A stretch of 64,000 nucleotides of DNA from positions 1 through 64,000 of the forward strand of contig PUQB01000575.1 of the NCBI GenBank assembly GCA_003024785.1, read 5' to 3'. Each line of letters opens with the position of its first letter. Positions within the stretch are counted from its first letter, which is position 1. This stretch comes from Selaginella tamariscina. Lineage: Eukaryota; Streptophyta; Lycopodiopsida; Selaginellales; Selaginellaceae. Below are positions 1 through 64,000 of the stretch, piece by piece. The translations under genes and the position numbers were made by a program. A model generated the notes under the pieces. The model was not told where the DNA came from. It saw only the letters and a list, made by a program, of their open reading frames with translations, and did not search any database.

Positions 1-603
1 CTATCTTATTTCGATTGACCCTTAATACAGGTTTTTGGTGGTGACCACTATTATGTTTAGTGCGTAATAGTTTCTATGTTCAACAAAAGCCATTTATCGT
101 AAGCCATTTTGATTGAGCCATGTTGAGAAGCAAGAGTTAGGAATATGGCTTCATACAATCAAGCAAGTCTCCATTGGTGCACGATATTGCTTGTCATGAA
201 AAAAAATGGCACCATGAGGATGTGCATAGATTACAGAGCTCTCAACAAGCAAACATTGAAGGAGATGCCCATGCCACGTGTGGATACTATCATGGTCATC
301 TCGGTAGAGCAAGAGTGTTCACCAAGATAGATTTGCGCAGTGGGTATCATCAGATTGCTGTGAAGGAGGCAGATATCTACAAAACTACTTTCAACACTAG
401 CTTTGGGCATTTTGAGTTCATTGTTATGTCATTTGGCTTAACAAATGCCCCATCCACATTCACTGGTTGATGACTGAGGTTTTGGACTACTTGCATAACT
501 TTGTGGAGATCTTCCTCGACGATATTCTTATTTAAAGTAAGAATATGAAGGAGTATGTGGAGCATTTGCGAAAGTTCTTCAGTTGCTGCAAGAGAACAAG
601 CTC
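1..603 (+). mobile_element. Tail of a preceding tandem unit: end of solo X LTR plus Y-family Ty3 reverse transcriptase fragment
   Basis: Bases 1-85 are the end of an X-family LTR (ending CAACA). From 86 the plus strand carries Ty3-type reverse transcriptase sequence with recognisable pieces such as [32 protein letters not shown] and [20 protein letters not shown]. The same stretch recurs at 16297-16911, 32561-33175 and 62758-63357. Sequence similarity to a normal element stops at about 603, where reverse-oriented gag sequence begins. It is a broken fossil. It shows that the tandem array extends to the left of the window. Confidence 0.85.
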
Positions 604-3244
604 ATTAGGTATAGGGTTTTGCTTTTCTTCTTGTTGAATTTGATCCGTCACTCTTTGTACCATAGCTTTCTCTTTTTCCCAGTTTTTGCGTATTGGCTCT
701 TCTTTGTTTGGTTTTACCCTGTACTCGTTTAGCCCGTGTTACTGCGTATTTCCCATTGAGGGTAATTCGTATCTTCTTCCCATTTGCATTCGTGATTTTG
801 CTCTTCATGGTCATTCTCTTGATCATTTTGGTGGACTTCAATCCTCCATGTTGCTGTTCTATGGTGGTGCTCAGTGTTAAATTCGCATTGTGGACACTTG
901 GTGAATAATGTCCTAGCTCTCCACACGTGTAGCATTGAACATTGTTGAGTCTATTGCATTCGGTGGAGTAGTGTCCTTTCTCTCTGTATCTAAAACATGT
1001 TACATTTGGATTTGGACCACGTAATGCTGGTGGATGCGGTATTGGTGCAATAAAGGGAGTCCGGCTTGTGTTGGGGCTGGTAATAGAGATTCTCCCCCTT
1101 ACAGTATCTCCGTATTATTGCTTTGTCGATAAAATGCCCCAGATTCATGGGGAAATTCCTTCCATTGCCATTTCTTTGTTCCTCGTTATATGGTCTTTGT
1201 GGATAGTCGTATGGGTTGGCATTCCGAGATTGTGGATAGTCATATGGGTTCGCATTCCTGGTGCTGTCCCATCTGGGTTGGTGGTGGGTATCCTTCAGTG
1301 CGTCCAATCATTGGTTGAGGTTTATATCCCGTGCTTCACATTGCCTTGCTTCATGACCTATTCCTCACACATCTGACACTTGGGTACTTTGCATTCAAAG
1401 CATTATGTCCTTCATTCTTGCATGTTGTACAAAATATTGCTTTGGATTTTGCCTGTACTTCCTGTATTGCCTTCTGTTCTCGCTCATCATCTATGTATCT
1501 TGTATCAGTTCATTTGCTGCCTCTGATGCTCTCATTCTCTTCCTGTATTGCCTTCTTGTTCTCGTTCATCATTATGTATCTGGGGGTATCAGTATTTCAA
1601 TTTGCTCAGCCTCTTTGATTGCATCTCTTAAGTCATGTGGTTTTATCAGTCGTACTTGAAGCTGTAAGTTGTCCATAGTCGTTGATATACCATTTCCTTG
1701 CCAATTTGTCACTGACATCTCCTACCTCGCAGCGATTGTATATCCTCCGAAATTGCGTGTGTAGTCTTCCATCGCCTCTGTAGGACCTTGCCGTATTTCT
1801 TGTAACTGAACTGTGGGTCTCGTTTACGATACTTGCATACATAGTAATTCCTGAACAGTGCCAGTAATGTATCGTACTTGTAAATTGTGATGGCATTTTC
1901 ATAATACCAATCACTAGCATCTCCCTTCAGTGTAAATGGAAATATTTGGCTTCTCATTTTCATCCTTGATTTCATTACTTCACACGCCTTCTCAAATTGC
2001 TGGATATGATGATTCGTATCCTCATTCTCTAAACCTGAAAAGGTAGATGGTATGACCTTTCATGTAATTGTTAGTGTTCCATCTTCTCAGGTGTTTCAAT
2101 TGTCAACAGATCCCAGTATTCTTGCGTCGGTACGTGTTTCCCGTTATATAGTTTTCTTGCTGGTTGTCTTCTTCCTCCGTAACTTTCATCATACTTTGTC
2201 TGTTGTTTTTTTCTCTTTGTGCTTTAGATTGCTCCTTCCTTCTCTATTCTTCACGTTCCTCCAACCTTTTCCGGGTCTCTATTACTGCTTGTCGTCATAA
2301 GTATCGCTCCTCGTGTTGTCTTTGCTGTCTTGCCTTATCTCTTCATATTGTTGACGTTCTGCAAGAATACGTCGGTAATCATCCATTCACTTACTACTAA
2401 TGCAGCAGATCCATTCTCATGCTGTCTTTGTTGAGCGTTCTTCGTCTCTGCGATAGTTGTCCAATTGTATTAAGTATTCGCTTCTTGAGCTATGGAAAGC
2501 CTCAAATTTCTTCTTCCGCGTAATTTCTCTTCAAACTCCAACACTTCTTTGGGTATCAGTCTACCCATCTTGGTACATTCTATAGACACATTGTTAGTTA
2601 CCTGTTAATACAACCATCCCTTTGTGGTCACCATATGTTAAACATAGAAAAATCCTACAGACTAAGTAGTGGAAGTGGTCGCCACCGACAAACCTGTATT
2701 AAGGGTCTATCGGAATAAGGAAGAACAAATAGAGTACATATCAAACTTCAGAATGTCGGGAAAGGGTAAGGATGGCAAGGTATGTAACAGGCAGCAGTAC
2801 TGCGGATCCCATCACAGTACTGAGAAAAGAATAGTATACATCAAAGCAGAAAGATGAGCAAGAGATAATCGTATTGAGAGTGAAAGAAAACTTATATTAC
2901 GTCTGCACATGGAACATATACAAAATTACAGTATACTTGGGATCTTGTTCTAGTCCTAATCTGGTCTATTTATACCCGTACTAGCAGTTATAGTAACTAC
3001 CTCTTAGCTTTATCCATTCAGTTACTGTAACTCCTTCTTATCCTTATTGGGTATGCCGTACTCCACTTCAAACATCTATTGCAGTATGACTCATTGTATT
3101 ACGATAGTGTCTCGTACTCCAATATTTTCTTTTGACTTTCGTTTTTCCACAATATATACTTTTTTTTGGTGTTTTTCCCATTATATTTGCCCATGAAATA
3201 AACACAACTAGGAACCTTCTGGATGTCTAACTACGATTCTAACA
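604..3244 (-). mobile_element. X-family Ty3 retroelement fossil, 5' LTR and gag (unit 1)
   Basis: On the minus strand a 5' LTR (2636-3244) is followed by a primer-site-like TGG start (2617-2633) and then gag-like sequence down to the joint at 604. Gag hallmarks on the minus strand are a Retrotrans_gag-like stretch (FPFTLKGDASDWYYENAIT, LARKWYIN) and CCHC zinc knuckles (MCGGIGHEARQC and, nearer 900-950, a second C-x2-C-x4-H-x4-C). No protease, polymerase or 3' LTR follows because the copy is cut at the array joint. It is broken in many places. Confidence 0.8.
2636..3244 (-). repeat. X-family LTR (unit 1, minus orientation)
   Basis: About 609 bp, TG...CA on either strand, with TGTTA/TAACA inverted ends. 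The same family is present in plus orientation as the solo LTR at 12001-16381. An A/T-rich promoter-like stretch and the GGTCTATTTATACCCG segment near 2963-2980 resemble a TATA region, read on the minus strand as CGGGTATAAATAGACC. Confidence 0.8.
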
Positions 3245-3894
3245 ATACTACACGTTAAATTGTCATGTTGGATAAATATCCTTGTGACAAAGCATAAGAT
3301 GGATTATAATTCCATTGTCATTTAAATATTTATGTTTAAGGGAGTGTTTAAGCTAATTCCATATTTTAATATTTTGTGAGAGGATGGAAAAGATTTTTAC
3401 ACCATGTTGTTGTTTTGTCTTAAAACTAATGTATGTAGCTCAGTTAAATTAAATTCTACACAAATATGTAGTTGTTCTATAGTCACTAAAACTCAATGTT
3501 AGTGTTGCTCATTTTGCCAATATTATCATGTTAAATTAAAATTTCCTACCACCATGGGAGCCATATGTAGAACTCTAATTCTCCTATAGTCACTAAAGTT
3601 CCTCTTTAAGACTGTTAGGTGTGCTCATCCCACAAAGTTCCTCTGCGTCTTGATAATCTTTTGGGCCATTGGCATTTGGTTCAACTACACTCACATGATT
3701 GCCTTTGAAATCGAAGGACTAGGAGTCCTCACCTTCATCAGTCGAGCTTTGATTTTGCTGATCGTCACCTACATTATCATTGCATCCACCACTTATGCGA
3801 TAAGCTATGGCACATCCTACATTGCAAAGCTCGCCTTAGCCGACTTGTTGAGTGTTTCCTACTGCATATGTGAGAAGGCATGCACCAGCTAAAA

Positions 3895-4255
3895 TTCAAC
3901 CCCAATTGACACTTCACCTATCGGAAAGGCTTCCGACGCTTGCCACACTTTATGCACATCACTGCCTGCATGTACTTTATTGCAATTTCTTCTACCTCTG
4001 ACTCATAACACTGACTTGCCACTCCACCTGCTTGATGCATAAGGTAACTCCACACACATACTACCTCTGCTTCTTTGATGGTGGTGTCTTCGCAATCTTG
4101 CTTGTACTCTCATGTTGCTTACCACTGGATCCTTCAAGAGCCAAGTTCTCTTTTGGTTTTCCTATGGTGTATGTGCTTTCTGCAATTTACTAGCATACTC
4201 TGCCTTGTCTACTTCTTTTTCAAAATACATTACATGGTTCACCAATGGCTATATT
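3895..4255 (-). pseudogene. Possible decayed host exons with a CW-like Cys pattern (unit 1)
   Basis: On the minus strand, short coding-like stretches include KPKENLALEGSSGK followed by STSKIAKTPPSKKQR and a GT donor-like site. Further on come EVEEIAIKYMQAVMCIKCGK and, in another frame, SWCMPSHICSRKH. The order C-x2-C-GKRRKP...W-C-x5-C is loosely like a CW zinc finger, which in other proteins reads methylated histone H3. Frames do not agree and stops intervene in all three units (counterparts near 20095-20460 and 36370-36740). No function is claimed. Confidence 0.25.
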
Positions 4256-4323
4256 AGAGGAAAGATGAAACTTAAAAAGAGTTCACAAGAAAATTAAATA
4301 GGAACTCAACTTCCTTCTTTAGG

Positions 4324-4518
4324 TTAGCAATCGCAAACCAAGCTTGCTATTATATTGGTGCCCTTCCTTTAAATATATATCTAAATTTTCTTATCAATTC
4401 CAAGCTTAGCTTTCTCTAACAGTAACTGGAAAAGTTTCACGATGACTTGCTCATCAATGAACATATTCTTTCCTTTTGCGTATGCTATAAGATCATCATT
4501 ATCCTCTTCTAGCCTTTT
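4324..4518 (-). other. Short conserved minus-strand coding-like exon (best in units 2 and 3)
   Basis: The minus strand reads RLEEDNDDLIAYAKGKNMF followed by about 45 more codons rich in Leu, Lys and Glu, ending at a TAA at 4324-4326. Units 2 and 3 (about 20524-20720 and 36815-37010) keep the frame throughout, while unit 1 has a one-base change inside it. I do not recognise a family. It could be a last exon of a host gene lying in the same direction as the PEHE gene, or a relic. Confidence 0.3.
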
Positions 4519-5395
4519 AAAATTGTATGTTTTATTTTATATATTCTGAGCCAACACCAAGGACATGAGCAATCTAAGCAATTTGGAACATAATATTCTA
4601 TATTAATATTATTAACAATATGAAATCTTACTTTCTTTTTATTTAACTCACGCCTGTGGTGCTATCTTTGAAGCTATTTTGACATCGGGTTGGGTAGTTC
4701 ATGAAACTTACACCCTCACGCTTGCAAATTAATGGTAATCGAAAACAATTATATCCAAATGATACATATTCTATTGTGAAATGAAGTTCAATTATAGATA
4801 AATAAACTTGATAATAATTATTAACGTTGAAATATACTATGAATCATCGTAGCAGTGAAGATGCAGAATTTGTTCTTATCTAATAGCTGTTGGTGAATCC
4901 CGAACTTCTTTGATTTCTAATGCCTAGGGCCAAAGAAGTTCTAATGCCTAGGGCTCATGAAAATCCATATATGTCATATAAATGGCACATATTTAAAAAT
5001 GAAATTGATTCTAACCTCCATGATATCAAATGATTTAATAATATAAGGAAATGATGTATAAGAGACTACGAAATGTGTACATGTTATGAGCTCAATTGAA
5101 ACTTAACTTTCCTACATCTTTAGCAAGTCTGTTTGCAACTGCAGATTTAACACATATGGCAACATTTATGATCATTTACAACTTAAATATAAAATCTAAT
5201 GTCAAGAATTTAACACTAGAAATAGGGCCTTTATTAATCAAACAAACTCACATTAGAAATCCTTGGAAAAGCCACTCAAATCTTAATAACAGCCTTAAGC
5301 TTTCCATCCTTGGACCTGCATTTATCCTTATGTAAGTTATGGATATAAAATTTTGATGTTAGTTTGATTAAGGACATGAGAAAGTAATACTAGTA

Positions 5396-7018
5396 TTAAG
5401 TATTATCATACGTGCTAATCTTAGATCTCGTGTTCAACCTAGCATGTTTATTAGTTTTCTCATTGTTGGACAGTGGCATGTGCAGATTTATCTCCTCCAT
5501 CTCTAAAGGTTGATGCCTCTTCTTGTAAGCCTCATCATCAGTGTCCTGGAAGACTATTCAGGAAATGTATATGCATAGACCTATAAATTGTTCATTCAAA
5601 TTTATTTATCTAGCAAACCCATGAATAGAATGAATGAAAGCCTCATGTGGATAGTACACACATATGTATGTATGCAGATGTACAAATACCATAACACGCA
5701 TAGGTAATGTACTTTATATAATTCTAAAAGTTAAATTAAACTAATAACCTCATCACTTGAGTGCTCCTCCTCATCCAAATCCAGAGGTTCCACCAGCCTC
5801 CACTGAGGTATGTCAATATTAATTTGTTTAACATACTCCACACGCTGTGCACGAACGCTCTCAGGCAACAAATTTGTCGATATCATAGTCTAATGCCCGT
5901 CTCCGTGTAGCTCGATCTCATATAAATCAAATTATGTTTATACTTTAATTCTATGTTTGTTCTTATTATTAATTTAAATATATTATTGTTAATCAATTAC
6001 ATTTATGCAAATATTATTTCTTCAATATCAATTATTCTGTATCAGCTTACCTTTTGGGACATGAGGTACAGCGGGAGGACGAGTTGCACTACCTGTTACA
6101 TAGAAGCATTGAATAGTGTTCTCATATATACATATGAGGTTCTTATAACATCATGACTTAAAATAAGAAGATAAACGTAACTTAACATAATATCTAAGAC
6201 TAGACCTATACATCTACATGATATGTGTATATATATGTGCATGCATATATATATCCATTTAGAATACACATATATATTTACCCCGTTGGCTAGCTGCAAC
6301 CGTTTATGGACCTTGGTAGCCCTATCTTCTAGCGGTTCAACCATAAGTGCATGCTTCTTTGGAGAATCGTCCTCCTCCTCCACATTTACTTGCTCCGATT
6401 TACCCACTGCTGTCACTACACATGATACAATTTAGTAAATGGTACAAAGTGTAAACCAAATACATAAGAACATATATATGTATTCATAGATATAGGTCAT
6501 ATCTACCCACACACAACAAACTTTCGTTGGGTATGGATGCCACAAATAGATACATGATCTTTAGTATCACTTTTTACACTAATTGTTTTTATCATTCTAA
6601 GTTAATAGTATTTAGTCTTACCAGCTGCTTTCACAAAGTCCTTGTCATTCTCGGCAGCACCATCTTTGCTCTCCTCCATGTCTATATAGTTTTCAGAATG
6701 TTTTGAGTATGCAGCCTTTGCTTCCTCCACGACTCCATGTTCCTCTCGATCCTTCACAAACTGTTTATACTTCTTGGTAGTTACGACGAATTTCTTCTTT
6801 AAACACGCTTTACGCAAGCACCGAAACCTGGGCTGGGTATCCTTTTTATTGTTGTAACAGTCAAATGCGGTGTCTCTTGAGCCACAATTGGGGCACATAT
6901 ATACTCCATTAGGCAGTTCGTGTGCAGCCCAACGATGCTCCAAATGGTTCTCAACTATATATGGCCAACGATGTGGACATTCTTTAGGTCTTGGCTTTGG
7001 CCCTGGTTTTCTCGCCAT
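5396..7018 (-). pseudogene. Dof-like zinc finger + PEHE-domain gene, unit 1 copy
   Basis: Same five-exon layout: 6622-7018, 6282-6415, 6051-6092, 5749-5916, 5396-5545. The zinc-finger exon is intact (132 codons from MARKPGPK). Relative to unit 2 this copy has only one PLEDRATKVHK repeat, is one base short near the end of exon 2 (6284), has one residue less in exon 3, and is two bases short in exon 4 (near 5864). As written, the frame into the PEHE part is therefore disturbed. These may be true lesions or sequencing errors. Splice sites are conserved. Confidence 0.55.
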
Positions 7019-7779
7019 TGAATACTCTGTAGTTAATAGATGAAACTTGGTTAATAAGATGCATAAGTAATACAATTAGTAAATATTTAAAATATGAATG
7101 CAATCTAGTGATGATCTTACTGTTGAGTTTTATTATTTAAATACTAACAAGAATATGAATGTATATATATACTCGTTTATATGTGTTTATATAGAAGGAG
7201 ATTACGTGCTTGAGAACAAGATGACAGTCAGTAGGTGTTTATCTAGATTATCCAAGCACATTCAATATCAACCAATTTAATCTGGGTAACAAAATCAATC
7301 ATCAAAATATACACCCCCAATTAATATGATCACTATTTTCAATATCAATATGGATTAAGAAAAATACAGACCCACAACTCATGCACAATTGATCTAGATT
7401 ATTATTTTTAATGTCAGTATATTCTAAATTACTAATTCAATAAAAAATGAAGTGTACAGATGATTGAGTATAGCATTAAATTAATTTAAAAAATATTTAT
7501 GAACGCACCTTTTTATTTGCTCTCGAGCAATAGTCAATCCTAGGGTAACATGTTAATCCTAGGGTATGCAATCCACGTGCCAACGTGGAATCCACACGCC
7601 AACGTGGATTAACACGTTATCACGTTAATAATGTCATAATAATCTTATCATGTTTTATTAATGTTAGTGCTACATTTTTGTGCTAATAATGTATTTCCAT
7701 TCTTTTATGGAATCACCCCTCTCCTTGAGAAGTCCTCTGTCCTACGGTGTGTTCTTGTTTAGGTTGCGAGAGCATATAG
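7019..7779. other. AT-rich spacer upstream of the PEHE gene (also 23277-24035 and 39552-40306)
   Basis: No gene is seen. It should contain the PEHE gene's promoter, but I cannot point to a convincing TATA element. At about 7545-7640 there is a cluster of short direct and inverted repeats (two CAATCCTAGGGTA-like words, and several CAACGTGGA/TCCACACG words), which may mark the edge of the neighbouring retroelement. Confidence 0.5.
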
Positions 7780-10700
7780 TCAGCATATTCTAGCATAATA
7801 TGAAGAATATTGGTCAATCCTAGTCCTAAGTTCGTGAGTTTGCCATTCTTTGTTTGCTATGACCTGGCTGTGGTTGTGCTGGTGTTGGTCCAAGAGCCTC
7901 TGGAGGGCATCGTACTCACCCTGTAACCAATCGATTTTTGTTGCTAACTTGTCCCATAGTTCCCCGGCGTCCTTCCTTCTCTTTATAGCTACCTTACATA
8001 GTAGGGCTCCTTGGCAAAGCAGTTCTATAGCTTCCTTGGCTTCCTCTCGTGGGGCTTGTCGTCGTTCTATGATTTCAGTTATTATGGCATCATGTTCCTT
8101 TGCCACGGCTGGGAGATCGAGGTCGTTATACACTACCATTGCTTCCTTTAGTTGGTTGAAGGCCTCTGCGATCTTGAGGTGAGCCGATGAGTCCCACCGA
8201 CTGTCCACATGGAGATGTTGGTAGGTATCCTTTGACTCTTTTTCATACTCGCCTCCATTTCCTCCTTGTTTGGCCCAGTAGGTCGTCTAGGTACCTCTGA
8301 TGGGAATTCCAGTGGTAACAGGGGTCCCACTGTCAAAGGTACCGCTCATATGGGCTTTGTCATCCAGTGCCTGGGTGGTGCCATGACTTGTTCTGCTCCA
8401 CTCCCCCTCCCATGTCTAGAGTTGTGCTGGTATCGAAGTCATAGTTCGGCCAATCACACCAACAATCATGATAACGATATGGCCGGCCGTGGAAAGCTCC
8501 CTCTCGGACACGGTTTGATCTTCGTATATTCCACTGGTTAGAGTCAGAACCAAGTACTGCTTGAGGCAATCTGCCTAGTTCACTGTGACTCCTTCCCAGG
8601 CTTTATAGAGGCCGTTTGCCAACTGCCTAGTGATTTGTCTCCTCGTACTTCCGTGAACAAGAAGGCTACTAGTGCTACAAATTCAGCTTCCTCTCTCTCT
8701 TGTATGCCCCATAACGCCCCGTTCCCCGTGGTGGTGGACCTCTAGGCTCCATTTCTGATAATTTTCCTACTGTGGGGCTGTCCTCCGGTAGTCAAATACT
8801 GTCGCTAGCTTGTCGAACATTATGGGAGGTTGTGCTTCCTCCTAAGCCAAACCGGATCCCTCTCCACCCGGTCTGGCTAATCACCAAGTCTGCAGACTAG
8901 ATGAACTGCCTAGCTTTCTGGTGAATCCCAGCTTTTCCACTTCTCCCTATGGAAGGTTAAAGAATTCGTCCAGGCACAACTCTCTCCTGACCCACCGAAC
9001 GTCGGGTCGGACGATCAACTCTTTGAACTTGAAATACCTGGGTGACACGAGTTTTGTTGTCCTCTCCCCTCCTTCGATGGACATGCGAACCTCATGGATG
9101 ACTACTGGCCTATTCCGCTTCGTCCAATTTGTCGTCATAGTATTACATTGTATATCTCCTTCCCGGGTACTGCCAACATGGTGGTCCTCATGACGTCCTC
9201 TAAGGTGATTGGTGTGACTATCTTTGCGCCTAGATACGCAATGTTGGCGCCGCCCGACCATCATTGCCTTTGTAGTATGTGCCTCACGCATGCGGTCCAT
9301 CCTCATGGACCATGTGACCCTGTGATCTGTCCACACGTGTATCTAGAAGTCGTCCTCCCAGCCGCACCGTCCTTCCTGCTGCACTTCCTTGGGGTTTCCC
9401 TGCCACAGTGGCTACTTTTTCCTAGGGTGTCTTGGTCCGAACTCCTTCTGGGTGGATATTCAGCCCAACGTGGTTACTATTGGCTTTGTCATAGTGCATG
9501 TCTGTCATTGCCGCTTGTTGTGACCCTGATAATGTCAGGTGAAGCCCACCCTGGTCTTAGCTGTAGGGCCTTTTCAGTTTGCCCCTCCCCACCGGGGCCT
9601 CCCGTCACAAGTCCCCCGTGTTCCACCCCTAGGACTTTGTGCCTCACTTCTATCAGGGAGTGTCCCCACCAGAGCTTACCCTCCCTCACTTCCATAGCTG
9701 ATCTCCGATTAGCTGTGGCTGTGGGTATATTCAGTTGAAGCCAGGGCTGGAATGGGGTTGTCAGTCGAGTCTACTATTAAGCTTAAATCGAGCCCACTTA
9801 GATGGCGTTGTCGTTTGGCTGTGGTGTGTCCATGTGGCTCCTCTGAAGTTGCAAAGGCAGTTGGTGAACCAGTCCTTATGCTCTTGTCCTGGGTTCATAC
9901 TGTTTTGGGCTTCGGCGCTCCGCTTGCGACCCTTGGTCTGCCAATGCAGTACCTACCCTAGTGGGAGTGCTCCTACCCTATGTGGCTCGAGCTTGATGGG
10001 TGTGTGCAAGGGACAGCTATTTCATTGTCGTCCAATCCTTCATGCCTACCTAGTGTCTTAGTGCTCTGAATCGTTGCACAATGCCCGGACTTGCCTTGCG
10101 GCCATAGACCTTAGTCCCCTCCTAATGTGAAATCTTATTTGCTGGTGCTCCCAGTCATGATGTACCTTTGTGCCCCTAAGCCAGAGGTGACCAAGAAGCA
10201 GATCAAATCCCTATCGAGGACGACAACATTTACCCAAAATTTGACCTTTTGGTTCTTGATTTCTATTGCCCTTAGGATACCCTTGGGTGTTACCTTGGCT
10301 TGATTTGCCATTTGTACATGGAAGAGAGTCAACTTCGGGGTTGGTATATTCAGCTCACGATGAAGTTTTGTTGACATGATGTTCACTGCTAACACACCAT
10401 CTATAATCACATCGTCAATTGTGCGGCCTGCCATCCGAACCAAAATGGTTAGCACATAATCCACAAAGTCTACTGTGGTTGCGGTGCCTCTGGGCTGAGG
10501 CCGGATGATCCTCGTGGTCGAGCCTGTATAGCGTGGCTGGAACGGGTGGCGCTTCTTGTCCTATTGAGGCCTCTCCTCTGTTGAAGGCAAGACGTTTCCA
10601 TCTTCTCACTGCTCCCCTTGATTCTATACCCTAGTCGGGCTTTGCCGGTCTTGTAGCGGTTGGTATGTCAATTTGCTATATTACCCACTGCTTCAATAGT

Positions 10701-11465
10701 GAGGGTTTTGCCACATGTTCCTTTTCATGGTGCCTTCCTATTCTCTTGGTTCTGCGCACGTGCGGTCGGCTTGTTTCATCCACTAGGGGGCCTGTGGTGT
10801 TTTGTTCATTTTTTCGTCCCAACCTAGTAGTACTACCATTACTTGATTTGCTTGCGGTGTTGGGATTAGTGTCAGTTGGTGGGGGTTTGTTTGTTCACCG
10901 CCCTTGCGGGGCTGGGCGCTTGCGCTTCCAACATGGGTTTGATTAATGATACCAGGAGCACCAATAGAGTGGGTGTGGGCCACCACAAAGCGCATGTCAT
11001 CTCCTGCGTTCTAGCCGCTTCTCCCTGTTGTCGTACCTAGGTCGGTAGGGTTGCCAGTACCAAGAGTGGAACCTATGACTCTGGTCTCCCAATCTTTACC
11101 TCCTACGAGGTTGGTTGTTCCCTTCCATCCTACGCCCATAACTCCTCTAGTTGTCTGCATACCCCTCTGTTTTCCATTCCACCGTCAATGTGGCTGCCTA
11201 TGGTAGCTTGTTGCTCAAAAGTTCGACCAATCGATAGTAATTGTCTGTGTTGTGGACCTGCAGATGTTAAATACCCAGCAGTAGTTGTCCTTGCGTGTGG
11301 TGTATCCCATTTGAGCAAGTGTTGCAGTTAAGTCTTCCTTCCATGCTGCCACTCGGTGGGTTTCCCTTCATTATGATCGCTCATGCTCCCTAGCTCCCAG
11401 CCACTCTGTCCCGTCGCTTGTTCCCCCGGCTGGTAGTTTGACAATGGTCAAACCACCATCAACCA
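7780..11465 (-). mobile_element. D-family gag-protease retroelement fossil (unit 1)
   Basis: Read on the minus strand, the right end (11.4-10.6 kb) looks gag-like, with a zinc-knuckle-like LCGGPHPLYWC near 10950-10990. It is followed by a retropepsin-like domain at 10135-10620 (TIDDVIIDGVLAVNIMSTK, VVLDRDLICFLVTSGLGA), in which the usual D-S/T-G triplet reads D-G. At the left end is an open coiled-coil-like frame at 7780-8208 (HLKIAEAFNQLKEAMVVYN), extending to about 8340 in unit 3. No reverse transcriptase or clear LTR pair was seen, so it is either a truncated or a non-autonomous element. It is broken, with many interruptions. Family assignment beyond retropepsin-bearing is uncertain. Confidence 0.6.
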
Positions 11466-12000
11466 TGGTGAGCGTCCAGTGCAAGTCCTTGTGGATAGCA
11501 GGAGTAGCAATAACTTTGTGTCAATAAAGTTAGTGGAGGACTGTATCTTGCCCGCGAAGACTGTGCCTCAATACAAGATTGAGGGCTCAGTTGTCACACA
11601 AAGTAAAAGTGCTTGTGTGGAGGAGTTACAGTTGGAGTTGGCAAAACCCAACTGGTGGAGTAGCATAAAGAATGTGCCTGAATACGAGATTGAGGGCTCA
11701 GCTATCACACAGACATGGAACGCTTGTGTGGAGGAGTTACAGCTGGAGGTTGGCAAAGTGTGGATCCTAAGATCTAGTGGAGCACCAAGCGCATGAAGCT
11801 TGAGTACGGTGAAGTGAAAGACACTTGGATTGGAACAAAACTTGAGTCTCCAAACAAGTTCTTCACTGTCACCTTGAGCAAAGCTACTGTGCGAGTTGTC
11901 CTTGAGGAGTTTGCTGATGTCTTCCCTCTCGAACCACCTCATGGCTTACCACCTACAAGAGGTGTGGAGCATGAGATTGTGTTGGATCAGGGTACAAAAG
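11466..12000 (+). mobile_element. Y-family Ty3 element, protease and pol start (unit 1, plus strand, 5' part)
   Basis: Plus-strand retropepsin-like start (QVLVDSRSSNNFVSIKLVE) followed by two 37-residue repeats (each with YxIEGS...TQ and ACVEELQLE). A pre-RT segment follows (FADVFPLEPPHGLPPTRG, EIVLDQGTK). The element is interrupted at 12000 by a solo X LTR and resumes at 16382. Counterparts are 27736-28270 and 44016-44550. It is an old, broken copy. Confidence 0.8.
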
Positions 12001-12308
12001 TGTTAGGATCGTAGTTAGACATTTAGAAGATTCCTTGTTATGTTTATTTCATGGGCAAATATAATGGGAAAAACACCAAAAACAGTATATATTATGAAAA
12101 ACCGAGAGTGGGAAGGATATATCGGAGTACGAGTCACTAACACTACCGCAATACAATGTTTAAAGTGGAGTACGGCATACTTGGATAAGGATAAGGAGTT
12201 ACAGTAACTGAATGGATAAGGCTAAGAGGTAGTTACTATAACTGCTAGTATGGGACCAAATACGAGTATAAATAGACCAAATTAGGACTAGAAAGGTATC
12301 CCAAGTAT

Positions 12309-15300
12309 TGTTAGGCACACTACAAACTAGAGACCCTCACAAAACCACCCGACCTCCCCGAGCTGTCTCTAATCTCCACACGCTACTCTCCAAAAAGGCT
12401 TCCAATCTTAGTGTGCCCTTAATTCTCTTAGATCTAGGTATAGCTCTTTAGGAATATTTTAGCTTATACCTTTCTAGGGAATATTTTTGATTCGTTATAC
12501 GGGTTGTAACAATCCTCCCCCATTAGCAAGTCCTTGTCCTCAAGTGCAGTATAACTTACTCAACTGGTCCTGTATCATTAGCCTCGTACATCCACAAGAA
12601 TCTACCCAGGACTTGTTCCTTGTGAGTATTCTCTTTAACTGGCTACATGAAACACTAGGTGCACCCTCACTCCTTCTGGCAGTCGTAGTCGATATGCCAC
12701 CTTATCGATACGCTCTAGAATATCATAAGGACCTGAGTACCTGGGAGACAACTTATCATTGTGTCCCTTCCGTAAGGCCACAACAGTGTTCCGCCTTACA
12801 TGTGTGGCAAATACCACTCGGAGATATACATAGTCTCCCACTTGGAACTCTTGGAACCTTCTGTGCTCATTAGCAAACTTAATAGCTCGGCTTTGAGCTA
12901 CTTGTAAGTTCTTCTTGCACAAACTCTGAATGTTTCTAAGCTCAACACTCAAATCTTTAGCTTCCTCATCCATGTTGCCTTGAGCTTTCTTACTTGCTAA
13001 ACCCAGCTCAAAAGCTGTCTTGGAATGCCGTCCAAACATAGCATAATATGGACTCATTCCAATGCCACTGTGTCCTTGGCAAATGGGTGACAAAGTCCAT
13101 AGAGATACTGCCCCATCGCCTGTCTGGAATAGGCAATGGTACTAATAGCCCACTTGGTTTTTCCCTGGGCACCTTTACTTGCTGACACTTGTCACAAGTC
13201 CCTGCAGTACTCTATGATATTAGTTTTATATTCCTTCAATAGAACCTTCTCTTGATCAACTCATACATTTTCCTCCCCCTAAAATGACCAGCCTCCGGGT
13301 GATCATGATGAAATATAGTACTCGGTTGATCAAATGGTCACATGAGGAAGATACACACGGCCACTGAGGTGTAGGAGCTCAAAGGACAGCTAGAGCCACC
13401 ATTCTCATTTTACGATGAAGTTTTGTACTATAATGTGCTTGAGCATGTTGAACTACCTGGCTAAACTCACTAACCGTCCTTGTTAATGCATTACATAAGC
13501 GTGTTTGGAATTCTCTAACCACTGTGGCTCTCCTAACGCGTGACAAAGCATCTACCACCACGTTAGCCTTTCCCATGCAATGCTCAATAGGAAATTTGCC
13601 AAACTCCATGAGCTTAACCATCCAGCGAGCTTGCTGAGAGTTTAACTCTTTCTGTTTGAACAGATACACCAAAGTCTTGTGATCTGTAAACACTTTGAAA
13701 CTTGCACCATAAAGATAGTGCCTCCAAACTCATAATGCATTAACAATAGCCAGTAGTTCTTGCTCATACGTTGAGTATTGTTGCTCTGCAGGATTCAAGT
13801 ACGGCTCTTATAAGCAATAGGCCTTCCCTCTTGCATAAGTACAACTCCAATGGCCACTCCACTTGCATCACACGATACGTCATAAGGCTTAGAGGGATCT
13901 GCAATACATAAAACTAGTGCACGTACCAAAGCTTGTTTCAAAGCTTGGAAACTGCTCTTCTCTGAAGCACTTCATGCAAAGGGAACGTCCTTCCTCATCA
14001 ACCTAGTTAATGAAGAAGCTTTCTTGGCATAATCCTTGACATACCGCCGGTAATAACCAGCCATGCCCAAGAAACTCTGTAACTCTTTTGCATTGCTAGG
14101 AACTGGCCATTGCCACCACTGCCACCTTCTGTGGATCAGTCTTCACTCCACTTGGCGTCACAATGTGACCCAAATACTCCACTTTGCACTGAGCAAATGC
14201 ACATTTGCTCTTCTTTGCATAGAGCTTGTTCTCCCTCAACAACTAAAGAACTCTTTGCAAATGCTGCACATGCTCCTTCATATTCTTATTGTAAATAAGA
14301 ATATCGTTGAGGAAGATCTCCACAAATTCGTGCAAGTAGTCACCAAACACCTCAGTTGTCAACCGAGTGAGTGTGACTGGGGCATTTGTTAAGCCGAATG
14401 GCATAACAGTGAACTCGAAATGCCCAACTATCTTGGTGAACACTCTGGCTCCACCGTGATGATCCATGATAGTATCCACACATGGCATGAGCATCTTGTC
14501 CTTCACTGTTTGCTTGTTGAGAGCTCTATAGTCTATGCACATCCTCATGGTGCCATCCTTCTTCTTGACAAGCAATATTGGTGCACCAAATGGAGACTTG
14601 CTCAGTTGTATGAAGCCATATTCCAATAGCTCCATCACTTGTCTCTTAACCTCTTTCTCCTTAGCATGGCTCAGTCGAATGGCTTACGGTAAATGGCTTT
14701 TGTACCCTATTCTACCTCCACACCTCTTGCATCTGGTAAGCCATGAGGCAGCTCAGGAGGGAAGACGTCAGCAAACTCCTTGCACAACAGCTTTGTTCAA
14801 GGTGATAGTAAAAGAACTTGTTTGAAGACTCAAGCTTTGTTCCAAACCAAGTGTCTTTCACTTTACTATACTCAAGCTTCATGTGCTTGGTGCTCCACTA
14901 GATCTTAGGATCCACACGCACTAGCTTCGCAAGAAAGAAAGTTTCCACCAGCTGGGTTTTGCCAACCTCTAGCTGTAACTCCTCCACACAAGCAATTTAG
15001 CTATGTGTGACAACTGAGCCCTCAATCTCGTGTTGAGGCACAGTCTTCGCGCATCTCCACCAGTTGGATTTTGCCAACCTCCAGCTGTAACTCCTCCACA
15101 CAAGCACTGTAGCTCTGTGTGACATCTAAGTCCTCAATCTCGTATTGAGGCACAATCTTCATGCAGCTTCACCAGCTAGGTTTTGCCAGCCTATAGCTGT
15201 AACTCCTCCACACAAGCACTGTAGCTCTGTGTGATAGTTGAGCCCTCAATCTCATATTGATGCACAGTCTTCATGTAGCTCCACCAGCTAGGTTTTGCCA

Positions 15301-16078
15301 ACCTCCAACTGTAACTCCTCACACAAGCACTGTAGCTCTGTGTGATAGCTAAGCCCTCAATCTGTATTGAGGCACAATCTTCGTGCAACTTCACTAGCTG
15401 GGTTTTCCCAACCTCTAGCTGTAACTCCTCCACACAAGCTGTAGCTCTATGTGATAGATGAGCCTTCAAATTCGTATTGAAGCACAGTCTTCGTGGGTAG
15501 GCTACACTCCTCCACTAACTTTGTTGACACAAAGTTATCGTTACTCATGCTATCCATAAGGACTTGCACTGGACGGTCACCTAGTCGTCCCTCCACCACA
15601 ATAGCATGTGTGTGGCTCCTCCCGTGCCATGTAGTTTATCTATTGAGCAAGAACAAATAGAAATTTACCTTGTGGTTTAGAGAAGTCTCCTTTATGCTCC
15701 TCTCGATGCTCCATCTCCTAAAGCTTCTTAGGCGTCTACTTGTCCTTGCTGCCATTGAAACTTTTGCCCTTGGGCTTGCTTCTCCTTGAACAATTTGCCT
15801 TTTAGTGTCCAACGTCTCCACATAGGTGGTATTATCCTTTCCTTCCACCCACTCATCTCGAACCTTGCTTGATACCAATTGTTAGGCACCACTACGTACA
15901 AACTAGAGACCACCCGACCTCCCCCGAGCTGTCTCTAATCTCCACACGCTGCTCTCCAAAAAGGCTTCCAATCTTAGTGTGCCCTTAATTCTCTTAGATT
16001 TAGGTATAGCTCTTTAGGAATATTCTAGCTTATACCTTTCTAGGGAATATTCTTTGATTCGTTATACGGGTCATAACA
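12309..16078 (-). mobile_element. Nested Y-family Ty3 element with two LTRs (unit 1)
   Basis: About 3.77 kb, minus orientation. LTRs of about 200 bp lie at 12309-12511 and 15880-16078 (TGTTAGGCAC...TAACA), flanked by a 5-bp duplication AGTAT (12304-12308, 16079-16083). The primer site reads TGGTATCAAGC on the minus strand next to the right LTR, close to the initiator-Met type. A purine tract (GGGGGAGGA) abuts the left LTR. Internally, from right to left: protease region with 37-residue repeats, reverse transcriptase ([20 protein letters not shown]), RNase H (MFTDHKTLVYLF), integrase C-terminus ([20 protein letters not shown]). The LTRs differ by only a few percent, so insertion is fairly recent. 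The coding part is shortened and broken in several places. Confidence 0.85.
14930..15500 (-). repeat. 37-residue tandem repeats in the Y protease region (unit 1)
   Basis: Five copies of a ~111-bp module at ~112-bp spacing on the minus strand, with the phrase ACVEELQLEVGK as anchor (anchor starts near 14976, 15088, 15200, 15312, 15422). The plus-strand Y copy at 11560-11760 has two modules of exactly 37 residues. Counterparts: 31200-31760 and 61380-61960. The array lies just after the protease active-site region. Confidence 0.8.
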
Positions 16079-16381
16079 AGTATACTGTAATTTTGTACCA
16101 TGTGCCGTGTGCGGTCATAATATAAGCTTCCTTTCTCTCATTATATGACTATCTCTTACTCATATTTCTGCTTTGATGTATACTATTCATTTCTCAGTAC
16201 TGTGACGGGATCTGTAGTACTGCTACCTGTTATACACCTTGCCATACTTATCCTTTCCCGACCTTCTGAAGTCTGATCTGTCTTTCTATTTCTACTCTAT
16301 CTTATTCCAATTGACCCTTAATACGGGTTTGTCGGTGGGACCACTACTATGTTTAGTGCGTAGGATTTTCTATGTTCAACA

Positions 16382-16911
16382 AAAGCCATTTATCATAAGC
16401 CATTTTGATTGAGCCATGTTGAGAAGCAAGAGGTTAGGAATATGGCTTCATACACTCAAGCAAGTCTCCATGTGGTGCACCAATATTGCTTGTCATGAAA
16501 AAAAATGGCACCATGAGGATGTGCATAGACTGCAGAGCTCTCAACAAGCAAACAGTGAAGGACGGGATGCCCATGCCACGTGTGGATACTATTATGGATC
16601 ATCTCGGTAGAGCAAGAGTGTTCACCAAGATAGATTTGCGTAGTGGGTATTATCAGATTGCTGTGAAGGAGGCAGATATCTACAAAACTACTTTCAACAC
16701 TAGCTTTGGGCATTTTGAGTTCATTGTTGTGTCATTTGGCTTAACAAATGCCCCATCCACATTCACTTGGTTGATGACTGAGGTATTTGCTGACTACTTA
16801 CACAACTTTGTGGAGATCTTCCTCGACGATATTCTTATTTAAAGTAAGAATATGAAGGAGTATGTGGAGCATTTGTGAAGAGTTCTTCAGTTGCTGCAGG
16901 AGAACAAGCTC
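16382..16911 (+). mobile_element. Y-family Ty3 element, reverse transcriptase part (unit 1, plus strand)
   Basis: Continuation of the element of 11466-12000 beyond the solo LTR. Reverse transcriptase motifs include [15 protein letters not shown] and [15 protein letters not shown], and the catalytic region reads EIFLDDILI. It stops at the array joint. Broken. Confidence 0.8.
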
Positions 16912-19500
16912 ATTAGGTATAGGGTTTTGCTTTTCTTCTTGTTGAATTTGATCCGTCACTCTTTGTACCGTAGCTTTCTCTTTTTCCCAGTTTTTGTGTA
17001 TTGGCTCTTCTTTGTTTGGTTCTACCCGTACTCGTTTAGCCCGTGTTATTGCGTATATTTCTATTGAGGGTAATTCTGTATCTTCTTCCCATTTGCATTC
17101 GTGATTTTGCTCTTCATGGTCATTCTCTTGATCATTTTGGTGGACTTCAATCCTCCATGTTGCTGGTTCTATGGTGGTGCTTCAGTGTTAAATTCGCATT
17201 GTGGACACTTTGGGGAATAATGTCCCAGCTCTCCACACGTGTAGCATTGAACATTGTTGAGTCTATTGCATTCGGTGGAGTAGTGTCCTTTCTCTTGCAT
17301 CTAAAACATGTTACATTTGGATTTGGACCACGTAATGCTGGTGGAGGTGGTATTGGTGGCAATAAAGGGAGTCCGGCTTGTGTTGGGGCTGGTAATAGAG
17401 ATTCTCCCCTTACAGTATCTCCGTATTATTTCTTTGTCGATAAAATGCCCCGGATTCATGGGGAAATCTCCTTCCATTGCCGTTTCTTCGTTCCCGTTAT
17501 ATGGTCTTTGTGGATAGTCGTATGGGTTGGCATTCCAAGATTGTGGATAGTCATATGGGTTTGCATTCCTGGTGCTGTCCCATCTGGGTGGTGGTGGTGG
17601 GTATCCTTCAGTGCGTCCAATCATTGGTTGAGGTTTATATCCCGTGCTTCGACATTGCCTTGCTTCATGACCTATTCCTCCACACATCTGACACTTGGGT
17701 ACTTTGCATTCAGAAGCATTATGTCCTTCATTCTTTCATGTTGTACAAAATATTGCTTTGGATTTTGCCCGTATCTCATTCTTCCTTCCTGTATTGCCTT
17801 CTTGGTTCTCGTTCATCATCATTTATGTATCTCGGGGGTATCAGTATTTCAATTTGCTCACCTCTTTGATTGCATCTCTTAAGTCATGTGGTTTATCAGT
17901 CGTACTTGAAGCTGTAAGTTGTCCCATAGTCCATTGATATACCATTTCCTTGCCAATTTGTCACTCATATCTCCTACCTCGCAGCAATTGTATATCCTCC
18001 GAAATCTGCGTGTGTAGTCTTCCATCGCCTCTGTAGGACCTTGCCGTATTTCTTGTAACTGAACTGTCGGGTCTCGTTTACGATACTTTCATACATAGTA
18101 ATTCCTGAACAGTGCTAGTAATGTATGTACTTGTAAATTGTGATGGCATTTTCATAATACCAATCACTAGCATCTCCCTTCAGTGTAAATGGAAATATTT
18201 GGAACTTCTCATTTTCATCCTTGATTTCATTAGCTTCACACGCCTTCTCAAATTGTTGATATGATGATTCGTATCTGTTCTCTAAACCTGAAAAGGTAGA
18301 TGGTATGACCTTTCTTGTAATTGTTAGTGTTCTCATCTTCTCAGGTGTTTCGATTGTCAACAGATCCCAGTATTCTTGCGTCGGTACGTGTTTCCCGTTA
18401 TCGTAGTTTTCTTGCTGGTTGTCTTCTTCCTCCGTAACTTTGTCATACTTTGTTTGTTGTTGTTTTTCTCTTTGTGCTTTAGATTGCTCCTTCCTTCTCT
18501 ATTCTTCACGTTCCTCAACCTTTTCCGGATCTCTATTACTACTTGTCGTCGTAAGTATCGCTCCTCGCACTCTCTTTGCTGTCTCTGCCTTATCTTTCAT
18601 ATTGTTGACGTTCTGCAAGAATATGTCGGTAATCATCCATTCACTTACTACTAGATGCAGCAGATCCATTCTCATGCTGTCTTTGTTGAGCATTCTTGTC
18701 TCTGCTAATTGTTCCGATTGTATTAAGTACTCGCTTTTGAGATATGGAAAGCCTCAAATTTCTTCTTCCGCCGTAATTTCTCTTCAAACTCCAACACTTC
18801 TTTGGGTATCAGTCTACCCATCTTGGTACATTCTACAGACACATTGTTAGTTACCTGCTAATACAACCATCCCTTTGTGGTCACCATATGTTAAACATAG
18901 AAAAATCCTACAGCCTAAGTAGTGGAAGTGGTCGCCACCGACAACCTGTATTAAGGGTCTATCGGAATAAGGAAGAACAAAAATAGAGTACATATCAAAC
19001 TTCAGAATGTCGGGAAAGGGTAAGGATGGCAAGGTATGTAACAGGCAGCAGTACTGCGGATCCCGTCACAGTACTGAGAAAAGAATAGTATACATCAAAG
19101 CAGAAAGATGAGCAAGAGATAATCGTATTGAGAGTGAAAGAAACTTATATTACGTCCGCACATGGAACATAATACAAAATTACAGTATACTTGGGATCTT
19201 GTTCTAGTCCTAATCTGGTCTATTTATACCCGTATAGCAGTTATAGTGACTACCTCTTAGCTTTATTCATTCAGTTACTGTAACTCCTTCTTATCCTTAT
19301 TCGGGTATGCCGTACTCCACTTCAAACATCATATTGCAGTAGTGATCATTCGTATTACGATAGTGTCTCGTACTCCAATATTTTCTTTCGACTCTCTTTT
19401 TCCACAATATATACTTTTTTTTTTGGTGTTTTCCCATTATATTTGCCCATGAAATAAACACAATTAGGAACCTTCTACATGTCTAACTACGATTCTAACA
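16912..19500 (-). mobile_element. X-family Ty3 retroelement fossil, 5' LTR and gag (unit 2)
   Basis: Unit 2 copy of the same fragment: LTR at 18889-19500, gag with zinc knuckle MCGGIGHEARQC near 17660-17690 and Retrotrans_gag-like sequence near 18115-18300, truncated at the joint. Broken, with several interruptions. Confidence 0.8.
18889..19500 (-). repeat. X-family LTR (unit 2)
   Basis: About 612 bp, TGTTA...TAACA ends, minus orientation. It is the counterpart of 2636-3244. Confidence 0.8.
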
Positions 19501-21605
19501 ATACTACACGTTAAATTGTCATGTTGGATAAATATCCTTGTGACAAAGCATAAGATGGATTATAATTCCATTGTCATTTAAATATTTATGTTTAAGGGAG
19601 TGTTTAAGCTAATTCCATATTTTAATATTTTGTGAGAGGATGGAAAAGATTTTTACACCATGTTGTTGTTTAAACTAAATGTAGCTAGTTCTAACAAATA
19701 TTAGTGTCTTAAACCAATGTAGTTGGTTTTGCCAATATTATCATGTTAAATTAAAATTTCCTACCACCGTGGGAGCCATATGTAGAATTAGAGTCTCTAC
19801 CTATGTCACTAAGTTCCTCTTTAAGACTGTTAGGTGTGCTCATCCTCGACAAAGTTTCTTGCGTCTTGATAATCTTTTGGGCCATTGGCATTTGGTTCAA
19901 CTACACTCACATGATTGCCTTTGAAATCGAAGGACTAGGAGTCCTCACCTTCATCAGTCGAGCTTTGATTTTGCTGATCGTCACCTACATTATCATTGCA
20001 TCCACCACTTATCGATAAGCTATGGCACATCCTACATTGCAAAGCTCGCCTTAGCCGACTTGTTGAGTGTTTCCTACTGCATATGTGAGAAGGCATGCAC
20101 CAGCTAAATTCAACCCAATTGACACTTCACTATCGGAAAGGCTTCCGACGCTTGCCACACTTTATGCACATCACTGCCTGCATGTACTTTATTGCAATTT
20201 TTCTACCTCTGACTCATAACACTGACTGCCACTCCACCTGCTTGATGCATAAGGTAACTCACACACATACTACCTCTTGCTTCTTTGATGGTGGTGTTCT
20301 TCGCAATCTTGCTTGTACTCTCATGTTGCTTACCACTAGATCCTTCAAGAGCCAAGTTCTCTTTTGGTTTTCCTATGGTGTATGTGCTTTCTGCAATTAC
20401 TAGCATACTCTGCCTTGTCTACTTTTTTCAAAATACATTACATGGTTCACCAATGGCTATATTAGAGGAAAGATGAAACTTAAAAAGTGTTCACAAGAAA
20501 ATTAAATAGGAACTCAACTTCCTTCTTTAGGTTAGCAATCGCAAACCAAGCTTGCTATTATATTGGTGCCCTTCCTTTAAATATATATCTAAATTCTTCT
20601 TATCAATTCCAAGCTTAGCTTTCTCTGACAGTAACTGGAAAAGTTTCACGATGACTTGCTCATCAATGAACATATTCTTTCCTTTTGCGTATGCTATAAG
20701 ATCATCATTATCCTCTTCTAGCCTTTTAAAATTGTATGTTTTATTTTATATATTCTGAGCCAACACCAAGGACATGAGCAATCTAAGCAATTTGGAACAT
20801 AATATTCTATATTAATATTATTAACAATATGAAATCTTACTTTCTTTTTATTTAACTCACTCCTGTGGTGCTATCTTTGAAGCTATTTTGACATCGGGTT
20901 GGGTAGTTCATGAAACTTACACCCTCACGCTTGCAAATTAATGGTAATCGAAAACAATTATATCCAAATGATACATATTCTATTGTGAAATGAAGTTCAA
21001 TTATAGATAAATAAACTTGATAATAATATTATTAACGTTGAAATATACTATGAATCATCGTAGCAGTGAAGATGCAGAATTTGTTCTTATCTAATAGCTG
21101 TTGGTGAATCCCGAACTTCTTTGATTTCTAATGCCTAGGGCCAAAGAAGTTCTAATGCCTAGGGCTCATGAAAATCCATATATGTCATATAAATGGACAT
21201 ATTTAAAAATGAAATTGATTCTAACCTCCATGATATCAAATGATTTAATAATATAAGGAAATGATGTATAAGAGACTACGAAATGTGTACATGTTATGAG
21301 CTCAATTGAAACTTAACTTTCCTACATCTTTAGCAAGTCTGTTTGCAACTGCAGATTTAACACATATGGCAACATTTATGATCATTTACAACTTAAATAT
21401 AAAATCTAATGTCAAGAATTAACACTAGAAAATAGGGCCTTTATTAATCAAACAAACTCACATTAGAAATCCTTGGAAAAGCCACTCAAATCTTAATAAC
21501 AGCCTTAAGCTTTCCATCCTTGGACCTGCATTTATCCTTATGTAAGTTATGGATATAAAATTTTGATGTTAGTTTGATTAAGGACATGAGAAAGTAATAC
21601 TAGTA

Positions 21606-23276
21606 TTAAGTATTATCATACGTGCTAATCTTAGATCTCGTGTTCAACCTAGCATGTTTATTAGTTTTCTCATTGTTGGACAGTGGCATGTGCAGATTTA
21701 TCTCCTCCATCTCTAAAGGTTGATGCCTCTTCTTGTAAGCCTCATCATCAGTGTCCTGGAAGACTATTCAGGAAATGTATTATATATGCATAGACCTATA
21801 AATTGTTCATTCAAATTTATTTATCTAGCAAACCCATGAATAGAATGAATGAAAGCCTCATGTGGATAGTACACACATATGTATGTATGCAGATGTACAA
21901 ATACCATAACACGCATAGGTAATGTACTTTTATATAATTCTAAAAGTTAAATTAAACTAATAACCTCATCACTTGAGTGCTCCTCCTCATCCAAATCCAG
22001 AGGTTCCACCAGCCTCCACTGAGGTATGTCAATATTAATTTGTTTAACATACTCCACACGCTGTGCACGAACGCTCTCAGGCACAACAAATTTGTCGATA
22101 TCATAGTCTAATGCCCGTCTCCGTGTAGCTCGATCTCATATAAATCAAATTATGTTTATACTTTAATTCTATGTTTGTTTCTTATTATTAATTTAAATAT
22201 ATTATTGTTAATCAATTACATTTATGCAAATATTATTTCTTCAATATCAATTATTCTGTATCAGCTTACCTTTTGGGACATGAGGTACAGCAGCGGGAGG
22301 ACGAGTTGCACTACCTGTTACATAGAAGCATTGAATAGTGTTCTCATATATACATATGAGGTTCTTATAACATCATGACTTAAAATAAGGAAGATAAACG
22401 TAACTTAACATAATATCTAAGACTAGACCTATACATCTACATGATATGTGTATATATATGTGCATGCATACATATATCCATTTAGAATACAACATATATA
22501 TTTACCCCGTCTGGCTAGCTGCAACCGTTTATGGACCTTGGTAGCCCTATCTTCTAGCGGTTTATGGACCTTGGTAGCCCTATCTTCTAGCGGTTCAACC
22601 ATAAGTGCATGCTTCTTTGGAGAATCGTCCTCCTCCTCCACATTTACTTGCTCCGATTTACCCACTGCTGTCACTACACATGATACAATTTAGTAAATGG
22701 TACAAAGTGTAAACCAAATACATAAGAACATATATATGTATTCATAGATATAGGTCATATCTACCCACACACAACAAACTTTCGTTGGGTATGGATGCCA
22801 CAAATAGATACATGATCTTTAGTATCACTTTTTACACTAATTGTTTTTATCATTCTAAGTTAATAGTATTTAGTCTTACCAGCTGCTTTCACAAAGTCCT
22901 TGTCATTCTTGGCAGCACCATCTTTGCTCTCCTCCATGTCTATATAGTTTTCAGAATGTTTTGAGTATGCAGCCTTTGCTTCCTCCACGACTCCATGTTC
23001 CTCTCGATCCTTCACAAACTGTTTATACTTCTTGGTAGTTACGACGAATTTCTTCTTTAAACACGCTTTACGCAAGCACCGAAACCTGGGCTGGGTATCC
23101 TTTTTATTGTTGTAACAGTCAAATGCAGTGTCTCTTGAGCCACAATTGGGGCACATATATACTCCATTAGGCAGTTCGTGTGCAGCCCAACGATGCTCCA
23201 AATGGTTCTCAACTATATATGGCCAACGATGTGGACATTCTTTAGGTCTTGGCTTTGGCCCTGGTTTTCTCGCCAT
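21606..23276 (-). CDS. Dof-like zinc finger + PEHE-domain protein, unit 2 copy (most intact)
   Basis: I see five exons on the minus strand, at 22880-23276, 22506-22673, 22270-22314, 21965-22134 and 21606-21755, with GT/AG borders and matching phases. Together they encode about 307 residues. Exon 1 starts at MARKPGPKPRPK and carries CPNC, SRDTAF, YNN and QPRFRC, a pattern very close to the plant Dof finger but ending C-x4-C instead of C-x2-C (spacing C-x2-C-x21-C-x4-C). Exon 2 holds two PLEDRATKVHK repeats. Exons 4-5 give ALDYDIDKFVVPESVRAQR, DIPQWRLVEPLDLDEE and DTDDEAYKKRH, the hallmarks of a PEHE domain. In animals PEHE proteins (MSL1, KANSL1) bind the MOF/KAT8 histone acetyltransferase. 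A nuclear chromatin role is inferred. An in-frame ATG 19 codons upstream (23333) is an alternative start. No promoter was identified. Confidence 0.6.
22558..22623 (-). repeat. 33-bp in-frame tandem duplication in the PEHE gene (unit 2)
   Basis: A 33-bp segment encoding the 11 residues PLEDRATKVHK occurs twice in direct succession, without changing the frame. Unit 3 has the same doubling (about 38838-38903), while unit 1 has a single copy (near 6318-6350). It is a marker of the history of the array. Boundaries are approximate. Confidence 0.85.
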
Positions 23277-24035
23277 TGAATACTCTGTAGTTAATAGATG
23301 AAACTTGGTTAATAAGATGCATAAGTAATACAATTAGTAAATATTTAAAATATGAATGCAATCTAGTGATGATCTTACTTTGAGTTTTATTATTTAAATA
23401 CTAACAAGAATATGAATGTATATATATGATCGTTTATATGTGTTTATATAGAAGGAGATTACGTGCTTGAGAACAAGATGACAGTCAGTAGGTGTTTATC
23501 TAGATTATCCAAGCACATTCAATATCAACCAATTTAATCTGGGTAACAAAATCAATCATCAAAATATACACCCCCAATTAATATGATCACTATTTTCAAT
23601 ATCAATATGGATTAAGAAAAATACAGACCCACAACTCATGCACAATTGATCTAGATTATTATTTTTAATGTCAGTATATTCTAAATTACTAATTCAATAA
23701 AAAATGAAGTGTACAGATGATTGAGTATAGCATTAAATTAATTTAAAAATATTTATGAACGCACCTTTTTATTTGCTCTCGAGCAATAGTCAATCCTAGG
23801 GTAACATGTTAATCCTAGGGTATGCAATACACGTGCCAACGTGGAATCCACACGCCAACGTGGATTAACACGTTATCACGTTAATAATGTCATAATAATC
23901 TTATCATGTTTTATTAATGTTAGTGCTACATTTTTGTGCTAATAATGTATTTCCATTCTTTTATGGAATCACCCCTCTCCTTGAGAAGTCCTCTGTCCTA
24001 CGGTGTGTTCTTGTTTAGGTTGCGAGAGCATATAG

Positions 24036-27000
24036 TCAGCATATTCTAGCATAATATGAAGAATATTGGTCAATCCTAGTCCTAAGTTCGTGAGTTTGCC
24101 ATTCTTTGTTTGCTATGACCTGGCTGTGGTTGTGCTGGTGTTGGTCCAAGAGCCTCTGGAGGGCATCGTACTCACCCTGTAACCAATCGATTTTTGTTGC
24201 TAACTTGTCCCATAGTTCCCCGGCGTCCTTCCTTCTCTTTATAGCTACCTTACATAGTAGGGCTCCTTGGCAAAGCAGTTCTATAGCTTCCTTGGCTTCC
24301 TCTCGTGGGGCTTGTCGTCGTTCTATGATTTCAGTTATTATGGCATCATGTTCCTTTGCCACGGCTGGGAGATCGAGGTCGTTATACACTACCATTGCTT
24401 CCTTTAGTTGGTTGAAGGCCTCTGCGATCTTGAGGTGAGCCGATGAGTCCCACCGACTGTCCACATGGAGATGTTGGTAGGTATCCTTTGACTCTTTTTC
24501 ATACTCGCCCTCCATTTCCTCCTTGTTTGGCCCATAGGTCGTCTAGGTACCTCTGATGGGAATTCCAGTGGTAACAGGGGTCCCACTGTCAAAGGTACCG
24601 CTCATATGGGCTTTGTCATCCAGTGCCTGGGTGGTGCCATGACTTGTTCTGCTCCACTCCCCCTCCCATGTCTAGAGTTGTGCTGGTATTGAAGTCATAG
24701 TTCGGCCAATCACACCAACAATCATGATAACGATATGGCCGGCCGTGGAAAGCTCCCTCTCGGACACGGTTTGATCTTCGTATATTCCACTGGTTAGAGT
24801 CAGAACCAAGTACTGCTTGAGGCAATCTGCCTAGTTCACTGTGACTCCTTCCCAGGCTTTATAGAGGCCGTTTGCCAACTGCCTAGTGATTTGTCTCCTC
24901 GTACTTCCGTGAACAAGAAGGCTACTAGTGCTACAAATTCAGCTACTTCCTCTCTCTCTTGTATGCCCCATAACGCCCCGTTCCCCGTGGTGGTGGACCT
25001 CTAGCTCCATTTCTGATAATTTTCCTACTGTGGGGCTGTCCTCCGGTAGTCAAATACTGTGCTAGCTTGTCGAACATTATGGGAGGTTGTGCTTCCTCCT
25101 AAGCCAAACCGGATCCCTCTCCACCCGGTCTGGCTAATCACCAAGTCTGCAGACTAGATGAACTGCCTAGCTTTCTGGTGAATCCCAGCTTTTCCACTTC
25201 TCCCTATGGAAGGTTAAAGAATTCGTCCAGGCACAACTCTCTCCTGACCCACTGAACGTCGGGTCAGACGATCAACTCTTTGAACTTGAAATACCTGGGT
25301 GACACGAGTTTTGTTGTCCTCTCCCCTCCTTCGATGGACATGCGAACCTCATGGATGACTACTGGCCTATTCCGCTTCGTCCAATTTGTCGTCATAGTAT
25401 TACATTGTATATCTCCTTCCCGGGTACTGCCAACATGGTGGTCCTCATGACGTCCTCTAAGGTGATTGGTGTGACTATCTTTGCGCCTAGATACGCAATG
25501 TTGGCGCCGCCCGACCATCATTGCCTTTGTAGTATGTGCCTCACGCATGCGGTCCATCCTCATGGACCATGTGACCCTGTGATCTGTCCACACGTGTATC
25601 TAGAAGTCGTCCTCCCAGCCGCACCGTCCTTCCTGCTGCACTTCCTTGGGGTTTCCCTGCCACAGTGGCTACTTTTTCCTAGGGTGTCTTGGTCCGAACT
25701 CCTTCTGGGTGGATATTCAGCCCAACGTGGTTACTATTGGCTATTTGTCATAGTGCATGTCTGTCATTGCCGCTTGTTGTGACCCTGATAATGTCAGGTG
25801 AAGCCCACCCTGGTCTTAGCTGTAGGCCTTTTCAGTTTGCCCCTCCCCACCGGGGCCTCCCGTCACAAGTCCCCCGTGTTCCACCCCTAGGACTTTGTGC
25901 CTCACTTCTATCAGGGAGTGTCCCCACCAGAGCTTACCCCTCCCTCACTTCCATAGCTGATCTCCGATTAGCTGTGGCTGTGGGTATATTCAGTTGAAGC
26001 CAGGGCTGGAATGGGGTTGTCAGTCGAGTCTACTATTAAGCTTAAATCGAGCCCACTTAGATGGCGTTGTCGTTTGGCTGTGGTGTGTCCATGTGGCTCC
26101 TCTGAAGTTGCAAAGGCAGTTGGTGAACCAGTCCTTATGCTCTTGTCCTGGGTTCATACTGTTTTGGGCTTCGAGCGCTCCGCTTGCGACCCTTGGTCTG
26201 CCAATGCAGTACCTACCCTAGTGGGAGTGCTCCTACCCTATGTGGCTCGAGCTTGATGGGTGTGTGCAAGGGACAGCTATTTCATTGTCGTCCAATCCTT
26301 CATGCCTACCTAGCACAAAGTGTCTTAGTGCTCTGAATCGTTGCACAATGCCCGGACTTGCCTTGCGGCCATAGACCTTAGTCCCCTCCTAATGTGAAAT
26401 CTTATTTGCTGGTGCTCCCAGTCATGATGTACCTTTGTGCCCCTAAGCCAGAGGTGACCAAGAAGCAGATCAAATCCCTATCGAGGACGACAACATTTAC
26501 CCAAAATTTGACCTTTTGGTTCTTGATTTCTATTGCCCTTAGGATACCCTTGGGTGTTACCTTGGCTTGATTTGCCATTTGTACATGGAAGAGAGTCAAC
26601 TTCGGGGTTGGTATATTCAGCTCACGATGAAGTTTTGTTGACATGATGTTCACTGCTAACACACCATCTATAATCACATCGTCAATTGTGCGGCCTGCCA
26701 TCCGAACCAAAATGGTTAGCACATAATCCACAAAGTCTACTGTGGTTGCGGTGCCTCTGGGCTGAGGCCGGGATGATCCTCGTGGTCGAGCCTCGTATAG
26801 CGTGGCTGGAACGGGTGGCGCTTCTTGTCCTATTGAGGCCTCTCCTCTGTTGAAGGCAAGACGTTTCCATCTTCTCACTGCTCCCCTTGATTCTACCCTA
26901 GTCGGGCTTTGCCGGTCTTGTAGCGGTTGGTATGTCAATTTGCTATATTACCCACTGCTTCAATAGTGAGGGTTTTGCCACATGTTCCTTTTCATGGTGC

Positions 27001-27735
27001 CTTCCTATTCTCTTGGTTCTGCGCACGTGCGGTCGGCTTGTTTCATCCACTAGGGGGGCCTGTGGTGTTTTGTTCATTTTTTCGTCCCAACCTAGTAGTA
27101 CTACCATTACTTGATTTGCTTGCGGTGTTGGGATTAGTGTCAGGTTGGTGGGGGTTTGTTTGTTCACCGCCCTTGCGGGGCTGGGCGCTTGCGCTTCCAA
27201 CATGGGTTTGATTAATGATACCAGGAGCACCAATAGAGTGGGTGTGGGCCACCACAAAGCGCATGTCATCTCCCTGCGTTCTAGCCGCTTCTCCCTGTTG
27301 TCGTACCTAGGTCGGTAGGGTTGCCAGTACCAAGAGTGGAACCTATGACTCTGGTCTCCCAATCTTTACCTCCTACGAGGTTGGTTGTTCCCTTCCATCC
27401 TACGCCCATAACTCCTCTAGTTGTCTGCATACCCCTCTGTTTTCCATTCCACCGTCAATGTGGCTGCCTATGGTAGCTTGTTGCTCAAAAGTTCGACCAA
27501 TCGATAGTAATTGTCTGTGTTTGGGACCTGCAGATGTTAAATACCCAGCAGTAGTTGTCCTTGCGTGTGGTGTATCCCATTTGAGCAAGTGTTGCAGTTA
27601 AGTCTTCCTTCCATGCTGCCACTCGGTGGGTTTCCCTTCATTATGATCGCTCATGCTCCCTAGCTCCCAGCCACTCTGTCCCGTCGCTTGTTCCCCCGGC
27701 TGGTAGTTTGACAATGGTCAAACCACCATCAACCA
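24036..27735 (-). mobile_element. D-family gag-protease retroelement fossil (unit 2)
   Basis: Counterpart of 7780-11465. Retropepsin-like domain at about 26402-26890, coiled-coil-like frame at 24036-24515 with a slightly longer N-terminus (EGEYEKESKDTYQHLHVDSR). Broken. Confidence 0.6.
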
Positions 27736-28270
27736 TGGTGAGCGTCCAGTGCAAGTCCTTGTGGATAGCAGGAGTAGCAATAACTTTGTGTCAATAAAGT
27801 TAGTGGAGGACTGTATCTTGCCCGCGAAGACTGTGCCTCAATACAAGATTGAGGGCTCAGTTGTCACACAAAGTAAAAGTGCTTGTGTGGAGGAGTTACA
27901 GTTGGAGTTGGCAAAACCCAACTGGTGGAGTAGCATAAAGAATGTGCCTGAATACGAGATTGAGGGCTCAGCTATCACACAGACATGGAACGCTTGTGTG
28001 GAGGAGTTACAGCTGGAGGTTGGCAAAGTGTGGATCCTAAGATCTAGTGGAGCACCAAGCGCATGAAGCTTGAGTACGGTGAAGTGAAAGACACTTGGAT
28101 TGGAACAAAACTTGAGTCTCCAAACAAGTTCTTCACTGTCACCTTGAGCAAAGCTACTGTGCGAGTTGTCCTTGAGGAGTTTGCTGATGTCTTCCCTCTC
28201 GAACCACCTCATGGCTTACCACCTACAAGAGGTGTGGAGCATGAGATTGTGTTGGATCAGGGTACAAAAG
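27736..28270 (+). mobile_element. Y-family Ty3 element, protease and pol start (unit 2)
   Basis: Unit 2 counterpart of 11466-12000, nearly identical, interrupted by the solo LTR starting at 28271 and resuming at 32646. Confidence 0.8.
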
Positions 28271-31200
28271 TGTTAGGATCGTAGTTAGACATTTAGAAGA
28301 TTCCTTGTTATGTTTATTTCATGGGCAAATATAATGGGAAAAACACCAAAAACAGTATATATTATGAAAAACCGAGAGTGGGAAGGATATATCGGAGTAC
28401 GAGTCACTAACACTACCGCAATACAATGTTTAAAGTGGAGTACGGCATACTTGGATAAGGATAAGGAGTTACAGTAACTGAATGGATAAGGCTAAGAGGT
28501 AGTTACTATAACTGCTAGTATGGGACCAAATACGAGTATAAATAGACCAAATTAGGACTAAAAGGTATCCCAAGTATTGTTAGGCACCACTATGTACAAA
28601 CTAGAGACCCTCACAAAACCACCCGACCTCCCCCGAGCTGTCTCTAATCTCCACACGCTACTCTCCAAAAAGGCTTCCAATCTTAGTGTGCCCTTAATTC
28701 TCTTAGATCTAGGTATAGCTCTTTAGGAATATTTAGCTTATACCTTTCTAGGGAATATTTTTGATTCGTTATACGGGTTGTAACAATCCTCCCCCCATTA
28801 GCAAGTCCTTGTCCTCAAGTGCAGTATAACTTACTCAACTGGTCCTGTATCATTAGCCTCGTACATCCACAAAGAATCTACCCAGGACTTGTTCCTTGTG
28901 AGTATTCTCTTTAACTGGCTAACATGAAACACTGGGTGCACCCTCACTCCTTCTGGCAGTCGTAGTCGATATGCCACCTTATCGATACGCTCTAGAATAT
29001 CATAAGGACCTGAGTACCTGGGAGACAACTTATCATTGTGTCCCTTCCGTAAGGCCACAACAGTGTTCCGCCTTACATGTGTGGCAAATACCACTCGGAG
29101 AATATATAGTCTCCCACTTGGAACTCTTGGAAGCTTCTGTGCTCATTAGCAAACTTAATAGCTCGGCTTTGAGCTACTTGTAAGTTCTTCTTGCACAAAC
29201 TCTGAATGTTTCTAAGCTCAACACTCAAATCTTTAGCTTCCTCATCCATGTTGCCTTGAGCTTTCTTACTTGCTAAACCCAGCTCAAAAGCTGTCTTGGA
29301 ATGCCGTCCAAACATAGCATAATATGGACTCATTCCAATGCCACTGTGTCCTTGGCAAATGGGTGACAAAGTCCATAGAGATACTGCCCCATCGCCTGTC
29401 TGGAATAGGCAATGGCCCACTTGGTTTTTCCCTGGGCACCTTTACTTGCTGACACTTGTCACAAGTCCTGTAGTACTCTATGATATTACTTTCATATTCC
29501 TCCAATAGAACCTTCTCTTGATCAACTCATATGTTTTCCTCCCCCTAAAATGACCAGCCTCCGGGTGATCATGATGGAAATATAGTACCTAGTTGATCAA
29601 ATGGTCCACATAAGGAAGATACACACGGCCATTGTAGTACAAAACCATCCTAAAATGAGAATGGTGGCTCTAGCTGTCCTTTGAGCTCCTGCACCTAGTG
29701 TCTTGTGCTTGAGCATGTTGAACTACTGGCTAAACTCACTGACCATCCTTGTTAATGCATTACATAAGCGTGTTTGGAATTCTCTAACCACTGTGGCTCT
29801 CCTAACGCGTGACAAAGCATCTACCACCACGTTAGCCTTTCCCATGCAATGCTCAATAGGAAATTTGCCAAACTCCATGAGCTTAACCATCCAGCGAGCT
29901 TGCTGAGAGTTTAACTCTTTCTGTTTGAACAGATACACCAAAGTCTTGTGATCTGTAAACACTTTGAAACTTGCACCATAAAGATAGTGCCTCCAAACTC
30001 ATAATGCATTAACAATAGCCAGTAGTTCTTGCTCATACGTTGAGTATTGTTGCTCTGCAGGATTCAAGTACGGCTCTTATAAGCAATAGGCCTTCCCTCT
30101 TGCATAAGTACAACTCCAATGGCCACTCCACTTGCATCACACGATACCTCATAAGGCTTAGAGGGATCTGCAATACATAAAACTAGTGCACGTACCAAAG
30201 CTTGTTTCAAAGCTTGGAAACTGCTCTTCTCTGAAGCACTTCATGCAAAGGGAACGTCCTTCCTCACAACCTAGTTAACGAAGAAGCTTTCTTGGCATAA
30301 TCCTTGACATACCGCCGGTAATAACCAGCCATGCCCAAGAAACTCTGTAACTTTTTTGCATTGCTAGGAACTGGCCATTGCTCCACCACTGCCACCTTCT
30401 GTGGATCAGTCTTCACTCCACTTGGCGTCACAATGTGACCCAAATACTCCACTTTGCACTGAGCAAATACACATTTGCTCTTCTTTGCATAGAGCTTGTT
30501 CTCCCTCAACAACTGAAGAACTCTTCGCAAATGCTGCACATGCTCCTTCATATTCTTACTGTAAATAAGAATATCGTTGAGGAAGATCTCCACAAAGTCG
30601 TGCAAGTAGTCACCAAACACCTTAGTGTCAACCGAGTGAATGTGACTAGGGCATTTGTTAAGCCGAATGGCATAATAGTGAACTCGAAATGCCCAACTAT
30701 CTTGGTGAACACTCTGGCTCCACCGTGATGATCCATGATAGTATCCACACATGGCATGGCATCTTGTCCTTCACTGTTTGCTTGTTGAGAGCTCTGTAGT
30801 CTATGCACATCCTCATGGTGCCATCCTTCTTCTTGACAAGCAATACTGGTGCACCAAATGGAGACTTGCTCAGTTGTATGAAGCCATATTCCAATAGCTC
30901 CATCACTTGTCTCTTAACCTCTTGCTCCTTAGCATGGCTCAGTCGGAATGGCTTACGGTAAATGGCTTTGTACCCTATTCTACCTCCACACCTCTTGCAT
31001 GTGGTAAGCCATGAGGCAGCTCAGGAGGGAAGACGTCAGCAAACTCCTGCACAACAGCTTTGTTCAAGGTGACAGTAAAAGAACTTGTTTGAGACTCAAG
31101 CTTTGTTCCAAACCAAGTGTCTTTCACTTACTATACTCAAGCTTCATGTGCTTGGTGCTCCACTAGATCTTAGGATCCACACGCACTAGCTTCGCAAGAA

Positions 31201-32645
31201 AGAAAGTTTCCACCAGCTGGGTTTTGCCAACCTCTAGCTGTAACTCCTCCACACAAGCAATTTAGCTATGTGTGACAACTGAGCCCTCAATCTCGTTGAG
31301 GCACAGTCTTGCGCATCTCCACCAGTTGGATTTTGCCAACCTCCAGCTGTAACTCCTCCACACAAGCACTGTAGCTCTGTGTGACATCTAAGTCCTCAAT
31401 CTCGTATTGAGGCACAATCTTCATGCAGCTCCACCAGCTGGGTTTTGCCAGCCTACAGCTGTAACTCCTCCACACAAGCACTGTAGCTCTGTGTGATAGT
31501 TGAGCCCTCAATCTCATATTGATGCACAGTCTTCATGTAGCTCCACCAGCTGGGTTTTGCCAACCTCCACTGTAACTCCTCCACACAAGCACTGTAGCTC
31601 TGTGTGATAGCTGAGCCCTCAATCTGTATTGAGGCACAATCTTCGTGCAGCTTCACAGCTGGGTTTTGCCAACCTCTAGCTGTAACTCCTCCACACAAGC
31701 TGTAGCTCTATGTGATAGATGAGCCTTCAAATTCGTATTGAGCACAGTCTTCGTGGGTAGCTACACTCCTCCACTAACTTTGTTGACACAAAGTTATCGT
31801 TACTCATGCTATCCATAAGGACTTGCACTGGACGGTCACCTAGTCGTCCCTCCACCACAATAGCACATGTGTGTGGCTCCTCCCGTGCCATGTAGTTTAT
31901 CTATTGAGCAAGAACAAATAGAAATTTACCTTGTGGTTTAGAGAAGTCTCCTTTGTGCTCCTCTCGACGCTCCATCTCCTAAAGCTTCTTAGGCGTCTAC
32001 TTGTCCTTGCTGCCATTGAAACTTTTGCCCTTGGGCTTGCTTCTCCTTGAACAATTTGCCTTTTAGTGTCCAACGTCTCCACATAGGTGGTATTATCCTT
32101 TCCTTCCCACCGGTCACTCATCTCGAACCTTGCTTGATACCAATTGTTAGGCACCACTACGTACAAACTAGAGACCACCCGACCCCCCCGAGCTGTCTCT
32201 AATCTCCACACGCTGCTCTCCAAAAAGGCTTCCAATCTTAGTGTGCCCTTAATTCTCTTAGATCTAGGTATAGCTCTTTAGGAATATTCTAGCTTATACC
32301 TTTCTAGGGAATATTCTTTGATTCGTTATACGGGTCATAACAAGTATACTGTAATTTTGTACCATGTGCCGTGTGCGGTCATAATATAAGCTTCCTTTCT
32401 CTCATTATATGACTATCTCTTACTCATATTTCTGCTTTGATGTATACTATTCATTTCTCAGTACTGTGACGGGATCTGTAGTACTGCTACCTGTTATACA
32501 CCTTGCCATACTTATCCTTTCCCGACCTTCTGAAGTCTGATCTGTCTTCTATTTCTACTCTATCTTATTCCAATTGACCCTTAATACGGGTTTGTCGGTG
32601 GCGACCACTACTATGTTTAGTGCGTAGGATTTTCTATGTTCAACA
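28271..32645 (+). repeat. Solo X-family LTR split by a nested Y element (unit 2)
   Basis: LTR parts 28271-28577 and 32348-32645, same layout and flanks as unit 1. Confidence 0.8.
28578..32342 (-). mobile_element. Nested Y-family Ty3 element with two LTRs (unit 2)
   Basis: Same insertion as in unit 1 (same AGTAT flanks at 28573-28577 and 32343-32347), so it was present before the units were duplicated. LTRs at 28578-28785 and 32145-32342. An integrase zinc-finger segment ([19 protein letters not shown]) is visible near 29400-29460. Broken. Confidence 0.85.
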
Positions 32646-33175
32646 AAAGCCATTTATCATAAGCCATTTTGATTGAGCCATGTTGAGAAGCAAGAGGTTA
32701 GGAATATGGCTTCATACACTCAAGCAAGTCTCCATGTGGTGCACCAATATTGCTTGTCATGAAAAAAAATGGCACCATGAGGATGTGCATAGACTGCAGA
32801 GCTCTCAACAAGCAAACAGTGAAGGACGGGATGCCCATGCCACGTGTGGATACTATTATGGATCATCTCGGTAGAGCAAGAGTGTTCACCAAGATAGATT
32901 TGCGTAGTGGGTATTATCAGATTGCTGTGAAGGAGGCAGATATCTACAAAACTACTTTCAACACTAGCTTTGGGCATTTTGAGTTCATTGTTGTGTCATT
33001 TGGCTTAACAAATGCCCCATCCACATTCACTTGGTTGATGACTGAGGTATTTGCTGACTACTTACACAACTTTGTGGAGATCTTCCTCGACGATATTCTT
33101 ATTTAAAGTAAGAATATGAAGGAGTATGTGGAGCATTTGTGAAGAGTTCTTCAGTTGCTGCAGGAGAACAAGCTC
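32646..33175 (+). mobile_element. Y-family Ty3 element, reverse transcriptase part (unit 2)
   Basis: Unit 2 counterpart of 16382-16911. Ends at the array joint. Confidence 0.8.
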
Positions 33176-35778
33176 ATTAGGTATAGGGTTTTGCTTTTCT
33201 TCTTGTTGAATTTGATCCGTCACTCTTTGTACCGTAGCTTTCTCTTTTTCCCAGTTTTTGTGTATTGGCTCTTCTTTGTTTGGTTCTACCCGTACTCGTT
33301 TAGCCCGTGTTATTGCGTATATTTCTATTGAGGGTAATTCTGTATCTTCTTCCCATTTGCATTCGTGATTTTGCTCTTCATGGTCATTCTCTTGATCATT
33401 TTGGTGGACTTCAATCCTCCATGTTGCTGGTTCTATGGTGGTGCTTCAGTGTTAAATTCGCATTGTGGACACTTTGGGGAATAATGTCCAGCTCTCCACA
33501 CGTGTAGCATTGAACATTGTTGAGTCTATTGCATTCGGTGGAGTAGTGTCCTTTCTCTTGCATCTAAAACATGTTACATTTGGATTTGGACCACGTAATG
33601 CTGTGGAGGTGGTATTGGTGGCAATAAAGGGAGTCCGGCTTGTGTTGGGGCTGGTAATAGAGATTCTCCCCCTTACAGTATCTCCGTATTATTTCTTTGT
33701 CGATAAAATGCCCCGGATTCATGGGGAAATCTCCTTCCATTGCCGTTTCTTCGTTCCCGTTATATGGTCTTTGTGGATAGTCGTATGGGTTGGCATTCCA
33801 AGATTGTGGATAGTCATATGGGTTTGCATTCCTGGTGCTGTCCCATCTGGGTGGTGGTGGTGGGTATCCTTCAGTGCGTCCAATCATTGGTTGAGGTTTA
33901 TATCCCGTGCTTCGACATTGCCTTGCTTCATGACCTATTCCTCCACACATCTGACACTTGGGTACTTTGCATTCAGAAGCATTATGTCCTTCATTCTTTC
34001 ATGTTGTACAAAATATTGCTTTGGATTTTGCCCGTATCTCATTCTCCTTCCTGTATTGCCTTCTTGGTTCTCGTTCATCATCATTTATGTATCTCGGGGG
34101 TATCAGTATTTCAATTTGCTCAACCTCTTTGATTGCATCTCTTAAGTCATGTGGTTTTATCAGTCGTACTTGAAGCTGTAAGTTGTCCCATAGTCCATTG
34201 ATATACCATTTCCTTGCCAATTTGTCACTCATATCTCCTACCTCGCAGCAATTGTATATCCTCCGAAATCTGCGTGTGTAGTCTTCCATCGCCTCTGTAG
34301 GACCTTGCCGTATTTCTTGTAACTGAACTGTCGGGTCTCGTTTACGATACTTTCATACATAGTAATTCCTGAACAGTGCTAGTAATGTATCGTACTTGTA
34401 AATTGTGATGGCATTTTCATAATACCAATCACTAGCATCTCCCTTCAGTGTAAATGGAAATATTTGGAACTTCTCATTTTCATCCTTGATTTCATTAGCT
34501 TCACACGCCTTCTCAAATTGTTGGATATGATGATTCGTATCTGTTCTCTAAACCTGAAAAGGTAGATGGTATGACCTTTCTTGTAATTGTTAGTGTTCTC
34601 ATCTTCTCAGGTGTTTCGATTGTCAACAGATCCCAGTATTCTTGCGTCGGTACGTGTTTCCCGTTATCGTAGTTTTCTTGCTGGTTGTCTTCTTCCTCCG
34701 TAACTTTGTCATACTTTGTTTGTTGTTGTTTTTCTCTTTGTGCTTTAGATTGCTCCTTCCTTCTCTATTCTTCACGTTCCTCCAACCTTTTCCGGATCTC
34801 TATTACTACTTGTCGTCGTAAGTATCGCTCCTCGCACTCTCTTTGCTGTCTCTGCCTTATCTCTTCATATTGTTGACGTTCTGCAAGAATATGTTGGTAA
34901 TCATCCATTCACTTACTACTAGATGCAGCAGATCCATTCTCATGCTGTCTTTGTTGAGCATTCTTCTGTCTCTGCAATAATTGTTCCGATTGTATTAAGT
35001 ACTCGCTTTTGAGCATATGGAAAGCCTCAAATTTCTTCTTCCGCCGTAATTTCTCTTCAAACTCCAACACTTCTTTGGGTATCAGTCTACCCATCTTGGT
35101 ACATTCTACAGACACATTGTTAGTTACCTGCTAATACAACCATCCCTTTGTGGTCACCATATGTTAAACATAGAAAAATCCTACAGCCTAAGTAGTGGAA
35201 GTGGTCGCCACCGACAAACCTGTATTAAGGGTCTATCGGAATAAGGAAGAACAAAAATAGAGTACATATCAAACTTCAGAATGTCGGGAAAGGGTAAGGA
35301 TGGCAAGGTATGTAACAGGCAGCAGTACTGCGGATCCCATCACAGTACTGAGAAAAGAATAGTATACATCAAAGCAGAAAGATGAGCAAGAGATAATCGT
35401 ATTGAGAGTGAAAGAAAACTTATATTACGTCCGCACATGGAACATAATACAAAATTACAGTATACTTGGGATCTTGTTCTAGTCCTAATCTGGTCTATTT
35501 ATACCCGTACTAGCAGTTATAGTAACTACCTCTTAGCTTTATTCATTCAGTTACTGTAACTCCTTCTTATCCTTATTCGGGTATGCCGTACTCCACTTCA
35601 AACATCATATTGCAGTAGTGACTCATTCGTATTACGATAGTGTCTCGTACTCCAATATTTTCTTTCGACTCTCATTTTTCCACAATATATACTTTTTTTT
35701 TGGTGTTTTTCCCATTATATTTGCCCATGAAATAAACACAACTAGGAACCTTCTACATGTCTAACTACGATTCTAACA
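33176..35778 (-). mobile_element. X-family Ty3 retroelement fossil, 5' LTR and gag (unit 3)
   Basis: Unit 3 copy: LTR at 35162-35778, gag-like N-terminus near 34909-35115 (MGRLIPKEVLEFEEKLRR), Retrotrans_gag-like and zinc-knuckle segments towards 33560-34290, truncated at the joint. Broken, with several interruptions. Confidence 0.8.
35162..35778 (-). repeat. X-family LTR (unit 3)
   Basis: About 617 bp, TGTTA...TAACA ends, minus orientation. It is the counterpart of 2636-3244. Confidence 0.8.
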
Positions 35779-37893
35779 ATACTACACGTTAAATTGTCAT
35801 GTTGGATAAATATCCTTGTGACAAAGCATAAGATGGATTATAATTCCATTGTCATTTAAATATTTATGTTTAAGGGAGTGTTTAAGCTAATTCCATATTT
35901 TAATATTTTGTGAGAGGATGGAAAAGATTTTTACACCATGTTGTTGTCTTAAACTAAATGTAGCTAGTTCTAAAATATTAGTGTCTTAAACCAATGTAGT
36001 TGGTTTTGCCAATATTATCATGTTAAATTAAAATTTCCTACCACCATGGGAGCCATATGTAGAATTAGAGTCTCTACCTATAGTCACTAAAGTTCCTCTT
36101 TAAGACTGTTAGGTGTGCTCATCCCCGACAAAGTTCCTCTTGCGTCTTGATAATCTTTTGGGCCATTGGCATTTGGTTCAACTACACTCACATGATTGCC
36201 TTTGAAATCGAAGGACTAGGAGTCCTCACCTTCATCAGTCGAGCTTTGATTTTGCTTATCGTCACCTACATTATCATTGCATCCACCACTTATGCGATAA
36301 GCTATGGCACATCCTACATTGCAAAGCTCGCCTTAGCCGACTTGTTGAGTGTTTCCTACTGCATATGTGAGAAGGCATGCACCAGCTAAAATTCAACCCC
36401 AATTGACACTTCACCTATCGGAAAGGCTTCCGACGCTTGCCACACTTTATGCACATCACTGCCTGCATGTACTTTATTGCAATTTCTTCTACCTCTGACT
36501 CATAACACTGACTTGCCACTCCACCTGCTTGATGCATAAGGTAACTCCACACACATACTACCTCTGCTTCTTTGATGGTGGTGTCTTCGCAATCTTGCTT
36601 GTACTCTCATGTTGCTTACCACTGGATCCTTCAAGAGCCAAGTTCTCTTTTGGTTTTTCCTATGGTGTATGTGCTTTCTGCAATTTACTAGCATACTCTG
36701 CCTTGTCTACTTCTTTTTCAAAATACATTACATGGTTCACCAATGGCTATATTAGAGGAAAGATGAAACTTAAAAAGTGTTCACAAGAAAATTAAATAGG
36801 AACTCAACTTCCTTCTTTAGGTTAGCAATCGCAAACCAAGCTTGCTATTATATTGGTGCCCTTCCTTTAAATATATATCTAAATTCTTCTTATCAATTCC
36901 AAGCTTAGCTTTCTCTGACAGTAACTGGAAAAGTTTCACGATGACTTGCTCATCAATGAACATATTCTTTCCTTTTGCGTATGCTATAAGATCATCATTA
37001 TCCTCTTCTAGCCTTTTAAAATTGTATGTTTTATTTTATATATTCTGAGCCAACACCAAGGACATGAGCAATCTAAGCAATTTGGAACATAATATTCTAT
37101 ATTAATATATTATTAACAATATGAAATCTTACTTTCTTTTTATTTAACTCACTGTGGTGCTATCTTTGAAGCTATTTTGACATCGGGTTGGGTAGTTCAT
37201 GAAACTTACACCCTCACGCTTGCAAATTAATGGTAATCGAAAACAATTATATCCAAATGATACATATTCTATTGTGAAATGAAGTTCAATTATAGATAAA
37301 TAAACTTGATAATAATTATTAACGTTGAAATATACTATGAATCATCGTAGCAGTGAAGATGCAGAATTTGTTCTTATCTAATAGCTGTTGGTGAATCCCG
37401 AACTTCTTTGATTTCTAATGCCTAGGGCCAAAGAAGTTCTAATGCCTAGGGCTCATGAAAATCCATATATGTCATATAAATGGACATATTTTAAAAATGA
37501 AATTGATTCTAACCTCCATGATATCAAATGATTTAATAATATAAGGAAATGATGTATAAGAGACTACGAAATGTGTACATGTTATGAGCTCAATTGAAAC
37601 TTAACTTTCCTACATCTTTAGCAAGTCTGTTTGCAACTGCAGATTTAACACATATGGCAACATTTATGATCATTTACAACTTAAATATAAAATCTAATGT
37701 CAAGAATTAACACTAGAAAATAGGGCCTTTATTAATCAAACAAACTCACATTAGAAATCCTTGGAAAAGCCACTCAAATCTTAATAACAGCCTTAAGCTT
37801 TCCATCCTTGGACCTGCATTTATCCTTATGTAAGTTATGGATATAAAATTTTGATGTTAGTTTGATTAAGGACATGAGAAAGTAATACTAGTA

Positions 37894-39551
37894 TTAAGTA
37901 TTATCATACGTGCTAATCTTAGATCTCGTGTTCAACCTAGCATGTTTATTAGTTTTCTCATTGTTGGACAGTGGCATGTGCAGATTTATCTCCTCCATCT
38001 CTAAAGGTTGATGCCTCTTCTTGTAAGCCTCATCATCAGTGTCCTGGAAGACTATTCAGGAAATGTATTATATATGCATAGACCTATAAATTGTTCATTC
38101 AAATTTATTTATCTAGCAAACCCATGAATAGAATGAATGAAAGCCCATGTGGATAGTACACACATATGTATGTATGCAGATGTACAAATACCATAACACG
38201 CATAGGTAATGTACTTTTATATAATTCTAAAAGTTAAATTAAACTAATAACCTCATCACTTGAGTGCTCCTCCTCATCCAAATCCAGAGGTTCCACCAGC
38301 CTCCACTGAGGTATGTCAATATTAATTTGTTTAACATACTCCACACGCTGTGCACGAACGCTCTCAGGCACAACAAATTTGTCGATATCATAGTCTAATG
38401 CCCGTCTCCGTGTAGCTCGATCTCATATAAATCAAATTATGTTTATACTTTAATTCTATGTTTGTTTCTTATTATTAATTTAAATATATTATTGTTAATC
38501 AATTACATTTATGCAAATATTATTTCTTCAATATCAATTATTCTGTATCAGCTTACCTTTTGGGACATGAGGTACAGCGGAGGACGAGTTGCACTACCTT
38601 TACATAGAAGCATTGAATAGTGTTCTCATATATACATATGAGGTTCTTATAACATCATGACTTAAAATAAGGAAGATAAACGTAACTTAACATAATATCT
38701 AAGACTAGACCTATACATCTACATGATATGTGTATATATATGTGCATGCATATATATCCATTTAGAATACAACATATATATTTACCCCGTCTGGCTAGCT
38801 GCAACCGTTTATGGACCTTGGTAGCCCTATCTTCTAGCGGTTTATGGACCTTGGTAGCCCTATCTTCTAGCGGTTCAACCATAAGTGCATGCTTCTTTGG
38901 AGAATCGTCCTCCTCCTCCACATTTACTTGCTCCGATTTACCCACTGCTGTCACTACACATGATACAATTTAGTAAATGGTACAAAGTGTAAACCAAATA
39001 CATAAGAACATATATATGTATTCATAGATATAGGTCATATCTACCCACACACAACAAACTTTCGTTGGGTATGGATGCCACAAATAGATACATGATCTTT
39101 AGTATCACTTTTTACACTAATTGTTTTTATCATTCTAAGTTAATAGTATTTAGTCTTACCAGCTGCTTTCACAAAGTCCTTGTCATTCTGGCAGCACCAT
39201 CTTTGCTCTCCTCCATGTCTATATAGTTTTCAGAATGTTTTGAGTATGCAGCCTTTGCTTCCTCCACGACTCCATGTTCCTCTCGATCCTTCACAAACTG
39301 TTTATACTTCTTGGTAGTTACGACGAATTTCTTCTTTAAACACGCTTTACGCAAGCACCGAAACTGGGCTGGGTATCCTTTTTATTGTTGACAGTCAAAT
39401 GCGTGTCTCTTGAGCCACAATTGGGGCACATATATACTCCATTAGGCAGTTCGTGTGCAGCCCAACGATGCTCCAAATGGTTCTCAACTATATATGGCCA
39501 ACGATGTGGACATTCTTTAGGTCTTGGCTTTGGCCCTGGTTTTCTCGCCAT
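37894..39551 (-). pseudogene. Dof-like zinc finger + PEHE-domain gene, unit 3 copy
   Basis: Exons correspond to 39160-39551, 38786-38953, 38557-38597, 38252-38421 and 37894-38043. Exon 1 has lost about five bases, between 39180 and 39410, within and around the finger (the CGSRDT segment and the CLRKAC segment fall in different frames). Exon 3 is also short. Exons 2, 4 and 5 match unit 2, including the doubled PLEDRATKVHK motif. The losses are mostly single bases, so assembly noise is a real alternative to decay. Confidence 0.5.
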
Positions 39552-40306
39552 TGAATACTCTGTAGTTAATAGATGAAACTTGGTTAATAAGATGCATAAG
39601 TAATACAATTAGTAAATATTTAAAATATGAATGCAATCTAGTGATGATCTTATTTGAGTTTTATTATTTAAATACTAACAAGAATATGAATGTATATATA
39701 TGATCGTTTATATGTGTTTATATAGAAGGAGATTACGTGCTTGAGAACAAGATGACAGTCAGTAGGTGTTTATCTAGATTATCCAAGCACATTCAATATC
39801 AACCAATTTAATCTGGGTAACAAAATCAATCATCAAAATATACACCCCCAATTAATATGATCACTATTTTCAATATCAATATGGATTAAGAAAAATACAG
39901 ACCCACAACTCATGCACAATTGATCTAGATTATTATTTTTTAATGTCAGTATATTCTAAATTACTAATTCAAAAAAAATGAAGTGTACAGATGATTGAGT
40001 ATAGCATTAAATTAATTTAAAAATATTTTGAACGCACCTTTTTATTTGCTCTCGAGCAATAGTCAATCCTAGGGTAACATGTTAATCCTAGGGTATGCAA
40101 TACACGTGCAACGTGGAATCCACACGCCAACGTGGATTAACACGTTATCACGTTAATAATGTCATAATAATCTTATCATGTTTTATTAATGTTAGTGCTA
40201 CATTTTGTGCTAATAATGTATTTCCATTCTTTTATGGAATCACCCCTCTCCTTGAGAAGTCCTCTGTCCTACGGTGTGTTCTTGTTTAGGTTGCGAGAGC
40301 ATATAG

Positions 40307-43300
40307 TCAGCATATTCTAGCATAATATGAAGAATATTGGTCAATCCTAGTCCTAAGTTCGTGAGTTTGCCATTCTTTGTTTGCTATGACCTGGCTGTGG
40401 TTGTGCTGGTGTTGGTCCAAGAGCCTCTGGAGGGCATCGTACTCACCCTGTAACCAATCGATTTTTGTTGCTAACTTGTCCCATAGTTCCCCGGCGTCCT
40501 TCCTTCTCTTTATAGCTACCTTACATAGTAGGGCTCCTTGGCAAAGCAGTTCTATAGCTTCCTTGGCTTCCTCTCGTGGGGCTTGTCGTCGTTCTATGAT
40601 TTCAGTTATTATGGCATCATGTTCCTTTGCCACGGCTGGGAGATCGAGGTCGTTATACACTACCATTGCTTCCTTTAGTTGGTTGAAGGCCTCTGCGATC
40701 TTGAGGTGAGCCGATGAGTCCCACCGACTGTCCACATGGAGATGTTGGTAGGTATCCTTTGACTCTTTTTCATACTCGCCCTCCATTTCCTCCTTGTTTG
40801 GCCCAATAGGTCGTCTAGGTACCTCTGATGGGAATTCCAGTGGTAACAGGGGTCCCACTGTCAAAGGTACCGCTCATATGGGCTTTGTCATCCAGTGCCT
40901 GGGTGGTGCCATGACTTGTTCTGCTCCACTCCCCCTCCCATGTCTAGAGTTGTGCTGGTATTGAAGTCATAGTTCGGCCAATCACACCAACAATCATGAT
41001 AACGATATGGCCGGCCGTGGAAAGCTCCCTCTCGGACACGGTTTGATCTTCGTATATTCCACTGGTTAGAGTCAGAACCAAGTACTGCTTGAGGCAATCT
41101 GCCTAGTTCACTGTGACTCCTTCCCAGGCTTTATAGAGGCCGTTTGCCAACTGCCTAGTGATTTGTCTCCTCGTACTTCACGTGAACAAGAAGGCTACTA
41201 GTGCTACAAATTCAGCTACTTCCTCTCTCTCTTGTATGCCCCATAACGCCCCGTTCCCCGTGGTGGTGGACCTCTAGAGCTCCATTTCTGATAATTTTCC
41301 TACTGTGGGGCTGTCCTCCGGTAGTCAAATACTGTTGCTAGCTTGTCGAACATTACATGGGAGGTTGTGCTTCCTCCTAAGCCAAACCGGATCCCTCTCC
41401 ACCCGGTCTGGCTAATCACCAAGTCTGCAGACTAGATGAACTGCCTAGCTTTCCTGGTGAATCCCAGCTTTTCCACTTCTCCCTATGGAAGGTTAAAGAA
41501 TTCGTCCAGGCACAACTCTCTCCTGACCCACTGAATGTCGGGTCAGACGATCAACTCTTTGAACTTGAAATACCTGGGTGACACGAGTTTTGTTGTCCTC
41601 TCCCCTCCTTCGATGGACATGCGAACCTCATGGATGACTACTGGCCTATTCCGCTTCGTCCAATTTGTCGTCATAGTATTACATTGTATATCTCCTTCCC
41701 GGGTACTGCCAACATGGTGGTCCTCATGACGTCCTCTAAGGTGATTGGTGTGACTATCTTTGTGCCTAGATACGCAATGTTGGCGCCGCCCGACCATCAT
41801 TGCCTTTGTAGTATGTGCCTCACGCATGCGGTCCATCCTCATGGACCATGTGACCCTGTGATCTGTCCACACGTGTATCTAGAAGTCGTCCTCCCAGCCG
41901 CACCGTCCTTCCTGCTGCACTTCCTTGGGGTTTCCCTGCCACAGTGGCTACTTTTTCCTAGGGTGTCTTGGTCCGAACTCCTTCTGGGTGGATATTCAGC
42001 CCAACGTGGTTACTATTGGCTATTTGTCATAGTGCATGTCTGTCATTGCCGCTTGTTGTGACCCTGATAATGTCAGGTGAAGCCCACCCTGGTCTTAGCT
42101 GTAGGCCTTTTCAGTTTGCCCCTCCCCACCGGGGCCTCCCGTCACAAGTCCCCCGTGTTCCACCCCTAGGACTTTGTGCCTCACTTCTATCAGGGAGTGT
42201 CCCCACCAGAGCTTACCCCTCCCTCACTTCCATAGCTGATCTCCGATTAGCTGTGGCTGTGGGTATATTCAGTTGAAGCCAGGGCTGGAATGGGGTTGTC
42301 AGTCGAGTCTACTATTAAGCTTAAATCGAGCCCACTTAGATGGCGTTGTCGTTTGGCTGTGGTGTGTCCATGTGGCTCCTCTGAAGTTGCAAAGGCAGTT
42401 GGTGAACCAGTCCTTATGCTCTTGTCCTGGGTTCATACTGTTTTGGGCTTCGAGCGCTCCGCTTGCGACCCTTGGTCTGCCAATGCAGTACCTACCCTAG
42501 TGGGAGTGCTCCTACCCTATGTGGCTCGATCTTGATGGGTGTGTGCAAGGGACAGCTATTTCATTGTCGTCCAATCCTTCATGCCTACCTAGCACAAAGT
42601 GTCTTAGTGCTCTGAATCGTTGCACAAATGCCCGGACTTGCCTTGCGGCCATAGACCTTAGTCCCCTCCTAATGTGAAATCTTATTTGCTGGTGCTCCCA
42701 GTCATGATGTACCTTTGTGCCCCTAAGCCAGAGGTGACCAAGAAGCAGATCAAATCCCTATCGAGGACGACAACATTTACCCAAAATTTGACCTTTTGGT
42801 TCTTGATTTCTATTGCCCTTAGGATACCCTTGGGTGTTACCTTGGCTTGATTTGCCATTTGTACATGGAAGAGAGTCAACTTCGGGGTTGGTATATTCAG
42901 CTCACGATGAAGTTTTGTTGACATGATGTTCACTGCTAACACACCATCTATAATCACATCGTCAATTGTGCGGCCTGCCATCCGAACCAAAATGGTTAGC
43001 ACATAATCCACAAAGTCTACTGTGGTTGCGGTGCCTCTGGGCTGAGGCCGGAATGATCCTCGTGGTCGAGCCTCGTATAGCGTGGCTGGAACGGGTGGCG
43101 CTTCTTGTCCTATTGAGGCCTCTCCTCTGTTGAAGGCAAGACGTTTCCATCTTCTCACTGCTCCCCTTGATTCTATACCCTAGTCGGGCTTTGCCGGTCT
43201 TGTAGCGGTTGGTATGTCAATTTGCTATATTACCCACTGCTTCAATAGTGAGGGTTTTGCCACATGTTCCTTTTCATGGTGCCTTCCTATTCTCTTGGTT

Positions 43301-44015
43301 CTGCGCACGTGCGGTCGGCTTGTTTCATCCACTAGGGGGCCTGTGGTGTTTTGTTCATTTTTTCGTCCCAACCTAGTAGTACTACCATTACTTGATTTGC
43401 TTGCGGTGTTGGGATTAGTGTCAGGTTGGGGGGGTTTGTTTGTTCACCGCCCTTGCGGGGCTGGGCGCTTGCGCTTCCAACATGGGTTTGATTAATGATA
43501 CCAGGAGCACCAATAGAGTGGGTGTGGGCCACCACAAAGTGCGCATGTCATCTCCCTGCGTTCTAGCCGCTTCTCCCTGTTGTCGTACCTAGGTCGGTAG
43601 GGTTGCCAGTACCAAGAGTGGAACCTATGACTCTGGTCTCCCAATCTTTACCTCCTACGAGGTTGGTTGTTCCCTTCCATCCTACGCCCATAACTCCTCT
43701 AGTTGTCTGCATACCCCTCTGTTTTCCATTCCACCGTCAATGTGGCTGCCTATGGTAGCTTGTTGCTCAAAAGTTCGACCAATCTAGTAATTGTCTGTTG
43801 TTGGGACCTGCAGATGTTAAATACCCAGCAGTAGTTGTCCTTGCGTGTGGTGTATCCCATTTGAGCAAGTGTTGCAGTTAAGTCTTCCTTCCATGCTGCC
43901 ACTCGGTGGGTTTCCCTTCATTATGATCGCTCATGCTCCCTAGCTCCCAGCCACTCTGTCCCGTCGCTTGTTCCCCCGGCTGGTAGTTTGACAATGGTCA
44001 AACCACCATCAACCA
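40307..44015 (-). mobile_element. D-family gag-protease retroelement fossil (unit 3)
   Basis: Counterpart of 7780-11465. Retropepsin-like domain at about 42682-43158. The coiled-coil-like frame is longest here (40307-40864, 185 residues, from MTVGPLLPLEFPSEVPRRP). Broken. Confidence 0.6.
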
Positions 44016-44550
44016 TGGTGAGCGTCCAGTGCAAGTCCTTGTGGATAGCAGGAGTAGCAATAACTTTGTGTCAATAAAGTTAGTGGAGGACTGTATCTTG
44101 CCCGCGAAGACTGTGCCTCAATACAAGATTGAGGGCTCAGTTGTCACACAAAGTAAAAGTGCTTGTGTGGAGGAGTTACAGTTGGAGTTGGCAAAACCCA
44201 ACTGGTGGAGTAGCATAAAGAATGTGCCTGAATACGAGATTGAGGGCTCAGCTATCACACAGACATGGAACGCTTGTGTGGAGGAGTTACAGCTGGAGGT
44301 TGGCAAAGTGTGGATCCTAAGATCTAGTGGAGCACCAAGCGCATGAAGCTTGAGTACGGTGAAGTGAAAGACACTTGGATTGGAACAAAACTTGAGTCTC
44401 CAAACAAGTTCTTCACTGTCACCTTGAGCAAAGCTACTGTGCGAGTTGTCCTTGAGGAGTTTGCTGATGTCTTCCCTCTCGAACCACCTCATGGCTTACC
44501 ACCTACAAGAGGTGTGGAGCATGAGATTGTGTTGGATCAGGGTACAAAAG
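44016..44550 (+). mobile_element. Y-family Ty3 element, protease and pol start (unit 3)
   Basis: Unit 3 counterpart of 11466-12000. Resumes at 62845 after the solo LTR and everything nested in it. Confidence 0.8.
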
Positions 44551-47243
44551 TGTTAGGATCGTAGTTAGACATTTAGAAGATTCCTTGTTATGTTTATTTC
44601 ATGGGCAAATATAATGGGAAAAACACCAAAAACAGTATATATTATGAAAAACCGAGAGTGGGAAGGATATATCGGAGTACGAGTCACTAACACTACCGCA
44701 ATACAATGTTTAAAGTGGAGTACGGCATACTTGGATAAGGATAAGGAGTTACAGTAACTGAATGGATAAGGCTAAGAGGTAGTTACTATAACTGCTAGTA
44801 GGGACCAAAATACGAGTATAAATAGACCAAATTAGGACTAAAAGGTATCCCAAGTATTGTTAGGCACCACTATGTACAAACTAGAGACCCTCACAAAACC
44901 ACCCGACCTCCCCCGAGCTGTCTCTAATCTCCACACGCTACTCTCCAAAAAGGCTTCCAATCTTAGTGTGCCCTTAATTCTCTTAGATCTAGGTATAGCT
45001 CTTTAGGAATTTCTAGCTTATACCTTTCTAGGGAATATTTTTTGATTCGTTATACGGGTTGTAACAATCCCCCCCCATTAGCAAGTCCTTGTCCTCAAGT
45101 GCAGTATAACTTACTCAACTGGTCCTGTATCATTAGCCTCGTACATCCACAAAGAATCTACCCAGGACTTGTTCCTTGTGAGTATTCTCTTTAACTGGCT
45201 AACATGAAACACTGGGTGCACCCTCACTCCTTCTGGCAGTCGTAGTCGATATGCCACCTTATCGATACGCTCTAGAATATCATAAGGACCTGAGTACCTA
45301 GGAGACAACTTATCATTGTGTCCCTTCCGTAAGGCCACAACAGTGTTCCGCCTTACATGTGTGGCAAATACCACTCGGAGATATACATAGTCTCCCACTT
45401 GGAACTCTTGGAAGCTTCTGTGCTCATTAGCAAACTTAATAGCTCGGCTTTGAGCTACTTGTAAGTTCTTCTTGCACAAACTCTGAATGTTTCTAAGCTC
45501 AACACTCAAATCTTTAGCTTCCTCATCCATGTTGCCTTGAGCTTTCTTACTTGCTAAACCCAGCTCAAAAGCTGTCTTGGAATGCCGTCCAAACATAGCA
45601 TAATATGGACTCATTCCAATGCCACTGTGTCCTTGGCAAATGGGTGACAAAGTCCATAGAGATACTGCCCCATCGCCTGTCTGGAATAGGCAATGGCCCA
45701 CTTGGTTTTTCCCTGGGCACCTTTACTTGCTGACACTTGTCACAAGTCCTGCAGTACTCTATGATATTACTTTCATATTCCTCCAATAGAACCTTCTCTT
45801 GATCAACTCATATGTTTTCCTCCCCCTAAAATGACAGCCTCCGGGTGATCATGATGGAAATATAGTACCTGGTTGATCAAATGGTCCACATAAGGAAGAT
45901 ACACACGGCCATTGTAGTACAAAACTCCATCCTAAAATGAGAATGGTGGCTCTAGCTGTCCTTTGAGCTCCTGCACCTCAGTGTCTTGTGCTTGAGCATG
46001 TTGAACTACTGGCTAAACTCACTGACCGTCCTTGTTAATGCATTACATAAGCGTGTTTGGAATTCTCTAACCACTGTGGCTCTCCTAACGCGTGACAAAG
46101 CATCTACCACCACGTTAGCCTTTCCCATGCAATGCTCAATAGGAAATTTGCCAAACTCCATGAGCTTAACCATCCAGCGAGCTTGCTGAGAGTTTAACTC
46201 TTTCTGTTTGAACAGATACACCAAAGTCTTGTGATCTGTAAACACTTTGAAACTTGCACCATAAAGATAGTGCCTCCAAACTCATAATGCATTAACAATA
46301 GCCAGTAGTTCTTGCTCATACGTTGAGTATTGTTGCTCTGCAGGATTCAAGTACGGCTCTTATAAGCAATAGGCCTTCCCTCTTGCATAAGTACAACTCC
46401 AATGGCCACTCCACTTGCATCACACGATACCTCATAAGGCTTAGAGGGATCTGCAATACATAAAACTAGTGCACGTACCAAAGCTTGTTTCAAAGCTTGG
46501 AAACTGCTCTTCTCTGAAGCACTTCATGCAAAGGGAACGTCCTTCCTCAGCAACCTAGTTAACGAAGAAGCTTTCTTGGCATAATCCTTGACATACCGCC
46601 GGTAATAACCAGCCATGCCCAAGAAACTCTGTAACTTTTGCATTGCTAGGAACTGGCCATTGCTCCACCACTGCCACCTTCTGTGGATGGTCTTCACTCC
46701 ACTTGGCGTCACAATGTGACCCAAATACTCCACTTTGCACTGAGCAAATACACATTTGCTCTTCTTTGCATAGAGCTTGTTCTCCCTCAACAACTGAAGA
46801 ACTCTTCGCAAATGCTGCACATGCTCCTTCATATTCTTACTGTAAATAAGAATATCGTTGAGGAAGATCTCCACAAAGTCGTGCAAGTAGTCACCAAACA
46901 CCTTAGTGTCAACCGAGTGAATGTGACGGCATTTGTTAAGCCGAATGGCATAATAGTGAACTCGAAATGCCCAACTATCTTGGTGAACACTCTGGCTCCA
47001 CCGTGATGATCCATGATAGTATCCACACATGGCATGGGCATCTTGTCCTTCATTGTTTGCTTGTTGAGAGCTCTGTAGTCTATGCACATCCTCATGGTGC
47101 CATCTTTCTTCCTGACAAGCAATACTTATGCACCAAATGGAGACTTACTTAGTTGTATGAAGCCATATTCCAATAGCTCCATCACTTGTTTCTTAACCTC
47201 TTGCTCCTTAGCATGGCTCAGTCGGAATGGCTTACGGTAAATG

Positions 47244-47269
47244 ATGCACGTTGTAACTAAAGTGGGCAT
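47244..47269 (+). repeat. Left terminal inverted repeat
   Basis: Starts ATGCACGTTGTAAC and ends GTGGGCAT. Its reverse complement matches 61120-61145 at 23 of 26 positions. The adjacent AATG (47240-47243) is the target duplication. Confidence 0.9.
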
Positions 47270-47778
47270 GATACGTGAAAATGGGAATATAAAATAAATT
47301 ACTAATTAATACTTAAGTTTTAATTATTAATTAATCATTTAATTAATATGTAATTAAGCCTTAAATATTAATTAATTAATTAATTAATCCTTCAATAACC
47401 TTACTTAGTAAGGAATATTCCTAAACTATCTAGAATATTCATATTATTTAAAAATAGTTTACAATAATGAAGAAATACTATCAAACATAATTACAAATGA
47501 AATCATTTCTTATCAACATGTTAATTTTTTATAAATACTTTCTTCCTAACCATACAGAGAAATCTCCTCATTTTGTCTAAATCATCACTCTCCGGATTAA
47601 TCAAATCATTTTGGTCAATATCTTGATGTTGTTGCCACCACTAACACTCTCACGAATGCAATTGGGAGTTGCCATCCTTGTTAATACATAAGATGTAATA
47701 AGACCAGGTCTGCATAAAGGCTCATCTAAAAATGACGTTCCTTAAGAATAATATTATAAAGCGCCCGGTTGCTATCCT
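47270..47778. other. AT-rich left subterminal region
   Basis: Very AT-rich with TTAATTAATTAA runs near 47360-47390. No gene is seen until the C-terminus of the FCP1-like gene. Confidence 0.6.
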
Positions 47779-48766
47779 TCATTTTATAAAATTCAAAATC
47801 ACGAGAAAGAAAAGCTTCAGGAAATGTTGATACGGTGGATACTGCTCACAAAAATTTTCGAGATTCTTCTTTCTGAGGCACGTATCCAAGTAGTTCACTA
47901 GCTCATCCATATATCGTATCAGAATATGGATCGAAAGTGATTGGATGAATACAAGCAATGTTTTGGTTGAGCATAGCCTTCTGAGGAGAGTCGTCTACTA
48001 CTAAGATATGTGCATTCTTCATTATCCTTAAGCGACTGATCTCCCCATGAGTCCCAATTATTCTTTCATTCTTGAAGAAGTATGGCTTGCTTTCCTTTCT
48101 TATATTGTGAAATTCGAGAGGTTTATAACATATTCGCTGGTCAAAAATCCAATCTTTACGAATCACCTCTTCTGCAACACTACAATGTTTCTTAAGCAAA
48201 TTCAACAGCGGTGTTAAGTTATGAATCTGCATGCATGACCAAATCCCCACAAGCGCACCCATCTCCTTAAGCTTTTGAAAGAGACGATCCAACCCTGGAC
48301 GAAAAATAATATCATATCGAAATTTACCATGACAAGGAATGAAATCTCCTTGTTTGATTTCTTTTTTCCTATCCTCGGGCCTTTGTCGATGAAGCAGAAC
48401 ACCATTGACATCCAACAACACAATATGGCCATGAGTAACATGGATAGCGTTGCCTCTTGAATACTTTGCAAATCACTTGTTTGCTCCCTTTCACATTTAT
48501 CCGTTGCACTATCTCGTTGCCTATCCCTTCATCATTTAATTGTACATCATCCTTACAAGATTCAGATATTGCATGCGCTGAAGAAATTGATTTCGGAACT
48601 GAAGCCAATAAAAATGATGATGAAAAAACTGAAGTGGCCCCCATGGTAACGATGTTTTGAGCTGCATTATTATCCATTTCCTGCATGAACTCTGTCATTC
48701 TGACATGTGGCACAAGAAATTGTCGCCAAACCCCTCTCTTACCTCATGCCAATGCTGAAAATCCAT
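47779..48766 (-). CDS. FCP1/NIF-type (HAD superfamily) phosphatase-like cargo gene
   Basis: The core open frame (47903-48421, minus) reads VLLDVNGVLLHR, then FRPGLDRLFQKLKEMG, LVGIWSC, KDWIFDQRICY and HILVVDDSPQKAMLN. This order is that of the FCP1/SCP domain, which dephosphorylates the RNA polymerase II tail in FCP1/SCP proteins. The first motif is D-V-N-G rather than D-x-D-G, a variant I associate with a plant-specific branch, so activity is uncertain. A C-terminal piece (DELVNYLDTCLRKKNLENF) follows in the next frame (47779-47905). Upstream, NMDFQHWHEVREGFGDNF starts near 48770 and a Ser-rich linker lies at 48480-48700. Frame changes separate these parts, so introns, decay or noise are possible. 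It is likely a captured host gene. Confidence 0.65.
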
Positions 48767-48967
48767 GTTCTCAATTGTTTCATTACATCTGCAAAATGAT
48801 AATTAGCTGACCTTAAAATTATCAAGGTATATTATTTACCTTGTTAATGTGTGACCCATGTTTGAACTAAAAGCTTCATTAATCCTTGAGAATTTATTTT
48901 CTGTACAAATATAAACGAAATATACAAAAATGCCTTATGTTACACTCATTTACAACTATTCGTCACT
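48767..48967. other. Short intergenic spacer between the two cargo genes
   Basis: About 200 bp, AT-rich, containing a possible splice acceptor for the FCP1-like gene (TTTGCAG-type on the minus strand near 48788) and nothing else I can support. Confidence 0.4.
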
Positions 48968-51900
48968 CTAAGAACTCATTAACAATTCTTCTTCGCTATT
49001 ACCTTCTGAGTGAGGCGAAGAAGGTCTAAGCCGCTTGTGAGATGGTTCAAGATCTTCTGTATCTTCTATTGATGTTTCCATGGGTAATGGAGTGTGCGAA
49101 TGTTCTGTACTCCTCGAGATAACTTCCGGTCTAATATCTGATTGAAGTTCGTCCTCAGACTCCGACATTGAACCAGATTCGTCTTCAGAGCTATCGCACT
49201 TATCTGGAGGGAACTTTCTCAAATACTCCTTTATGGATTCGTTGGGGTAGTCAGTTGAGAACCTATCTATCCACTTGTTCAGGTCCTCAACCATGGTCTT
49301 ATCCTTTTCAACGGCAAATACACATGTATCCGAAGGTAACACTCCTTCAAGACGGACCCCCTAGTGCAGTAGTCAAAAACCCACGCATCACTGTGAGGAC
49401 CCCTGATCAAGTTGACGATGCTCCGTGCCGCTTGACTTGTGATGTTTGGATAACGTACATTGCCGAATACGTCACTCTCACCTATCGGTGTATCGGATGG
49501 AGGTTCAGGGCCGTTGGAGTGCAAACAGATGCCTGGCCAGTCATTTGGAAGTTTGAAATGTTTGGCGCATTCCTAACAACCAAGTGAACAACCGAATCAA
49601 TGCACTTCGGATCAGCATCATTCATATAAAATCCTGTCCAACGATGTTTATTCCTCTTGGCAAAGGAAGGCAAAGGTATCGGTGACATGAGCAAGAATCA
49701 AGAAATAAATACCTGAAAAAGTAGATATCAGTCAAGAGTGCAAGTATGAATTCAATAATAAATACCTTCTTTGTATATGCTTGCACGGCTAAGTTTCTCC
49801 ACCAAATCCTCTAGTGTCCTGTCTGTCGAAGGATTTTTTGACACCCGCCGATCCATCACGAACAATTGAAACGGTTTCCTACAAGCAGTGATGGTACCCC
49901 ATAAAGTCTCCGAATCCAACGTAGGGCTTGTCGTGATTCGTAGCATCCTCCTTTATAAGGTTCAACTCGGTTCTCCGCTGCTGAAGGACTGCCATAAGAG
50001 AAGGCGTCATCGCAATGTTCTCCTTTTTGGCGTTGGCGTGCAATAGATTCTTGCCCAGATCTTCCGATTGATTCACCCATTCGACAAGCATATCATCGTT
50101 TTGTCACATGCAAATATTTGCTGACCTCTTCGTATGTTGAAGCCGAAATCCAACCCAGTTTGTGGCAGTGTATTCCCAACCACTCCTTGAAGTGCCTGAC
50201 CGTCTTCAACTCCATTGCCTTGAGATGAAAAGGAGAGGTGGGGCTGCTGTTGTTAATGTAATTTGCCATCAATCACCAAATCAGCCAAGACTTCCATCTC
50301 CTCCATCGTTGTTCCATTTAAAGGCTTCAACCATGTGAGCTTGAAATCGTTGTCTACATCCTTTATAGATTGAACAGACTTAGCCTTCGGCGTCTTACTG
50401 GGTTTCTTTGCAGACTTCTCTGAGGGCTCCACTTCACTTGTCTGCTTCTTCTTCAGTGTTCCTTTTGCAAAGGATTCCATAATCCCCAACCATTTGGCAA
50501 AGATCCTATCCTCGGGACAAGAAATCAACATCATCAAAAAGGATGTTTCCTTCCCGCCCACCTGGGCAAAATCAACTGCTACAATTTCTTCAACTCTCTG
50601 AGAAAAAAGACAGATTAATATACCGGCGAGATAAATCCCCCAAACAATTTGCTTACCCGGTAGTCCGCAGATTGTGTATTCCCTGCGTAGCTCTTTGTGG
50701 TCGCTGAAGAGATTCCCACACGGCTCGCGTGTGTTTGAACTTCTCCCATATTTTGCTGTTGTAGTGGTTGGTGTCTGCAGCGTCCCATTCCGCCGATAAC
50801 TTATGGTACTGCTCGATTGTGAGATTCGGCTTCGCTAAAAACGCCGATCTTTTTGTCAGCTTCTCACGGGTATGCTCGGAAAGTTTTGTTGCCATCGTTC
50901 CTTTGTTGTGTTCGTCGAGAAGTCGTTGGGCTGCCGTTATTGTGTGCTGGCCACTAATGATGTAGTACTTGATGATTTTCTATTCTCCGTCTGAACCTTC
51001 CTCATTTGTTCCGGTGTTGTGATCCACACTTTGTCAGCGCCTTTGTTTTCTCGTAGTATGCGCACAAAACAGCATTATGTGGAACGGTGTAAGAATTGTC
51101 GTCCTTCATCTTCTCCATGAGCTCAGCTACACGTTCCTGATTGAGTGGCCTGTAATTGAAGTTTGGGTTGACGCTGCAATACTTAACCCTACACTGTAAA
51201 TCCTATCATCCAACATCATTTCCTTGTGGCTTATTGCAGCATGGGACGCCACAGGTGCAGCTGACAAAACGACTAATGATTTTCTTCTACGATCCGAATC
51301 AACATGTGTGATCCCCGATTGATGCTGTTCTAATGTTCTCGGCACACTCTTCCAGCTCCCGAAATTTGCTAAGCAAATTGAACGTGATCTGTAAAGAACC
51401 TGAGACCAAGCCACCCTCTAATCTCCTTATGATGTCGCTGTGTTCTTCTTCAATGTGAAGAGGGAAGATTGCTCCACTTGTGATTTTCTGTATTGTGAAG
51501 CAATCTCTCCTGACAATACACCTACTCGATGAGTCTGAAGATCTTCGAAGTAGACATCCAGTGGATCCCCTCCATAGATGGGCTTTCGTTGAGTTGAAGA
51601 AGAACTCCAAGGTCAACATCATTAGTGAACACGTGAACGTCATTATCCACAAGTCGACAAAACCACCCGAAATTAATGTTGTAACTGGACCTCTGGATCC
51701 GAGAACGTGACATTGGATGGAACAAGGCATATGTGTCGAGCATCGTCAATCTGGGTTCAGCATGCTTTCGGATGCTTGACTAGCACACCCACTTTCCATT
51801 GTTTTGCTTGTCCATGCGATGTGACAGAGGTTAGTTTGACAGCAACCATGGTTGTTCCAATGCGCTTCCCGTTTAGTTTGAAATATGGCCAAGTTGATTC

Positions 51901-52049
51901 CAGAATCCCCCTGCCCATCTCTTCTCCTGCTCTCGTCTTTAATGTCACCTCAATTCCACATCTGAATACAAAAATGATTAGTTCAAGCACATATCCGAGT
52001 ATAACAGATTTTATTTTAATTCTTACCCAGAATTTGACGACGACTCCAT
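48968..52049 (-). CDS. ParB/Srx-like domain + beta-class DNA methyltransferase-like cargo gene
   Basis: Multi-exon minus-strand gene. The first exon encodes MESSSNSG (ATG at 52049, donor GTAAGA at 52026) and joins in phase to CGIEVTLKTRAGEEMGRG (51757-51961). A ParB/sulfiredoxin-like segment follows at about 50915-51195: YRPLNQERVAELMEKM, then VWITTPEQM, then YYIISGQHTITAAQRLLDE, the G-x2-R-type box of ParB written SGQH. A helical region (50653-50895) and a Lys-rich linker (50253-50561) come next. The C-terminal part resembles a beta-class N4/N6 DNA methyltransferase: VFDYCTRGSVLKE (like the F-x-G-x-G SAM motif) followed by VFAVEKDKTMVEDLNKW (49260-49430). The position expected for the D-P-P-Y/W motif reads MDRRV (near 49838). 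An acidic tail ends at 48968. Several frame changes separate the blocks; decay or noise may explain them. Confidence 0.6.
52027..52049 (-). other. First coding exon and start of the methyltransferase-like gene
   Basis: ATG followed by seven codons (ESSSNSG) and a strong GTAAGA donor. The acceptor at 51962 (TATTCAG) restores the frame. This chooses 52049 as the start and places the promoter in the 52050-52390 interval next to palindrome array A. Confidence 0.55.
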
Positions 52050-52190
52050 ACTAATGACTCGATCTCCTTGTTTAATTAAATCGTCCTTCTGCAAAATAAT
52101 ACACTATGAATACAAATCATATAAAAACGCACACACACTTGTATAAACCCGAATATACAAAAATAATACACAGAGAGAAGTGACGGAATT

Positions 52191-52277
52191 AACTGTCCAA
52201 AGCTCACATTTGTGCTAGTGCAAAAGAAAGATAACATTTCGTTTTAGAACCACCACAAATGTGAGCTCTGGACAGTT
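52191..52277. repeat. 24-bp inverted repeat with 39-bp loop
   Basis: Arms 52191-52214 and 52254-52277 (AACTGTCC...TTTGTG and its complement) match at 23 of 24 positions. It lies about 140 bp upstream of the methyltransferase-like start. It could be a small foldback element, a hairpin RNA source or a regulatory site. Confidence 0.85.
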
Positions 52278-52388
52278 TTACATAGTTTAGCTTTTACTCG
52301 AAATATTATGATAAGATGATAAAAGTAAATAAAATGAGATATGCAACTTATATATACTAATACACATATATATTCACATGGAAGGTGC

Positions 52389-53347
52389 GGCGGGATTAAT
52401 CTCGCCACCCCTTCAATGCCTCCTGAAAGAGTGGGCGGGATTAATCTCGCCACCTTTCTGGAGGCCTTGAACGGGAGTGCGGAATTAATCTTGCCACCCT
52501 TCTCGGTCTCAGAGAGAACTGGCAGGATTTATTTGGCACACCCCTTCAGTGACTCCAGAAAGGAGGCGGGATTAATCTCGCCCACCATGTAAGGGATGGT
52601 TAAATGAATTTCGCCACCCTTCCCAGTTCCTCCATTGGTATGTTGTAAACCTTCTACGTCTCAGACAGAAACGTTTGGGATTGGTCCGACTCACCAATGG
52701 AGAAAAAAGGAAGGGTGGCGGGATTCATTCCTCCAACAGGCATTGAAGGCTCGGCGGGATTAATCCCGCCGCCCAGGGCCTTCACTCGGTCCCTATGCGG
52801 CGGGATTAATCCCGCCGGACGCCAATTCCCTACGCAAATCGGGCGGGATTAATCCCGCCGCCTAGGCCCTTCAGGCAGGCCTTTGGCGGCGGGATTAATC
52901 CCCTCAGGCCCTTCACTCGGGCCTTAGTCGGCGGGATTAATCCCGCCGACGCCAATGCCCTGTGCGGAATCGGCGGGATTAATCCCGCCGCCTAGGCCCT
53001 TCAGGCAGGCCTTTGGCGGCGGGATAAATCCGCCCGATTTCGCGTAGGGCATGCGTACGCTGGATTAATCCCGCCGGACCCAATGCCCTATGCGGAATCC
53101 GGCGGGATTAATCCCCCGCCTAGGCCCTTCAGACAGGCCAATGGCGGCGGGATAAATCCCGCCCGATTCTGCTCAGGGCATGCGTAGGCGGAGGATTAAT
53201 CCCGCCGCCAGGCTCTTCACTCGGGCCTTGTGCGGAGGAATTTAATCCGCCGCTCATTTGACTAACCGAAATAACCTGCCTGAAATGGCGGTGGGATTAA
53301 TCCCGCCGCCGAGTGGCTAATTATATAGCGGCGGGATTAATCCCGCT
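52389..53347. repeat. Palindrome array A (GGCGGGATTAATCCCGCC)
   Basis: About 18-20 copies of an 18-bp perfect palindrome or close variants. Perfect copies lie at 52753-52770, 52799-52816, 52842-52859, 52930-52947 and 52972-52989. By eye about 14 keep the exact GATTAATC core. Spacing in the regular part is 42-46 bp, about four helical turns. Linkers also repeat (for example AGGCCCTTCAGGCAGGCC), giving an ~88-bp higher-order period. Copies near 52480-52740 are degenerate. It lies upstream of the methyltransferase-like gene. Confidence 0.9.
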
Positions 53348-53865
53348 GCTACACACACACACACAGATATATATATATGTATATGTGTGTGTAGGAGAGT
53401 GCGTGTGTGTGCCAGAGATAGTCAAATCAGATAAAATTATATAGATACACACACACACACTATATATGTATATGTATATGTATATACAGGAGAGTGCATG
53501 TGGTGCGAGAGATAGATAAATAAATAAAATTATACAGATACTAGTACACATAATATATGTATATATACATAGGTATATATATATATATGTGTATATGTAT
53601 ATCGTGTGTATGCGTGTGTGAAACAAATAAAATCATACAGATAAACAACACACACACACACATATATATATACAGGAGTGTGCGTGTGTGCGCGAGAGAT
53701 ATAATTAACATCAATAAAATTATACAGATACACACACATACACATATATATAGATAAATAAATAGAATATATATATTATATATATATATAATAATATACA
53801 TATATATATTATCTTGTGTGTGTGTATATGTATACGAGTGTGCGTGTGTGCGAGAGATAGAGAAG

Positions 53866-53920
<55 letters not shown>

Positions 53921-53932
53921 ATGTGTGTGTGT

Positions 53933-53979
<47 letters not shown>

Positions 53980-54130
53980 ATACGAGTGTGCGTGTGTGTG
54001 CGAGAGATAGAGATCTAAATTATATTATTAAGATACACACACATATAAATATATATGTGAATAAAAATAAATAAATAAACTCAGAGGAGTGTGCGTGTGA
54101 GAGAGAGAGAGATCTCACCGTGTGAGAGAG
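53348..54130. repeat. Microsatellite block (CA/TG, TA, GAGA)
   Basis: Long runs of TA (for example 53868-53925) and TG (53923-53974), and repeated ~150-bp mixtures of TATATG, GTGTGTGCG and GAGAGATAGA. Open frames here are low-complexity artefacts. Confidence 0.9.
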
Positions 54131-55316
54131 AGAAGGAGATTTCGCCGTTGCCGCCGCCGCCGCCTTACAAACCCTAGGAATATACTTAAACCCTAAAAGG
54201 AATAGAAATATATATTAGCCCTAATCGAATATTCCTTTTAAGAATATACTTAAACCCTAAAAAGAATAAACTATAGATTCGCCCTAAACGAATATTCTTT
54301 CATTATATTATCAGCGTGTGCGTGTGCGTGGGTGTATCACATACACCCCAAGAATAAATATCATGCAAGGGTTTAACACGTGTGTGTCCATGAGAGTGGT
54401 TAAAGTTTCACGTGCAGCGATACATATATACACACATAGTATTATACACATAGACATACATACATATTAGTACATATTAATATTAGAGAGACAGAGTACA
54501 TCATGTATGGTGTGTATGTATGAGAGAAGAGTGACAATACATATTATGGATCATGCATGTGTGTATGTTTGAGAGAAGAGAGATAGTACATATTTACATG
54601 GATCATGCATGGTGTGTATGTATGAGAAGAGAAAGAGTGTTAACAATTAAATTCATACACAATGTCATTGCATATATTAGTACACACATATACATACACA
54701 CGTGTATACACACAACATATAACATATTACATGTGTAAATTCAATGTGTTACATAGGGTTTAGGGTTAGGATGGATCATGCATGGTGTTTATGTATAGAG
54801 GAAGATGAGTGTTATACACAGATATACATTATACATATTACATAATATTGTAACATCAGTACATATTATGGATCATGCATGGTGTATGTATGAGAGAAGA
54901 GACAGGCTACATATTATGGATCATGATCATGCATGGTGTGTATGTATGAGAAGAAGGGATTATGCATGGTGACACTGTGTATGTATGAGAAGAAGAATAG
55001 ATGTTAACAAATGAAAACCGTACACATTGCATATATTAGTACACATATATACATACACACGTGTATACACACAACATACATATATATTACATGTGTAAAT
55101 TCAATGTGTTACATACACACAGATTGAGTACATATAGATCATACATGCGTTGAACATGATTTTTTAATAAAGAAGCAACATATAATTTCTCAAGTTTGGT
55201 TTAGGGCAATGTGCATGTGTGTGCATATGTGTCTTTGTAAGTGCTTCTAATGCGTGTGCACGTGTATATATAAATTTATAATCGTGTTTATATATAATAT
55301 GTGCAAAACAAACATC
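54131..55316. repeat. Imperfect tandem repeats
   Basis: A ~67-bp pair with AATATACTTAAACCCTAAAA (54177 and 54240). About five to six copies of a module containing GGATCATGCATGG and GTATGTATGAGAGAAGAG (54500-54980). A ~120-bp block repeated at 54637-54755 and 54994-55115. No gene is seen. Confidence 0.75.
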
Positions 55317-56050
55317 GAATAATTAAGAAAATAATATTAATATACACACTATGAACATATTTTAAATTATATAATAATATATGATTTTATCTAATATATA
55401 GCCATATATAGTTTTAATAATATATATTAATTTAATATTGATAATAAGGTTTAACATTAGAATATTCTTGAAATAATAAGAAATTAATTGAGAAAATCCC
55501 ATTAATATATACAAATGTAGATCAAGTATTGAAATAATTAACTAAATTAATTATGATAATCATGTTTAATATTGAAATATTCTTGGAATAATAAGAAAAT
55601 AATAAAGAATATCACATTAATATAAAGAAGATTAATTACTCAAGTAATTAAGAAAATGAAATTAATATACACACTATGAACATATTTTAAATTATACATA
55701 ATAATACATCATTTTATCTAATATATAGTCATATATAGTTTTAATAATATATATTAATTTAATATTGATAATAAGGTTTAACATAGGAATATTCTTGAAA
55801 TAATAACAAATTAATTGAGAAAATCCTATTAATATATACAAATGTAGAATAATTACTGAGATAATTAAGAATAAGACTAATTTAATTTGATAATCAGGTT
55901 TAATATTGGAATATTCTTTCAATATTAAAAAATAATAAAGAATATCCCATTAATAGTAGGAAATGTAAATTAATTACTCGAGTAATTAAGAAAATAATAA
56001 TAATAAACAGACTATGAATATATTTTAAATGATACATAATAATATATCAA
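55317..56050. repeat. ~330-bp AT-rich tandem repeat
   Basis: Two full copies and the start of a third: ACTATGAACATATTTTAAAT recurs at about 55348 and 55674, with a variant at 56010. Very AT-rich, non-coding. Confidence 0.8.
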
Positions 56051-56673
56051 TTTATTTATTGTATTAGTGTATATATATATATAATATAAATAACAATATA
56101 TACTTGAATATTAAGAATGTAGAACAATTACAAAAATTTCGTAATATTAAACAGCTTGAAGCACTTGAATAACATTAAATGCAATTTTAAAACACTCATT
56201 GGAATTGGAGAGTATATATGTCAGACTGTCGGTTATTTGTTTCAACTCATCTTAAATTTTCTTTTCTGTTATTTCAAAAATTTCGAATTTCTGACATAAG
56301 TATTATCAGTCTGACATGTAAATTTGAAAATGCATTTAATTTCCCACTCAAATTCAGATCTGGTTCTTTCTCCGGCAAGGGTTTCATTTCTTTATTTTTC
56401 ACTCTTCAGATTTCTTTTTTCTTCTTAGTGATAGCTCAGGAGCGACATTAAATTGGGTGCGCTATTGTTTATAGGAAAGCACGGCGCCTTCATGCTGTTT
56501 ACAAGTAAGTATTATAAACAAATTTAGATATATTTATAAAGATTCACTCTCTTACATTCTCTCTTAAATTTTAGAATTTAGGGATTTAGGAATGCATTAG
56601 GATTACAATATATTCTGTTAGGGATTTATCCCGTTTAAATATACCTTTAACTTAATATTCTCGGTTAGCCGGC
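56051..56673. other. AT-rich interval before array B
   Basis: About 620 bp without a gene. A pyrimidine-rich stretch at 56250-56430 could be an untranslated leader or intron, but nothing fixes this. Confidence 0.4.
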
Positions 56674-57404
56674 GGCGGGATTAATCCGGCCATTTTTTTT
56701 GCCTCTTTGAAGAGGTGGCGGGATTAATCCCGCCACCATCTCTTTCATAGTTATGGCAGAATTAGTTCGGCAATGCTTCTCCGCCTCTTAAAAAGAGCGG
56801 AGATTAATCCCGCCGATAACTCTTCAACTGATAATGATTTACTTGAATTTATTAGAAAGAGTTGTCGGCGGATTAATCTCGCCAACCATTTTAGGAGGCA
56901 GAGAAGGGGTGGCGGGATTAATCTCGCCAATACTTCCCTGTTTTAAATATTTGTGGCAGAATTCATCCCGAATCTCTTTGAAATCATAGTTTGGAGAGAG
57001 TTGTGGGCGGGATTAATCCCGCGCTTATTCCCCGTCGTCAGAGTTGTGGGGGATTAATCCCGCCGCCTATTCTCCGTCTCAGTGTTGTGGGCGGGATTAA
57101 TCCCGCCCCTCTTCCTCGTCGGAGGAATTTGCGGGGGATTAATCCCGCCGACTCTCACAGACAAGGAAGATCCGGCGGCGGATTAATCCCGCCGGTACTT
57201 CCTCGTCGGAGGGAGTCCGGCGGATTAATCCCGCCTACTTCCTCGTCGGAGGAGCCGCGCGGGATTAATCCCGCCGCCTCTCTCCGACGAGGAAGTATCG
57301 GGCGGGATTAATCCCGACTCTCTCCGATGGGGTAGAGTCGACGGCGGGATTAATCCCGCCGACTCACTCTGAAGGGTAGAGTCTGCGGGGGATTAATCCC
57401 GCCC
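56674..57404. repeat. Palindrome array B (GGCGGGATTAATCCCGCC)
   Basis: About 15 copies with the exact GATTAATC core. Perfect 18-mers occur near 56718, 57090 and 57343. In 57006-57404 the core starts are 57011, 57052, 57095, 57137, 57181, 57223, 57263, 57306, 57348 and 57391, a spacing of 40-44 bp. Linkers in 57110-57300 carry a second hyphenated palindrome, TTCCTC-GTCG-GAGGAA. It lies upstream of the transposase gene. Confidence 0.9.
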
Positions 57405-57557
57405 ATCAGTTATATTAATAAAGCATGAGATATTATCTTTATACATAATTATGTATTATTGCACATGCATATTATTAAGCAACCGCAGTTATGATTTCTT
57501 AGAAATATTGCATAAACAGATATCATAAATAACACAATTATTTATGTGCAGGACAAT
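57405..57557 (+). promoter_or_regulatory. Leader region of the transposase gene
   Basis: AT-rich, ending in a splice-acceptor-like TTTATGTGCAG at 57541-57551 just before the first plausible ATG (57558). This suggests a 5' leader intron. A precise promoter cannot be named. Confidence 0.4.
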
Positions 57558-60371
57558 ATGTATAATACTGGAGATAAAGTATGTCTTCTTCGGAACAACG
57601 AGATAGTTGGCACTGGAACTGGAAGTTCGAGATGATAATGCATCATGTCACAATATTGCCCAAGGATCTTGTGTGTACGTATGGGTGAACACCATTTTCA
57701 AGCATGTTGAGGTTCCTGGAATGGAATTTGAGGAGGGTTCTCCTGTATTGTGGAATTTGGATGAAGTCAAGGCTGACACAGAATATACAGAGTCACAAAC
57801 AAACAGTAGCACGAGTTTTCCAGATGATGGCTTGCCTTGTGATGGATGAGGTGATTCTCTTTCTTCATGAGATTGAGGTTGGGAGAGGCATCATCACAGC
57901 TATAAATCCAATGGAAGCAGTGTCAGAAGAGAAACTAGGGTCCGACTTCGTGGGTGTAGTTGTGACAGAGGTTTCACCTAATGGCCACGTGAGGTGGCGA
58001 ACATCTGAATTAAGACGGCAAGATGGTTCAACATATTCTGGGTTGGATTTCAATAATAACAACCCGGAAGAACAACTCATATTTGAAGAGGTTCCTTGCA
58101 TTGGTCCTATTATAAGAAAAAGGCGATTCATGGGTTGCAGATCTTCCCCTGCATGTTTCAGCAAGAGGGTGAAGATGGATCCTACATCTTCCGAAAGTGT
58201 TACGAGCATTTCCACGATTGACTGCTGCAAGAAGAAGTGTTGTCAGATGGCAGACCGGAATGAAATTACCCAATGTAGACATGTCTTTCGTACGCTCACC
58301 CAAAAGCAAAGGCATGAGTTTGTATATGCTGCACTAACTGGGTGTATTGATGGAATGGCTTCGGACACAGGTTATCAGAGTACATCCATGGTATTTAATA
58401 AGGTGGCCATCTGCTTCAAAGCTTGGTACAGTATATATGGGATCCCAAAGACCACGTTCTACCGTCGGAGGGATGAGTGGTTAGATGGAGCGCGAACCTC
58501 AGTACATGGGAACACTGGCTTGGTCAAAACCCGCTCTCACATTATGGCAGCCATAGAGATACTCAAGGCTTTTGTGGAAGCAAATGCAGACAGGATGCCT
58601 CACAAATGCCGAACCACAAATGCAGGGGTCAGGGAAAATCTCAAGGTTTTGCCTTCGATCTACACTCAATTGAAGCTGTGTGAACATGTGAAAAGTGCCT
58701 CAGCTTGATGGGGCTGCAAGCAATCTGCACTGGTACCTTCAACAACATATGGAATACTCATTTTAAGGATGTGGAGATTGCAAAACACTCTAGCTTTTCA
58801 AGTGTGACACTTGTACATCATTGAAGGCTGCAGAGGCTTGTGCAAAAACCTTGGTGGAGATCACTGCCATTCAAAAGAAGATGGAGGCCCCAATGATTGC
58901 ACAACAAACTTGCCGGTCTCAGTACTATGCACACCGCATGCTTTCTGTGTCACGCCCATCAGAGTACCTGTGCTTGATCCATGACAAGATGGATCATTCA
59001 AAGACCAGCATTCCAAAGCTCGTTGCAACACCAAAGTGCCTTGGAAATGTCATGAAACTTCCGATTTCATTGATAGGTGTGCTAACACATGGACACGGTT
59101 GTGAGTCATATGGACACTTTTCACTTCCACATTGGTCTAGCGACTCCAATTTCACTATTGGGTCGTTGGCCATGTGTTTCAAAACCTTGAAGCCCACTCA
59201 CAGACAAGTCCTATCAGTGATCTCAAAGTGAAGAAACAACACCTTCAACCTTTACATAATGCTCTCATGAACACGTCTGCACTTGAGGCTACTTGGGAAT
59301 ATGAGAGGCATTGTCAGCAGCCTGCACAAAAAACAGATGGCCTTGTTGAGAGTTCAGGTTCAGTGGAGGGATCTAGCTCAAATAGTGTACATGTGTCCTC
59401 AACATCAAATAAGCTTCCTCGTCATTTGCTTTTACAGATGGATAATTGTGCAGGCGAGAACAAAAATAGGTAAATCATTTTACTTAAGGGTTTCTCAAGC
59501 TCATACTTACTTTTATTTTCTAGATATGTGCTAGCATACTTGTCAATGCTTGTTGCCAAAGGTGTGTTTGAAACAATCACGCTCAGTTTTCTTATGGTTG
59601 GTCACACTCATGAAGATATTGATGCGTTCTTCAGCAAGGTCTCCAACTCTACAAAAAGGACAAGTGCACTTACCTTACCGCATATGATGAATCTTTTTGA
59701 AAATTGCATCTCCAAAAAAAGTTGTGCTTTGCTTGTGACTGAGGTGCCAGACTTCAAAAAATTTCTCAAGGAGTATATAAAAGAGGGAGTGATTCTTTAG
59801 TTGGTCACCTTGTGCCGCTACAATTCTTTTTCTCCATACGAGATGGTATACCTATTATGCAGTACAAGTTACGGCCATCAGAGCAGGAGTGGTTACCGAA
59901 AGAGGGTTAATGCTCTTCAAAAGTGGAGAGAATGGAAAGCCACTTCTCCCAGAAGGACAACCAGACCCTATTCCATTGAGTGCCCAGCTCAAGGAACAAG
60001 AGGTTATTATTGATGGCATCAAAAAATATGTGGCATGGGTTCAAAAATCGATGCCAAAGAATTCTGATAAGGCAACTGGTTACTCAGAACTATATAAGCA
60101 TTGGTTGACTATTGGGAGACTTGTTCGAGAGTTGGAAGGGCCTACTGTCACAAGTACAGAATTGCAACACCCTTTTTGGCCTAAAACAAGGTGGCGAGAG
60201 GAGATTGAAATGACATCACTGAGCACAGACGACATAGAAGCCAGTAGTGATGTGGAAGTGCAAACCCCACACTTTGTTGGACAAAGGAACCAAAAACCTA
60301 AAGCATACTTTGATGCTGTAGGATCTTCAAAAACTAATGATGGTTCTCATTACTCCAGATGCGTCATATAA
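57558..60371 (+). CDS. DDD/E-type transposase
   Basis: The plus-strand gene starts MYNTGDKVCLLRNNEIVG. An N-terminal region contains GRGIITAINPMEAV and KLGSDFVGVVVTEV, which resembles accessory domains seen in plant transposase ORFs. Then come a Cys cluster (CCKKKCCQM), the helical GIPKTTFYRRRDEWLDGA, and CDTCTSLKAAEACAKTL. The likely acidic triad is DKMDHSKT (58981-59004), QMDNCAGENKNR (59438-59469) and VGHTHEDIDAFFSKVS (59600-59647). A 54-bp intron (59470-59523, GTAAAT...TTCTAG) splits the ENKN-R codon and restores frame. The family matches what I know as DUF7869-type proteins, which I take to be a DDE-like transposase. Frame changes near 57624, 57840, 58690, 58800 and 59800 mean the copy is probably inactive as written, unless they are sequencing errors. 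Confidence 0.75.
59470..59523 (+). other. 54-bp intron in the transposase gene
   Basis: Donor GTAAATC after AATAG and acceptor TTTTCTAG before ATATGTGC. Removal gives ENKN-R-YVLAYLSML in one frame, matching the conserved core of the family. Confidence 0.7.
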
Positions 60372-61119
60372 TCAGCCTATTTGGATGGTCAAATTATGAC
60401 ACACCTGAAGTAATCACAAAAATAGTATTGTTAAGGTTGCATGGTTCAAACCACAAAAAAGGCGACACGAGAAGGAGAGTGAAAGATATAATGGATGCCT
60501 AGAGAAAACATGGTCTCCCAATCAAAAAGACCCAGCATGTTTTATAAATGTTAAATCCATTCGATATGGTGGATGTCAAGAAGCGTTGATAAGTCACGAT
60601 TAACAAAACTGCAAGGGAATGTATGTTTTCTGAAGCTTAAAGCAATTACAAAATTATAAAATATCATATATTTAATATTCATAATTATTATAAACTCTTT
60701 AATAATAGTACCAAATTGTTTACTTAACTATATAAATTTAAAAAATGATATGGAAGATTGACTATTATTATAGGATTTTATATATATATTATTACTACTA
60801 CAAATTTTTAATTAATAATGTTATATTTAAATATTAATATTTTAATAACAACATCAATATTTATATAATGTACCTCTTATGCTCTTCCTTAATTGTTATA
60901 TTAGGCAATTATTATATAATTTAATACCTTCTACTTTTATAATGTTATTAATTTTTGTTCAATGAATGCTATAATTTATTAAAGGGTCGAATACAAAATA
61001 GAATATTCTAAAGAATATTCTGTTTTCAAACATATATTTCTAAAGAATATTCCTTTAATATTAGAAAATGCTAATTAAATAGCTAAAATTGCTAATTATT
61101 AAGAAATGGGACTATAGCC
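60372..61119. other. AT-rich right subterminal region
   Basis: Very AT-rich, no gene seen. AGAATATTC-type words recur near 61005-61050 and, in the left subterminal region, near 47405-47440, possibly subterminal repeats. Confidence 0.5.
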
Positions 61120-61145
61120 ATGCCCATTTTAGTTACAACATGTAT
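61120..61145 (-). repeat. Right terminal inverted repeat
   Basis: Plus strand starts ATGCCCATTTTAG and ends ACATGTAT. It is followed by AATG (61146-61149), after which the interrupted Y element resumes. Confidence 0.9.
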
Positions 61146-62844
61146 AATGGCTTTCGTACCCTATTCCAACTCCACACCTCTTACATGTGGTAAGCCATGA
61201 GGCAGCTCGGGGGGAAGACGTCAACAAACTCCTCGCACACTAGCTTTGTTCAAGGTAACAGTAAAAGAACTTGTTTGAAGACTCAAGGTTTGTTCCAAAC
61301 CAAGTGTCTTTCACTTCAATATACTCAAGCTTCATGTGCTTGGTGCTTCACTAATCTTAGGATCCACACGCACTAGCTTTGCAAGAAAGAAAGTTTTACC
61401 AGCTAGGTTTTGCCAACCTCTAGCTATAACTCCTTCACACAAGCAATTTAGCTATGTGTGACAACTGAGCCCTCAATCTCGTGTTGAGGCACAGTCTTTG
61501 TGCATCTCCACCAGTTGGATTTTGCTAACCTCCAGCTGTAACTCCTCCACACAAGCATTGTAGCTCTATGTGACATTTAAGTGCTCAATCTCGTATTGAG
61601 GCACAATCTTCATGCAGCTCCACTAGCTGGGTTTTGCCAGCCTACAGCTGTAACTCCTCCACACAAGCACTGTAAGCTCTGTGTGATAGTTGAGCCCTCA
61701 ATCTCGTATTAATGCACAGTCTTCATGTAGTCCACCAGCTGGGTTTTGCCACCTCCAGCTGTAACTCCTCCACACAAGCATTGTAGCTCTGTGTGATAGC
61801 TGAGCCCTCAATCTCGTATTGAGGCACAGTCTTCGTGCAGCTTCACCAGCTGGGTTGCCAACCTCTAGCTGTAACTCCTCCACACAAGCACTATAGCTCT
61901 ATATGATAGCTAAACCTTCAAATTCATATTGAGGCACAGTCTTTGTGGACAAGTTGCACTCCTCCACTAACTTTGTTGACACAAAGTATCACTACTAATG
62001 CTATCCACAAGGACTTGCACTGGACGATCACCTAGTCATCCCTCCACCACAATAGCACGTGTGTTGGCTCCTCTCGTGCCATGTAGTTTATCTATTGAGC
62101 AAGAACAAATAGAAATTACCTTGTGGTTTAGAGAAGTCTCCTTTGTGCTCCTCTCGACGCTCCATCTCCTAAAGCTTCTTAGGCGTCTACTTGTCCTTGC
62201 TGCCATTGAAACTTTTGCCCTTGGGCTTGCTTCTCCTTGAACAATTTGCCTTTTAGTGTCCAACGTCTCCACACAGGTGGTATTATCCTCTCCTTCCCAC
62301 CGGTCACTCATCTCGAACCTTGCTCCGATACCAATTGTTATGCACCATTACATAAAACTAGAGCCCTCACAAAACCACCCGATCTCCCCCGAGCTGTCTC
62401 TAATCTCCACACGCTATCTCCAAAAAGGCTCCAATCTTAGTGTGCCCTTAATTCTCTTAGATCTAGGTATAGCTCTTTAGGAATATTCTAGCTTATACCT
62501 TTCTAGGAGATATTCTTGATTCGTTATAACGGGTCATAACAAGTATACTATAATTTTGTACCATGTGTCGTGCGCAGTCATAATATAAGCTTCCTTTCTC
62601 TCACTATATGACTATCTCTTACTCATATTTCTGCTTTGATGTATACTATTCATTTCTAAGTACTGTGACGGAATCTATAGTACTGCTACCTACTATACAC
62701 CTTGCCATCCTTATCCTTTCCCGACCTTCTGAAGTCTGATCTGTCTTGTATTTCTACTCTATCTTATTCCGATTGACCCTTAATACGGGTTTGTCGGTGG
62801 CGACCACTACTATGTTTAGTGCGTAGGATTTTCTATGTTCAACA

Positions 62845-64000
62845 AAAGCCATTTATCGTAAGCCATTTTGATTGAGCCATGTTGAGAAGCAAGAGGTTAG
62901 AAATATGGCTTCATACAATTGAGCAAGTCTCCATTTCGTGCACCAATATTGCTTGTCTCAAAAAAAATGGCACCATGAGGATGTGCATAGACTGCAGAGC
63001 TCTCAACAAGTAAACAGTGAAGGACAGGATGCCCATGCCACGTGTGGATACTATCATGGATCATCTTAGTAGAGCAAGAGTGTTCACCAAGATAGATTTG
63101 CGTAGTGGGTATCATTAGATTGCTGTGAAGGAGGCAATATCTACAAAACTACTTTCAACATTAGCTTTGGGCATTTTGAGTTCATTATTATGTCATTTGG
63201 CTTAATAAATGCCCCATCCACATTCACTTGGTTGATGACTGAGGTGTTTGGTGACTACTTGCATAACTTTGTGAAGATCTTCCTCGACGATATTCTTATT
63301 TAAAGTAAGAATATGAAGGAGCATGTGGAACATTTGCAAAGAATTCTTCAGTTGCTGCGTGCAAAGAAGAGAAAATGTGCATTTGTTCAGTGTGAAGTGG
63401 AGTATTTGGGTCACATTGTGATGCCAAGTGGAGTGAAAACTGATCCACAAAAGATGGCAATGGTGGAGCAATGGCTAGTTCTTAGCAATATACAAGAGTT
63501 ATGGAGTTTCTTGGGCATGGTTAGTTATTACCAGCAATATGTCAAGGATTATGCCAAGAAAGCTTCTCCATTAACTAGGTTGTTGAGGAAGGACGTTCCC
63601 TTTGCATAGAGTGCTTCAGAGAAGAGCAGTTTCCAAGCTTTGAAACAAGTTTTGGTACGTTCACTAGTTTTATGTATTGCAGATCCCTCTAAGCCTTATG
63701 AGGTATGCGTGATGCAAGTGGAATGGCCATTGGAGTTGTACTTATACAAGAGGGAAGGCCTATTGCTTATGAGAGTCGTACTTTGAATTCTGCAAAGCAA
63801 CGGTACTCAACATATAAGCAAGAACTATTGGCTATTGTTAATGCATTATGAGTTTGGAGGCACTATCTTTATGGTGCAAGTTTCAAGGTGTTTACAGATC
63901 ACAAGCCTTTGGTGTATCTTTTCACACAAAAAGAGTTAAACTCTCGTTAGGATGGTTAAGCTCATGGAGTTTGACGAATTTCCTATTGAGCATCATGTGG
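62845..64000 (+). mobile_element. Y-family Ty3 element, reverse transcriptase and RNase H, running out of the window
   Basis: Here the reverse transcriptase is not cut at the joint. It continues through the connection region (CEVEYLGHIVMPSGVKTDPQ, YYQQYVKDYAKKASPLTRLL) into RNase H-like sequence near 63780-63960 ([13 protein letters not shown]). This is the undisturbed continuation of the element that elsewhere is joined to gag. It is more diverged from units 1 and 2 than those are from each other. Broken. Confidence 0.8.

Follow-up and report, generated by a model that had tools for sequence, protein, structure and literature searches.

The window analysed here, the whole 64,000-nucleotide stretch from Selaginella tamariscina, contains a 13,902-bp insert (47244..61145, no strand assigned) lying inside a tandem repeat unit of ~16.27 kb. 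This insert is a complete DNA-transposon insertion, since it is flanked by AATG target-site duplications, ends in inverted repeats that agree at 24 of 27 positions, and has empty counterparts in sister copies of the host repeat. The left and right duplications (47240..47243 and 61146..61149, both without strand) were checked against those empty sites, and the left terminal inverted repeat (47244..47270, plus strand) is paired with the right one (61119..61145, minus strand). When the second repeat unit was compared by blastn with the rest of the window, the match stopped at 47243 and restarted at 61142, and the empty insertion site, GGTAAATGGCTTT, is found in sister units 1 and 2, at 14688 and 30957. 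The inner 21 bp of the inverted repeat do not occur again in the window at ≤3 mismatches. Thus, the proposal of an earlier, sequence-only reading that a minus-strand gene with ParB-like and methyltransferase-like blocks sits on a transposon was borne out by the ends of the element, the AATG duplication and the empty sister sites.

The surrounding sequence has features of its own. Positions 1-47243 consist of the ~16.27-kb unit in tandem, with three largely complete copies in the first 47 kb, and the open frames of this unit read, by eye, as fragments of a Ty3-type polymerase. Between units, the aligned positions agree at 98.8-99.7%. Close to the end of the window the repeat restarts and then flips, 63167-63993 being an inverted match to 29849-30696 at 88%. 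A 112-bp unit also forms arrays of some five copies, one array in each of three large units (14944-15495, 31209-31752 and 61398-61947).

Besides the gene discussed below, the transposon encodes two recognisable proteins. The first lies on the plus strand (57578..60368, ends approximate), is interrupted by frame changes and by an intron near 59470-59523, and belongs to the DUF7869 family: Pfam PF25273 matches 59474-59797 (E=1.1e-26) and 59141-59470 (E=3e-6), with a further match at 58794-59228 (E=4e-5) that falls below the Pfam cut-off. It contains the acidic motifs MDNCAGENKN and VGHTHEDIDAFFS, and we infer that it is probably a DDE/DDD transposase. The insert is a large inverted-repeat DNA transposon with a putative transposase gene, and its 4-bp target-site duplication, AATG, is of the length expected in the Sola superfamily; it is probably a large cut-and-paste element, Sola-like in kind. 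The second protein, a cargo product encoded on the minus strand (47903..48743), is a NIF/SCP-like phosphatase (PF03031, E=2e-10 for 47903-48421), with a possible N-terminal extension at 48743-48372 recognised by eye in a different frame. The signature of these phosphatases is usually DxDxT; here this place reads DVNGVL. No RNA genes were detected by Rfam at the gathering threshold or by ARAGORN.

The ParB/methyltransferase-like gene occupies 48968..52049 on the minus strand and can be followed as a path of 956 codons through four exons (about 52049-52027, 51961-50657, 50597-49766 and 49712-48968), with 12 frame changes and one in-frame stop. Its length and its position opposite the transposase-like gene of the plus strand make it an opposite-strand accessory gene of about 1,000 amino acids. 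The four peptides singled out by the sequence-only reading, YRPLNQERVAELMEKM (51154-51107), YYIISGQHTITAAQRLLDE (50967-50911), VFDYCTRGSVLKE (49380-49342) and VFAVEKDKTMVEDLNKW (49321-49271), all lie on the minus strand where and in the order in which that reading had put them, along one gene-like path. They occupy two reading frames, and the path as a whole runs through each of the three; in its sequenced form, the gene is therefore broken.

These interruptions raise the question of whether two or more unrelated decayed genes have been read as a single one, a view that would draw on the 12 frame changes and on the second intron, where the reading phase does not fit and the exon ends are approximate. 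Against it, there is a single in-frame stop in 956 codons, a low count that is partly a matter of construction because the frames of the path were picked for their absence of stops, set beside 103 stops in 1886 codons in the remaining two frames of the same stretches. Moreover, a codon-position bias runs along the whole path (G at 0.30, 0.16 and 0.28 in positions 1, 2 and 3), the three introns (65, 59 and 53 nt) have GT..AG borders, and a fused gene of this kind has been published (PMC12477816). We consider a composite of unrelated genes very improbable, and treat the path as one gene.

Assembly error probably accounts for some of the frame damage in this single copy of the element, as we infer from the host repeat. 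The assembly looks indel-rich: in a 10.3-kb comparison, repeat units 2 and 3 show 42 gaps as against 26 substitutions. For units 1 and 2 the figures are 86 substitutions and 52 gaps, and for units 1 and 3 they are 122 substitutions and 63 gaps; gaps thus outnumber substitutions in a single pair, and unusually many gaps are seen in all three. The gaps between units 2 and 3 work out at roughly 2 indels per kb in each copy, half or so of the rate of frame changes in the gene (4.2 per kb).

The N-terminal half of the gene was compared with ParB using profiles derived from nine ParB-methyltransferase proteins of phages and plasmids (L001, L002, L005-L011; the truncated L008 was excluded from the ParB profile, and L003, L004 and L012-L016 were left out of the profiles altogether). 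As a check that leaves less room for selection, five profiles were run over all segments without a stop in the six reading frames of the window, giving 47,904 20-mers. The block resembling box II, or the P-motif, YIISGQHTITAAQRLLDEHN (50905..50964, minus strand), ranked first of all 47,904 for the phage-derived P-motif profile, though narrowly (z 5.0, the next 4.8). The other four profiles (box I, motif IV and two for motif I) chose places other than those expected, the motif I block being split by a frame change and so unscorable in one frame. The block resembling box I, or the C-motif, NPNFNYRPLNQERVAELMEKM (51107..51169, minus strand), was recognised by eye; the top match of the box I profile, at 50707, lies inside the gene span but in an off-path frame, and was given no weight.

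Profile-profile alignment of the ParB region by hhalign gave a score of 22.5, which none of 100 shuffles reached (the best scored 19.5); the alignment had 15-17 confident columns and a probability of only 4-6%. Two further local settings likewise left 0 of 100 shuffles at the score, again with a probability of 4-6%; in the global setting, 33 of 100 reached it. When the ParB profile was aligned with gaps to the whole path, 5 of 60 shuffles reached the score, and the alignment ended at the expected place. No ParB family match was obtained at E≤10 in Pfam, PHROGs or NCBIfam, either with the gene pieces or with read-through versions. The P-motif of ParB is GxxR (PMC12704722); this motif is not present in the block, which reads GQHT although its surroundings rank first in the window. 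A single-sequence AlphaFold prediction for the 108-aa open reading frame that contains the P-motif had a pLDDT of 51.5. Taken together, these results give weak support to a putative ParB identity of the N-terminal half. Of the two ParB-fold blocks that had been claimed, it is the P-motif site that stood, by its first rank in the window, with the ParB region at 0 of 100 shuffles in local alignment; the broader claim did not, there being no family match, GQHT in place of GxxR, and a box I profile that points elsewhere.

In the second half, the blocks resembling methyltransferase motifs I-II, VFDYCTRGSVLK and VLPSDTCVFAVEKD (49301..49380, minus strand), were found by eye and span a frame change. 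The catalytic motif of beta-class N4/N6 DNA methyltransferases is (D/N/S)PP(Y/F/W). This motif is not present in the gene; at the position assigned by eye to motif IV (49842..49871, minus strand) the sequence reads FQLFVMDRRV, and the earlier remark that the D-P-P-Y/W site appears as D-R-R-V is correct. The profile for motif IV found its best place within the gene at rank 19 of the six-frame scan, away from DRRV. For the methyltransferase region, hhalign shuffles scored at least as high in 34, 32 and 34 of 100 cases under the three local settings, and in 14 of 100 under the global one. In whole-path alignments, 7 of 60 shuffles reached the score of the methyltransferase C-terminal profile and 26 of 60 that of the motif IV profile, both alignments falling in the wrong place. 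PF01555 or any other methyltransferase family had no match in Pfam at E≤10 with gene pieces or read-through versions, nor in NCBIfam or PHROGs. Thus the SAM-binding methyltransferase pattern that had been proposed is a motif order seen by eye, not supported by numbers, as every profile control scores as well; and the suggested Pfam comparison with ParBc and N6_N4_Mtase returned neither at E≤10. Since the motif and profile tests failed in the present copy, we do not file its protein as a member of the ParB or of a methyltransferase family.

Relatives were sought widely. Three protein searches, with residues 1-900 of the read-through gene, with exon 2 and with the 3' half, returned 4557, 2991 and 1026 candidates, none of them at E≤10, and tblastn of the gene against phage and plasmid collections gave no match at E≤10. 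PDB searches returned 0, 1 and 17 sequences, the best of which (E 0.42) is a receptor and was judged unrelated. Weak PHROGs matches (E 0.04-0.25) fell in three families of unknown function; in Pfam, matches to DUF658, PH_BUD3_C, Rhomboid_N and 2OG-FeII_Oxy_5 (E 0.03-0.07) concern unrelated families and were taken as chance. In the searches for related proteins, in those of phages and plasmids, and in PHROGs and NCBIfam, the read-through translations used as queries had a few residues duplicated at the frame overlaps; the Pfam, PDB and hhalign outcomes were the same once these residues had been trimmed. IMG/VR yielded no confirmed relative with the inverted repeat, the DUF7869 gene, the P-motif open reading frame or the motif I open reading frame, nor did DUF7869 as a query against GTDB contigs, and neither collection contained the paired palindrome described below; these are viral and prokaryotic collections, where misses say little about eukaryotes. 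A degenerate ISGQHT pattern picked out five IMG/VR loci whose open reading frames, as read, are not ParB-like, and a degenerate NYRPLN pattern picked out no IMG/VR loci.

It could be argued from these results that the gene encodes an orphan accessory protein, of a DNA-binding or repressor type, with no true ParB or methyltransferase homology, and that the four peptides are chance likenesses picked by eye. No named family matches the protein, the methyltransferase profile is indistinguishable from shuffles, and the lead of the P-motif site, 5.0 against 4.8, is small. Yet this site ranks first in the window exactly at the place proposed for it, the order of the motifs fits, by eye, that of a ParB-methyltransferase, and a ParB-methyltransferase gene of similar size and the same strand opposition has been published from an algal transposon (PMC12477816). 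We consider the orphan protein somewhat unlikely, and favour a ParB-like/methyltransferase-like gene.

The DUF7869 gene and the ParB/methyltransferase-like gene are divergent, and upstream of each lies an array of 18-bp palindromes close to GGCGGGATTAATCCCGCC. Array 1 (52389..53347, no strand assigned) comprises 19 palindromes and begins at a distance of 340 bp from the start codon (ATG) of the ParB/methyltransferase-like gene, on its upstream side; array 2 (56674..57403, likewise without strand) comprises 16, and some 175-290 bp separate its end from the first DUF7869 open frames. At ≤2 mismatches GGCGGGATTAATCCCGCC occurs 25 times, and not once in any of 100 shuffles; at ≤5 mismatches there are 35 sites in the two arrays and a single extra one in the window, at 50625. 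Spacing is regular, with 26 of 33 intervals at 40-46 bp and a phasing of about 43 bp. The palindrome core holds 1.55 bits per base as against about 0.2 in the flanks, a core value that is inflated by the picking of sites at ≤5 mismatches. Since the spacers differ between the arrays, the pattern suggests that the core has been kept by selection, and the 35 palindromes are candidate binding sites of a protein of the element. Between both arrays, at 55320-56115, there are also two adjacent copies of an AT-rich block, 86% alike and spaced about 325 bp apart.

Which protein would bind these sites can be argued in more than one way. Many transposases bind short repeats inside their own element. The palindromes may accordingly be binding sites of the transposase, comparable to the subterminal repeats of other transposons, rather than of the ParB-like protein, and the general frequency of such binding makes this a reading to be taken seriously, if not the one that we prefer. 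It is opposed by the internal location of the arrays, 5.1 and 3.7 kb from the ends and adjoining the gene starts, and by the occurrence of just one further site in the window at ≤5 mismatches. Alternatively, the ParB-like protein could be the specific binder of all 35 parS-like palindromes, clustered 18-bp sites that recur at intervals of about four helical turns. In that case this eukaryotic element would possess a full apparatus for recognising itself, with a ParB-derived reader-writer controlling both genes by binding or methylation; we regard so full a system as distinctly unlikely.

Another possibility is that the protein is a ParB-methyltransferase by descent which has become a pseudo-enzyme, having lost DPPY and retained only the binding of the palindromes, and which acts as an autorepressor. 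The FQLFVMDRRV sequence at the place of motif IV and the arrays upstream of both genes are consistent with this, but with a single copy in an indel-rich assembly, loss throughout the family and local damage are indistinguishable. We hold this to be an appreciable possibility, falling short of an even chance. For the present allele, DNA binding or regulation would be expected rather than active methylation, since DPPY and GxxR are both replaced.

We consider it probable that the window holds one copy of a large transposon of the algal type, with a transposase on one strand and, on the other, an accessory gene of ~955 residues that is ParB-like in its N-terminal half and N4/N6-methyltransferase-like in its C-terminal half. 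In such an element, the accessory product, in this or an intact related form, would bind the element's own DNA, most likely at the arrays upstream of the divergent genes, and this binding would regulate the element or mark it epigenetically. Transposons are usually regarded as targets of epigenetic silencing. An element with a DNA-marking protein of its own could instead set its own epigenetic state, an idea already published for algal elements (PMC12477816). The window adds to it a concrete candidate binding site, in the form of one palindrome array upstream of each divergent gene, and these candidate sites make the self-marking idea directly testable by binding assays and long-read modification calls.

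Several known systems bear on this reading. (i) Phages often carry ParB fusions to predicted DNA methyltransferases, whereas in eukaryotes the most common form of the ParB fold is sulfiredoxin, according to PMC12704722. The nine phage and plasmid ParB-N4/N6-methyltransferase fusions from which our profiles were built resemble the present gene in having ParB first and the methyltransferase after it; they differ in being 408-510 aa long and in having GxxR and (D/S)PPY in 9 of 9 cases, both of which motifs the window gene lacks. (ii) The N4CMT of bdelloid rotifers is, as described in PMC8885841, a bacterial-type methyltransferase in a eukaryote and is tied to transposon silencing, but it has a chromodomain, and the word ParB is absent from the main text of that paper. 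(iii) Sola elements are described in PMC10741241 as having 4-bp duplications and a DDD transposase, as measuring mostly 2-9 kb, with some over 15 kb, and as being present in moss and not commonly in flowering plants.

(iv) The closest parallel is Sola1-1_Ec32 of Ectocarpus, a giant Sola1 transposon of 21.5 kb in which a 1,104-aa gene with ParB and N4/N6-methyltransferase domains lies opposite the transposase (Dinatale et al. 2025, PMC12477816). As far as the accessible text of that account goes, both are giant DNA transposons with an accessory gene of about 1,000 aa opposite the transposase, although the element studied here measures 13.9 kb against 21.5 kb. The accessible text mentions neither palindrome arrays nor a phosphatase, both of which are present here. 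The domains of Sola1-1_Ec32 were recognised by its authors, whereas here profiles do not recognise them; the likeness drawn is one of description. The same source cites similar proteins from transposons of green and red algae (Iyer et al. 2011; Petroll et al. 2025), which share the cargo idea with the present element, and proposes that such proteins bind and epigenetically mark their own transposon. The novelty implied by the sequence-only reading for a ParB-methyltransferase cargo thus falls away, the arrangement being already in print for algae together with the self-marking proposal. Because the published Ectocarpus gene has the proposed content and the same strand opposition, the ParB-methyltransferase reading of the Selaginella gene is plausible and not new in kind, and we take the accessory gene to be, most likely, a transposon cargo of the ParB-methyltransferase class already published.
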